Positions 1 to 64,000 of a stretch of DNA of 64,000 nucleotides are shown piece by piece (the stretch's first letter is position 1; each line of letters opens with the position of its first letter). The notes beneath the pieces were generated by a model. That model was not told where the DNA came from and did not search any database. It was given only the letters and a program-made list of their open reading frames with translations. The translations under genes were made by a program, and so were the position numbers. Source of the stretch: Halichondria panicea (lineage: Eukaryota; Porifera; Demospongiae; Suberitida; Halichondriidae); contig NC_087380.1 in the NCBI RefSeq assembly GCF_963675165.1, forward strand, positions 5,898,071 to 5,962,070, read 5' to 3'.

Positions 1-163
1 CCAAAAACTGACAAACCCTATGAAGATGTCAAAATTATGAACGTGACTTTGAAATGACAGTATACAGTTATACATGTATAAGTATCATTTCTATAACAAG
101 CTCAGTATATACATGTACACAATGTCATTTTCTACGATGATACAATAATTATAATTACGTCTA

Positions 164-259
164 TTTAAGGCTCCACAGTTACGCTGGTAAGGTGGCTGTA
201 TTCAGAGATGGAAAATTAGTTGAAGCTGGATGGCGTGTCTTTAGAGGGCCGCCTAGTGC
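164..259 (+). CDS. Possible terminal coding exon of an upstream gene (partial)
   Basis: After an AG at about 169 or 177 one frame stays open to a TAG at 257-259 and reads as plausible protein (HSYAGKVAVFRDGKLVEAG, then WRVFRGPPSAIK and stop). I do not recognise the family. The rest of the gene would lie left of the window. The exact acceptor is not fixed, and a chance open frame of about 30 codons cannot be excluded. It precedes the phosphatase gene on the same strand by about 210 bp. Confidence 0.3.
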
Positions 260-469
260 TATTAAATAGTAGGGTTGGGTCGAAAACAGCAAAAAGCCCC
301 CCTCTAGCTCTCAGTCTGGATCTCACCATAGATTATATACTCTGACTGAAGGTAACCAGTGCATGCTAGCCTCGATTCCAGGCCGCACTAGAAGATGGGC
401 TATAAAACCATAAAGTGCATGCCTGTGGGCTAAGTTGGGCAATTATAACTTTTCAGTATTTATAAATCA

Positions 470-3400
470 ATGGCCACTTGGAGTGTCCTCTTGTTAGCGC
501 TTGTCTTGAGCACTGCTCTAAGGCTGGGTCAAAGTGAGTTCACAGATCCTGAGCAAATAGCCATTGCTGCAACTGGTAAGTGTCTTTTTAGCTAGATCTC
601 TATAGTCGCTGTTTATATATAGGGCTAGGGATAATGCAATGATGGTGTCATGAGAATGTAAGCAAGGCTTATAGGTAATTCTGTCCAGCTAGCATCTGTG
701 CATCTGTATGAGGTAGACTACGATGTATACCTCCATCGCTATAGAATGTAAATATGGAAATTGTACAGACTCCTACTCGGGAATCGTGGTTACATGGGTG
801 ACCTTTAACCGGACAGAGACCTCAGAAGTGCAGTATGGTATCCATAGCGACAAGACGGACCTGTCCAAGACTGCAAAGGGAGATACCACAAAGTTTGTAG
901 TGGGAGACGTGAATCGCTTCATTCACAGGACCACTCTCAGAAATCTGGTTCCACTAGCGAAGTACGGTGAGTGTTGCACTATTAATTGTTCATTTTGGTC
1001 CCCCCAAAGACACCACCTCTAGTGATGTACTATCATTATCGTGGTGTGTGTTCTATTATGACAGAGACCACTCAACAACGTTCCTACAGGAAATATTCCT
1101 TACACTCTGGTCATATGTAAAGTTATACCTTCCTCACAAGCCAACATTTACAATAGGGTTTCTTGCATGCAGGATTTTTAGCTGGGAGGGGGAAATGTTT
1201 AATTGAGGATTCGGAGGACCCCAGAATTTTTGTTGAGGAACGGTTATCTTTGGTGCAACTTGGGTTTTGTATAAACCATTACATTTATATAGTTCGAAAA
1301 AAAAATCATACATTTTGTCATGACATAATTTAATTTCTAGGGGAATCGAATCCCAGGGCACCCCCCCTCCTCCTGATAACTAAATTTGTAACTGTACATC
1401 CTACAATGCTCAGTAGATATGGACACATTCAATGACATTGTATACTACAGACTACAGATGTGGCTCCCCTGCCAACTGGAGTCAGGTGCTCACTCTGAGA
1501 ACCCTGGGAGACCATACCTCGTCCCCTACGCTGGCATTCTATGGTGACTTTGGACTGGAGAATGCTCGCTCCCTCCCCTGGCTCATTGACGATGTTAATA
1601 GAGAACGGTTTGATGCTGTACTGCATGCAGGGGACATGGCATACAACTTATTCAATGTGAGGATTGTTGAGTAACAAAAATTGATGGTTGAATGTTTGAT
1701 AGAACGACTGCCTACCTTGAAGTTACATACACTGTTGACTTACAGCAGACGTTCAGTTTCATGTACCTTGCAACACATACACGAACGTGAAACATGAAAC
1801 CACAATGTATAAGCTGTGGTTACTGAAATGTGGACCCTTGTATACTTTGCACTGTACACTGCAGTACCTTTATCAGTGGTATCCTAGCTGCATGTCCAGT
1901 GGTGTATATAGGAACCAGGGGCTGCAGCCCCCCTTCAGTTTTGGTGCATGCACTGCAACGCTACATGCCTGCTATTTTTAGTCAAGCTCAATGGAATCAA
2001 AGAATCAAGCTTTAGTTGTCCAGGAAACACGCAAATAACAATACCTGCCTAAGAATCAATCCCAGAGCATGCAAAATAGAACTTGTCTTGGGTCAGGGTA
2101 CTTCCATATGTGCCCACAGGCGTATCAGATCTCCCTCTAACCTCTTTCTATGCCACCATGCTGTCGACTTGTTCACATTCAAATTGCTAGCTATTAGCCT
2201 GTATTATAGACCAAGTGCACACCTCTGGTACACCATTCTCCATCGCATGTCTGTGGAGTAGGCCTTTCTGCAACCTTATAGCTGCTAGAGATCTATAGTA
2301 CACAACAACACTGGCCAATTTGATTTGCAAATTTGCCGATTCCAAGAAACTGTTTGAGTAGTCCTGCATGTTTACATTGTGGTTTACCTATGTGGTGCAA
2401 TATGCAATCTTCTGGGTAAATTGGCTGTAACCACAGTTGTAACGATTATGAATATCATTAATCAGTAGTCACATGCAGTAATGTTGCTTCTCTTCCCCTG
2501 GGATACCACACTGACACTGTTACTAAGCAATAGAGCATCTAATTATAATAATTTATATAGCGAAACTCATAAAATTATGTACATAAACTGGGTCAAAGTC
2601 AACGAATAATACACACCATTCTCCATTGAATATATGGAGCTGTAGTTTGAGGGCTGTGCTAAAGTCATTACAGTGGTGTACAGTGTAACTTTCAAAACTG
2701 TAGTGAGCATGCTTAATGATATTTATAATCATATCGTTACCGTGGTTACAGCCAATTCAGAATATTGCAAGTTTTAAAGTTAAAATGTCTTGTAAAGCTG
2801 TAGCATGTACAACTGCCTCTCTTCTTGATTGACATAGTCTTAGCTATAAGTACTGGCGGATTACGTCAACCAATAATTATATTCTTCAATTGAGCAATTG
2901 TAAAAGAATTCACTTCATACATCTAGTATTTCTCTGGTATTTGTGCAGGATGAAGGTAGAGTGGGGGATGATTTCATGAACCAGATACAAGATGTGGCTT
3001 CACGGGTACCGTACATGGTTGCCCCTGGCAACCACGAGTGGCTCGAGTAAGTCGTTCCCTTGAGTGTGATAACTCGTTAACCCTGCCCCCTCACCTTGCA
3101 GTAACTTCACTCACTACATTCATCGGTTCAGTATGCCCGGGAACAAGGAGGGACTCATGTACAGGTGGGTGTGGCTATAATTGACATAATTATTGACGGC
3201 ATTCTTTTGTTAGTAAACTACAAACAGTATACGTTTTCTCCAGAATTAATGATTTGCAATGCTGTGTAGTGTACTCATAATTTATATAGAACTAAAGTGA
3301 TGCACGATCTACACTCTATGTAAAGTAGTCTCTCACAACCACACCCCTTGCCCCCCCCCTCTACTCAGTTGGACGGTAGGTCCAGTACGAGTTATCAGCT

Positions 3401-5843
3401 TCAACACGGAGTTTTACTTTTTCCTGTGGTATGGCGTAGACCTTATAAAGTGGCAGTACCAGTGGCTAGAGGAGCAGCTGGCAATGGCCAACACACCCGA
3501 GGAGAGGAACAAACATCCCTGGATAATTACTATCGCTCATCATCCCATGTACTGCACCACTATTGACGAAGATGATTGTGACCATTACAACAGTGTGGTA
3601 TGTGTGTGGTGTATCTATGGACAGTGGGAGTGTGATAATTAATTGTTATGATATGAAAGCGTACTTTCACATAACGCTGTGATAGTGCATGATTAAAGCG
3701 GTCACTCGATAAAGTATTAGGAATGTGCAACAGTTTGCAATAATTGGTGCTTATTTTATGCACGTTCTTTTATCACTCTGGAAATAAATAATTACGGCAG
3801 TCCAGAGAGTTCACAGGGTTTACATTCACTAAAGGACAGTACAAATGACCTTCGCTAATAGAGGGTTGACCTTCGCTAGTGGAGAGTTCTCCTTCGCTAG
3901 TGGGCGATTGAGCTTCGCTAGTAGAGAGTTCATGTACGCTAGATCTATTATATACTTTTAATACAATAATTCGTGCATGTTCTACTCTAGGGATGTTGGG
4001 TAGAATTCAATCAAACTGTACCCAGAATAAAAGTCCACCAACTGAACAGCCCTAGAGTTGGAACATGTGCAGTATCAACCTATAACTAGATCAACGTACA
4101 TACTTGTAGCTAGACACAATGAATATTGACAATGGAATTTTTGAAGCTCTTTTATCACTCTGGCCACAAAAAATAGCTGCATGCGCGTAATAAGTAGAAA
4201 CTTCCAAGTAAGCAAAACTAGAGAACAAGATTTAGTTTGCAAATCCACGAGTCAATATCCAAGAAAAAGTGGCTAGAAGCCGCTATATGACTTGCATTTG
4301 CATTGCAACGGTATATATAGAACAGTTACATCAGTATAACAAACACACACACACACACACACACACTACCGTATACCTCGCTGTGCAGATGCCCTCTGAG
4401 GCATAATGATACATGCAGTGTTCACATTCAGTGCCCATATTGATCAATAGTTGTATGCTTCCTTATTGTATTTGACTGCCTACATGCAGGTGAGAGTTGG
4501 CGAGCCAACAGTGCACAAGTTTGGACTGGAAAATCTATTCTACAAATATGGTGTGTTCCGAGCGTGTGTTTGTGCATATGCTGATCTACTTGTGAATCAT
4601 GATTCGGGAATGACTGTATTTATTCTTCCCTTTCTGCAGGAGTGGACATTGAGTTGTGGGGTCATGAGCACATCTACGAACGATTTTGGCCTCTCTACGA
4701 CTTCACAGTGAGCTCCCTCTTAACCTTAACCTGCCAGCTTCATTCATAATAATTATGTGCACAATTGAGACCAAAATATTTATCGCCCATTCACATACAC
4801 AATTAATTGTTGCGGAAGTCTCTGAACCCACTGTACCCACTGCGCTCTTTACCACAGGTGTACAATGGCTCCCTGGACGCTCCCTACACTGACCCAAAGG
4901 CACCCATTCACATTGTGTCAGGATCAGCCGTGAGTTGACCGTAGAGTCCAGCTCCTATGTAGTTGTCCAGCAAATAGTGGCGTATTTTATAGGCATTCAA
5001 TTACAAATCCATGTTTAAGTAAATAATCTCGACTGTTGTGACTAACTCAAGTTAATGTTTCACCACAAATAACTGTGTGCTAACTTTTCCCCCCGAATGT
5101 TATTCATCCACTCAGGGTTGCCGTGAAAAACACGCTGGGTTCCAAAAGGAGCAACCTGATTGGATGGCATTCAGAAGCGAAGACTATGGCTATAGTAGGA
5201 TTAAAGTATATAACCACACTCATGTCACAGTGGAACAGATCAGTGCCGATCAGGTAGGTGGGTGGGTGGAGCTAACATGTACTGAGGGCACTGGGTGGAA
5301 AGTTCGATCCACCTAAGTATTAACTTTCAGCCAGAAACTGAGTTAGTTGAGTTATACATGTAGTACCGTGTGGCGTTGTAGAATCTATCAATGTCCTTCT
5401 CCACATGCATGCGCTCTATCTATAAAAAATCAGCAATGTGCTGTAGTCCAGTGTTTCCCATAAAGCAGGAAAGCAGGGCAATGCGCCCCCCCTTTACCAC
5501 AAAATAGGTGTGTATGTGGCTTTTAGAACTGATGCCGTACCAACCCCTGAGCCGCTCTATACCGCTTAGGCCCTCATCTTTTTCCCAGTCCCTCTACTTA
5601 TATACTTTTCTTTGGGGGAACACTGGCAGCATGTTTACTTCTAATAATTTTTATGTGTATCATAAATTCATAATTATGTTACTAAACACACGTTATAATT
5701 ATATTAATTAAGCTAAGCAATGTAAACCAATTAATAGTAGTACGACTATTTTTACCTACACACTAACTTTCTCGTTTCTACAGGATGGCACTGTTATTGA
5801 CAAGTTCACCATCATCAAACACTACCATGGACCCTACAATTGA
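470..5843 (+). CDS. ACP7: Secreted purple acid phosphatase (metallophosphoesterase), 11 exons
   Basis: Exons: 470-575, 769-966, 1451-1656, 2949-3046, 3102-3164, 3369-3597, 4490-4550, 4640-4707, 4858-4929, 5116-5253, 5784-5843 (stop TGA). They join in frame to 432 residues. The start ATG at 470 opens a hydrophobic signal peptide (LLLALVLSTAL). An N-terminal Fn3-like PAP domain (IVVTWVTFN) is followed by the metallophosphatase domain with all five metal-site blocks: GDFG (Asp134), GDMAY (162-166), GNHE (197-200), IAHHPMY and GHEH. The family hydrolyses phosphomonoesters at acid pH with a binuclear Fe-Fe/Zn/Mn centre, secreted or lysosomal. The order and spacing match animal ACP7-type enzymes. 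Introns carry a hairpin element (about 2395-2775), a 21-bp minisatellite and a CA-repeat module. The 3' end is copied in decayed form near 23.06 kb. Confidence 0.93.
2395..2775. mobile_element. Inverted-repeat element (MITE-like) in phosphatase intron 3
   Basis: The left arm at about 2400-2459 (around ttggctgtaaccac) is nearly the reverse complement of the right arm at 2715-2772 (around gtggttacagccaa). The arms are about 55 bp and the whole unit about 375 bp, with no coding capacity. This is the usual form of a non-autonomous DNA transposon. Confidence 0.6.
3847..3930. repeat. 21-bp minisatellite, four units
   Basis: Four successive 21-bp units share the core cttcgctagtagagagtt with a few substitutions each; a fifth truncated copy follows to about 3942. 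It lies inside phosphatase intron 6. Confidence 0.75.
4339..4410. repeat. CA microsatellite joined to a short palindromic module
   Basis: A run of AC dinucleotides (about 4339-4368) is followed at once by ctaccgtatacctcgc and then gaggcataatga. The same order recurs at 13727-13782 and, more diverged, at 8320-8405. Confidence 0.55.
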
Positions 5844-6530
5844 TTAAGTTGTTCGAAGAAATGAACGGCAAATAAATTATTCATTAATAATTATTATTAT
5901 TGAAGTTGTCTACTCATCAAACTTGTTTTCAATATCTTGCAATAATTAAGTCGAATTAATGGAGCTATATAGAAGTTCGTTCACTACTACTAAACAATTA
6001 TACGTAATTATAACTAGTTCACCAAGTGTTCATAATATTGTTTGCTAGGGCCCCTCCCTCCACCCCTGGCCAGCTCGGAGATCCCTGGCCTTCTTGAGCC
6101 ACGCCTCCAGCATTGCAACAAAAACTCTTCTCGGTATTACAGTGATTCGTCTCTCTGATCGATACTCTGCATAAAAAACAAATTAAGTGCAGAAAGATTA
6201 GAATGTAAATTAACCAATTATGATCCCCTCAATCAATTCACCTGACGCAGTTAATACCACATGCACTTACGTCACCACTAATTGATCTCATTGGTCAACA
6301 GCTGTAGGATATATCACAATTTTATCCCAATACCATTTTAATATGTGCATCTGCAGCCATGCATGACATGAATATTTATCTACCTGATTGAGCTCGTCTA
6401 TAATATCAACTTGACATCTTGGAACAAAATACCTAATGATGCATAACCATGTCCAAAAATAAAAATAATTATAGAGGCCGGGGCTAATGAATGAATTGTC
6501 AAAGGTTGACTAAAAAAGTTTTAAACGTGT
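5844..6530. other. Phosphatase 3' flank plus decayed death-domain exon copy
   Basis: This gap separates the convergent ends of the phosphatase and the death-domain/Roc gene. Positions 6051-6180 on the minus strand resemble the last exon of the latter (6531-6701), including the stretch FVAML, but the frame is broken soon after. The rest is AT-rich with no gene seen. Confidence 0.55.
6051..6180 (-). pseudogene. Degenerate copy of the terminal death-domain exon
   Basis: The reverse complement aligns with the intact exon at 6531-6701 over the part encoding FVAMLNAWFRKGSPSW, but indels shift the frame and a TAG appears. It sits directly downstream of the intact exon, so it is most simply a tandem exon duplicate that decayed. 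Confidence 0.6.
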
Positions 6531-8275
6531 TCAAGCTAAAAATTCTTTCTCGATATCGTCAGCTAGGTCCCCCCTCTCCACCCCGGGACCTCTCAAAGCC
6601 TCCACCATGTCCAACCAGCTCGGAGATCCCTTCCTGAACCAGGCATTCAGCATTGCAACAAAGCACTCATCCACACGACCATTGTGGGACCTTTGTACAC
6701 TCTGCACATAAAAAAAAACTATAATAATAGACAGAAAAAGAATGCATATTATTATAGAATTGTGTAGTGGAGACTGACACTTTACAAAGCTAGTTAAGCT
6801 TGCACCAATGCAGGCTAATGCAGGCTATAACCTATTGATTTACAAATACCAAGAGTTCATTAGGAAGAGTACGCAACTCCAATTAAAACCGTAGTAGGCA
6901 TCCAACCTACGTCATAACCACATGCTGTTGTATAACCGGCTGTGAAATCAAATTTGCAATGATTAGTTATTCATTTAGGCAATGAACCGATTAAACGCCC
7001 TCCTTTATTAAACACCCATCTCGTTTAAACGCCCATGGTAAAAGCTGTCTTTGTCAATAAATTCCCATCTTAAATAATCGCCCATGTATGGGGCGTGGCA
7101 CTGTGGGTGGAGCTGAAGTAGTACGTGGAACCAGTTGCAAGCGTGGCAACATAGAATAATAGGTTATGATGGCCAATTAAAAAGAGAGATTTAAAAAGAG
7201 AGATGACACAGAGGGAGAATTAAACACCACTCCTACGACTTAAGATATAAGCTGAGAGCTGTGGCAGCAGCCAAGAATAGTATAATAACTGCTGCTGTGC
7301 AAGAGTTTGAAGTAGACATAACAATAAACATCCGTTTCGAATAAGCGCCCATCTCGTTTAAACAGGAGATAAATGCCGGGCGTTTATACGGTAGTTACTA
7401 ATTTTATTCATTACCTTTCCTACTAGTTGCAGTTACAATAGTGAGTATCAGTGACATAGGTCAGACAGAATGTCGTTTATGTACAGTCTAATGGAGTTGG
7501 GTACTCTTCCTCTTGCATATACAGTGGCGGATCCAGGGGGAGATCCCAGGGTGCCACAGATCCCCCCTTTCAGTCTAGCTATTATGGCTTTACTACAGCT
7601 ACCAGCTATAGCTATTTATCAGTTTTTGTAGCTATTGTACTTTGATTCAATGATTGTACCTGTTGTTTTGATGTATCACAACTGCCAAAGAAGTGTTCAA
7701 AATCAATGGTTAGCCTATATATAGGCTAGCTAGTTGACTGTTCGTGGCAGCTAGCTAGCTCTACGCAAGCCTATCATAGGACTTCCCCTGGCTGAGAATG
7801 GGACTTTCCCTAGTCTTACTGCACAATGTGTGACCGAAAGTGGGCGTAATCCCCCCAAAAATAGGTGCTGCGCGCTCGTTAGTTTGAATCTCCCTTTCAT
7901 TTTTCCTGGATCCACCACTGATATACGTATATGTAACACAGTTAGTTCAATACTCACTTCAATAGTTCCGTCGTCCACATCCAAGTTAATGGCCAGGTGG
8001 TCCCACTTTGCACGAACAGTCCAAGTAGCATCTTTGACAGTCTTGAGAGTTATTTCACCACCTGTAGCTGTGGCCTTACCTGAATTAAAATGCATGGTTT
8101 GCTTTAAATCAAGGATACAAACCAATTGCAAATAGTTATTGTAAAAAAACATGTCGAGAACAAAATAAGAGGTACACTGATGCATAATAATTATACAATT
8201 AACTGTTGATTTTCGTCGCATTGCAACCGTTGAGCAGTTACAGCTGGAACAGACACGCATGCACGCAAGCACACA

Positions 8276-8308
<33 letters not shown>

Positions 8309-11300
8309 CACACACACGCACGCACGCACGCGTGCACACACACACACACACACACACAGTCAGCTTTACCGTATCCCTCGTGCGGCTATGCCTCGATGCA
8401 TATAATTAAGCAATGGACATTAAAAAACATGCATGCTTCACACAGAATTGTCAATACTTACTGATACTTCTCAAGCAGTGGTGTACTTTGAAGCAGAGCT
8501 GCTTGTTCTTGGATACTTCACATGTGTAGAACCCATCGCAATGATCCCTCGTCACTTTGTCCATAGTGAGTTCGCTATCCAATGATCCACACGCCACTTT
8601 TTTACCTTTCCAGGTCCACCTAAAGGAGAGGTTTGAATCAGGGTCAGCAAATGGCAGGGCATAAAGAACAGCTTCCTCATCCAGCTCAACTTCCTAGAAA
8701 AAGAACACACATATTTTAATAACATGTACATACATGTACACATGTAAAACACAGTACATGCATGCATGGGGCATGACAAACAATTAAATGCTCCTAACAC
8801 ATGCCTTTGCTGGACTATAGCGTTAAATTAGCATACAGTATAATATGCACATGTACATACACTGATCAGAAGCTATAATTATTCATACCATTGCAAACCA
8901 GCACTCCTGATGGGGTGGTAGACTGTCAACACGGCCGTGCTCACATCGAAACAAGGGGTTGCGTCCTTCCAGCTTGCACAGACACACGTCCTCAGCTTTT
9001 TGATGCTTTGGGCACTGACAATCGAATGCAGTAATCGGCTCGATCTTCTTGCTAATTCCGCTCATCACATACAGAACAGTAGTCAGCACATAGGAGCAGA
9101 GATCATGCATGTCACAATCTTCATGTCTTTTGATTCGAATCTCGTAACAGTTGGCGTGAGCTACCAGCGTGATGTGGTGTTTGGCACTATCGACTTCAAA
9201 AGAGACCAGATTTCTCATCACTCGAGATTCTCGCAGATCCCATTTCAGCCCCAAAATTCCTTTTTGTCCTTCGGAAACCAACTTGCTGATCATGGCACAG
9301 AAGACACCAATGGGCACATAGCCAGACTTGAAGGTGATCTTGATTGGAGAAGGTGTGTTGGAGTCGATGGTTGGACTATTTGAGAGCTCTTCCTTTGAGG
9401 CACACTCGAGGATAGCTGGCATGAAGTAGAGTGGCCGGGGACCTTTACCAAATATAGGTGCAAGGAGACTGACATGCTCAAGCAACTTCACAAGCTTGTC
9501 GACCGGGATCAAATCACCTTCCTTCACTTTTGCCTTGTTTGACTTGGAACAGCAGCGTTTAATCGTAGCACTAGAAAATTGCCCAAATTCTTGCCATTTC
9601 TTGATCTCGGCGGTGGTGAAGCGAGACTTCCTATCGGATGAGTGTAGAGATAGAAGAGATTCGACAATCAAGAGACTGATGCTGTTGAAGACAACGTTGG
9701 GGCAGCAGATGACACAGTTTTTGAAGTAAGCGTCGATGTCAGGGTAGTAGAGAAGAGCCCCCACACAATGGTGCAAATACCAAATGGTGAATTTCACTTC
9801 AGCTTCATCCATATTCAATGCTTTGCCAATCTGAATACACTCTTCCATCGTCGCAATTTCAAACTCTTTTCTCAGAATTACCCCAAAAAGGAGCTGTACA
9901 GGGCGAATCGGGAGTTCGGCATCTTCGAAAAATGAGTCAAACACTGTTTGAAGGTGCTCACGAATTGGACCAATGTCAGCATCTGTGCCATTGAAGTTGT
10001 CCACAGAGAAAAAGTGCTTGTTATCTGGGTGGTTGATGACGTCACCAAAATTTGAGGTGATGATGGACAAGGCTTCGTGCTTATCTTGGAGTTTTTCCTG
10101 CAAACGCTTCTCAGTATCGGCTTGAATGGTAGAATCTGTGCTCAATTGATGAACAACTGCACTTGCTAGCTTGGAGAGGGTTTCGTTACATTGCTTCATC
10201 TGAAGGGAAAGTTGAATAGCTTTGGGTGTGCTCTGTTTCAATCTGTTTTCAATTTCAGGGGGTAGAGTTTTTTCGAGAAATTCAACTATGTTTTGCTCTT
10301 TGGTATTGTCTTGTGTTTTCTGCTGTGGTTTAGTAGCAGCCTTCACTTTTGCTTTTTGCTCCATATGCTTCTCCATGTCTTTTAAAAAGGAATCCAATTC
10401 AAGCTGCTTGCCAATCTCTGCCTCTAATACAGAAAATACATCCTCCACCTTCTTCTGCTCAGATTCAACTTCTTGTTGCACCTTCAGAATCAGCTGTATC
10501 GCAGCTCCCAAGGTGATTGCGTCAAGACCGGGGTAATCCCCCTTGAGCTTTGCCTGAACGACTTCTGCATTGGCTTGAACTTCCAACTTGTCTTGGTAAG
10601 TGCCCACTAGACTCACGACAGCCTGAAGATCTCGGAATTGTTTAACTTTATCGGTAACCACGGAATCAAGATCCGAATCAACTGTGACGTGATGGCTGAT
10701 GGCTGAAAGAATTTGGGAGAGCGTCTCTCGAATTGTGTACTTTGCTTCGTAGGGAGTGATTTTGTCTTGGTCACGTTCGTAGGAAACTTCATAGAGTTCG
10801 TCAAGGTCTTTATCGAGCGGAAAAAAGGCGAGAAACATCCCTGGGCCTTTGCTCAAAAATGGAAGCATCTCCATGAAGCCGGGCTGTCCACCTATGTCAA
10901 TGATGTTGAGCAAAACGTTGCCTACCAACTGTTCAATGTAATTGCCTCGCTTGACAATATCTCGAAGGTTTTCAACGATCTTGTCGACCTTGGTTTCTGG
11001 AGCCTTTGGTTTGGCTGGCTTGCTTGTTCCTTCCTGGGAAACTTGTTTTGTTTCAGAATCTTCTTTTGGCTTTGAATCATCAATGGGATCATTCGTTGGA
11101 TCAGCAGATTCAACTACAGTTTTGGAAACAGCAGTATTTAGAACTTGCTGAAAGCCAATCAAGTAAGCAAAAATCAGTTGTGCTTCCTTGTCAATATCTG
11201 TGGAGGCTTTGAGAATCAATTTGGAGTCACTTGACACAGCCAGGACTTGATTACACTCGGCAAGAAGAGTGCTGCAGCGTTTTCTGTCTTGTGGTGGGAT

Positions 11301-14300
11301 TGATGCCAGGTTGGGTAGGAGACCCAGCAGACGTTTTCGGAAGGTGGTTTTACCGAGTCCTGAAAGGCCGATTAGGTACAGTTTGAGGTAGCGAAGGTTG
11401 ATGGTGTTCTTTTTATCTCTCAGCAACTCGTTCAGCTTGTGTAGGTATTTCAACTGCTCCTGAACAGAGGCTGAAAGTAAAAAGAGTTGAACAACTTTTT
11501 TTGACAACAATATACGTACATACATTTAAAAAACTGCAGAGATAATTATAGCTATATATGAGGTATAATTAAACTTCTGAATGAACTTCGTTGATGACAT
11601 ATGTAAAGTGCATACAACATTTAAAGTTATATGCCATCATAAATTATTTACATCTTAAAGACAGCCAAACTCAATACTGTAGAAACTGGATTATTAGCGC
11701 ATGCGCTTTTAGGGTCAATAGCAGAGCTCTATACGCTTATATTCGAGAATGCGCCTATAATGCAGTCATTTTGAGCCCCACCCAGCAACCGGATGTCTTT
11801 GCGATGAGAGCTGACTCGCAAGCTGGCTAGAAAGCGAGCAAGCAAGGCAAGCAGGCAACCCTAACTGGATCTATAATGTTACAATTCATTTTACAGTTCA
11901 TTTACATCATTTAATTCATATTGACCAGGAACTTGGAATAAAAGGACCTCATCCATGTCTCACATTCTCTCAGCATGATCAGACAAGGTAACAGTCCTTA
12001 CAGATGGATATCACCAGCTATATAGCTATTATGCACTGTACAAGCTAACTATATAGCTCATAGATAAACAAAATTAGCTGAATCAATTCACTAATAACCT
12101 TCGCATAATTGGAAAGCGCTTCAATTCGAGTATAAAAAGCTTGCAGTTGAGCATGCGCTTAAAATAAAGATAAGCTTATAATCGAATAAGCGCTAATAAT
12201 CCGGTAAGTCATGAATGTAACAGTTGTTTTATTGCCGTATTAAACATTGTGTGCAATACTATAGCTTCTCACCTGCTGTGTCCTTGCTTTCATGCACTGA
12301 GGAGTCTTCACTCTTGATGTACTTGTCCTTAATCTCAGCAGCAATGTCATGGCGCTCAATGCCGGGTGACTCCAGGGCTTCAACCAGATCAGACCAGGTG
12401 GGATTGGGTGAGGACGTGCGCCATTTTCCAAGCATTGCAGTGAAGCGATCTGCTACGGTACGATGGTCCTTCTTAATAGCCTGCATGTTTATATAGAGTG
12501 AAAAATAGATGTGCAACTATTATAATATCACTGATGCAGATGATGAAATGTCTGGTAATACAAAAACAACTTGACAATAATCATTCACAATTTGTAGGAT
12601 CTTTGTGCTATATACATCACATAACACAATTTATTACACAACCAATAGGATTGACAAGAGCGTTTGTAACTTTAGCTTTTACACAACTAGTACAGTACCC
12701 TCGCGAAAATACGCCCACCCTTTTCTGCAAGAAATCTAGACTTATTAGGGGACTGGGCGTTTAATCGCGAACGGCGAGTTTTCATTCGAACATATGCCCA
12801 CCTGCGGCCTCAAATCGAGGTTTACACTTTGCTCTATGACAATTCTTTATTAGTATTTTCATTTTAATACATAGTATGAATATTTTATTGACAACAACAA
12901 TGTTATAAACTAATGCATGAGTATGCATGATTAAAGCATGACAAGAGAATAAACATGAAGAAGTGGACTCTGACTCTATTTGTTGATGTTAGATGTATAT
13001 GTAGCAGAAACTTCTCAAAGGATGGTAGGTCATACTCTTACAGAGCAGAGCTATCAGGTACTTTGTTTCAGAAAACCAAGGCAAGGTAACCTGCAAAATT
13101 AGCCTGTGTGATAACTTTCTTGGACTTGTGTTTTCCTTTCTCAGCATATAGGACTACTTGTTCCCTGCATATACATCTTCAGGGGGCAAACAGATCCATA
13201 CAGGAAAAGTTATAATGTCTGATCTTGGTCCAGCAAGAAGTATAGTCTTACTAGCTACTACCTAAAACTTCCTTTCTTCACTAAACCCTTGTGCAAGAAC
13301 TTCGAAGCAAAAGAGGGGATGGGCGTTTATTCAAGATGGGCTTATTTTCGCGAGGGTGGGTATATTGGTTTTGTAATTAGGATTGTTTGTAGCTTTTTTT
13401 AGCAATGTTTCACCATAGATAAAAGAGGAAGAGGGATTGGAAATGGAAGTGATTCACGTGATGTTTTACATTGAAGTCTATACGTATCCGACTAGAAAAA
13501 CATTTGCAATGTGAAAAATTGCTATAGGATTGGCCAGGGAAACCTCCAAAAAGCGTGGAAACAAGAAATGAGACGAGAGCATAACTCCAATCCGTTACAA
13601 CGTCAATCAACTCGAGAACAAAGCATTATTTTGAATTAAAATCCAAGTAAACATGACTAGAAGCCTATAGAAACTCTTACTTGCATTTTATTGATCCTTG
13701 AGCAGCTGTAGCAGTCTACACAGATACAGACACACACACACTACCGTATACCTCGCTTGCGCATGCGCACCGAGGCATAATGACCCTCTTTTTTGTTTAC
13801 ACATTTTTTGGCCCAGCCATTTCTAAAAATTGTTTACATTGCATATTGTGGTAGGAAAATAAATATAATTATACATTGCGCATAATTATAACTAGAACAC
13901 TAAAGTGCTAACCCTCAATGCAGTTAAAAGCATGGAAGCTGTACGTAGCAAGTAACATGAGCAGTGAAATTCTACAAACCCTTTTCCATTGTTCCTGGTA
14001 CAGGATCACTTCAGGTGTAAAATACGTGCCCCGAATAAAGGACGCCTTTAGCTAGAGGCCATGTAGCCAGCGTGGAATTTCAAGCTTCTTAGCTTTTATT
14101 CGACAACGCGTTAACGAAGCTGCAACTTTTAAAACTAATAACTTGTTGTGTGAAGGCTATCCATGTTGTAAACGCAGCGCCATGGCACCCAGGTGAGTAG
14201 ATTCACATGTCACAAACAAACAAACCAACGGACTACTATACCTGCTGGCCGCAGCACGGCCTCGGGTAATTACACATGCAAGTATATAGTACGTATCCAT

Positions 14301-17300
14301 ATAGATAGTGCTGGGAAACTGTATGCCCTTCAATCACCTGTAGTGTTCTGTATGGTAAGTCCAACTCAAGCCCTACGTCAAACCATTTAGAACGAGAATC
14401 CCACAAGGCAGTTCTCATCATTACTAGCGTGAGGGACCCTGGAAACACACGCAAATAAAGGATAAAGTAGAAGGAGAGATACTCGATTACAATTGTCAGA
14501 TTGCTATCACTCACTTATTGGATCCTTGTTTTCTTGCAATGACGAATCATAACTTTTGATGTATTTGTCTTCAATTTCATAAGCAATGCCAGAACAGCCA
14601 ACAAGCGATGACCTCAGGGCGTCAACTAGAACAGACCAGGTAGGGTTGGGTGATGACTTGAACCATTCTTCAAGCATTGCAGTAAAGTAATCTGCCAGGA
14701 CAGTGTGGTTCTTACGAATAGCCTGCAAGGTAAACACATTATTAATAACTGAATGTATAGGTTTGTGGTCTGGTTCTGATGGTAATAGAGCATAATTATT
14801 ACTATACATATAGGTAACTGTACGTAGCTCTATGCAAGCATGCATTGATCAATCACCTCTAGTGTTTTCTCAGATAGATTCAAAGCAAGCCCCAGCTCAA
14901 ACCACTTAGCACGAGCATCCCACAAGGCAGCTTCCATGCGTGCCCCTTGAAGTGTAGAAAACCCTGGAGGTGCAGTAAAGTCGTGATATTGCAGTGCATC
15001 GACAGTATTAATAAGGCAGGTTTCAGGACTTTCAGAATATTCATGCATGCATGTGTTATCATACTCACTAGAGCTTTCTGTGTCCTTGCTTTCTTGCACT
15101 GAGGAGTCATCACTCTTGATGTAGTTGTCCTCGATCTCAGCAGCAATATCAGAATGGTTTAGGGACGGTAACCTCAGGGCTTGAACCAGCTGAGACCAGG
15201 TGGGGTTGGATGAACTCATCAGCCATTCTCTAAGCATTGCAGTGAAGCGGTCTGCTACAGTGCGGTGGTCCTTCTTAATAACCTGCATATAGAAGGAAAT
15301 ACGTTAAAATAATACTATTATGTGTATATGTGGTTGGCGTTTTATTAGTGGCCAAGTATATACTATAGACATGCACAGAGAATTGTAAGTCTTGCAACAT
15401 TCATTAGCTGGCATAATTATAAGCAACTGCATGCATGGTATATTCAGTGAATTGAGCACGTACATATACATAATTATAGTGAAAAAACAGGCAGCTTTAC
15501 AAGATACAAGTAAAATAAAACTGCGCAGTTATATTCACAGCGTATACGGATTAAACCGAAAGAGCATGGGAGAGAAAAGAATACTGCATGAGAGAAGGCA
15601 AAAAAAACTTAAAGAAGCTCAGAGGGTACCAATAGAATATAAATGGCAGTGTATAATAAATGATAATGGAAAGACCTGCATGAGAAAATGTGTGCTTTAG
15701 AAAGTCTTCCCTTTTTCAGCATAATTATACTCATACTAAAGGTTACAATGGTGAAATTAAGTCATACAGTCCCTTCCGTGTTACACACGGTCGCGTAGCT
15801 TCGAGGCATGATTATGGTAAAGGACCGTCGTGATATAAAACACATATAGCATTTTTTTGATTGTGTTTTATGCTATACTGTATTTACTTGATTAAACGCC
15901 CGGGCGTGTATCTCCTAGCAAGATCTGTAGAGGGGGCGTTTAAACGAGATGGGTGCTTATTCGAAACAGGCGTTTATTGTTATGTCTACTTCAAACTCTT
16001 GCACAGCAGCAGTTATTATGCTATTCTTGGCTGCTGCCACAGCTCTTAGCTTAAATCTTAAGTAGTGTTTCTCCCTCTGTGCTCTTGGCCATCATAAATA
16101 GTATCTATATTCTATGTTGCCATGCATGCTTGCAACTGCATGGTTCCACGTGCTACTTCAACTCTAACCACCCACATAGGTGCCAACCTCCATGCAAAGA
16201 AAAATTTCCGGGACAAAAAAATGGAGGGGGTTTAGCCCCATTTTGTAAAAACACTTGTGGAGATTTATTATTTCTGCCATGCATGCTCAGTTAATCATGC
16301 TGGAGAGCCCCACCCACAAAACTGCAAAACATTGTTTGATCGTAGTGGTAGACAGACAGCCATAGTGCAGAAACTGAATTCTGTTCATGATTTAAGCTTT
16401 CAAGCCATAGCTTCAGTGTTTTTGAGCTTCTTTGGACTGTATTATCCCAGCTCAGGAGCAGCAATCTTGAAAATCCGGGACATTTCAGGTAAATATATAG
16501 CAATTTCCGGACGGAACACAGGACAGACCCTCTAAATCTGGGACTGTCTCAGGAGTTCCGGGACAGTTTTTTTTTTCTTTTTTTTTTTAACAATTCGGCA
16601 AAGCCAGGATACAATAAAATAGCAGAAGCTAATAAGTTAGTACCCTAAAAAGTTAGCAGTTGGCATCTATGCACCCCATATTTATTATTTAAGATGGGCA
16701 TTTATTGACAAAGACATGCAGCTTTTACCATGGGCGTTTAATCCAAGGAGAGCGTTTAATCAAGTAAATACGGTATAATACAGGTAACTTGCCCTCGGAG
16801 CTTTGCCCGTATGCTTGTGCCTGTATATTTTCGGTATCATGCTAACTCGATCTTTATCACTATCAAGAGTGCATAAAGTGGAATAAGCAGCAGCCCATTT
16901 AAACCCATTGATTGCCGTCCATATAATTACACTATAATTTTATGTGTAAAACTCCCACATCTCAAGTGGCTCAAAACAGTGCGGTTCATTACATATAGAT
17001 TGCGCAAGCACATGAGGTCTCATTGTAGCCTGCCTGTCTAGCCATACATATTATGGTCATGTCAACCCACACAGTTAATTACATTACTACACAAATGTTG
17101 TGATTGCATGATCAGACAACAATGTATAATGGTGTATATAGTATTGAAGTTGTTACTCCCCTTCATGCATGCACTCCTGCTTATTATGTAGCGGGTAATT
17201 TTCGTGGAGTAAATTCGTTATTTTCGTTGGCAAGCTAACCTCCACGAAATTTTCCCCTACGAAAATGTAGGCGTGGCTTACCGGAAAGCATGTAATGCAA

Positions 17301-20300
17301 TGCAGCAGGCAATGAATTTTACTCATAAAAATCACTGTTTTTGAGTTGAACGAATTTTTTACCCCACGAAAATTACCCGCTCTACGGTATATATACTTAC
17401 AGAGTACATGTATGCAGCCATAATTATAGAGAGTGCTGATGGGAGTCTGCATGCATGCCCTTCAATCACCTGTAGTGTTTCGATTGGTAAACTCAACACA
17501 TTCCCCAGACTCATCCATTTAGCACGAGCATCCCACAAGGCAGTTTTCATCTCTCTTAGTGTGAGGGACCCTATAAATGCATGGCGGACAATGCAAAGTG
17601 TTATAAAAAGTAAATTTATGTACCCTATAGCAGGTAATTTTGTGGGGAAAAATATTGTTCTCCCCACAAAAATGTAGGCGTGGCTTACCGGAACACATGC
17701 AATGCAGTGCAAGCAGTGAAATCAAACACAATTCTTACTCATGAAAATCACCGGTTTCGAGTTGAACGAAATTTTTACCCCACGAAAATTACCCGCTTAT
17801 AAGTACGGTATATGTGCACATGCACATACCGTATAGTGTGACATTTTTGAGGGGCTTAATTTTCGCTAATTTCGTGAGTTAGCAATCCTATACACGAAAA
17901 TAAAGTCCACGAAAAATAAATTAGCTATAACGTGCAAAGATTAAAGGCGTGGCTTCCGGTAAGCAGTCATTCCGCGAACATTGTGCAACAAAATGTTTTT
18001 AGAGGCCATGCATTCCACGAAATATAAGTGCCTCGAAAATTTTGCGCTATACGGTAGTGCATGTATCTACAAATTGTATACAACCTTGTTATACTCCAGG
18101 GTAAAGTTCAAAGTAAATAATAATTATTGCAGGACTCTTTGTGTAAATGCATAATTATACTGTATACCATCATATATCTCCTTGGCAACACTGGGAGGGG
18201 GATCGTACTCTACTGTTACGCTGGCTGAAGACTGCATGGGGTAGGAGGGGGTATGAAATGCATGAGTGAGTGTTGAGAACATGTGACTAAAATACAGATT
18301 GTCCGAAGTAAATTATTATTTTTATCAGCAAATTTTTTTAATGTGTTATAATTATGATGATCAGCTAGGGAACACTTTATACTCACTTAGCTGCATGAGC
18401 ATTAGCTCCAATAATTATAGTACCAACACCCTATATAAGCATGCACTGTGAGACAATTGTATACCTTCAGTGACCTTCCCTTCTTGTTCTTTAAGCGCAT
18501 ATATGGTGGGGATCGGTACCTGCCATTTCTGAGACGACCAAGAGATACATCCAATGTGCCTAAAAACCTGTAGAAATTGTAGTCAAAAATAATACTTACA
18601 AATTAATCTCATTAATTGGTGTCAAGAGCTGTAGAATATACATGCATAGAGCATTAAGATACAGGTTTCAAGGTGTTTTTCATTTGTCCAAGAAAGTCAG
18701 CAAACAGAAAGAAGCCATAAGACCCCAAAGCGATGGCCAAATCACAGAAGCTGCTCTGCTCTCCAACAAAATGGCTAAGCCTCAATAGGTCAATGGCATA
18801 GTCTCGCTTTTTTTTGCAGTATATGCATCTTCTTGCATTATGGGGGAGGTCCTCTAGTGCTGCTGTCACATGATATATACACTGTAAAAAATAAAGTGTA
18901 CTCAGCCAGCACACTTCATTTTTACAGTGTATCCGGATATACTACACTCCGTATATCCTCCTCGAAAGTGTGGTATGTCCTATACGTGGATACCCATTAC
19001 ACATAAATTGTATACTATATACATGCACGTATATACACAATGTACTGAGCAATACCAAACATTCTTAATCACAACACTCACGGACTCTTCTTTGCTCCCA
19101 CACTAAATTGACGATACAAGTCAAGCTTGAGTGATTGGGCACCGCTGGTCTGCAAGGGTTCCTTCAGTGGAAATACTAATTCCTGCATTACAAAAGGAAG
19201 TCAAACTGTATTGTAGCAAAAAATGGACACTCCCTCATAGTCTCATGAAAAAATAAATGTGTATAATTATTGCAGGTATATATAATGCATATACATTGCA
19301 TTTGTTAAACGTTCTATTAGTTTATGTTATAGATAGTACATGGGCATGAGGTATCTATGTGTTATATGTGCTTATAATTCCCTGGGAAACTATGAGATTA
19401 TGGCTCATAAATTCCCTGCTAAACACACACAAGTGGGATCTAAGCAATCTTATAGAAACAGTTTCAGTTTCGAGGTTATCAAATCTATCTTATCTAGTTA
19501 AAGTTCGAATTCCTAAGATTATACTGATAATTCATACATAACCGCTCACCTCATTCCACTTACATGTAGGTAGGGTAGACGATATTACGGCCGTCTGTCT
19601 CTCTTCCCCTGTGTATAATTATGCGGTTTACACTACTACAACTGGTACATTTGGATACTCCTCTTAATGTATACTCCAGGTATAGCTAATACAAAAATTT
19701 AACCCACATAATATTATATAGGAAACGGGTTATTCTCGTACAGTGAAAATTTTCGTATTTTTCGTATTGTAGAGCATCATGAAAATTAAAACTGCTATTC
19801 TACCGCAATAGATTGATGAGTTGTACGAATATGAATACGAAATATTTAATTGGCAGTTTGTACAAAAATTACCCGCTATATTATGCGGTATAAGTAAACA
19901 AATTTTCTACACGGCCAAAGAGAAGCTAGACACTTGTTGGCAACGGCAGGACAGATGGGTGGGGCTCGCTAACCTCGTTAATAGTGAGTTGTATGTCTTC
20001 TTCTCTTTTATACGCCATTGCATGGTGCCACTTGAACATTTAAATGATTTTGTTGATTAAATAGACTACCGTAATTAATGTAATTACAGCGCCACTATGA
20101 TTTAAGTGCCACGTCAGCATCAGTATAATTTTTGAGGCCCTAAAAGAAGTGCCTATGCTGTTGCTGTAATTATTTTTTCTGGCACTTCTGTTTGAGTCAT
20201 CAAGACAATCATCCTGCATCTCTACCACACTTCTGTATACATGCGATATGCATGCATGCAGTTAATGAATGTTGTTCACAAGTCAGCTAGCTAGCAAGTG

Positions 20301-20755
20301 AAACGAAGCTAGACCGCGCCCATTTTCTCTAAGATGTCCATACTGTATTAGCTGCAAAACATAAGCGCCACCATAATTTAGACGCCAGCTGGACTGAACG
20401 CAAATTTTTAATGTTCTAAAAGATGCGCTACTCAAAAGTAGAATAAATTTTTCTGGCCCTGTAAATTACGGCATTTCTTCATAGTCTCGCAACATTACTG
20501 CAATAAACAATAAGCAAGCTTTACCTGATTGATTCCATCATTAGCGCAGCAAACAATTTATACATAGTACATACATACACATACATGCACATGCAAATAC
20601 GTAGATTATAATTATATTTAGCTAGGCCTACCTTCAAAGGAAACTTTCACAAAGAAACAATTCTCAGAGAGGGCCTCTCGATCTCCTTGGTCGTAGACAT
20701 CGCGAATATTTGCACTAATTTCCTTCACTCTCAACGCCATCTCCAACGCATACAT
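6531..20755 (-). CDS. C2 - death x3 - Roc GTPase/COR-like - Ig - death domain protein, 15 exons
   Basis: Exons in transcript order: 20755-20632, 19608-19550, 19182-19082, 18567-18465, 18231-18168, 17570-17470, 15282-15069, 14963-14857, 14722-14515, 14438-14338, 12480-12273, 11470-8889, 8693-8462, 8079-7958, 6701-6531 (stop TGA). The chain closes in frame at 1,498 residues; an in-frame ATG at 20740 is an alternative start. Residues 1-150 form a C2-like beta domain (KWNEELVFPL, LDLYRQFSVGAKK). Death domains lie at about 151-255, 256-360, 361-463 and 1402-1498. The large exon holds a P-loop GLSGLGKT (about 498), DIGGQ (about 657) and VGTYQDK, then COR-like LHHCVGALLYYPD and a Cys/His-rich end. 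Residues 1325-1401 are Ig-like (W..., GFYTCEV). There is no signal peptide, so it is probably an intracellular signalling scaffold. Function is inferred from domains only. Confidence 0.85.
6986..7393. mobile_element. Non-autonomous element with aaacgcc termini, copy 1
   Basis: It runs from gattaaacgccc to gggcgtttatacggta and has an inner region shared, inverted, with the element at 15876-16775 (for example tgctgctgtgcaagagtttg). It lies in the last intron of the death-domain/Roc gene and has no meaningful open frame. Confidence 0.65.
7522..7920. mobile_element. MITE with terminal inverted repeat cagtggcggatccag
   Basis: The left end cagtggcggatccagg and right end cctggatccaccactg are inverse copies with one difference. 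The unit is about 400 bp, with no transposase. It ends 37 bp before the splice donor side of the 7958-8079 exon, within the last intron of the death-domain/Roc gene. Confidence 0.8.
8264..8405. repeat. GCAC/CA microsatellite with adjoining palindromic module
   Basis: Repeats of acgc and ac fill about 8264-8359, followed by taccgtatccctcg and cctcgatgcata. This is a diverged form of the module seen at 4339 and 13727. Open frames across it are low-complexity artefacts. Confidence 0.6.
11675..12206. mobile_element. Element with TIR tagaaactggattattagc, copy 1
   Basis: The left end (tactgtagaaactggatt, then attagcgc) and right end (gcgctaataatccggta) are inverse. The body shares sequence with the larger inverted element at 52630-53956, such as the ccggatgtctttgcgatgag region. 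It is intronic in the death-domain/Roc gene. Confidence 0.7.
12695..13362. mobile_element. Element with TIR accctcgcgaaaata
   Basis: Terminal copies taccctcgcgaaaatacg and tattttcgcgagggtggg are inverse of each other. Inner arms continue with cgccc / gggcg. The length is about 670 bp, with no recognisable coding region, inside an intron of the death-domain/Roc gene. Confidence 0.7.
13727..13782. repeat. CA run plus cctcg...cgagg palindrome module
   Basis: A short CA run is followed by ctaccgtatacctcgc, then ttgcgcatgcgcac and cgaggcataatga. The core is a hairpin (cctcg / cgagg around the palindrome tgcgcatgcgca). It matches the module at 4339-4410. Confidence 0.55.
14110..14250. repeat. Dispersed repeat, inverted copy at 22940-23056
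   Basis: The stretch from gcaacttttaaaactaata through ggcacccaggtgagtaga to accaacggactactata reappears as reverse complement at 22940-23056. It contains ATGGCACCCAG followed by a strong donor-like GTGAGT, so it may be an exon/promoter fragment that was duplicated, or part of an uncharacterised element. Confidence 0.55.
15876..16775. mobile_element. Non-autonomous element with aaacgcc termini, copy 2, with nested insert
   Basis: Ends tactgtatttacttgatta and taatcaagtaaatacggta are inverse. Outer parts match 6986-7393 in inverted orientation. The middle (about 16180-16640) is extra sequence bounded by tttccgggacaa and gttccgggacag, suggesting a second element inserted in the first. It is intronic in the death-domain/Roc gene. 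Confidence 0.7.
17189..17389. mobile_element. MITE, tagcgggtaattttcg family, copy 1
   Basis: The ends tagcgggtaattttcgtgg and ccacgaaaattacccgct are inverse. The core includes taggcgtggcttaccgga and gagttgaacgaa, which is shared with the copies at 17621 and 38315. Confidence 0.8.
17621..17810. mobile_element. MITE, tagcgggtaattttcg family, copy 2
   Basis: This is a diverged copy (taccctatagcaggtaattt ... aaaattacccgct ... acggta) with the same core aggcgtggcttaccgga. It ends just upstream, in gene orientation, of the first-half exon of the first death domain. Confidence 0.75.
17827..18055. mobile_element. MITE related to the tagcggg family, distinct core
   Basis: Ends taccgtatagtg and gcgctatacggta are inverse. 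The interior has several cgaaaat/attttcg segments and ggcgtggcttccgg, but otherwise differs from the neighbouring copies. Confidence 0.65.
18654..18870 (-). other. Unassigned coding-like segment in an intron
   Basis: On the minus strand a frame reads ALEDLPHNARRCIYCKKK, then YAIDLLRLSHFVGEQ and GSYGFFLFADFLGQMKN before a stop. The composition is protein-like, with a CIYC pair. It lies in the intron between the exons at 19082-19182 and 18465-18567 of the death-domain/Roc gene, whose frame closes without it. It may be a transposon-derived fragment or an alternative exon; I do not recognise it. Confidence 0.25.
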
Positions 20756-20769
20756 GTAAAATAGCCTCG

Positions 20770-20883
20770 TTCCCAGGCCTTACTTTTTCTTACTGTTGTC
20801 ACTGTTCATCCAAGAAAGACATAGTGAGGCAGCAAAGAAAGAAATGGGCGTACAGTTAAGAAAAGTAAGGCCTGGTTTGGGAA
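20770..20883. repeat. Short inverted repeat just upstream of the death-domain/Roc start
   Basis: ttcccaggccttacttttt is mirrored by aaaagtaaggcctgg...gggaa about 90 bp later. It begins 15 bp upstream of the proposed start codon, so it would lie in the 5' leader or promoter. Confidence 0.6.
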
Positions 20884-22121
20884 ATCGCGTGATCCACAAG
20901 GATTTTTATGAACGTGGGCGATATGTAGCCCACAATGGTGACGTAAGGTATTCTCCCACGCATTCAGAGTAAGACTGTACTGTACTGTACTGCACTGAGA
21001 CAACCACCAAGCTGTGCTGCAAGTCAGATCAGAGAACCAGCGTGGCCAGCTCTGGTGGCAGTAGCTACCTGCTATATGATAATGATGACTAAGCTATTCT
21101 ACTATAGCATGTAGAAAGACACAAGAAAAGGTAATAGTGATAGAATCTAAACACACAATCTAGACTAGTAGATCATCTAGCTAAGCCTAAGGTATAGCTA
21201 GCTCTATAGTGCTTGCAAACTTCCAGTTCCAAGTCCATGTCCAGCTTGCTGCAGGCAAAGTTTTATTCGTAGACCTCTGTGTGGGCAGTCCAACATCTCT
21301 AGCTCAGTATGCCCACGCTCATTTTCACCCTTCTACCGCCCTTCTAACTCTACGTCTATTTCTTTCTTTATTCCTCCAATTAATACCGTATTTTATCTCA
21401 TTGAACGAATAATACAGTATTTTATCTTATTGAACGACTGTGATAAAGAACAGAAAAGGAGAGCCTATAGTACATGTAATTAGTAGTGCCATGTGTCTGG
21501 ACACTTCCTGTGGGCTAGGTTGGCTAGGTGGGCGTCAATTAGTCTCAAACATCAGCCGCCCCCTAACTCAACACTTGTGAACTTTCTGTCAGTCTGCGGT
21601 ATTTTTAGTACTGCTCTGAAAGACAAATGAAAAGACTATTGGCTGACTCTGAGTTGCTGCAACTGCACTGGTAAGTGCCTTACCTTAGCCTTATAGGGAG
21701 TCTAGCTAGCTGACTGACTGAGTCAACATGAATCTCACAGCTATGGGCTAGCCCAGCGGCGCGGGTAGTCTCTAGTTGGGCGTGGCCCGACCGTCCCGTT
21801 GCAAGCCTATCCGGGATTTGTCCTGCTGCATTATATAACACTGCTATGAATTATTGTTATTCTCAAGTGGGTGTTAACCGACTTGATGACGTGTAGACCA
21901 CAGCATACACTGCATGCGGTTTCACAACTAGATGCAAACAGAAGTGTAACCAAGCACGTGAAAAATGCTTTAATCTGATAGCGCTAGAACAAATCGACAA
22001 CGTAATAGAGAGCATAAGCCACAGCTTCACAGGAGACAAATATTTGAAAATTAATACGGAAAGAAACCAGTAAACAAACTAGTTTACGGTATAATTTTAC
22101 AAAGGTTTACTAAAGTATAAC

Positions 22122-22213
22122 GAGTTACCCAGATTCTGGGTAACTCAGTTCGCGCATGTGCACTATCAACCCATGTAATAGAGACCAGGCCGTATTTTAA
22201 TCGGCCTGGTCTC
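22122..22213. repeat. Two adjacent perfect hairpins
   Basis: gagttaccca / tgggtaactc is a perfect 10-bp stem with a 5-base loop (22122-22146). gagaccaggccg / cggcctggtctc is a perfect 12-bp stem with a 9-base loop (22181-22213). Confidence 0.7.
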
Positions 22214-22469
22214 GAGGCTAAGGAGGGGGCTGATCCATGAGACTACCCATGCAGCGGGTAATTTTCCTTGGACGTGAGTAAACATTTCGTCTGTTTCTTG
22301 ATGCATGTGCCGATCAATACTGTCATGCACAAAAATTACATTAATTTTCTTCTTTTGCCCCAATATAGTGCTGACTCACTGTCAGCCAGTGACTGTGGCT
22401 ATATCATGCAACACTTGAACAAATTCATCAGATGGGATTTCAAAGGCTACATAATTATTGTCAATGTAT

Positions 22470-22856
22470 TACCGTATATCTTCTAATTTATCGGACACTT
22501 CTAATTACCCCGGACACTCTTTTGGGCAATTTTCGTTGTTCTAATACAACGGACACTCCAGTACTTTAATATTACATTTGTTCTAAATATCCGGACAATA
22601 ATATCTTGAAAAGTTGAGTTACCAGACGGCAAGTAAGACTTGGAGTGCTGCAGTTAGATAGCTTTGAGTAGCTAGTTTTAGATAGTTAGTGCAACTATTC
22701 AGTCGTACCTTGTTCTATTAAACTTAGCTAGCTCGCATGCAGCTGCTTGCTTGTTCTAATTATTCCGGACACTTCGCATGCTCTGTTCCAATTATACCCG
22801 GACAATTTCCAAAATAATTATTTTTTGCTGTCCGATAAATTAGAAGATATACGGTA
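22470..22856. mobile_element. MITE with long TIR taccgtatatcttctaattt
   Basis: The first 27 bp and the last 27 bp are inverse (taccgtatatcttctaa ... ttagaagatatacggta). The interior repeats ccggaca/ggacact motifs several times. It is about 387 bp and non-coding. Confidence 0.85.
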
Positions 22857-23059
22857 TATATATTATTGTCAATCCAAGAGAGGGACATTTGAGGCCTGAA
22901 ACATTGTGTTTGCTACCCAAGGCGCGCGTGGGCGGTCACGGGTATAGTAGCCCATTGGTTTGTTTGTTTGTTTGTTTGTGACACTTGAGTCTACTCACCT
23001 GGGTGCCACAGCGCTGCGTTTATATAGCCTTCACACATGCAACAAGTTAGTAGTTTTAA

Positions 23060-23395
23060 TGGCATGGACCCTACAATTAACTTGTTTCAAGAAATGAACG
23101 ACAAATAAATTACTCATTACTTGAAGTTATCAACACATCAAACTTATTCGATATCTTGCAACAATTAAGTAAAAAAAAAGGTTCACTACAGTGACAATTA
23201 TATAAGTAGTAAGTGTTCATAAATTTCCTCTCAATAAATTGTTGGCTAGGGCCCCTCTCTCCACCAGCCCCACGGTCTCTTAAAACCTCTACCATGTCTG
23301 GTCAGCTCGGATACCCCTTCCTGAACCAGGCCTCCATTGAGCATTACAACAAAACACTTTTCGGTGTTATAGTAATGCGTCTCTCTGATACAAAT
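23060..23395. pseudogene. Decayed duplicate of phosphatase 3' end and death-domain exon
   Basis: Starting with atggaccctacaatt, this matches 5826-6180 in the same order and orientation: the last phosphatase codons, its 3' flank (gaaatgaacgacaaataa), then a degenerate minus-strand death-domain exon at about 23247-23395. Indels destroy both frames. The collinearity shows the two parts were copied together. Confidence 0.7.
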
Positions 23396-24679
23396 TAATT
23401 TAAGGACAGACAAATTAGAACGTAAATTAGCTACAGTGCAACCTCTGAATAATGGACAAGTTAGTGCAGGAGGTTTTGTCTATTATTTGGAAGTGTCCTT
23501 TATTTGGGGATTATACTATTATGAGGTTATGTTACTACAAATTATAGACTGGAAACTACTCCCCTTCATTGCACTCTAGCCAAATGTGTTTAATAAGGTA
23601 TGTAAAGACAATTCATAATGAATTCAAATACACAAATAATAATTATGGATCAGTATAATTATGGTCCGGTCCGTTTGGGAACAGATTAACAACCATGCAC
23701 AAATCGACATTATATTTTTATAGTTAGCAAGTACCACTGCCAAGTGAACTGTCGTCACATAATGGTGAACTGCAGCAGACTGAATCTGTTAACTAATAAT
23801 TATACTTAGGTCAATATCTAATAGTCACAGCAGTCCTCTTGCTAAGAAATGACAATGGGATAATCTACAGGAGCATGATCAACAATGTTTAAAGTCCACA
23901 CTACTGCAACTGCAGACCTGTCTACTGCATCATGAGCTTTTAAGTAGCAACACATTCATTCCCCATGCAGCAACAAGTTGCACAACTGGGCTCAAATTAC
24001 TTGGTAGATCTATATATCCAAATTCCTTAATCAAAAAAGGGGATAGCTTAATTGTTAATTCATTCACCATAACACTTTGGTGATTTATGTGTGTTTTCCG
24101 GATAATATCTAACACTAATAAATTATACTAGTGAAACTGCTAAAACTAATTTGAAAAATTGAACAGACAGTACGAAACTGACATTGAAACACTGGATACA
24201 TGAATCGGGCTCTTCATGAGTCAAGTCCATTTTGAGCCAAAAAGTGACCACGTTTTGCAAAAATGGGGGTAGCTTCCTTAGCGTTACATTCTTATTTTTG
24301 GGAACATGTTACAGGGATTCAATACAAATCCATCTGTATGTAAAATAGACTATTCACTGACTCTGGTTAGGCATGCCACTCGAAATCTTTCACTTGAATG
24401 CATGCATGGTCAATAGGATTAGCGAGTTGCAGACTTGCACATGCACACACACCCACCCACAACACACACACACAGCCATAGACAACAAACACCGATTTTT
24501 CGGCTGGGTTATCAGGGGATGAACGTGTGTCAAGAAATCAGTGAGGTACACCCAAAACTGACAAACCCTGAACGTGACTTTGAATGACTGTTATAGTTAC
24601 GTGTACGTATGTCAAAATTATTCCTTTAATAATTATCTGTCTTCTCTATAGGATTCATATAATTATAATATACTAATAG

Positions 24680-25910
24680 CTAAGTAACTATTTTGCCAAG
24701 CCAAAATAAAGGTTTGTACAGTTGCAGTTTTTCTCGTCTACTACGGTAACCACCTTGGCCGCATTCTGGAGCAGTCCGATTTTCTCGTAAAGGAGATTCA
24801 TCAACCCATTTCTCGAGGTAAGCAGCAGTAAAGACGATTGAAGCGATGGATAAGGCTGTAAAGTTGAGAAAAGTAACTACAAATCTAACTATGCTCTTAG
24901 TCAATTGGTCACAGCAAGGCATGTTAATATTGACTGTGGTCGCATTGCAATTTGGTGTACTAACTCGCATGTTTTCCACAACCTCAGAGCAACCAAAACC
25001 ACAATCGATAGGGAGGCTGTTGTTCATGATGATATGGATGGGATAGCACATGCAAACTACACAGAAGAAAAACACTTCGGTCAACCTTTTGTATTTAATT
25101 GCTGGGTTCTTGTCTTTGTATGATACACCAATTCTAATGAACATGTACAACCAGCCTAGTAAAATACACAGAAGTAAGAACGAGATACTCAGTCCAAAAC
25201 TAGTATCGCTGCACTTGTCAGATGTATTGCTCAAAGCCAATATTGATGAGTAGAGTACATCAACTTTCAATATCACCGTAATCATGTCAATAGCTGTAAA
25301 CCAAAACTTTTTGTCACGCTCATTGTCATTCTTGTCGATTTCCTCATTTAAACATGGCTTATCTGAGGCGCCAAAAGAAAAATAACACAAGCTAACCTAG
25401 TGCACACTGTGCTGGCAATATTTGTTGCAACAAGCTCACTTGAGACATCATTCTCATATCGATTCACCAAAAGACTCAAGTTATCACCAATGAAATAAAG
25501 TATTGCCCCTAAGGATTCAGCTGGCAGCGAAAATAGTGTGTAGCAATGCCAATCGCCAATCTTGACAGTGTTAAAAGTTACTCCTATCAAGCCAAAGACC
25601 AATACACCACCAAGTATCCCGAACAGCACAAATGCGCAAACTGTCGATCCATTAGCGATGACAATGAGCTCCTGTATGATAGTGTGGAACATACCAACCA
25701 ACAGAAGGCACACTAGTGCACCACGGGATTCTGGTAGGTCCTGTAAACAAGCATGGGTACACAATATCATGCAGCAGACCTAACTAGACTTTAATATGTT
25801 CAAAGTATATCTAAAAAACTGTTTTTACATATCTATAATATAAACACCATCAGCATTCACTATGCTTGAGTGGTAAAAATTATGAGAAAAATAATGTTAC
25901 TTACACTCAT
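24680..25910 (-). CDS. Multi-pass membrane protein, family not recognised, with a frame break
   Basis: A small first exon ATGAGT (25910-25905) precedes a donor; the second exon starts at 25740 (MS then DLPESRGALV). Hydrophobic segments follow (about four before and four after position 25370), with loops rich in Cys and Glu/Asp, ending IVT and TAG at 24680. Two overlapping frames meet between 25348 and 25390: one ends after VIFLLAPQISHV, the other carries on from SFGASDKPCL. No normal-size intron joins them in phase, except a 71-nt one that would remove a plausible helix. So this is a sequence error, a frameshifted allele or an unusual short intron. The acidic cytosolic-like loop and about 7-8 helices suggest a receptor or transporter-like protein, without firm assignment. 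Confidence 0.65.
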
Positions 25911-26345
25911 TCCAAATTTGTTTTCACTCTCTAGCTCTTGAACAATATAATTATAGTTTGTTTATTTGTGTGTGATAATTATTGCACAAGCGACTAAATA
26001 ATTAATTATAGCCCATGCCTTCTTCTCAGAAATTATTCCCTGCTTTCGTGAATACTATTAACTGTCCATATTCATTAGCAAATTACATTTAAAACCATGC
26101 AGAATTATTGACAAGGGGTTGACCGAATTTAACTTCAAACACACAAGATTATTCCATAAACATGTCTCACCATTACCACACAAAAAAGAGGTATACAGCT
26201 ATACATAATTATGTATTAGTAAGACTTGACAAATAATTGTAGGAAACATCTTTCAGCTCAGAAAATAGTGTGACATATATGCTTACTGAAAATGCACTAA
26301 CAAAATTTATATAAATTTATTTTTCATAGCTTCACACGTACGCTT

Positions 26346-29300
26346 TTAGTGATCTGAAAGGGGAGAACAGTGAGCAGTGATTATACAAAGCAGGCTCACT
26401 GGAAATTAATGAACGTAGAAAGGGCAGAGGAATCCCAGACAGGTTGATAAACAACCGTAACTGTAAGGGTCTGCACAAAGTTATTATACCGATAACACTA
26501 TCATGAAGTAACTACATGCATGACTGCATGTACTTAATGAGTTACCTGATAATCGACAGCTGTCCTTGACCACTTGAATGAGTGTGCTGGAATACCAAGG
26601 TACCATATCCACTGTGCACTCTGCAATGTTATTTTCGTAATCCGATTCTAGTGCTAGCCGGTCCGGATTCACTGTCTGTCGAAGGATGTACCTGCCCGAA
26701 GGCACACCTGTCACATCAATCCACTGACAGTCAAGATGGCTGCCATATCGGTCACCACAGTTCATGGATATGCCCTGAGTACCAGTACCACAGCGATAGC
26801 TACAGAATAGAAAATCATAAAGAATGGTAGTTGCAAAAGGTAAAAAGCAACAATCATGCACACATAATTTATTAGATCATAATCATGGGCTGTGGTTAAT
26901 TTTACTTCTGACACATCGAACAGACCGCAATACAGAAGTATAGCAGTCTCAAATAGATATAGAATTGTAAATGTACGGGTACTGCATGTACTGTTTTGCA
27001 TATTGATGTTTGTATTAACAGTGGAATAGAGCGGAAGAAGAATGGCAACGTGTTTCCACTAGTTATGCACATGCAAGCCAATTATTATCTTTATCACAAT
27101 AATGGATCAGTGTACCTATTCTTTCTCTATATGCTGGTACCCGTTTCACAAAACAGACGACACTATCTATCCTTAGACCAGCTTACCGAGGATAGCTTCC
27201 TCCCTCACAAGTACTGTCCTCCAGACAAAAGCTAGCTTTATGGCCTTCGGCGACTTTATCACCCGTATTTGGGTCAATGAGGTCGTAATGGATGAATGCC
27301 TCAAACGAGTGAAAGTGGTTGTGACAGGAATGCCAAAGCCACTCCCCTCGATTTAGGATGGGCTCAAACGAGGCTGTACCATAGTTCATAGTCTGACTGG
27401 AGAAGCGTAGTAGCATCCTACGTACGTATGTGTGTGTGTGTGAGGGGGAGATTGGGAGTATAACTAAAAATTACATTTGGCAAATGAGCCATTTGAACCG
27501 AGTTGGTATTTTTTTTATATGGCGTCTCAAGCATGGATACTACAGCAATGACGTAGTGTCCACTGGAAAACTTTAATTTGACGAGGTAATTCAAATCGCC
27601 AAATAAAAAATACGCACCAAATTTTCCAGTTATTCGGTATGTATTGTCCTTTATTTGTCAATGAGCAAGGGTGACAACTTACATTGCGTATATCAAAAAA
27701 CAGATGAGCAGGCTCTCTATGCCTGTCAATCAACACCTAATCAAACCAATACACATGCTCCCTCTAGCTCCATTGCACCTTCAAACGAGCGTACCTAGTA
27801 TGATGATTGGGTTTCCCCCTTGCTGAGCTAGACAGACAGTTCTCCTCCCTAGCACAGGTGAGGTAGTAGATAGGTATCTCATGGAGGTAGTAGTTCAGAG
27901 AGTGGCGGAACACCTCCATGTGGGGTACAAGGTCAGGTACACCTGCAGGGAAACATCGAAACAGTTCAGTACATTGACTATAGAATATTGTATTGCATGT
28001 AGCGTACTATACCGAGATTACACCCACCCTAATTGCGTGCTACAAAGCTACAGGTGGGATGGGCTTAATTTCGAAAACGGTAGTTTTGTCTCCTATCCAG
28101 GTGTTTGCCTCGAAATTACGCCACTCATGTATGCCAGCATGGATGAGGTGACCTCTATATGTAACGTGCTCCAGGTAAAAATGTGTTGCTTCACCTTGAT
28201 TAGATAGAAATTGTGGACAAGCTATGAGATTGAAATTCTATGAATGTTCTGCACACACTAAACTTCTTGGGACCAATTTCCCCGCGGACGAGCAAGATGT
28301 GGTTCTACATCATTCACTGTATAAGCACACTCACCTGGCGAACAGTCCAACACAGCCTCCTGATTGATGCATTCCTTAACAGGCAGGCAGAGTCCCAAAC
28401 ACTCATTAAAACTGTCTTCATTACCACTACAGTTCAGCGCACACCAGTACTTGGTTTTGCTTCGATCGCTATGGCTGGCTTTTCGCATACGGAGGACAAA
28501 CATCTCTGAACTCTCTCGACAAATAACAGAGGCTACCTTGGGTTTGATAGAATCGAAGCACATTAAACCCCATCCTTTACTTCCATGCACCTCTACAAAG
28601 TTTGTGGCAATGTAGCCAATGGTGTCCCTTGCAGGTGCAATCTTAGATCCCTGCATGCATATGCAATGAGATGTGTAGTTTAGTTGAACTGTCAGTAACA
28701 AGTACGTACATGTACGTAGAATTGAGGTAGAGTTAAAGTGTAAAATATTAAAAGTGATATTACAGAATTACTAACAAGTACACTGTATAGCTTTGTTAGT
28801 TTAATCTTAATAGCTACAACTTATTCCCTCACTTGTGTCTTTCCACACATTTCTCCTATCTGTGGTGCCCTACACACCACCCCAGCGTCTGCCCCATGAT
28901 TCTGATTATACACTTGTCCCCCAGGGCAGTCTGAGAGGAGCTTCTCTGACCCAATACAGCTGAAATTGAGGAGGGAAGGATTGCTTACAATATAATTATA
29001 TCAATACGTATATTTGGGGTCCCCAGAAAAAGCTAACTAATCTCGCTATTCATAAATAATTGTGAAAGTATACATGAATGCATCGTTATAAAGTACAACA
29101 TCCCATACGCTCATGCAGGATAACTATTAAATGAAGAAATAATAGAACCCAGTATAGAAACTTACTTCAAATGGGAGAAGTGGACCTTCCCCACTCCTCT
29201 GCCGAACGAGCTCCTGTGAGTAGGTTTAACAGCAGAGCCATAACCCAGAGCCCTACAAGCAACACTAGCATCAGCTATGTCCCAGCGAGTGTCAGTGATC

Positions 29301-30442
29301 GTCCCCCACTCCCCTCCGATACGAACCTCCAACCTCCCCTGCGTGGAAATAGCACTCCCTCGAGTCCGGTACATCTGTGGTGTGTGTGATTGTGATTGGT
29401 GATACTGTGAAAAGTGTCTTTGATGTCATTTAAAAGGTGATTGTGATAACGAGAAATACATGATGTGATAACCACTGACAGAAGATGTTGCCATGGAATT
29501 GATTATCAATCTGCCCACAGGAAATACACTACTCACCTCAGCATCTTTGTTGCATTCAGGATGAGGATTGTAGCCACATCTTACAGTAGCCACTTCCATG
29601 GAATAGCTGGTAGTTGGACCGAACTCTTTAAAATAGCAATCCAATAACCGATTCTCCATTCCAGTGCATTCCAGTTCTTTGATGAAAGCTGTCTTCATTC
29701 TGGTGCGAAAATCCACATTGACCGTGCTGCAATCATCTGCGTTTAGGTTCATTCCAGATCCAATGCTGCAATCTACTCCGTTCCAATTGCACCATAGATC
29801 GTCCATAGTCGGAATACTCATAGCCAGAGGATAACCAAGCTCCCCACACACGACATTAGCACTGTTCATGTCCCAGCCATCATTGGAGACGGGATGCCAT
29901 TCCTTGTTATAATACACTTCAACGATACCCTCAACTGCACTTTTAACCATGCAATCCTCTCGATCAGGAAATTTTTTAGCTGGACAAACATGGCAGCTAC
30001 CACAAGTACTTAACTCTGGGCAGGAGAGTCTCAAAGGCAGCTCTCTCGGCTTTATTGGAACTTTCCTTTTGCAGTCAAGAGCAGCATCTTCTCCATGATG
30101 GCAATCGGTAATGTTCCAACCATTGTGCCTACACTCCAAGATAGATTGTGCACCTACATCGCACCCTATCTGATCCACCCAAATAGGCCCAGACCCCTGG
30201 CCATAATAGGCACGATAATACAGTCTCTCGGCATACTCATAACCAAGCTGTTTGCAAATGACGTCTCCATCTTGATTATTCCAGCTATCGTCACAAACTG
30301 TTCCCCATTCTCCATTATAGTACACCTCCACACGGCCTTTATTTTTCGCAGGACCGTTGATTAATCGGACATCTCCATTCTGAAGTGCACCTGACAGAGA
30401 AATAAAGGCGAGCAGACCAAGAGACGTTGCATATCCAGCCAT
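26346..30442 (-). CDS. LOXL: Lysyl oxidase-like protein A (4 SRCR + LOX), 8 exons
   Basis: Exons: 30442-29537, 29374-29166, 28959-28833, 28650-28335, 27942-27795, 27417-27187, 26799-26546, 26353-26346; they close in frame at 732 residues. The signal peptide [19 protein letters not shown] is followed by SRCR 1 (GDVRLINGP ... ALDCK), a Cys-rich linker, SRCR 2, SRCR 3 ([11 protein letters not shown]), SRCR 4 and the catalytic domain. The copper site is [11 protein letters not shown]. The quinone-forming lysine is in [10 protein letters not shown] and the tyrosine in [17 protein letters not shown] enzymes oxidise lysines of collagens or elastin outside the cell, releasing H2O2. The four-SRCR layout matches the LOXL2/3/4 group. 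The last exon is only 8 nt, encoding the final residues DH. Its tandem partner lies 0.66 kb upstream. Confidence 0.93.
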
Positions 30443-31098
30443 TATAAGATCAGTGACAGATCTGCCATAGGGTATAGAGTCTATATAATTATGATTAAAT
30501 ATGTGAAACTTGATACACTAAGTCTAGACTAGTTAAGTCTACCTCAGCTCATTAAGTGATCTAGCATGCTATTAATTATGAACGTGTGTCTATGCCAACT
30601 TGTATAGTAATCTCGTACACCAAAAATCACCTGTTGCCAGCCCTCGAGCTGGACTAACAAATCTAAGACTCGAAAACTTTAGATCTAGATCTATGTAACA
30701 GGTTGTAGTTACAGTGGGTGTTTTAAATAGTATATAACAATCTCTACATACTAGCAGAACCTGATGTTAGTTGTTTCCTGATACTCTGCTCTGCTCTGTC
30801 TAGACTCTATACACTCGTCTGCTTTTTCGAGCTAATATTGTAATAAATTTGCATGGCTTCATTATTGTGACAATACCCTTTGTTTGGTCTGCCATGTGCA
30901 TGCATGCATGGCTGCTGATAATGATGAAAGTCATAAAAATTAGGTCAAAGAAAAGTGCATTGGTAAAAGCTATTTTTATATAAGCTACAATATACATGCA
31001 GTGACAATACAGCTAAACTGTTACTTGATGCATGAGCATGTATATAATATACGCAAGTCTTTATAGTCCATGTCTTTGGGTTTTGTTCTTGTTTCTGT
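30443..31098. other. Spacer between the two LOXL genes
   Basis: This 656-bp AT-rich gap is the 5' flank of gene A and the 3' flank of gene B. A tatataattatg stretch lies about 40 bp upstream of the gene A start. No gene is seen. Confidence 0.5.
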
Positions 31099-34000
31099 TC
31101 AATGGTCTGCAGTACAACAAATAAATAAACAATTACATCATTCTTTACACAAGTGTGCCCCCATTTTATGGCTGGGGACAGGTACGCCCATCTATAGTAA
31201 ATGTATAGCAAGACTATGTGCAACAAATGGTTTATGGGCCATATACTGTATATACACACCTGATAAATGACAGGAGCCTGGATTAAGGTAAAGATATCCT
31301 CCTGGGAAGTATGTGACTGTGCACTCTTCAACATTGTTGCGATAATCACTCTCCAATGCTAGTCCATCCGGATTAACTGTTTGACGTAGTATGTACGTTC
31401 CCGTAGGTACATCTGTGATATCAATCCACTGACAGTCGAGGTGACGGGAGTACAAGTCTCCACAGTTGACGGAAATGCCCTGGATACCACTACTGCAACG
31501 GAATCTGCAAAGACAAATACTTTCTTTTACTGATCCAGTATATATACTATTTATATATAGAACCAAACTTCGTTCTTTTAGAGTGCAGCTAGCTATATAA
31601 TGAATATATAGTGCAATTGCTGAATAATTTCCAGCAATCAATCATGCAGACAGGGTAGTAAGTTTGGATGGCAGCTGTTTCCTTACCTCGGTGCTCCACC
31701 AGTTGTACAGAAGCTGTCCTCCAGACAGAAGCTAGCTTTATGGCCTTCAGCGACTTTTTTCCCCGTATTTGGGTTGATGAGATCATAATGGATGAATGCC
31801 TCGAACGAGTGAAAGTGGTTGTGACAAGAATGCCAAATCCATTTACTTCTGTCCAGTACTGGTATAAAGTCTGCCGTGCCAAAATTCATCGTTTGACTGG
31901 AGAATCGTAGTAAGGTCCTGTGCAGAGTAAAATTAAAAAGCCTCGTAAAAAATATGCAGTAGATATATAATTATATAGTATGCTATAATTATAGCTATAT
32001 GTACCTTCTACTGTCCAATGGTTTACCGTCAGCAGAGCTTGAGAGGCAGTTCTCCTCATGTGCACACCTCAAATAGTACAGTGGTAATGGGTCCACATAG
32101 GGATAGTACTGTAGCGAAGACTCAAATGGTCCAAGATCAGGTACTAGGTCTGGCAAATCTAATGCGCATTGGAAGAATATAGTTGAGATTTATGCACATA
32201 TATATATATCATCCTATATATGTCATTTTTAGGGCATGAAAAATTGATATTACCTGGTCGACATTCAAGAATTGTTTCCTCGTCTTTACATTTTCTTGTT
32301 GCAACTAAGTTTCTCTTGCATTCTCGAAGGCTTGATTCTTCTCCAGTGCAATTCAAAGATGACGTGTATCTTATGTGAGTGAAGTCAGGATGGCTAGCCT
32401 TTCTCATACGAAACGCAAATGTCTGTGTTGTTTCACGGCAAATTACACTAGCCATGTTTATGTCAATGGATTCAAAACAGAGGTAGCCCCATCCGTTTGT
32501 GTCGTCATGAATTTGAACAAAGGTACTCATGTAACCATTTGTCTCTGGTTGTTTGACAATTCTTGAACTCTGAGAAGGCATGTAATAATAGCTGTTGTAT
32601 AAGGAGTGCATGACTCAATTCCATAAACGTGTGCATGTACGTTTAATAATACAAATTGTACATGCATACTTACAGGTATATCACAATTATCTCTCTGTGG
32701 TACATTGCAAACGACACCAGCATCTCTTTCATGTCCGTATATTGCAGTAGCTGTCCCTGTGAATTTGCTGCACTGACTCAGTAATCTCTCGGTCCCAGCA
32801 CACCTACAGAATCACACTTCGATAATTACACCAACTTGTTACTTGTTACGTTCAATTTTCAACTCAACTAAATTATTCTAAAACACATTCATTATCTGCA
32901 TGGACTTACTTCAGATCAGAGAAGTGAATTTTTCCAACTCCTCTCCCAAAACTACTGAAATAGGTGGCAGTTTTAGCCGATCCAAAGCCGAGACTTCTAC
33001 ATACAACACTAGCATCAGTCACGTCCCAGCGAAGGTCGCTAATCGTCCCCCACTCTCCTCTGACACGGGCCTCCACCCTTCCCTGCCAGGGAACAGCGCT
33101 CCCCCGTGTGCGGTAAATCTGTATGTGTATCCATGGATCGAGGAATAGTGTGGTAAGGTGTCACGTTCTATTTCTGTAATCCAAGCAAGATTTGTACAAG
33201 ACAAAACGCATGAAAATATTGACAAGAAGTACAGCAACATGTTTAAGTACGAGAAGTGCACCAATCGAATACTAAGACTCAACATTGAAATATTATTATT
33301 TTGGGCACTTACCTCATATCTAAGAACACTATTGCTGCAATCTGGATGAGGTACGTAACCACACCTTACTGTAGCCACGTTAGCAATGGAGGTGGTACTT
33401 AACGGTCCAAAACTCTCAAAGAAACAACTCAGCAATTTATTCTCAGTTCCTACACACTCCAATCCTTTGAGCCACGACAGCTTCAATCTATTTCGAAACT
33501 CTTCATTTGCAGTGCACTCTCTATTACTTAACGACCCACTCCCTTGCCCAGATCCAAAACAATCGTCGTTCCAATTGCACCACAGTTGATCCATTGTTGG
33601 AATACTCATAGCCAGTGGAAAACCAAGTTCTCCACACACGACATTAGCACTGCTCATGTCCCAGCCATCATTGGAGACAGGACGCCACTCACCATTGTAA
33701 AAAGCCTCGACAATACCCTCAACTGAGCGCTGAGGTAGACAGTCTTTCGGATCTGGAAATTTCTTATCAGCACAAACCTTGCAACTACCACAGCTACTGG
33801 AATCCGGACAAGACAATCTTATCGGAAGCTCTTTCGGTTTCTGAGGGACCTTTCTTTTGCATTCCACACCAGCATCCTCACGATGTGCGCAATCATGCAC
33901 ACCCCAGCCATTGTGGCTGCAATCAAGTATCGACTGGTGAGTCTTCTCACAATGAGTTTGATCAATCCATATCGGTCCTGTTCCCTCACCAAAAGTGGCT

Positions 34001-34230
34001 CGATATCGCACTGTTTCAGCACCTTCATAACCCAGTTGCCTGCAAATAGTATCCCCGTCCTGCAAATTCCAGCTATCATCACAAATTGTTCCCCACACAC
34101 CGTCATAGTACACCTCCACACGACCTATATTTGCCGAGTGACCGTTGACCAGTCGGACGTCTCCATTCTGCATTGCTTGCGATAGAGAGACCAGCAATAG
34201 CGGAAAGAGTGCAGTGAAACAACTAGCCAT
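31099..34230 (-). CDS. LOXL: Lysyl oxidase-like protein B (4 SRCR + LOX), 8 exons
   Basis: Exons: 34230-33313, 33118-32910, 32803-32674, 32569-32254, 32158-32005, 31917-31687, 31504-31260, 31106-31099; 736 residues. The ATG at 34230 gives a signal peptide ([19 protein letters not shown]). The domain order is the same as in gene A, and four exons have identical lengths (209, 316, 231 and 8 nt). The copper site is [11 protein letters not shown]; cofactor residues are the lysine in [10 protein letters not shown] and the tyrosine in [13 protein letters not shown]. An AG at about 34273 suggests a 5' leader intron, since the frame continues upstream without a better start. Exon-by-exon match and head-to-tail placement show a tandem duplication. 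Catalytic residues are kept in both copies, so both are probably active. Confidence 0.93.
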
Positions 34231-34701
34231 GCTGAGCTCCTCTTGTCTAAGTTGCTCTACACTGGCTAATCTGCAGAAAAAGTTGAGGTTTAATTTGCGT
34301 AAAACTCTATTGTCTACTGCAAACGACAATCTATACATGCATTAGCTTTTTAGTAGTACAGCTTGCCACTCACCTTCAACTGCAGTATAAAGAATAAAGT
34401 GAGCAATTTGATGTGCATGAGCACTTTTGTTGACATGCCGTGAAGCCACATAAAACACAAACATAAAACCACAGCACAATGCCTATTGTAACCCAAATAT
34501 GACCTTTGCACCTAACGTAATACTAGCGGGAAAATGGCTGCCTTTGACCAAGCTCGAAGTTGAAGAGACCGTGAGAACAAGAGTGTGTGTCTATGAATGT
34601 CTACTGAGTCAGGTGTGCTGTACTAATTCATTGGAAAGAGAAAAACTAATAGGGCCAAGCCTCTCAGAGCAATAACACTGGTGCCTACATGCTTTGGAAG
34701 A
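34231..34701. promoter_or_regulatory. Divergent promoter, LOXL-B / SAS-6
   Basis: 471 bp separate the two start codons, which point away from each other. The gap contains gggaaaatggctgcc at 34528-34542, a YY1-like word also found in the two other divergent gaps of this window. Part of the gap is likely 5' leader of LOXL-B. Confidence 0.55.
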
Positions 34702-37127
34702 ATGGAGCAGCTCTTTGATAAAACTGTCAGTGTTGGAATACAGTCGTCTGACAGAGATGATCGGTGCGTCACAAATTCTTATCTCCTGGTAGCATATAGA
34801 GTTTAATTGAGTGATTTTACCACGTTTATAGGATATGAGTTTATTATTGTATCTACTTTAGCTGTTGCATTAATTTAGTCCCTGTTTCATTAGGAGCTTT
34901 TACTGTATGTAAACGTATACCCATGGACAAAATTAATTGTTCTGGTATTGTATCTGGTGTGTAATACATTTGATAGTTCATTCCACACCCACACAGGCAG
35001 ACGACGATTGGCATCACTGTCTTACTGAACACCGTGACAACACCCATTCACAAGAAGGTCAGCTTAATGATTTGTTTTCCACTTGTGTAATGCTCATTCA
35101 TTTTATGCCCTAGGTATTAGTTTAATATAATGTCGAGTACTGATATAAGATTTTGACAACTTTTATCTCTTCAAATAACAGAAGCCTACAGAGTGGGGGT
35201 AGTGCTTGATTTCCTGGAAGTGTGTAGGAGCAAGTGTCATGTGTTTTGTCCCCTCCCTCCCGTGCAGGAGTTGTTGATTCGTCTGACTGATGACAGTGAT
35301 CCTTTCTTCCTCTTCACTCTGGCTCTGGGGGAGGGAGACTTTCAGGGGTAAGTTACTATTGGTAGCAGTAGGAGAACTCCTGGTAGCAGGGTAGAAGTTT
35401 TACATGCATTGTCGACTATTTAAGAATATAGCACAGTGTTTTTAGATAATGACATGTATGGTTGCTAGGTGCTTATTGGCAGTAAGATCTTTGTTATGTT
35501 TTACATAAGGTACTGTACACTCCCCTTTTTGTTATTATTTAACAAACAAATGCCTCGTGAATCACCAATAACATGTACGATACACACTATATAATTATTA
35601 CATATAGCTACTTGTACGTTTGTGTCTGTCCACCTGACTGCAGGCTGAAGAGCCAGCAAGGTCTGCTGGTGGACTTCAGTGCCTTCCCTCAGAAGTTTAT
35701 TGACCTGTTGGAGCTGTGCATAGCAGAAACTGGAAAACTGAGTCCAAAGTGAGTCAAGTACACCTGCACTGTATGGGAGGGGCACTCATGTCAGTACTGG
35801 ACAATGCTCACAGCTCTTACCCTTTGTACCCAGTGCATGTTCTAGTGCAAAATAAATTCAGCCTTGAATCTGCCGTTTCACATGTATACAGTTATGGAAC
35901 TCGTTCGATTTATTGGCGCAGTAGTGTATCACTATGTGGTATGCACAGTTAAATCAATGTACATACCGGTACATGCACGTACATACACATGTATGGCTGT
36001 ATTAATAATGCTTTTGTAATGATTTGTGTGTGTGTGTGTGTAGGTTCCTGCTGCAGTTGTCTCTTGGTGCCACTGAGGGTGGAATGGCCGTCCTGAATGT
36101 TGTGGAGACCAACCCGTTCAGACATCTCAACCACCTCTCTCTCAAGTTTGTGCCTGCTAGCGACACCTACCTCAAGAAATACCTCGCCGAGTGCCTACTA
36201 GGACTCAAGGTGTGTGGTTGGTTGGAGTGGAGTATGAGTTAGCATACATATATACGTGTAGAGGCCAGGCTTTTGTTTGAGACAGTTTTGCTTGCACGTG
36301 CATATACTATTATGTAGCTAAGCTTGATAAATACATGACTTACATGTTGTATATTAGTTGTGTCCTAGGAGGGTGTGTGTATGGGGGTGGGGGGGGGTTC
36401 TGTTTTGAAGTGTTAGTGGCTCTTTTGCCCTTAAATCCCGTAATTTAGTGTGTGTATCCCGAGTAATGACAAGCTATTACTTGCAGTTACATAAGTACTA
36501 CAGACAGGTGTTGCATTCAACGACATGTGACTGTCTCTATTGGATTAGACGTACTGCCACTAAGAGTATCCCTCTAGCCACAACTAGCCTGTCCAACAAT
36601 GAGACACTTCTCGCCAGTGTACACTCAACGCTTTATTGGCCCCTCTTTCGTACACCCACTGCAATTAGGCAATAGGTAGCCACATTGTATGCTGTAATGA
36701 GTTCTATAGGTGCAAACGTGTCATGGGAAGTGTTGTCTAGCTCCAGTAAATATCACTCAGAGCCTAAAATGTCATGACAACAGAGAGGTTTTGTTTGCTT
36801 TGTCAATGATTTGCTTGCTTTGGGCGGTTGTGTGAAGTTTAAGTGTTTGCACACAGCGTGCATGTGTGTGGGCGGGGCTCCTTTGTCCTCAATGAACTCT
36901 GTTGTTCAAGTACATGTAGGAAAGCGCTTGAAGTCTCACCTCTTCATGATTGTTTTGTGAGGCAGCTATTGAGGCTGAAATGTATCAAGTCACTAACTGT
37001 ATTATGTGCAGTACATGTACATGTACACAATGTAGGTTGTACATGTAATTGTTCGTTTGTACTGTGTATGCCCCCATTCAACATCTCAATGTAACCCCTC
37101 CCACACACACACACACACACACACGCG

Positions 37128-37168
<41 letters not shown>

Positions 37169-40100
37169 GCACACTTGGTCAGGAAGAGAACTGTTATTTG
37201 AGTGAGAGCCTCACTACGACACGGACCGACCTCTCTGCCCAGCTGGCTCAGTGTGAAGAGGTGAGTCAAACACACATGTCTTAGAATGACAAACATACGC
37301 TGCAGTACGTATGACTTTGTGCAGACGATTTTTCACTTTTATGTGACGCTGGGTTCTCCTTTCTTATGTTTAATACATAAAACTTAAGTGTCTGAAATAT
37401 CCTACCTTTAGGCTAGGCGTACAGTATGAGAGTCTAATATGTTCTGTACACCACCCCTAGGCCCTGTACATGTACACTAACTATGTGTACATGAATTGTA
37501 TCTCCCATTGCAGACTCTTTCAAGACGCAGCAGTGAGCTTGAATCATTGAAGGCTCAGTGGAATGCCCATGCCACCACTCTGAGCAGTGAACACTCAGTG
37601 AGCCTGTCATCTGAGAGAGAGAAAGCCCTACAAACTCAGTCTGAGATGGCTGACAGGTTTGCGAGGGAGAAGAGAGAGATGGAGGAACTGCACACTTCCA
37701 GGGTGAGGAGGAGCTCTATACATGTATTTATAGCTAATGCTGCATACACTTATACATATACACACATTCTAAAGTCTCAAGCATGTTCTAATATTCCTCA
37801 ACATCTACACACAACAAAAAGTATACAGTGTGCTGTTAAGTGTAACTAAGTTACAGTGCATGCTTTAGTCTGTTCAGTTTCAGCCTGTTGTTGTTAACAA
37901 TCTTTCTGCAATACTCCTTGCCCATACATGTACAGTGTATAATGTATATGTACACGTAGCCTTCAGGCTTCTAACTTAAGATTGTACATTTCGTGTTAGC
38001 TCTGTGTGCCTTCTTCCCCCTCCCACAACACACAACAGCTGCGTGGCAGTGAGGAGAGGGTGGCTGAACTGGACAAGGCTAACAAGGAGCTCACTGACCA
38101 CAAGTACCGTTCAGAGGCAGCCATCAGAGAACTCAAGACCAAACTCAGAGCATCAGAGGAGGTACAGTGGGTCTATCATGGCTACACACTTTAAGGAGGG
38201 TTATTTCCAGAGTTGCCGTAACCATAATATTGTGGTTCCATTTTTAGGGCCACACTATACATTGTAGGTTTGTGTTGACTACAATAGGAATTTTTGTGAT
38301 GCCATAAGTTATAGTACCGTATAGCGGGTAATTTTCGTGGGGTAAAATATTCGTTATTTTCGTGGGCAAGCTGACCTCTACGAAATTGTAACGTAGGCGT
38401 GGCTTACCAGAACGTATGAATGCAGTGCAGGCAACGAGACTAAACAAAATTTTTACTCACGAAAACCACCGTTTTCGAGTTGAACGAATTTTTTACCCTA
38501 CGAAAATTACCCGCTATACGGTATCCCATTTTGCACAGAGCTTTATACGTATACTTACTATGACTGTCAAAAAAGACCAAGGCTCAACACTCCTCAAAAC
38601 TAGGCTTTCACTACCGACAGGCGAGGGTATTTGTATGACTGCTCTTGTATTTCTCTGCCGGATGTGTTCTCTCTTTACATAAACCTCACTTCTGTCCACT
38701 TGATATCCCCAATAATTAGTAAACCACGTGTTCTTGTCGTAGGAGTGCTCTGGTGCTCGTGAGGAGCTGGCTAGGTTGAGGAGAGACAACTCCTCTCTGG
38801 ACAGCACCAATCACGAGCTGGAGAAGACTGTCTCTCAACTCAGGATGAGGGTGGCTGTTCTCGAGCAGGAGCTGCAAGATAAAGAACAGGTACAGTATGT
38901 GTGGGTGTGGGTGTGGGTGTGGGTGTGGTACTATGTACAGTACTGCCCTCGTCTCCAGGCTAATTCTTCTCTATTGTACATGTAGCACTAGGCCCATTGA
39001 AAATTTCAGGTGACAAGGCTAGTGCTACACTTACTGCGCTTACTTACATGTACATGCACTTATGGTTTTTTAACTAGACTAGTGTAGTCAACTAGTAGGT
39101 GTAGTAAAGAGTTGTTTGTTGTAGTCGTGTAATAATGATTTGGCAACAGCGTAGTCAACACTTGAACTGTAGTCCTACACTATACATGTACATGTGCAAT
39201 ACAGCTACAATAGCAGTATATATTTGTATGTGTGTATCACATGTGATTGCTGATGCTACTGTAGTCAATACAGTACACACTGTATGTGCGTGTGTATAGA
39301 ACCAGGGCGCTCCTGATATAACCCACACACAATCACTGAGCACACTCATCTCCCTCTACAACCAGGTGATCAGTAGGAGCTCTGAATTGCTGGATGCCTC
39401 GTCTGAGCAGAAGAGAAGCCATGAGGTCACACTGGAGCAGAAACAAAGGCAAATCACCAAACTAGAAACTGCTTTCAAGTCAGCATCACAGGAAGTGATT
39501 AAGGTGCGTTTACGTGTTCACACTTGTCACTTGTCTGCTAAAAAGTATTTTTGTAATCTACTGGAATAGAACCAGGTGCTCCTGATATAACCCACACACA
39601 ATCACTGACCACACCCATCTCCCTCTACAACCTACTGGAATAGATTACCACTCTTTTCATTCACTATTTTGCTCTTCAGGGGAATGAGATCATTCAGAAG
39701 CTTCAAATAGACCTACGGAACATTAAATCAAAGGTACAGTGTGCGTCGTGTACAGTACTACATGTACAATGTACATGTGTGCTGCACGTGATTATACGTG
39801 TGGCTTGCATTTGTACTCGGTTGTTGTGGGTTACTTTTTACCTTGCTACATCCCCTTCAGCTGAAGTTACGCAACATGGTGACAACTCAGCAGGAGAGGG
39901 TGATTGGTGAGAGGGAGGGTGCTCTGGACAAACTGAGACTGGAGTCGGAGGCTGTCAAAGTCACTATGGCCAGGAAAGATGAGGAGGTGTGCGGTGTTAT
40001 CTTAGACTATCTAGATGTACATGTATTGTTAGGGCTAGTGTTGTCTGTTAATGGGGAATTAATGGTACATGTACGTGATTCCTCAGTTGGCCAAAGTAGG

Positions 40101-41835
40101 GACATCCCTTAAAGAAGCACTTGAGAAACTGGAGGAAAGTAAAAACGAGTTGAAGACCAACGAAAATGGTTAGTTCAATTAACCTCAACATTGTAGACAT
40201 ACCAGGTAGCCATGAGTAAGTGATCTGTATGCATGCACTCTTAAATATTATGTCTGCCACAATTTAGTACTGTCTGTTCCCTACAGTGATCAGTTGGCTC
40301 AACAAGCAAATGAATGATCAGATGATGGGAAGTGGGCGTGGCATTCCCCGCCCACCTCTCCCCTCGCTCTCCACAATCCGCTCCTCCCCACCCTCACAAC
40401 CTTACACCGTGGGCGGGCAGCTCAGCGACATCGGTGCCCTCTACACTCACCAGATGCAACAGAGAGTGAGTCCTCCTAACAAGTACATGTTAGACACCAA
40501 ATCCTTTTTCCCCTGTTCTTTCCCTTTATCCCCCACTCTTTCCTTTCTTCCCACACTATCCCCACTTTTTCCATATCTTTATGTTCCTTATTCTTGCATG
40601 GATTGTACAGATGGGTTTGTAACACTGACTGTGTTGGACATTATTTCATGCTTACAGTAAGATTAAAGCTCGTACCGGAATTGACTATTATTATGTAACG
40701 GGATAATTATGTTGTGAAGAACACATTCTGTAAACATGAGTACAGTAAGTTTTGGTTTACTTACATTAATACCGAATAGCAGGTATATTTCGAGAATATA
40801 AATGTTCGTAGTTTTCGCGGATTAAGCATGTACCGCAAAAATTTATAACCGTGACTTTAATATCACATGTATGCATGCTGCAAAAAGGCTGCTATCCGCG
40901 AAAACCTTTCTAAAGGCATTTCCGTGAAAATTTATTCTCCCACTATACAGTACCTACGTCTTTCTCTCCCCTGTAGCCGCAGTTTAGTAGCACTCCCTCT
41001 GGCCCCACCTCCTCCCACGCTACCACTGGTCCCCCTCGACAAGCACTGGGCTCTATCGCTAGCCAAGAGAACGTACGACAACAAGTCTTGTTTAAAGGCC
41101 CGGGGGCTTCTAAAGGAGGTCTTGCACCCTCTCCTCTGTCGGCTCATTCACTAAGTGCACACTCAGCAATCAGAGGTCAATTGACTCCACCCACTGCTGG
41201 TCTGAGGTCAAAAGGTGTGTACATACACATGTATTTATTGTACTGTACATGTACGTATTGTACGTGCCGAAGTTTTTGATGTGTGCATAATGCCTGGTGG
41301 GAAAACTAGAGTCTTTAATTTTTGGAACGGCTATACACTGCATCATTTTTTCTCTGCATTCATTCAATTGTAACATGCAGCACACACACACCCAGGGTTT
41401 TATCTAGTGGGGGGGGGCTGGGGTGAACCTTCCCCCCCAAATGCTCATCTTCCCCCCAAAAATGTTTGTATGATAATGACGTCATCACATTAGTACTATC
41501 TATGATGTGCAATATGTAACTAGATCTACTGTGATGCACTAGCATGTAATAGGTGGTGTGGTCAACAAATGTGGGAGTGGCCAAACATTTTGCGGCCTGC
41601 GTAAACCCTCCCCCCCCCAAACTTTTAATCCTAGATGAAACCCTGACACCCCGCCCACACATGCACACGCACAGATGCCTTGTCCAAGTCTTCCCCTGGT
41701 CGACCCTCTGGGCCGTGGTTGGATCCTAAATATTTGGCACAAGACCTCCCTCCTAGTGAGCTAAGGACAAACGTCACACCTAGAGTACTCCCCAAACAAG
41801 TGCCCCCAGCTTCATCATACTTTCCTAAGAACTAG
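34702..41835 (+). CDS. SASS6: Centriolar assembly protein SAS-6, 16 exons
   Basis: Exons: 34702-34763, 34997-35057, 35268-35347, 35644-35748, 36044-36209, 37183-37260, 37514-37702, 38039-38161, 38743-38889, 39366-39503, 39680-39733, 39861-39986, 40087-40168, 40287-40465, 40977-41214, 41675-41835 (TAG). The 662 residues are close to the human length. The N-terminal globular domain shows [30 protein letters not shown] and [17 protein letters not shown], which are hallmark SAS-6 segments. A long coiled coil follows (about 160-480), with [12 protein letters not shown] near its end and a Pro/Ser-rich tail. SAS-6 dimers build the ninefold cartwheel of new centrioles. Introns hold a MITE (38315-38523), a 65-bp duplication around the exon 10 acceptor and another element in the last intron. 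Confidence 0.95.
37095..37174. repeat. CA/CG dinucleotide microsatellite in a SAS-6 intron
   Basis: An AC run with a central CG run (acgcgcgcgcgcac) ends 8 bp before the acceptor region of the 37183 exon. Open frames crossing it are low-complexity. Confidence 0.85.
38315..38523. mobile_element. MITE, tagcgggtaattttcg family, best-preserved copy
   Basis: taccgtatagcgggtaattt at the left and aaattacccgctatacggta at the right form a near-perfect inverted pair. The core ggcgtggcttaccag is shared with the copies near 17.2 and 17.6 kb. It lies in SAS-6 intron 8. Confidence 0.88.
39300..39632. repeat. 65-bp direct duplication around a SAS-6 splice acceptor
   Basis: gctcctgatataacccac...ctccctctacaacc occurs at about 39300-39365 and again at 39568-39632. 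The first copy ends in the CAG used before exon 10. The second lies in the next intron and lacks that AG. Confidence 0.75.
40771..40950. mobile_element. Diverged MITE relative in SAS-6 intron 14
   Basis: taccgaatagcaggtatatt at the left and actatacagta at the right, with interior cgcgga/tccgcg pairs, resemble the tagcggg family but with much divergence. Confidence 0.45.
41393..41645. mobile_element. Element with cagggtttt/aaaccctg ends, copy 1
   Basis: cagggttttatctag and ctagatgaaaccctg are inverse ends. The body is G/C-run rich with gatctactgtgatgcac. It lies in the last SAS-6 intron; a reversed copy is at 50582-50801. Confidence 0.7.
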
Positions 41836-42129
41836 ACTGTATTGTAGACAATGTCTCTGATTATGGGTAATTTTAACACATTGTTGATGTAACGCATGTT
41901 ACTTGTGTATTTGACTTCTTTCAAATTGATGTATGCAATATTGACATTTGTCTGTTGCTTGAATGGCCTAGCTCTGAGTATGACGTATAGCTTACTGCAT
42001 GTTCATATAGTTATATACAGCACAGCCTCCCCCCCCCCTTTTGCTAATCATGAGCTTCAGGTATTCCTGCATGCATGGTAATTAAGAACAAATGACGGTT
42101 AAAACATGAAAAAAATTACATGAACATGT

Positions 42130-43122
42130 CTACATTAACATGTCTTTGAAATAATCATCAAACTCGTCCTCTTGAGATTTCTCGAGGAAAGCTTCAGCAG
42201 TCTTCTTCCAGATGCTCTCACCCCCACCACCAGATGAGGTTCCTTGGTCACCAGCACCCTCTAAACTCCTGTCTTTATCTCCTTCAACTTCTGAGCTCTC
42301 CTCACTACTCGAGTTTGATTCTCCATGATGCTTTGAGGCTTTATGCTTGTGCGAATGTTTCTTGGTCTTGTGCTTTGAGGAGTGTGTTCTTTTAGATTTG
42401 TCGGATTTCTTATCTTTGCTCTTCCATTTTCTTCGTTTGTGGTGATAGTTTAATTTTCTTGAGCAATTTGGGCACAGTCGTAACTTAACTAGAGCATTTT
42501 TCTTTTCACCCTGCTCCATGTAACGGAAATTCACCTCCCAACTTTCAAGATCTTCTCTTTGAAGGCATGTTTTGTTTCCACAGGAAAACTGTCCTTTGCC
42601 TTCGACTACTTCTTTTTCAATCCTCCATCTCAGTGCAACCTCGTTCTCCTTGTATCGACTCAGATCAACAATAGCATACTCTTTGAAAAGTTTATCGTAA
42701 TAAGCTTTGGCCATTTTTTTCTCCCATGTGTCAGGTTTATCACTCGTATCCCATAGAAACTTGTGCTCCTCTTGCAGTACAGAATAATCGTTTCGATCAC
42801 CTGCTGTGGACCGTTTGAAAGACTCAATCCCCCTACCGCTAGTGAGTAAGTACTGGTTCACAAGAGTTTTGTGTCGAGAGTAGGCATCCATAGCTAGAAA
42901 GTGGAATCTTCTGGCTTTCCATTCTTCTTTGTCTCTTTCTTGAGACAGAAACTGCTTGGAGGGGACAGCCACGGAATGAGTGGGGACACGGGAGATTCCG
43001 GGAGCCTTTTGTGTAGCTATAGGATCATCTCTCCAAGTCTTTTGTTTCTTTTCGGCGGAGTACTCGAAGTCTGAGTCGAGATCAAAGTCTCTGTGTTTTC
43101 CAGCCATCTTTTTTTGCTCCAC
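42130..43122 (-). CDS. FRA10AC1: FRA10AC1 homologue, intronless
   Basis: A single 330-codon frame matches FRA10AC1 along its length: RRFHFLAMDAYSRHKTLVN, AKAYYDKLFKEYAIVDLSRY, WRIEKEVVEGKGQFSCGN, then WEVNFRYMEQGEKKNALVKL, a CPNC pair and the acidic end EDEFDDYFKDML. Family members are nuclear and are found with spliceosome components; the exact role is poorly known. The CGNKTC and CPNC pairs could bind one zinc. A Lys/Ser-rich low-complexity tract precedes the C-terminus. The fifth codon after the start is followed by a second ATG (43107) in AAGATGGCTGG, which may be the real start. It converges on SAS-6 with 294 bp between the stops. Confidence 0.93.
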   Translation of the reverse strand: MEQKKMAGKHRDFDLDSDFEYSAEKKQKTWRDDPIATQKAPGISRVPTHSVAVPSKQFLSQERDKEEWKARRFHFLAMDAYSRHKTLVNQYLLTSGRGIESFKRSTAGDRNDYSVLQEEHKFLWDTSDKPDTWEKKMAKAYYDKLFKEYAIVDLSRYKENEVALRWRIEKEVVEGKGQFSCGNKTCLQREDLESWEVNFRYMEQGEKKNALVKLRLCPNCSRKLNYHHKRRKWKSKDKKSDKSKRTHSSKHKTKKHSHKHKASKHHGESNSSSEESSEVEGDKDRSLEGAGDQGTSSGGGGESIWKKTAEAFLEKSQEDEFDDYFKDMLM

Positions 43123-43515
43123 TTTGACCTTTATGGTTAAAAATGGGAGGGGCTCGCGATCGGTTGTTTATCGATCCCAATGCGCATGCGTGGATGATTT
43201 GTCCCCTAACCTAACCTGTACACTTTCACATTAAGTTCCAATGAAATATTATTATTGAAAAACATCTTCACATGATATAAAGATAAAGTATCAGTCTAAA
43301 GTTATTTAAAACATGAAAACATTGACGAAATAATATTATATTAATAGCTTGATCCGGTCAAGAAATCAAAGATTCCATGAAATATGATTTAAAAATATTA
43401 AGATGGTACCGTGCAGGTTTACGATACCACTATACATGTATACATAATGAAAATAAATAATAATAAATAATGTTCTACATCTCACAGTTATGTAATAAAG
43501 CTTGGAGGGCAGTTT
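43123..43515. other. Upstream region of FRA10AC1 and 3' flank of the secreted-protein gene
   Basis: A 393-bp gap. The part nearest FRA10AC1 is relatively GC-rich (ggctcgcgatcgg, atgcgcatgcgtgg), then it becomes strongly AT-rich. No gene is seen. Confidence 0.5.
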
Positions 43516-44724
43516 TTATTCTGTTAGGGCTGTGTTCAGGGCGAGTAGAGTGTCACTAGAGAGGTTGATGAGGTCCTGAGCCACGATTGCCGCAAATACA
43601 GCTGCACTATGGTTTTGCTGCGAAGAGAGAGGAGTAGACGCATTTTACATGGGTCCTTGTATGTTTAAACTTATTATTGCAACTTACAGCTGAAAGTGGC
43701 CGGCACGCTGGCTCTGGTACGTGGCAGCTGTTAAATTGAGCACCTATTACCTGTAAAATAAAAATAATGAGCAACTATAAACATGCTACAAAATCTGTAC
43801 TACCTTGGTAGCTATATTTGCATCATTTTCTACGGTTGAAAGAGGCTTTTTGAGTAATAAATTTTCGGTTTTTATAGGGTAAAATGTTATAGAATTTTGT
43901 TGAGGGCATTAAATTTTGGGTCTGATAGTCAAAATATCAAGCAATACACCACTAAATAATCTCGTGCTCTCGCATGACACTACATGTATAGATAATTAAG
44001 CATCATGCAGTTGTGAATTGTATGTTATAAGCCACACTTTATTGTATATAGTTAAAGAAACACATGAAAAGAGAGGTTGCTTACAATTTTTTCTAGAGTC
44101 TTTGACAGGTTGGAATCACTTCCGGGGTCCAGTATATCATAGACGGCATGAAAGTAGGAAGACACACCTAATATTTCATTGACTGCCTCTTGCTTCATAA
44201 CATCTAATACGTAAGGTACAGAGCAGCATAGATAGCCGACTGCAGATGCAATTTGTCCCTGATAATCATTGTCTACTTCTTCTCCAAGATAAAAGCCATT
44301 CTGTAGGAAAATATTGAGCGTATAATTATATACATTTGGGACTCAGTGTATAATGCTAACGCAATTATATCTCGCATATTATATATTTAATGTCCTTTCA
44401 GTTAAATGCATAGAAGACCCGTTTCATACTTACTGGTAGGCTGACGTTGCTCATAGACAGTCTCATATGAATGGCAGTTTTAGCTTCTCTCATTCTGTCT
44501 GAGAGGGTTGTTAAGTACTTCTGTGCCATTGTGGTCAGAGCAGTCAGTTCAGTCTCACTGAGTGAGCTAGATGGGCTGCATTGTGCAGAGCCAGATGACC
44601 TGCTTCTAGATTTCTCTTGCATATTTTCTTCTTCAGGAAGTCTTGCAGGGACACATGCAGCTTGCATTGCTGCAAACATGCACTGCATGATGCACACAAG
44701 GCTGAGGAGAGTTGATAGGTACTT
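43516..44724 (-). CDS. Small secreted helical protein, family unknown, 4 exons
   Basis: Exons: 44724-44434, 44300-44085, 43750-43688, 43617-43516 (TAA); all junctions are phase 0 and give 223 residues. The ATG at 44724 opens a signal peptide (MKYLSTLLSLVCIMQCMFAA); an in-frame ATG at 44760 would put 12 residues before it. The rest is Ser-rich, then mostly helical by composition (LTALTTMAQKYLTTLSDRM, AVFAAIVAQDLINL), with a few Cys (YLCCSVPYV, NSCHVPEPAC). No transmembrane segment follows the signal. I do not recognise a family. It is read toward FRA10AC1 and lies just downstream of the MIER gene on the same strand. Confidence 0.75.
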
Positions 44725-45102
44725 CATGGCTAAATCTTGAATGATAAGTAGAGAGTTCACTTTGACAGTAGATTGAAGACTTTATTTTTGTTATTGTAAA
44801 CAGAGGCATCTTGTTTATATAGGCTAGACATGTACACTGACTCTAAGCACATATAGATCCAATTGCATATTATGCAGCAAATATCGTTGAGCTCCTCCCC
44901 AGCAGCTAAGGGTTCCCCCTTTTAAAAGTACATCCATTAATTAGATTCATGAATCATTAATTTTACTCTTTTGTTATATATAATTATGACAGTAGAATGA
45001 TAAATATTCAATCATAATTATATAATAAAACTAGAGATTTTGTAATGCTATATTGGTGAATGGAAAGATAAAAACAAAAAAAAAACTGACGAGTCTGTGG
45101 AT
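44725..45102. other. Spacer between MIER stop and secreted-protein start
   Basis: 378 bp, AT-rich. No gene is seen; it must hold the promoter of the secreted-protein gene, with a ttgtttatataggc stretch about 85 bp upstream of its start. Confidence 0.45.
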
Positions 45103-48100
45103 TCATGTGTTGTCCCGTTTTGACTCGGCACTTATAGTGGTAGCAGCATAATGCACGTCTGGAGAATCGGAGTTGTACACATCCAGACACTTGTTCATAA
45201 AGTCAGAGCTGTAGCATGCAAGAATAGAATAATAGAATAATAAAGATCGTTTCCTACAAAGTATGCATGCAGAAATTGATCAAAAAATCGAATATATCAA
45301 GCAGTTAAAATGTTGCTATAATAATAACATTCCTACCAACAGCCCTATATAACCAGCTATAAAGCAAAACTAAATTATGTTACATGCACTGACGTAATAA
45401 TTATGTACATTGGTGGGTTATATCTTTTCAGAAATTAGAAATAATTAATGGGCTAACTTCAAAAATGGACAATGCTAGCTTACATGTGTCCTGCTGGCAC
45501 ATTGACTTTTTTCTTTCCGATCTTTCCGTACTGCTGTACAAATAGATCGTTTCTTTCACTCTTTTTCCAAATGTAGTAAAACTCAATTAGCTCTTTCACC
45601 GGTCGAGTGGGAACCTGCATAGCAACACAACACACAGGTATAGGTAAACTTATAACTGCATGATTAATTTTGCAGCACTGAGACAACGGATTTGACCTAC
45701 CAACTTTTTGATCAGTTTAGCACTACAACTATTACATACACTACAGGAAATCCAGGGACTACCCCCTGCACACTTTCAAAATTCCCTGATATGTATAAAA
45801 TCTGTACTTCAGTACAGCAAAGGGAATCAACCAGGGTTGCGGTAGCACCATCCATACACAGATTCACAGCCTTATTTTGCACAGCTTAGTGCACTTGAAC
45901 AAAAGGAGTTGTTTTTTTGCACTAGAAGGGAAGGGATTACATTGTGCCCCCAAGTGCCCCCCAGGGCAGGGGAATTCCCCCCTCAAAATCGGTGTGAACA
46001 ATGACTATACTTACCTGCTTTTGTATTCGATAAAAGTTCTTGCCGTATGTCCGTAGGCCTGTAAATTAATGCATACGTATCGTCAAGAGTTTATTATATA
46101 CTCTTAGTATCGTACGAAGTATAAAATAATAATGAATATCATTACACCCAAAGCTGTAAGAAATACGAATTATACGTGTGTAGAAATAGAACGAGTCGTA
46201 CATGACTATAACAGATTTCAACGATGTCATAATTTTTCAAATCCCACAATCGTACTGTAACTAACGCCCACATATTTCAAGGAACTCGCCCACTCACAAT
46301 GACTAGGAACTACTCCACTATGAACAAGCTTCCTGTGTCCCAATAAAACAATGGGATGTAAATCTTGTTTACATGTTGATGAGAAAAAGCCCACAATACT
46401 GTATATACAGGTAAAATGATTCTTCATTTCCTGTGTTTATCCTCATTAAGGCCATGAATATAATTAGTTCAAAGGCTTCCAAACTCCCTGGGCCTACTCG
46501 ACACTGTAACCTAATAGTGAGACTTGGAATGACTAGAGAAAAAATCAATAATTGGACCTACATGCATATGCTAACTGTGGGCAGTAGAGGTTCAACTCTA
46601 CCAACTTTTGGGATAACAGGTACGTCTTGTACTGCTTCCACCAATGTATCTTAGTTCTAGAGACTGCATATAGACTCGAAAACGTCGTCATGCTACTGGA
46701 TAGTCTACTCAGCAAAGAAAGTTAACAGTCGATCAACAAAAGTTCAATTTTCTACACGTACACAAAACACCTATATTGTAAACTGGAGCTGTTGGTTGGT
46801 AGATGGAATGTTAAATGTTGTTTCTGACTTACAGAATGCCCTGAGGTGCATGATGACCGAAAGGGGGAAGGATCCTATACGCATTGCTAACTGAAAAACT
46901 GTTGCTTGTTACCAATGGAATTTAGTTCGCACTTTCAGCATTTTCAGTATTACGACAGGAAGAGCTAGGGGACAGGCAAGCCCACGAAATCAATTTTTAG
47001 CTGGATCAATAATTACTGTATCAGTAGATGTACATGTAAACATCAAGACATGCATGTGTACATTTCCCTAGTTATTACCGTTACTGAAATGTGAAACGTA
47101 ATTCGAAAGTTTTTACCGTGGAATGCAAAACACATTAACCTTATCTAGTGTCAATCAAAAACGAGGGCATTTAAAATGGAGCTTTCATGCAATGACACAT
47201 TACTCAGAAAAATTGGATGTGTAAACACGTATAAAACACGTATAAAATTATTGAATGAAAATGACAAACAATAAAGCGAAACAGTGGCATAGAACTACAA
47301 TAACGTCACCATTAGAGACATACATGTAGGCTAATTATAAGGAAAGTCGGTAATATATAATAAATAGCCTGACACTAAGTCAGTGTGGGAAGGTCAGAGG
47401 TCAGATATCAAAAGAACACAATGATTGTGTAATTGACTCAACGTACCTTCTTCAAAACTCTGACATTCGGTTTCAGACCATGGCTCCATTACTCCTACAG
47501 GGAAGGGAACGTTGTCTCTGGTAAGCCAGCATCAAGATTCATTCATACTGCACGAACACACAATACTACACAAAGTGGCACCTCTATAGTACAAGGTAAG
47601 GCAAGAGATGTGCGAATCAATACAAATACACCCACACACCTATGCAAAACAACAACTAAGGTCTATTTGTGTTGAGTTTGACCTTCATAAAGTTGTCATA
47701 CTTCACTAAAATTCAAGTTTCATATACCATTGGATTCCTCGTTAAAAAGCGCTTCTATCTATATGCTGTAGAGCTAGTAAGCTCCAACCAGCTAAAAGTT
47801 AGCATTTTCCATGTAAAAGTCCCAGGCATACTTGTCCCCACCACATAAAGCATAAATGAAGCCATAATTAACAACAGAACTTCCGGAGTTGAACTCAACG
47901 CAAATAGACTTTAGTTTTTGTTTTTTACTGCACTACAGAGAGCAATGTTGCAGCTCTGTCCTGCATGACTTTGCAATAGTTGAGTGCCGCAGACTAGGCG
48001 TTACATAATTCAAGGTGATACAGTAGAGTCCATTTGATAGCGATCACACTCTTTGAACCTTCTCTCTCCGTGGTCTATCGGCTAAGTCAACAGAAAGGGC

Positions 48101-51100
48101 AGACAAACTAAAATCACTGTGGTCCCACTAGCTGCTACCTCATTGTAATTGTAAACAAGCTATACAGAGGATTTCAGGTTGGTTGGCAGAAGTTAAAAGT
48201 TAAAGTGCAGTCAACCATGATCACTAATTGCATTAGTATGAAGAAACATACGTGTGTGGTCATGGTTGAGTGCACTTCAACTTTTAACTTCTGCCAACCA
48301 ACCTGAAATCCTCTGTTACATGCAGCACAGCGAAACTCACTTTTGGGCAACCCTTGACTGAAGACCTTCTCCATTGCAGTGGGCACGTCATGGTTGCACT
48401 TCTCAAGCACCTCCAGAGCCTGTGTCATGCAGGAATATAACACACTAGGTTATAACCACGATCGATACACAAACACTACAACTACAGTACTGACAGTAGA
48501 ACACGGCTGCACTTATGGAGATCTCATAGTCATCACGATGATTGTATTGTGCAGTTTCATTTCTCTAACTGGACTGCATAGCACTAGATATTCTGAATCA
48601 CCTACTTCTATAACGTGAGAGCTTCTCATTGCAATCTACCTATATACAGTGTAACTAAATTCTGAGCCCCGAATGGATGCTTTTGTGTGTATGTAGAGCG
48701 AGATCATTTCACCATAGAATGACACAGTGACACAGACACACAGCAGGAAGAAACCAGCATGAATGACAATGCTCTCTTTACCTATAGATCCAAGCAAACC
48801 CATTGTACAAGTATAATAAGCAAAAACCACCGGTCAAGCAATACAGTGCAAAGTGATATACACGCGCACACACACACACATCATTGTTTTACAGCTAGTT
48901 ATGCATTTCCTTTAGTGTACACTTTGGTACAGTTAATCGCATGAATAAACTTCAATGTGGTACCCTAAAACCCCCAGGGGGTCATGAACTGTCCAGGAGA
49001 GCAAATTAGGGACAAAGGGATTTTACGAAGGGGATTTCAAACACATTCCAATCTCTAAGAATGGGGAAATCCTAGGGAATTCCCCCAGTCATACAGGTCA
49101 CCTTACAAAAACAATGATGTCATCATGTAACACTCAAATAACAAAGGAGTGGGAACTAAGCTATCCATTCAGATACAGCCTGTCTAATAGTGCAGACCTA
49201 GTTTTAGCCAATTACAATCCATTAAAATATGCCAGTACCAGCATGACACAAAACTGGTACTGGTACACACACTACATGCAATTTAATTCATTGAGAGCTG
49301 TGAATATTACGACCAATGAAATGACTGAGCCACTACCATGTAGAACTATGATACTATATTGCATAATTGTCATGACCGTTAACATTTGAATGGTTATTGC
49401 GAAACAGCGATCGACCAATAGCATTAAAGCTGATGTGATACACATATTGATGTACTGCAACAACACGTATAGGACATGTACTGAAATGGTGACATAATTA
49501 TTGCAAAAAGGATAGGTTAGGAGTCGCACACCACCTCATACAGGTACACACATCATACAGGTACACACACACCCACACGCTCACACTAATACATGTACGT
49601 ATACACACACACACACACATCACACACACACCTCTTTCACAGGCAAACGTAGGCATACACCTCACACTCTAACACGTCTCTCACACAAACACACCCACAC
49701 ACAGCAGGCACACACAAGAACACCCACACACATCTCTCACACAAACACACCCACACACAGCAGGCACACACAAGAACACCCACACACATCTCTCACACAA
49801 ACACACCCACACACAGCAGGCACACACAAGAACACCCACACACATCTCTCACACAGACACACCCACACACAGCAAGCACACACCTCTTCGTTGTCCCTCT
49901 CTGAGTCATAGTGAGCAGTGGACTCAATCTGGGATAAGCCAGTCAGAAACTTGGTCACTGCGAGGATTGCAGACATACAAATGACAATAACAGTGATGAC
50001 CATCTAACAGATATGAAGCCGTACGTTACAGCAACAATGACTTAGATATTGATCCACTCTAGGGGGAAGCCAGCTAGGACATAGCGATTACATGACATTT
50101 CACGCATGTAAATACAAAAGTGGTCAGGCAAAATAGTCCATGGATACTTTCTTATAGCAGATCTTACGTCAAATGAAATGGGTCACTAATAAAAGACCGC
50201 GAGCAATTAGCTGTAGGTTTCCACCATGTAGCCATCTCCACACAAGAGATAATAATTATGGGTACTTAAAACTATCATATTCATCAATGTTTCTAGTGCA
50301 TGACCACTTTACATTAGAGCAACCTGCAATAATTATATGTATGTCGTACGTAGATGTGCAGATAAGGATTTAGTCATAATTGTACTGTGTAATACACACA
50401 CTGTCTGCTTTCAAGCACAGTGAAAGTTTCGATTTGATCTTCCCAGCATTTGAACATAATTATTATTTCCCAAAATTGTGCTATACACAAGAAATCTGAT
50501 GAGAAATAACGGCTACATGGAGGTATAGTCTAATCAGTATTACACGCAGCACCAGCACCATTACGTACCAGCTTGATATCAGGTAGGATTAAAAGTTTGG
50601 GGGGGAAGGTTTACGCACGCCGCGAAATGTTTGGCCACTCCCACATTTGTTGACCACACCCCCTATTACATGCTGGTGCATCACAGTAGATCTAGTTACA
50701 TATTTATTGCACATCATAGACAGTACTCATGTGATGTCATTATTATACACACATTTTGGGGGGGAAGGTTCACCCCAGCCTCCCCACTAGATGAAACCCT
50801 GGATATAGTATTACTGTGTTCATTGCTCTAACCTGTCTGATCACTTGATTCCCTGGGTCGCCATTTGAGTACTCCAGTGGGTGTGGCCTTATAGGGAGTA
50901 GGCGGGGCTACACTTTGACGACATTCGGGCACATTGGCTTGATACTGAGCTCCCACCTTGATGTCCTAATAAAATGCGAAGTTTTTAGAACACACATTTT
51001 AGACCAAACATAAATGGATGGATGAATACATCGGCCTCTGACATCTGACACGAGCAGAAAAGAGAGGTAGGGACGAAGCTAACTGCTCATGTGTACATAC

Positions 51101-52977
51101 CGATAGGAAACTGCAGCCACATGCACTGCACCGTGCACACATACATAAGATTACAATTAAACTTGTCTATAATTATAATTACGGTCAATCAAATCTCCTA
51201 ATTTGTACTAGATCATGCAACGGTTACTAATCACATAAGCACGCCTTAGCCTTCACCTGTTTCCAATCTTCCCTGAGCAGAGGCCTAAATTCATCGTCAC
51301 TCCCGCCAGAGTCCTCCATGAGAGTGGAGAAGTACGCTTCCACCATGCTGCCCTCGGTCACATGACGGGCTGCTCGTCGCTCAGGGAGGTCCCTCCGCAG
51401 GCGACCACTGCGTATCCAGTGGGAGGAGCTTGTTGCTATGGCAATTATAAAGGTAAAAGGTGCAACAGGGTTTTAAATACACAACATGAAAGTATAAAAT
51501 AGGTAAAGATCATCTATTTAAAATGTAACTACAGGCCAAAGTTTACATTGCCATTACTACACAAGGTTTGTGTGAGAAAGGTTTTGTAATAAGCTGACAC
51601 ATAAACGTATGTGAGCTAGCATTCATTGCACACACAATCCATAGCTACATGTATTATATTATATGCAACAAAACAGCAAGTTATTCACATTAAGCAGAAT
51701 TAGAGTACAGTTAGGGATACTGCACAACATACATGTATGCACACATTCATTGCATGCATACACTGTACACTGTACACTGTTCCTAGCTACCTTCGTTAGT
51801 GTCTGTCAATAGAGCACGGCGTTTACTGGTGAGCATCACGTCTTTAATTACAGGGTCCCCTCGTCTCTTCCCCAGCGACGACCTTTCAACCTTTCCTGCC
51901 TTCAGCTCAGGGTCAGAATTCACTGGTAGTGGGTGCGATTCCACGGAATTAGTTTTGTTTTCCTGAGTTTTGTCTTTCTGGTGCAACGAATGATTGTTTG
52001 AAATTTCATCTTTCTTGGGTGATGAGTTAGCGTTCGCTTGAGGGGTATCGTTATCTACATGTACATCTTGACCTGAGGCCGTTTCCAATTTAACATCCGG
52101 TAAGTCATTGGTCTTATCAGACACACGGCTAGTACTGGGTCCTGCACCATCACTAGCTCCACCCACCACAGCCTTGCGAGGACCACCCCCCACTTCATCA
52201 CCAGAGTCACTAGAGTCACTAAGTACACTTTTTACACCAGACGGACCACCCCCGTATCCGTAACGAGCCAGCAACATCTCCAACGGCAGCTCCCCTTCCT
52301 GCACGCAATATTACTATGATTACATACTGATTATGTGGTGGGAGCAAGGAGTAACACACTATAATGTATGCAATAATAAAATGCGATAGAAATAATAGAC
52401 CACTGATTATCGAATTGAAACACTTTGGATTATTCATGATGATAGGGCCCCACAAGCAATTATGGATCCAATCACATCATCTAGCTGATACTTATCTTTA
52501 AGAACATGTACATCAGATAGACCTCGCTAATTATCGAAATTGAACATTCAAAACAACGGGCTACATGACTAGACTGTACATTAATTGTAGGACCCACAAG
52601 CAATTAAGGATCTGATCGAGCTATAGGTTACACTGTAGAAACTGAATTATTAGCACTTAGTCGATTATAAGCGTATCTTTATTTTAAGTGCATGCTCAAC
52701 TGCGGGGTGTTTTTCAAATTGAAGCACTTTTCCAATTATGCGAAGGATATTAGCTGCTAAATCGTTTATCTAAGAGCTAGCTAGCTTGTACTGTGCATGG
52801 TAGCTATATAGCTGGGTGATATTCATCTGAAAGGACTCTCTGGGCATGCTTGTTACTCTGTCTGATCACACTGAGAGAATGTGAGACATGGATGAGGGGG
52901 CCTTTTTATTCAGTTCCTGGTCAATATGATGTTTTTGGGGGCGAGCGAAGCAAGTCCCTACCTATAGTGCTCAATAT

Positions 52978-53017
<40 letters not shown>

Positions 53018-54568
53018 TGTCTGTCTGTCATAGACCGGCACAATATTTGTTTTTTGTACTCATGACCCTTTACCCACTTGTAAGTGAATCGCTGCGTATG
53101 GGCACAATAGCTAGCTACACTCAGCAACAAGGCTCACAGACAAGACACAGACACTCTTGAGGCCACAGACACACCTGCAGCAGGTCAGAGCAGCTTGCTA
53201 GGCCACAGTAAATCACTAAAATAATGCTTGTCTACTTGAGTTCCGCATGGTCTTGATACAAACCTGCTAGTTCAACAGGACAACACAGAGACCAGACACT
53301 TCGGCAGGTCAAAGCAGCTCAGATGGAGACTTCTGAGGTCACACAGGCACGCTTACAACAGCTTACTTGCCAAGGATTGTTTACAGCATAATTGCTCGTT
53401 AGCCTTGTAACTTAATTGGGTCCAGCAAGAAACATAAGCTATCTCATCGTTGGATGCAACTTCGGGGTTAGAGCAGTTCAAGAAAGGCTGCCTTGTTAGA
53501 CTCAATCACCCCATGACACATTGCGTCACCCTAGTGTTTGTATGATGTAGTATGATAAACCGTTGCTTGATCAGAGGCCGCAGCACCTTGTAGCTAGCTG
53601 CTATTAATTACTATGTCTGCCAAATGCAGAAATGCTAGAGTTAAATTAAGTTCACTGAGGCTACTATTTGAGAGCGCCTACTAAATGTTTCATTTTGCTA
53701 CCAAAGGAGGCTACTATTTGAGAGCGGCCTTCATACAAGAGTGGCCTCTGAACAAGCATATACGGTAGATGCAGTTAGAGTTGCTGCTTGCTCACTTTCT
53801 AGCTCGCTATCGAGTCGTGCCTCGTCACAGAGACATCCGGTTATTGGGTGGGGCTAGAAAATGACTGCATTATAGGCGCACCCTCGAATATCAGCGTATA
53901 GAGCTCTCTGCTATTGATCCCATTAGCGCATACGCTAATAATCCAGTTTCTACGATATTCTGGCTAGACACACCATATATAGTAATGGCGTACTATTTTA
54001 GATGACATCTCAAGCTATACATGTGTATGCAGGGATCTGCCCATACTGGGGCTGCTTGTGGTCAGTACAAACCACCTCTAAAGGCACTTCTATTTCTGGC
54101 ATAGTTTGCCACATGTTATAGAAATCAAGCTATTTTGTGTTTCAGGATTAAAGACACTATAGCCACCCACCACTTTCACAGAAATTAAAATTCTGGGCAG
54201 ATCTCGCGTACATGGGGTTACACTAATAATTGCCTAGTCTAATGGGGGAACAGCATCATACACTGAGCAGGCACACAAGGCACACCAGGTATACTCACAT
54301 TCTGCAGCTCATCCAGCTCGTCACTCTCTCCCTCGTCAACGTCCTCCTCGTCAGAGAGGGTGCTCTCATCGTCAAGATCACCATGGATCAGCATCTCAGC
54401 CGTCACTTCAAAATCACCATCACCTAATAATTATGATGGCGGCACGTGTGTCAATATTGAAGTCTTGGGGGTCTATGTTTGAACTTCAGTTTTTTGTGGT
54501 TGGATCAGCCCCTCCCACTCACAACAGAACACACAAAATTAATGATTTTTGTCACCTTGATTTTCCAT
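45103..54568 (-). CDS. MIER1: MIER-type ELM2-SANT transcriptional corepressor, 11 exons
   Basis: Exons: 54568-54556, 54423-54299, 52298-51791, 51435-51257, 50965-50833, 49957-49884, 48419-48341, 47494-47447, 46058-46015, 45614-45484, 45208-45103; in frame, 479 residues. The first exon carries only MENQ. Acidic N-terminal blocks (EMLIHGDLDDE, LDELQNEGELPLEMLLARYG) match MIER proteins. The ELM2 region spans exons 4-7 (DIKVGAQYQANVPEC, LKWRP). The SANT domain spans exons 8-10 (EPWSETECQSFEEG, YGKNFYRIQ, VKELIEFYYIWKKSER). MIER proteins recruit HDAC1/2 through ELM2-SANT in the nucleus. The order and spacing fit MIER1/2/3; which paralogue it represents cannot be told. It is divergent from the PP2C-like gene. 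Confidence 0.93.
48165..48315. mobile_element. 150-bp near-perfect hairpin element in a MIER intron
   Basis: cagaggatttcaggttggtt at the left and aaccaacctgaaatcctctg at the right are exact inverses, and the match continues to about 58 bp per arm with a few changes. The element starts about 25 bp past the donor of the 48341-48419 exon. Confidence 0.85.
49555..49870. repeat. CA-rich tract with 56-bp tandem units
   Basis: From about 49677 a 56-bp unit (starting tctctcacacaaacacaccc) repeats about 3.4 times with very few changes. The flanking part (49555-49676) is irregular CA repeat. The array ends about 13 bp from the donor of the MIER exon 49884-49957. Confidence 0.85.
50582..50801. mobile_element. 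Element with cagggtttt/aaaccctg ends, copy 2 (reversed)
   Basis: It matches 41393-41645 in opposite orientation (gattaaaagtttgggggg ... ccactagatgaaaccctg), with the shared centre gcatcacagtagatcta. It is in a MIER intron, 32 bp before an exon end. Confidence 0.7.
52630..53956. mobile_element. Element with TIR tagaaactg...attattagc, copy 2, enlarged
   Basis: Left end actgtagaaactgaattatt and right end aataatccagtttctacga are inverse. Outer sequences match 11675-12206 in reverse. The middle (about 52850-53770) is extra: a TG microsatellite, imperfect cagacac/ggtcagagcagct repeats and two copies of ggctactatttgagagcg. It lies in the long second MIER intron. Confidence 0.65.
52979..53030. repeat. 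TG microsatellite
   Basis: A run of TG dinucleotides followed by tctg repeats, inside the enlarged element in the MIER intron. Confidence 0.9.
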
Positions 54569-54942
54569 ATCCACCTTTGAACCAGAGATATAGATCTACA
54601 TGTACATGAAAAAAACTAAGTGTACATCTACAATCAAGGAGCTCACACGTATTTATAATTAATTATAGGCGCTATTATCTAGAGTACAGCTTATCTCACC
54701 TACAGTACTTTCAGCTTCAGTTCAGGCCAAAAGCTAGAGCAGAGCCTCACGTGTAGTATAGAAAGTTAACCTTCTGACAACTCTATTACGGCAATGATTT
54801 CAAAGGAGCCCCACCCCCTTGCCTAGTAAGCAAAGATGGCTGCTAACAGTATCTAGCTTATAGTAGCGCTATGGCTTTGTGACTGGGTTATGATACCTGT
54901 GTAGCTAAGAGAGCAGAATATTTCACAGCGAGAGAGGATACA
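54569..54942. promoter_or_regulatory. Divergent promoter, MIER / PP2C-like
   Basis: 374 bp between opposite start codons. It contains caaagatggctgc (54831-54843), a YY1-like site 100 bp before the PP2C-like ATG. Confidence 0.55.
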
Positions 54943-55517
54943 ATGGCCACTGCCCGGACACCAGACAAACCAAACGACGGGTTCTTATCTAGGCTCGTTC
55001 AGTAAGCACATGTAGAGCTAGAGGCACATGTTGCTAGCTGGTACTACTAGCGGCAGCGCTAATTATAGAACTAGAAACGTGTGTCTATGTAGCTGTGTGT
55101 ACTATGTAGCTAGGATGGAAATGCATGTTCACTGTACAATAATTTCATCAATATAAATTATTATTCACAAGCCTGCACATGCACAGGAGTGTCACAGAGT
55201 ATCTTAGCATCCATTCACCCCCCCCCCCCCCCTCCCCATCCACACACACAGCGGAGTGAAGAAGCTTGTCAATGGTTCATTCGAGAGCCAGGTGCGTACA
55301 GGTCGCACTGCACTGGAGATGCCGTCTCATTCTTTGGCACCTCTACAGGCGCCAGTGATAGCGTCTACCACTGGGCCGTGTGCTGGACTCTGTCAGTTGC
55401 AGGCGGAACTGGACACACCCACACACGAGTCAGGTTCGTTCGTGCAGCCAAGATTAATGGCAGGGGATGTAAAAAAATCCAAACATAAGCATAAGCTAGG
55501 TGTTTTAATTTAATACG

Positions 55518-55550
<33 letters not shown>

Positions 55551-57064
55551 CAAATTCCCTACAAGTTATGTGTCAGTGTTCAGAACCCCTGTAGTACATA
55601 ATCACCTGAGCTGATACAAGTGTAGTTATTTTACAGTGTAAAGTTTTTTTACCCATTCATGTAACACACAATGCCAAAACACACACTGTAGGTACAGAAG
55701 TTGCTGGAATAACACACTGGTTCAGACCTCAACCCCATGTTGACGGTGAATCCATTTCCCTCTACGAGCACAAAGCCGGGAGCACCCAACACCATGGCGA
55801 CCCGATAGCTGACGTGTTTGCAATCGTTGCCCGTCCTAACAACTGTATAATGGCCGTAGCTGATGGAGTAAACTGGGGTATAAAACCGCGACTTGCCGCT
55901 AGATGTGCAGTGCACGGATGTGTGGACTATCTAAACTCAAAGCTCTTTGAATGCCCCAAATCGCCCTGCACCACTCAAGACGTTTTCCATGACATCCTCC
56001 GTTCGTTTCACTCTGCTCAGAAGCTGATCATTCAAAAAGGTGGTACTACTACCACTCTGTGTGTTGCTGTTATTGTTGAGCTCCAGCAGGGTAAGGCTGG
56101 GGGGAGCTCCAAGTGGGGTCTTTGTGTGGTGTGTGTGGGGGACACTCTCTGTTACGTTTGGCGGAAGGAGACACAGCAGGTGCACGAGGTGACGTCAGCG
56201 ACTCACTTGGGGAAGGAGCGGAACCCACGAGATTCTGGAGGGTGTCTTGGATGCGATTTAGGTGACCAACCAGATCTCAGCAATCTCCTCTGTTGCTATG
56301 TGCCAATTGCGGATGGTGATATTGTTTTTGCTGTTTCTGATGGAATTTCCGATAACATGGATCCGGTTCTCCTCAAAGAAGCTGCGAGTGATGCCACGCC
56401 CACCCCAACTTCCACCCCCTCGTTCGAAACGATCCCCCCTTTTCCACTCCCTGCCGACCCAACTCCCAACGCAGGACTCCAAGATAGTACACAACTGTCG
56501 CAGCTACCTATTTTAACACCGGAGCAAAGACAAGCACATGTGCTCAGTAAACTGTCAAACATGCTCAGAGATAGAAATGTAGCCTGTAATTTCAACTTGA
56601 CGGCTACGGGTGTTAAAGACGCTGTAATCACATCGGCTATTGAAAGTACGGAAGAGAAGAGAAAATATTTGGAGCAGTGCTGGCAAGAGCAAGAAAACTG
56701 CGAGATGACTCTTTCTGAAAAGAGGGCAAATGATCGAAAAATTGGTCGAGTTGTGAGAACCCTCCCTGGGAAATTGGACCACGCGACGATCGCTGCGTAT
56801 AGGGCCGGAAAATGTATAGTTTCAAGCGAGGAGAATGTGAAAAGAGGTCATTCGGCAACCCACTCTCATGTAATGAACACTGCGGTCGCTCAATCTGAAC
56901 AGACTAGACGTCACAACAAAACCTTTGCAGCCACTGGTGGGTCTATATTTTATTTCAATCCTAAAGTGAACAATTCTACTGAGTTACAAATCCCAGGAAC
57001 AGAAGAGTTATTGCCAAAATACTCTTTTCCTGAGCATTCGCATTCAATAGACAGCATTACTTGA
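54943..57064 (+). CDS. PP2C-like domain protein (CG9801 type), 3 exons
   Basis: Exons: 54943-55001, 55252-55499, 55692-57064 (TGA); 559 residues. The N-terminal 100 residues are Ser/Pro/Thr-rich and Lys-rich (KKSKHKHK). The PP2C fold follows: IADVFAIVARPNNCIMAVAD, DGVNWG in place of the DGHGG of active enzymes, ARCAVHGCVDYLN, GGTTTTLCVAVIVE, CVGDTLCYVWR and VSDGISDNMDP. These features match the animal PP2C-like group typified by Drosophila CG9801, whose members may be weak or inactive phosphatases. Several metal-binding Asp (ADG, VGD, SDG) are present, so activity is open. The C-terminal third is basic and Ser/Thr-rich. A Pro-rich insert lies at about 310-345. Confidence 0.85.
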
Positions 57065-57628
57065 TTTGACTGTAGAGTGGTGTGCTTAATCTGAGAGTGT
57101 TTAGTGTGCCCTTTTATGTACCACGGTGTGCTAATAATAGTAACGTACGTGTACGTGTGCTAGGGTGTGCCTCTATTTCATAAAAACTTATCTCACTTCC
57201 ATTAGGCATTAAGCGTGTATTGTTACCTGTTTATCTTGAAAGCATACTAATGAATGTACATTGTTGTTACATTGTTGATTTAAGTTCAGTTCTTGTTATC
57301 ACCATGAATTTTTCTACACAGAGAAAGCTAGTGTGATATAAGTTCCAGCTATCAAGCAATCCTGGGCACTCAGATCACAATTGCAAGTCTATGAGCACTG
57401 ATTTTTCAAATATTCCGTGTGTGTTATGTTTAATACTGTACTGTAATTATTATTGTCTGTTATCTGATTGCAAAATAATTAATTATAAGCAACAATGTGC
57501 TATTGTATTATTATTCTTGCGGTATTCATCATGTGATGTGATTGTTATAGTATGGAGTAATCATGAGTAGTCAATGCATAAAGTGACTATACTTGATACA
57601 ACACAAGTATAGCAGCCTGTATTGAATT
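57065..57628. other. Convergent 3' region, PP2C-like / SPATA1-like
   Basis: 564 bp, AT-rich, between two stop codons that face each other. Only untranslated sequence is expected; no gene is seen. Confidence 0.5.
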
Positions 57629-60600
57629 TTAGCTAGCTACAGCAATTTGATGCTTGGTTTTTTTACGTGAGTGAGTTATCTTCTCCTTCATTAGTTCACT
57701 TCGGAGTGTCTTGCACTCATCGACAGTTGACTCACGAATCTAGGTAGAACAAAAAGCTAGTGAATTGATTGCATGCGTTCAATTGTAACAATAACCAGGA
57801 GAGTACATGTACATAATTATGTCACAGTAAGTGTTACACAACAAAAGGAATGGTGTGGAGAAAAAAATTATAGTGCCCAAGTGAGGCTTATAAAGTTATT
57901 GTTGGAGCGATTGAGTGCTTTTATTTTTTTACCTTTCTCTCTGCTGACAATTGAAGCTTCACACTCTCCAGTTTTGACCTCAAACGCTCAATATCACGCT
58001 TGCGTCTTTTACACCGAATCTTTACATTGGACTGCATGCATGTGACAATAATAAAGCTGTACTGTTGTCACATGAATAATGAACTGTAGGAATTACTCAA
58101 GTTTTGATTATAGTGAAAACACATGCACATAGTTACCGGCCGTACAATGGGTTATTTTTTCGGCACTAAATTTTCACGGATTGCTTATTATAATAAACTA
58201 AACATTTCGAGGGTATAGAGGCTCAAATGACCACACCCTTATGGAGGAGCAGCTTCAAGGCTTCAATACCGTCAATTTTCAAGGCACTTCATTTTTTAGG
58301 GTTTGAGGTCCTTCCGAAAACCGCGGGAATGTAGGGCCTCTAAAATATTAACCAGCTATACAGTAGTAACAATTAATAGCTAGTTTACTCGTACTGCTAT
58401 GAAACTTACCAATTCAGATGGTGGTTCTACTTTAGGGTTGTGGGTTAATTTCTGCATAGCCCCTAGTAAAATTAACAATAATTATATAATAATTATTATT
58501 ATAAGGTTATACATTATTTTGTTTAGTACGTACTTGTGTACTTCTTGGCTTTTATCTTGTCCAACCCATTCTTGATTTTCTCGTTGCCATTTCTTGTCCT
58601 GTGTATCTTCTCTTCCAGGATAGTGGACATCTTCTTTTCTTGAAAATATTTGATTTTCCATTCATTGCCATCTATGTGCAGGTAAATTGTATACACGAGC
58701 TATACACAAGCAGCAACTCACGTTTTTCTCTATGCGTTCTTACGACAATCTGTATACTTCTCAGAGCAGAACTTAGTTTTGCCTTCAATGAAAGCAATTC
58801 TTCACTGCATTAACATTAATATAACAGGTAACAAGCAACGGCAAGTTTGTTTTCTTACCTTTCTTCTTTCATTCTTCTAATCTCACCCAAGATATCATTG
58901 GCTGTCATACAGGTAAAGCAGATTAACCACAAACACATGCTCTAACCATAGATACTCAATCTATGCTCTAACCGTATGGAGATGGTATGAACAGTTAATA
59001 TTTTGGCATACGAAATTGTCAATCCACAATCACATAACTTTATGGGACTGAGAGTGGTGGCATTATAAATGCACATGCACAGTATTGTAAATTGCTACTC
59101 ATGCAGATCGATTCGACAATTAAACTAGCTCCAACTGTATATGCGAATGTGTATATATAATTATAGCTAAATGCAGATGTGTATACCGTATAGCGGGTAA
59201 TTTTCGGGGGACAAAATATTCGTGGTTCAGCAATATTGAGACATTTCGTGGGTAATATTTTCGTGGTTGCTGCTTGGATTGTAGGTAAAGGTAGGCAAGG
59301 TCGCTTCATTCGTGGGTAAAATATTCGTGATCAGACCTCCAACCACGAAAACCACGAATATTTTGCCCCACGAAAATTACACGCTATACGGTATATACCC
59401 TTGAAAGAAGGAGCACTATAAAATTATGAAAGACTTATAATAATTATGTATGTATAATTATAGCGACTCATTGTAAAACCCGTTGTCAGAATTATTATTA
59501 TACTCACTTTCAGCAGTTGAAGGTCTAGGCTTGTTCACAATTGATTCAGAGGCAGCAGTAGCAGAGCCAGCCTCAGTCGAACCTTTGTACTTCGTCAAGA
59601 ACAACAGATCTATATTATTCCCAATTTTCTTATGCTCTGTTACTGTGATTGCCGGTAGAGGAGGTGGAACACTGGCGAGTTTGAGATCTGCAGTATCAAA
59701 TTTTGGTTTGATTGTAGTATTTTCTGACTTTTTCTCTCGTGAGAATATTCTTCTGGAATTCTTAGTCGAATTAGATTCATCAATGGTTTGATGAGTTGCT
59801 ACTTTTGGCTCTTTGTTTTTTGGCTGCTCAGTCACTCCAGTGGGTGATTTGTGCTTAGTCAGGGACAACAGATCCTTCTTTCCAATTTTGTTACTCTCTG
59901 TTACTGTAATCGCTGGTGGTAGGGGTGGAACATTGGCGAGTTTGAAATCAAACTTCGGTTTGAAATTAGTGTTTTTCTCCTGTGAGAGTATTTGTCTGGA
60001 ATTATTAGTCTTATTAGGCTCGTTGATGGTTTGTTGAGTTGCTACTTCTGGCTGCTTGTGTTCTAAAGCAATAGTTGGATACGTGTCCTTGCTTTGCTCA
60101 GCCATTCTTTTTTCAGTGGAGACAGCCGGGTCACTCGGTGAGTTGATTTGACCATGCTTGATTCCTTTTTTCCCGCCCTGCTCCTCAGCTTTCTGATTTA
60201 AAGTAATAGTTGGATACGTATTCTTGCGTTCCCTTTGCTCAGCCATTTTTCTTTCAGTGGTGATAGCCGGATCACTCGGTGAGTTAAATTGACCATGCTT
60301 GATTCCTTGTTTCCCGACCTGCTCCCCAGCTTTCTGATTTAAAGTAATAGTTGGATACGTGTTCTTGCGTTCCCTTTGCTCAGCCATTTTTCTTTCAGTG
60401 GAGATAGCCGGATCACTCGGTGAGTTGATTTGACCATTGATTCCTTGTTTCCCGACCTGCTCCCCAGCTTTCTGATTTAAAGTTATAGTTGGATACGTGT
60501 TCTTGCGTTCCCTTTGCTCAGCCATTTTTCTTTCAGTGGAGATAGCCGGATCACTCGGTGAGTTGATTTGACCTTGCTTGATTCCTTGTTTCCCAACCGG

Positions 60601-62985
60601 CTCTCCAGCTTCAGTCTGGTTTAAAGTAATAGTTGGATACGTGTTCTTGCGTTCCCTTTGCTCAGCCATTCTTTTTTCAGTGGAGAAAGCTGGATCACTC
60701 GGTGAGTTGATTTGACCATGCTTGATTCCTTGTTTCCCAACCTGCTCCCCAGCTTTCTGATTTAAAGTAATAGTTGGATACGTGTTCTTGCGTTCCCTTT
60801 GCTCAGCCATTTTTCTTTCAGTGGAGATAGCCGGATCACTCGGTGAGTTGATTTGACCTTGCTTGATTCCTTGTTTCCCAACCGGCTCTCCAGCTTCAGT
60901 CTGGTTTAAAGTAATAGTTGGATACGTGTTCTTGCGTTCCCTTTGCTCAGCCATTTTTCTTTCAGTGGAGATAGCCGGATCACTCGGTGAGTTGATTTGA
61001 CCTTGCTTGATTCCTTGTTTCCCAACCGGCTCTCCAGCTTCAGTCTGGTTTAAAGTAATAGTTGGATACGTGTTCTTGCGTTCCCTTTGCTCAGCCATTC
61101 TTTTTTCAGTGGAGAAAGCCGGATCACTCAGTGAGTTGATTTGACCATGCTTGATTCCTTGTTTCCCGCCCTGCTCCTCAGCTTTCTGATTTAAAGTAAT
61201 AGTTGGATACGTATTCTTGTGTTCCCTTTGCTCAGCCATTTTTCTTTCAGTGGAGACAGCCGGGTCACTCGGTGAGTTAACTTGACCATGCTTGATTCCT
61301 TGTTTCCCAACCGGCTCTTCAGCTTTCTGATTTAAAGTAATAATTGGATACGTGTTCTTGCGTTCCCTTTGCTCAGCCATTTTTCTTTCAATGGAGATAC
61401 CAGGGTCGCTCTGTGAGTTGACTTGACAATGCTCACTTTGTTTCCCACCCTGATTGTTTTCAGACTCATGTGAGTTGCCAGATTGAGAGTGGTTGTGTGT
61501 TGTAGACAGTTCAGCTTCTGTGGTATTCGTTTTGGTAGTATTGCTAGAACCAACTTTGCTGTTCTGCTTGCTCACTGTTGGTCCAGCATTCTTGCTGTCT
61601 GAGCATCGTTCCTCTTGGTTTGTAAGTGTAGGTGCTGATTGGTGAAAGTTCTGAATTGCCATTCCTTGACTCAAAACTGTGGATGTAAAATCATTCTGCT
61701 CCAAATTTCCACTATTGTCTGTTTTTGACCTCTGAGTGGCAGAGCCTGTTACATGCATCTTCAAACCTAAATTCGACAAGCCATTAGTGTCAGATGAAGA
61801 TCTGGAGTTGCTACTGGTGTGTGTTCCATTGGGGTGATCAATCACTTGTTGTGATGAGCCATTACCCTGAGGGTAGGTTTTTGAAGTACCTCTGAACTTA
61901 GCGAATGCACCTTCTTTTAACGGCTTAGAGTGGTCGTGACTCGATGAAGCAGGAGTACATGTATCGCTGTGAAAACGTTTGTTAGTACTCTTTCCAGGTT
62001 GTGAGAACTCCGATGTAGCGATGTAATCGGTGGGATTATGGCAGCAGCTGTGAGCGTCATTGTGCACGGGAAAGCTGCAGCCGGTGCCACGGTAACGTTC
62101 TTCCCACCAGAGATTGGGTGTCGTGCGAGAGCAGAGATGGTGGTCATGGTGGTAGGGTGGATTAGAACAGTGGCCTACAGAAATGTAAATAACACTAATT
62201 TCTTTAGCTATCTGCACTCTCACCTGCACAATAGTTGTTTTTATTGCAGTTGCAATTCTCGATTGAACTTTTTTTTCCGTTCACATTTTTGACTGGTGGC
62301 AGCAGCTCCTGGTTGCTATGTAGATAGCTTGAATTCAGAATGTAAATCTCCGGGCATGGAGCCTATATATAAGATGTTGATTGTAGAGTGCATGATAATA
62401 ATGGCTATTATAACATGAAACACTCCACTGACAGATGCCATTTCATGAAGCTAAAAAGCATTGACAAACATAATAAAAACTCACAATTGGAGGAAGAAAG
62501 AGCCTCACTTTTAGCACTGACTCTTGTTTTGGACCAACCTATATATAATTGTGCAGAGAAATACAAATGCATACTGTGACTATATACATGCACTTACTAA
62601 TGTAAGACGATGGCCAACATTACGCAAGAAGATGTAACTTTCTGGCAGAAAATTGCTGTCGAGTTGCTGGGATACTTCGTCCTTTAAGTCAACAAGTGTG
62701 ACATCAGGGCATACCCTGAGGAAATTGAAGTTAGTGCTACCAATCCAGCAGCTGTGTAACTGCATGGATACTGTTGTTATGTGAACATTACCTCACAAAC
62801 CCCGCTGATATTGACGTTGTGCACGTACTCAAATTAGCGTGCCTGAGGTCAGTCTTCCACTGTGACTGAGGAACTACAAGGATGTTCACATCGATCTTCT
62901 GCAAGGAGTACATAATCATTGCATATGAAGTACTTATAGTCATATTTGCACCCTCACGCAAACCAAAGAACAAACCAAAGATCAT
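57629..62985 (-). CDS. SPATA1: SPATA1-like protein with giant repeat-bearing exon, 11 exons
   Basis: Exons: 62985-62792, 62715-62598, 62538-62485, 62362-62224, 62174-59508, 58901-58859, 58804-58722, 58671-58534, 58462-58410, 58031-57933, 57739-57629 (TAA); in frame, up to 1,232 residues. The start could also be 62943, 62919 or 62913. The N-terminus matches SPATA1: VNILVVPQSQWK, SISAGFVRVCPDVTLVDLK, SYIFLRNVGHRLTLV, LKVRLFLPPI and APCPEIYIL. The C-terminus is coiled coil (EWKIKYFQEKKMSTILEE), like SPATA1. Exon 5 alone codes about 889 residues with a 47-48-residue unit (MAEQRERKNTYPTITLNQ) repeated about nine times. SPATA1 is linked to sperm/cilium biology in mammals, but its molecular role is unclear. 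The insertion makes this protein several times longer than usual. Confidence 0.85.
58135..58370. mobile_element. Possible diverged MITE in a SPATA1-like intron
   Basis: Between ggccgtacaatgggtta and ttaaccagctatacagta lie short inverted words (aaattttcacgg, agggcctctaaaa / gtatagaggctcaaat) typical of the other elements here. The ends are too diverged to be sure. Confidence 0.35.
59183..59393. mobile_element. MITE, tagcgggtaattttcg termini with different core
   Basis: taccgtatagcgggtaattt and aaattacacgctatacggta are inverse ends. The interior is built of cgtggt/accacg and attcgtgg segments and lacks the ggcgtggcttacc core of the other copies. It lies in the intron after the giant exon of the SPATA1-like gene. 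Confidence 0.82.
60040..61430 (-). repeat. Coding tandem repeat, 141-144 bp units
   Basis: About nine full units and one partial unit lie inside the 62174-59508 exon. Two unit subtypes differ by one codon (NQKAEEQ/NQKAGEQ against NQTEAGEP). Units are nearly identical at the DNA level, suggesting recent unequal crossing over or gene conversion. One unit lacks one codon (KQGINGQ). Confidence 0.92.
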
Positions 62986-63728
62986 TGTTTATTTTGGCTT
63001 GTAGATAGCTGGTAGTTTAGAGCGCTTGTAGTTAGTTTGTAGTTAGCTAGCTACCTTGTACATACTATAGACTTGCAAGCCATCACTGTTGCACGGCAAA
63101 CAGTAGACTGCATGGTCAAACTCCGTGTAGAGACTCGTGTTGCTCAGTCAGCATATCACATAAAGATTGTAAATGGCTGCGGTTTTTGTGACGTCAGTCT
63201 ACTGCACGTGATACTTAGAGTTTTCAATATATACGTCACTATATCAATGCAGATCTTGTGGTACTGCATGCGATGCGGTCTAGCCACTGAGTTGCCACAT
63301 ATATCGTGGCAAACGTTGCACGAGTTTTTACACGGGATTTGACCAATCTACTGTTCCCCGTGCAACAGTGACGGCTTGCGAGTTTATGTACATACCTTGT
63401 CTGCATGATCATGATTGCCTGGGTCTTCTTTACAGGAATACATTATGATCCCTCAAATTATCATGAACATGTTTACAGCCACTCTACAGATCACACTTCT
63501 CTAATAATTATGCTTTTGGAGAGCTGTCCCACAGTACTCAGTACATCACTTAGCAACAATTGCCACTGTCAGACTGCAGTCGATCCACGTACTTGATCTT
63601 CTGCAACACTGAAAATGAACAAATTGGGGCGGGGCTCGAACGCTTCACTTCAGTAGTTTTAACCACGTGGTCACAAAAACAAAGTCACCTGTACGTACGT
63701 ACCTAGCACCTTATCTCAAACAATAATT
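62986..63728. promoter_or_regulatory. Divergent promoter, SPATA1-like / DIMT1
   Basis: 743 bp between opposite starts. It holds aaatggctgcgg (63171-63182, YY1-like), the perfect CRE palindrome tgacgtca (63189-63196) and gcacgtga (E-box) just after. The three words lie within 40 bp. Confidence 0.55.
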
Positions 63729-64000
63729 ATGCCTAAAGTAAGAGCAGCCAGACAGACAAGACAGCATACCCAAAGATGTCAGCAAGGTAGAGGAAGCTAG
63801 CTTACAGTAATACGTTGACTTAATTATATTGTCTCCAAATCAGGTATCATGTTTGAGAAAGATAAAGGCCAACACATACTGAAGAATCCTCTCATCATAA
63901 ACAGCATGATTGAAAAGGCGAGACGTTATTTCGTATTCAATTCTCCAACTTTCTAATAGTTTGTTCAATGCTAGAATAATTGATATATCCTACGTTCAGC
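63729..64000 (+). CDS. DIMT1: DIMT1, 18S rRNA dimethyladenosine transferase (5' part only)
   Basis: Exon 1 is 63729-63786 (MPKVRAARQTRQHTQR...), exon 2 starts at 63844 (IMFEKDKGQHILKNPLIINS, then MIEKAR), with a donor probably at 63925. KGQHILKNPLIIN is the conserved start of the DIM1/KsgA methyltransferase domain, just before the SAM-binding VLEVGPGTG block, which must lie beyond the window. The enzyme dimethylates two adenosines near the 3' end of small-subunit rRNA in the nucleolus. Confidence 0.85.

Follow-up and report, generated by a model that had tools for sequence, protein, structure and literature searches.

A tandemly duplicated Roco-type gene family with death-domain cassettes in the sponge Halichondria panicea

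Results

Gene structure

The gene lies on the minus strand at 20755-6531 of the window, the 64,000-nucleotide stretch of the Halichondria panicea genome that was analyzed, and all features below are on that strand. An independent rebuild gave 15 exons, all with AG/GT (GT-AG) boundaries, and an open reading frame of 4497 nt encoding 1498 aa and a stop in one frame with zero internal stops. The domain order is C2, three death domains, Roc-COR, Ig-like domain, and fourth death domain, and introns reach 2.2 kb in length. The first-pass annotation was right on the order of the domains, the coordinates, the number of exons, and the single frame.

The C2 domain is encoded in the rebuilt model by exon 1 (20632..20755, the C2 start), exon 2 (19550..19608), exon 3 (19082..19182), exon 4 (18465..18567), and exon 5 (18168..18231, the final C2 strand). 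Exon 2, only 59 nt long (19608-19550), has a counterpart in all nine C2 heads (9/9) of a nearby array. A model without it had a frame break after exon 1 and was dropped, as this exon restores the frame. Comparison with paralogues suggests that the true start is the second Met (MALRVKEISA).

The death domains preceding Roc are frame-neutral two-exon cassettes. The first and second halves are exons 6 (17470..17570) and 7 (15069..15282) for death domain 1, exons 8 (14857..14963) and 9 (14515..14722) for death domain 2, and exons 10 (14338..14438) and 11 (12273..12480) for death domain 3. Exon 8 comes from the rebuilt model, and the other five from the model together with a Pfam scan. Treating exons 7 and 8 as a single exon was abandoned, as the splice 15069/14963 yields a two-exon unit found elsewhere.

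Exon 12 (8889..11470) encodes the 861-aa Roc-COR GTPase, identified by its G motifs and by profile alignment, and is followed by the Ig-like domain in exon 13 (8462..8693; Pfam scan and PDB profile search). Death domain 4 is split between exon 14 (7958..8079; first half, DD4a; Pfam scan) and exon 15 (6531..6701; second half, DD4b, with the stop; Pfam scan and alignment to DD3). Two relics resembling exon 15 flank the gene, one upstream at 23218..23337 (55% identity, E 7e-9) and one downstream at 6019..6228, recognized by eye and with a broken frame.

Domain assignments

The C2 domain (PF00168) exceeded the cut-off of 22 bits in all three copies scanned (31.4 bits in the window copy, 27.5 and 27.0 in the others), and its profile matched myoferlin C2A (E 7e-4). 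In the scan of the whole window protein, in which X stood in for exon 2, Death (PF00531) scored 88.4 bits over four stretches (cut-off 22.6). DD4 scanned alone reached 21.9 bits, slightly below this cut-off, and aligned with DD3 at E 6e-20. Death domain 3 matched PIDD weakly (E 0.11).

The Ig call is weaker than the other domain calls. In the two copies scanned, Ig_3 scored 18.5 bits (window copy) and 25.1 bits (paralogue), both below the cut-off of 30, while the Ig profile found Ig domains in the PDB with a best E of 0.003 and the MALT1 Ig domain weakly (E 0.11). The disulphide between strands B and F is not present: with the B strand placed by eye, an invariant Ala12 occupied the expected B-strand Cys position in 8/8 rows, and Cys58 was retained.

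The Pfam scan of the window protein (E up to 1) gave no match to kinase, ankyrin, LRR, NACHT, paracaspase, or ZU5 domains. Judged by hydropathy only, the protein has no hydrophobic start; a 19-residue stretch at 1049 lies above the usual limit for a membrane span, though inside COR-A.

A divergent Roc-COR

The G motifs of Roco proteins are a P-loop, a DxGG switch, and a T-x-x-D G4. The window copy carries GLSGLGKT, DIGGQP, and GTYQD at these positions, with P-loop and DxGGQ switch intact, and the G4 of relatives reads GTHKD, GTFKD, or GTHVD. A long insert follows G4 in the Roc of the family. Against Pfam, the window copy scored 14.9 bits for Roc (cut-off 27) and 15.2-17.3 for COR-A (cut-off 35.3), and COR-A in a relative reached 28.9, still under the cut-off. 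Of three distant relatives scanned, one matched Roc, COR-A, and COR-B, one Roc only, and one neither, all below the cut-offs.

Seven family sequences were then aligned by hhalign to four Roco genes found in this genome. All four match Pfam COR-A at E ≤ 1, and one, the first, scores above both cut-offs (COR-A 35.6, Roc 40.7). The alignment had a probability of 99.9 and an E of 6e-36 and ran for 476 columns, beginning at the switch motif and finishing where COR ends; against LRRK-type COR, the family profile gave a probability of 92 (E 5.5e-7). Because of this profile alignment, the low Pfam scores are read as a failure of sensitivity rather than as missing homology. By profile homology, the central exon is thus a divergent Roc-COR, and the earlier guess of a Roc/COR-like GTPase is upheld.

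Searches of the PDB were rejected as proof of this identity. The single exon was unconvincing as a query (best E 1.1), and the profile matched LRRK2 over the P-loop only (E 0.4); its best match (E 0.014) paired the COR-A part with the Dictyostelium calcium uniporter's N-terminal domain. AlphaFold models of the Roc-COR exon (residues 464-1324) and the Ig exon, each built from a single sequence, were uninformative, with a mean pLDDT of 36 and 40, respectively, and were likewise rejected.

A tandem family

In a 200 kb stretch 0.9 Mb from the window gene, 11 Roc exons of the same subfamily lie in tandem. Eight of these 11 copies have a C2 head, with conserved splice phases, and in seven of the 11 the order C2, at least one cassette, Roc, Ig, additional death exon could be traced by eye. 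Damage was also found in the array: one Roc exon is split, another bears a stop, and a C2 head is broken.

Genome-wide, at least 93 Roc-COR exons were counted (93 scored of 261 candidates). An Ig exon lay directly downstream of 58 of these at least 93 exons, compared with 0.08 expected, and a death exon lay ≤3 kb downstream of at least 58 of 79 Ig exons, a distance of up to 3 kb being allowed in both counts. The latter is a lower bound because only rows on family-bearing contigs entered (97 of 150 rows of one search and 27 of the rows listed by another, which reported 152 matches). Among the C2-head matches listed, all lay on the window's own contig (NC_087380.1). Death domains are very numerous in the genome, at least 150 (150 of 503 candidates scored); a further genome search scored 53 of 377 candidates, and all these counts are lower bounds. 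From these comparisons, the window gene belongs, as an intact copy, to a large family that has duplicated in tandem. The first-pass annotation described a single gene; that gene is one of many.

Among the seven ordered array copies, one carries a stop in Roc and another terminates in an exon of cassette type. A third, interrupted by a 7.5 kb gap within its run of cassettes, may represent two partial genes. A few of the cassette-type exons, including ones entered in the selection test below, sit behind the last death exon instead of ahead of Roc, for example at C4:7024108 and 6875649/6873828. Neighboring COR-A/death pairs numbered 13 of 60.

One gene rather than two

The exons could also be divided between two adjacent genes, one encoding a C2-death adaptor and the other Roc-COR, Ig, and a death domain. 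The Roc-COR-Ig-death core is common in the genome without C2, the C2 head is missing in 3/11 array copies, the introns here are long, and an in-frame Met lies upstream of the Roc exon, in intron sequence, in the window and in 7/11 array copies. Against such a division, the remaining 4/11 array copies have no in-frame Met upstream of the Roc exon before a stop, and the first Met within the exon falls after the P-loop in all ten copies examined (10/10). Moreover, 12/12 copies (window and 11 array copies) have the Roc-exon acceptor at an identical place and phase, and this phase is the one supplied by the cassette donors. C2 exon 5, which closes with a donor site, cannot be the last exon of a gene. 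The splice pattern supports the C2/death and Roc exons as one gene, and a division into two is unlikely.

Selection on cassettes and core

The main cassette test took every full-length match without a stop from the window and array, giving 26 second halves and 25 first halves (22 of them distinct). Three rows belonging to a single broken copy were omitted. Omega reached 2.57 in the first halves (p 4e-8) and 1.74 in the second halves (p 3.6e-5), in a test that presumes a single tree, which cassette shuffling violates. For Roc-COR (10 rows, two damaged array copies omitted) and DD4b, omega was 0.51 and 0.50.

Other cassette tests took part of these sequences (17 first and 19 second halves; 15 and 18 in the test of intact genes). 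Without a tree, the first halves had a pN/pS of 1.50 (1.04-2.21), with pN > pS in 200 of 231 pairs, while the interval for the second halves, 0.83-1.54, includes 1, and their pN/pS in intact genes was 0.98. The C2 exons had pN/pS < 1 across tandem copies. Since DD4a also had a pN/pS above 1 (1.57, interval 0.72-4.42), the contrast between cassettes and the last death domain rests on DD4b. Several core positions of the second half were unchanged in 19 copies; core residues of the first halves showed no significant reduction in variability relative to the rest (p 0.23), and the variable sites followed no clear periodicity. The substitution ratios show amino acid changes outpacing silent ones in the cassette death domains, with Roc-COR and DD4b conserved.

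Discussion

We put at about even the chance that the window gene, as part of an expanded family, encodes a cytosolic scaffold of the Roco type, NLR-like in outline and with variable death domains. The C2 domain, with predicted binding, would dock the protein at a membrane, and Roc-COR would shift its dimer state with the bound nucleotide, by analogy with other Roco proteins. The variable death domains would meet a changing partner, for which a microbial or viral death-fold mimic or a death-domain protein of another individual is a candidate, and the constant last death domain would recruit a shared adaptor and a caspase or NF-kB pathway. Such a membrane-recruited, nucleotide-regulated death-fold platform would fit the family expansion and a dN/dS above 1 found in the cassettes and not in Roc-COR or DD4b. 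More tentatively, the family may be a class of its own among the immune or self-recognition receptors of animals, in which Roc-COR replaces NACHT as the switch, shuffled hypervariable death-domain cassettes of variable copy number recognize, and the conserved C-terminal death domain signals.

The same genes could instead be ordinary DAPK1-like apoptosis regulators with redundant death domains, undergoing neutral birth and death, their dN/dS reflecting relaxed constraint and cassette recombination. The split Roc exon, the stop-bearing Roc exon, and the broken C2 head do indicate turnover, death domains are abundant in the genome, and the tree-free pN/pS of the second halves is compatible with 1. 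However, relaxation predicts an omega of about 1 as against the 2.6 observed, the first halves exceed 1 without a tree and in most pairs, and kinase and ankyrin are unmatched in the Pfam scan, so that we hold this explanation as possible but doubtful. A Roco protein of membrane trafficking or signaling outside defense, for example an LRRK-like regulator with a ferlin-type C2, would account for the myoferlin C2A match and the similarity to LRRK-type COR. Four death domains and a tandem expansion with omega > 1 would nevertheless be unusual in a housekeeping regulator, and such a role seems improbable.

Death domains are usually regarded as conserved output adaptors. In the window and the single array analyzed, those of the cassettes have a dN/dS well above 1 beside a conserved GTPase and last death exon. 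If death domains do the recognizing here, receptor logic would be independent of LRRs, and Roco GTPases, the family of LRRK2, would be placed, in an early-branching animal, within innate immunity or allorecognition. The tandem copies and intact genes make direct testing possible.

Animal NLRs combine NACHT-LRR with DEATH or CARD and use a nucleotide switch, and LRRs are their usual variable sensor. In the window family, Roc-COR stands in place of NACHT, no LRR was matched, and the death domains vary. MALT1 and PIDD are cytosolic death-domain proteins; unlike these, the window protein has no match to paracaspase, ZU5, or LRR. With other Roco proteins (LRRK1/2, MFHAS1, DAPK1, and bacterial LRR-Roc-COR), it has the Roc-COR tandem in common by profile homology, whereas it has no kinase, LRR, or ankyrin match and adds the C2 head, three death cassettes before Roc, the insert after G4, and, separating COR from the final death domain, an Ig-like domain. 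DAPK carries kinase and ankyrin alongside Roc-COR and death domain. DAPK1 likewise has its death domain at the C-terminus (PMC6337361).

The first-pass claim that no described protein has this domain order was not contradicted in searches of open-licence papers, but the kind is already known: cnidarians and molluscs have Roco proteins joined to death, TIR, or C2 domains. They include actiniarian NG3, the Aplysia Roco-MyD88-like protein, and oyster TIR_2-GTPase-C2, which join Roco/GTPase to death or C2 (PMC5094078, PMC9334734). In the passages describing them, the invertebrate Roco-TIR/death genes bear TIR, and an Ig domain, repeated death cassettes, or such a family size go unmentioned. What is new here is that frame-neutral cassettes of two exons supply the death domains ahead of Roc and have omega > 1 beside a conserved GTPase and last death exon.

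Expanded families of comparable outline are described in excerpts of other reports. Animal NLRs have a death domain and lineage-specific expansion, and are expanded in sponges (PMC12909245). The greatly expanded sponge death-domain/TRADD-N proteins, 357 in Amphimedon, carry one to three (1-3) N-terminal death-like domains, with ankyrin, SH3-LRR, or other tails among which Roc-COR is not named in the excerpt (PMC8195603). Brown-algal ROCO proteins are expanded, with exon shuffling and diversifying selection on one module, and have been proposed as immune receptors; in that excerpt the shuffled module is an LRR exon, while in the window family it is a two-exon death domain (PMC11378527).

Gene model and domain architecture

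The exon model rebuilt from the sequence joins 15 exons, from 20755 to 6531 on the minus strand, into a single frame of 1498 aa with AG and GT borders at all 15 exons, reproducing the one-frame gene of the first-pass annotation. The window lies at G000:C4:5898071-5962070 in an assembly of 131 Mb and 39 contigs. The WNE strand of C2 comes from the exon at 19608-19550, whose counterpart was present in 9/9 C2 heads of the array, the tandem same-subfamily copies 0.9 Mb away on the same contig.

The C2 domain scored 31.4 bits against a Pfam cut-off of 22, and a C2 profile of five copies matched myoferlin C2A (E 7e-4). A Pfam scan of the whole protein, in which X stood for the 19608-19550 exon, gave four Death stretches (88.4 bits), and each death domain is built by two exons. 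The last death domain alone scored 21.9 bits against a cut-off of 22.6, and it aligned with the third at E 6e-20. The C2 domain and all four death domains originally proposed were recovered. The Ig-like assignment held in part: its profile matched the Ig domains of sidekick (E 0.003) and MALT1 (E 0.11), but the exon stayed under the Ig cut-off in the Pfam scan. With the strand placed by eye, the usual B-strand cysteine of the Ig fold was absent in 8/8 rows, which would be compatible with an Ig fold located in the cytosol. The protein start was not hydrophobic as judged by hydropathy, and the single stretch over the usual limit, at residue 1049, lay inside COR-A.

A question for the architecture was whether the C2/death and Roc parts belong to one gene or to two. 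The acceptor of the Roc exon had an identical position and phase in 12/12 copies, and the first methionine within this exon sat past the P-loop in 10/10 copies. An upstream in-frame methionine before a stop was absent in 4 of 11 array copies, while in the other seven and in the window it fell in intron sequence. The nearest exons upstream of Roc were death cassettes (two-exon death domains) with donors in matching phase. Because the acceptor is conserved, the methionines are so placed and the cassette donor phase fits, these data are best explained by a Roc exon spliced to an upstream exon, making a strong case for one predicted gene.

Relationship to Roco proteins

The Roc-COR exon carries the motifs GLSGLGKT, DIGGQP, and GTYQD, and alone it remained under the Pfam cut-offs for both Roc and COR-A. 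Three distant relatives scanned gave only sub-cut-off matches, with Roc, COR-A, and COR-B in order in the relative on contig C6, Roc only in that on contig C2, and none in that on contig C1; COR-A was matched at E 1e-6 in a relative on contig C4. A genome search gave 60 COR-A matches, 25 of them over the cut-off, from which six genes were taken for comparison with Roco, the Roc-COR GTPase family. The family profile of seven sequences aligned with a profile of four of these genes over 476 columns, starting at the switch motif and running through COR to its end (probability 99.9, E 6e-36). The first member of the latter profile exceeded the cut-offs (Roc 40.7 bits, COR-A 35.6), and all four matched COR-A at E up to 1. 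A further profile, built from three Roco genes of the same genome (LRRK-like or other), one of which matches LRRK2 (E 1e-12), aligned with the family over 148 columns of COR (probability 92, E 5.5e-7). By these alignments, the window gene family is a true, divergent Roco, in agreement with the Roc/COR-like GTPase suggested initially. The COR-A part of the family was also weakly similar to the N-terminal domain of the Dictyostelium mitochondrial calcium uniporter (PDB 5z2i, E 0.014).

Tandem array and genome-wide family

The array (C4:6850001-7050000) held 11 Roc exons of the window gene's subfamily and one distant relative. Counted by eye from exon matches, a C2 head lay upstream in 8/11 copies, with no cassette between C2 and Roc in one gene, two in four, three in two, and five in one; the last may be two partial genes, because it contains a 7.5 kb gap. 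The Ig exon and the first exon of the last death domain were found in 11/11 copies and its second exon in 10/11, the remaining copy finishing with a cassette-type exon. Two Roc exons were damaged, one by a stop and one by a split. In two copies (C4:6884613 and 6875649), a death cassette half begins about 16 bases past the last death exon match, so the last exon there may continue differently.

Genome-wide, at least 93 Roc-COR exon matches were found. Among the 93 listed, 58 were followed downstream by a same-strand Ig exon no more than 3 kb away (0.08 expected by chance), and in 52 of the 58 the distance was at most 300 bases. All 50 best-scoring exons belonged to the 58, and the 35 without Ig were all among the more distant ones. 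A death exon followed within 3 kb in at least 58 of 79 Ig matches. All 41 C2 matches were on C4. From this adjacency and the restriction of C2 to C4, Roc-COR-Ig-death is the widespread core of the window gene's branch; the C2 head would seem to have been acquired later, on the C4 chromosome.

Many of the 35 Ig-less exons were clustered on contig C6, at 3.36-3.67 Mb, with others on further contigs, and they apparently form a second branch of the expansion. Separately, 13/60 COR-A matches had a same-strand Pfam death exon no more than 5 kb away (contigs C28, C1, C10, C6, C7, C8, C4, and C12), and these death exons include several of the genome's best-scoring death domains; such pairs make up a further group of genes joining Roco and death domains.

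Death cassettes and selection

Both outer borders of each cassette, an exon pair, are in phase 1; therefore, its gain, loss, or skipping keeps the frame. Across the array and window, the 25 first halves (22 distinct) gave pN/pS 1.50 (codon bootstrap 1.04-2.21), with pN > pS in 200/231 pairs, and the 26 second halves gave 1.12 (0.83-1.54), with pN > pS in 241/325 pairs. Maximum-likelihood omega (dN/dS) was 2.57 (p 4e-8) and 1.74 (p 3.6e-5), respectively, although this test assumes a single tree, which cassette shuffling breaks, and the exons are short and all from one genome, all of which counts against a reading of fast evolution. With cassettes of undamaged genes only, pN/pS was 1.64 (1.12-2.50) for first and 0.98 (0.73-1.35) for second halves.

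In contrast to the cassettes, omega was 0.51 for Roc-COR and 0.50 for the second exon of the last death domain (10 copies each). It was 0.64 for Ig, not clearly below 1 (p 0.051); pN/pS was 0.32 and 0.55 in two C2 exons and 1.57 in the first exon of the last death domain, with a wide interval (0.72-4.42). Several second-half positions, two of them tryptophans and others L, A, or I, were invariant in 19 copies. Core-type residues varied less than others in second halves (p 0.0002) and not significantly less in first halves (p 0.23).

Comparison with known proteins and proposed mechanism

Roco proteins generally follow a nucleotide-dimer cycle. Passages of PMC6337361 describe DAPK1, in which Roc-COR is coupled to a death domain and dimers form via Roc, and MFHAS1, whose oligomeric state is affected by nucleotide. 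Here, C2 might put the protein at the membrane and the GTPase switch might govern death-domain exposure, the conserved last death domain providing a constant output while the fast-changing ones would face partners that themselves change, perhaps death-fold mimics from microbes or viruses, or else proteins encoded by other alleles. We hold this broad mechanism to have an even chance of being right; the bolder form, in which the death domains themselves would be the recognition part, we consider rather doubtful.

Combinations of Roco with death, TIR, or C2 are already known, being described for sea anemones, oyster, and Aplysia in portions of PMC5094078 and PMC9334734. Other papers report expanded Amphimedon proteins with N-terminal death units (PMC8195603), NLR expansion in sponges (PMC12909245), and brown-algal ROCO genes with shuffled exons as candidates for an immune role (PMC11378527). 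The exact C2-death-Roc-COR-Ig-death order was not found in the open-licence PMC literature searched, where nothing contradicted the initial statement that no described protein has it.

Other genes in the window

By motif only, purple acid phosphatase-like exons lie at 717-5316 (+), a tandem gene pair bearing SRCR (scavenger-receptor) and lysyl-oxidase-like exons at 26484-34341 (-), and a PP2C-type phosphatase-like open frame of 484 aa at 55610-57064 (+). An open frame of 940 aa at 59458-62280 (-) contains many repeats of about 50 residues around KMAEQRERKNTYPTITLNQ.
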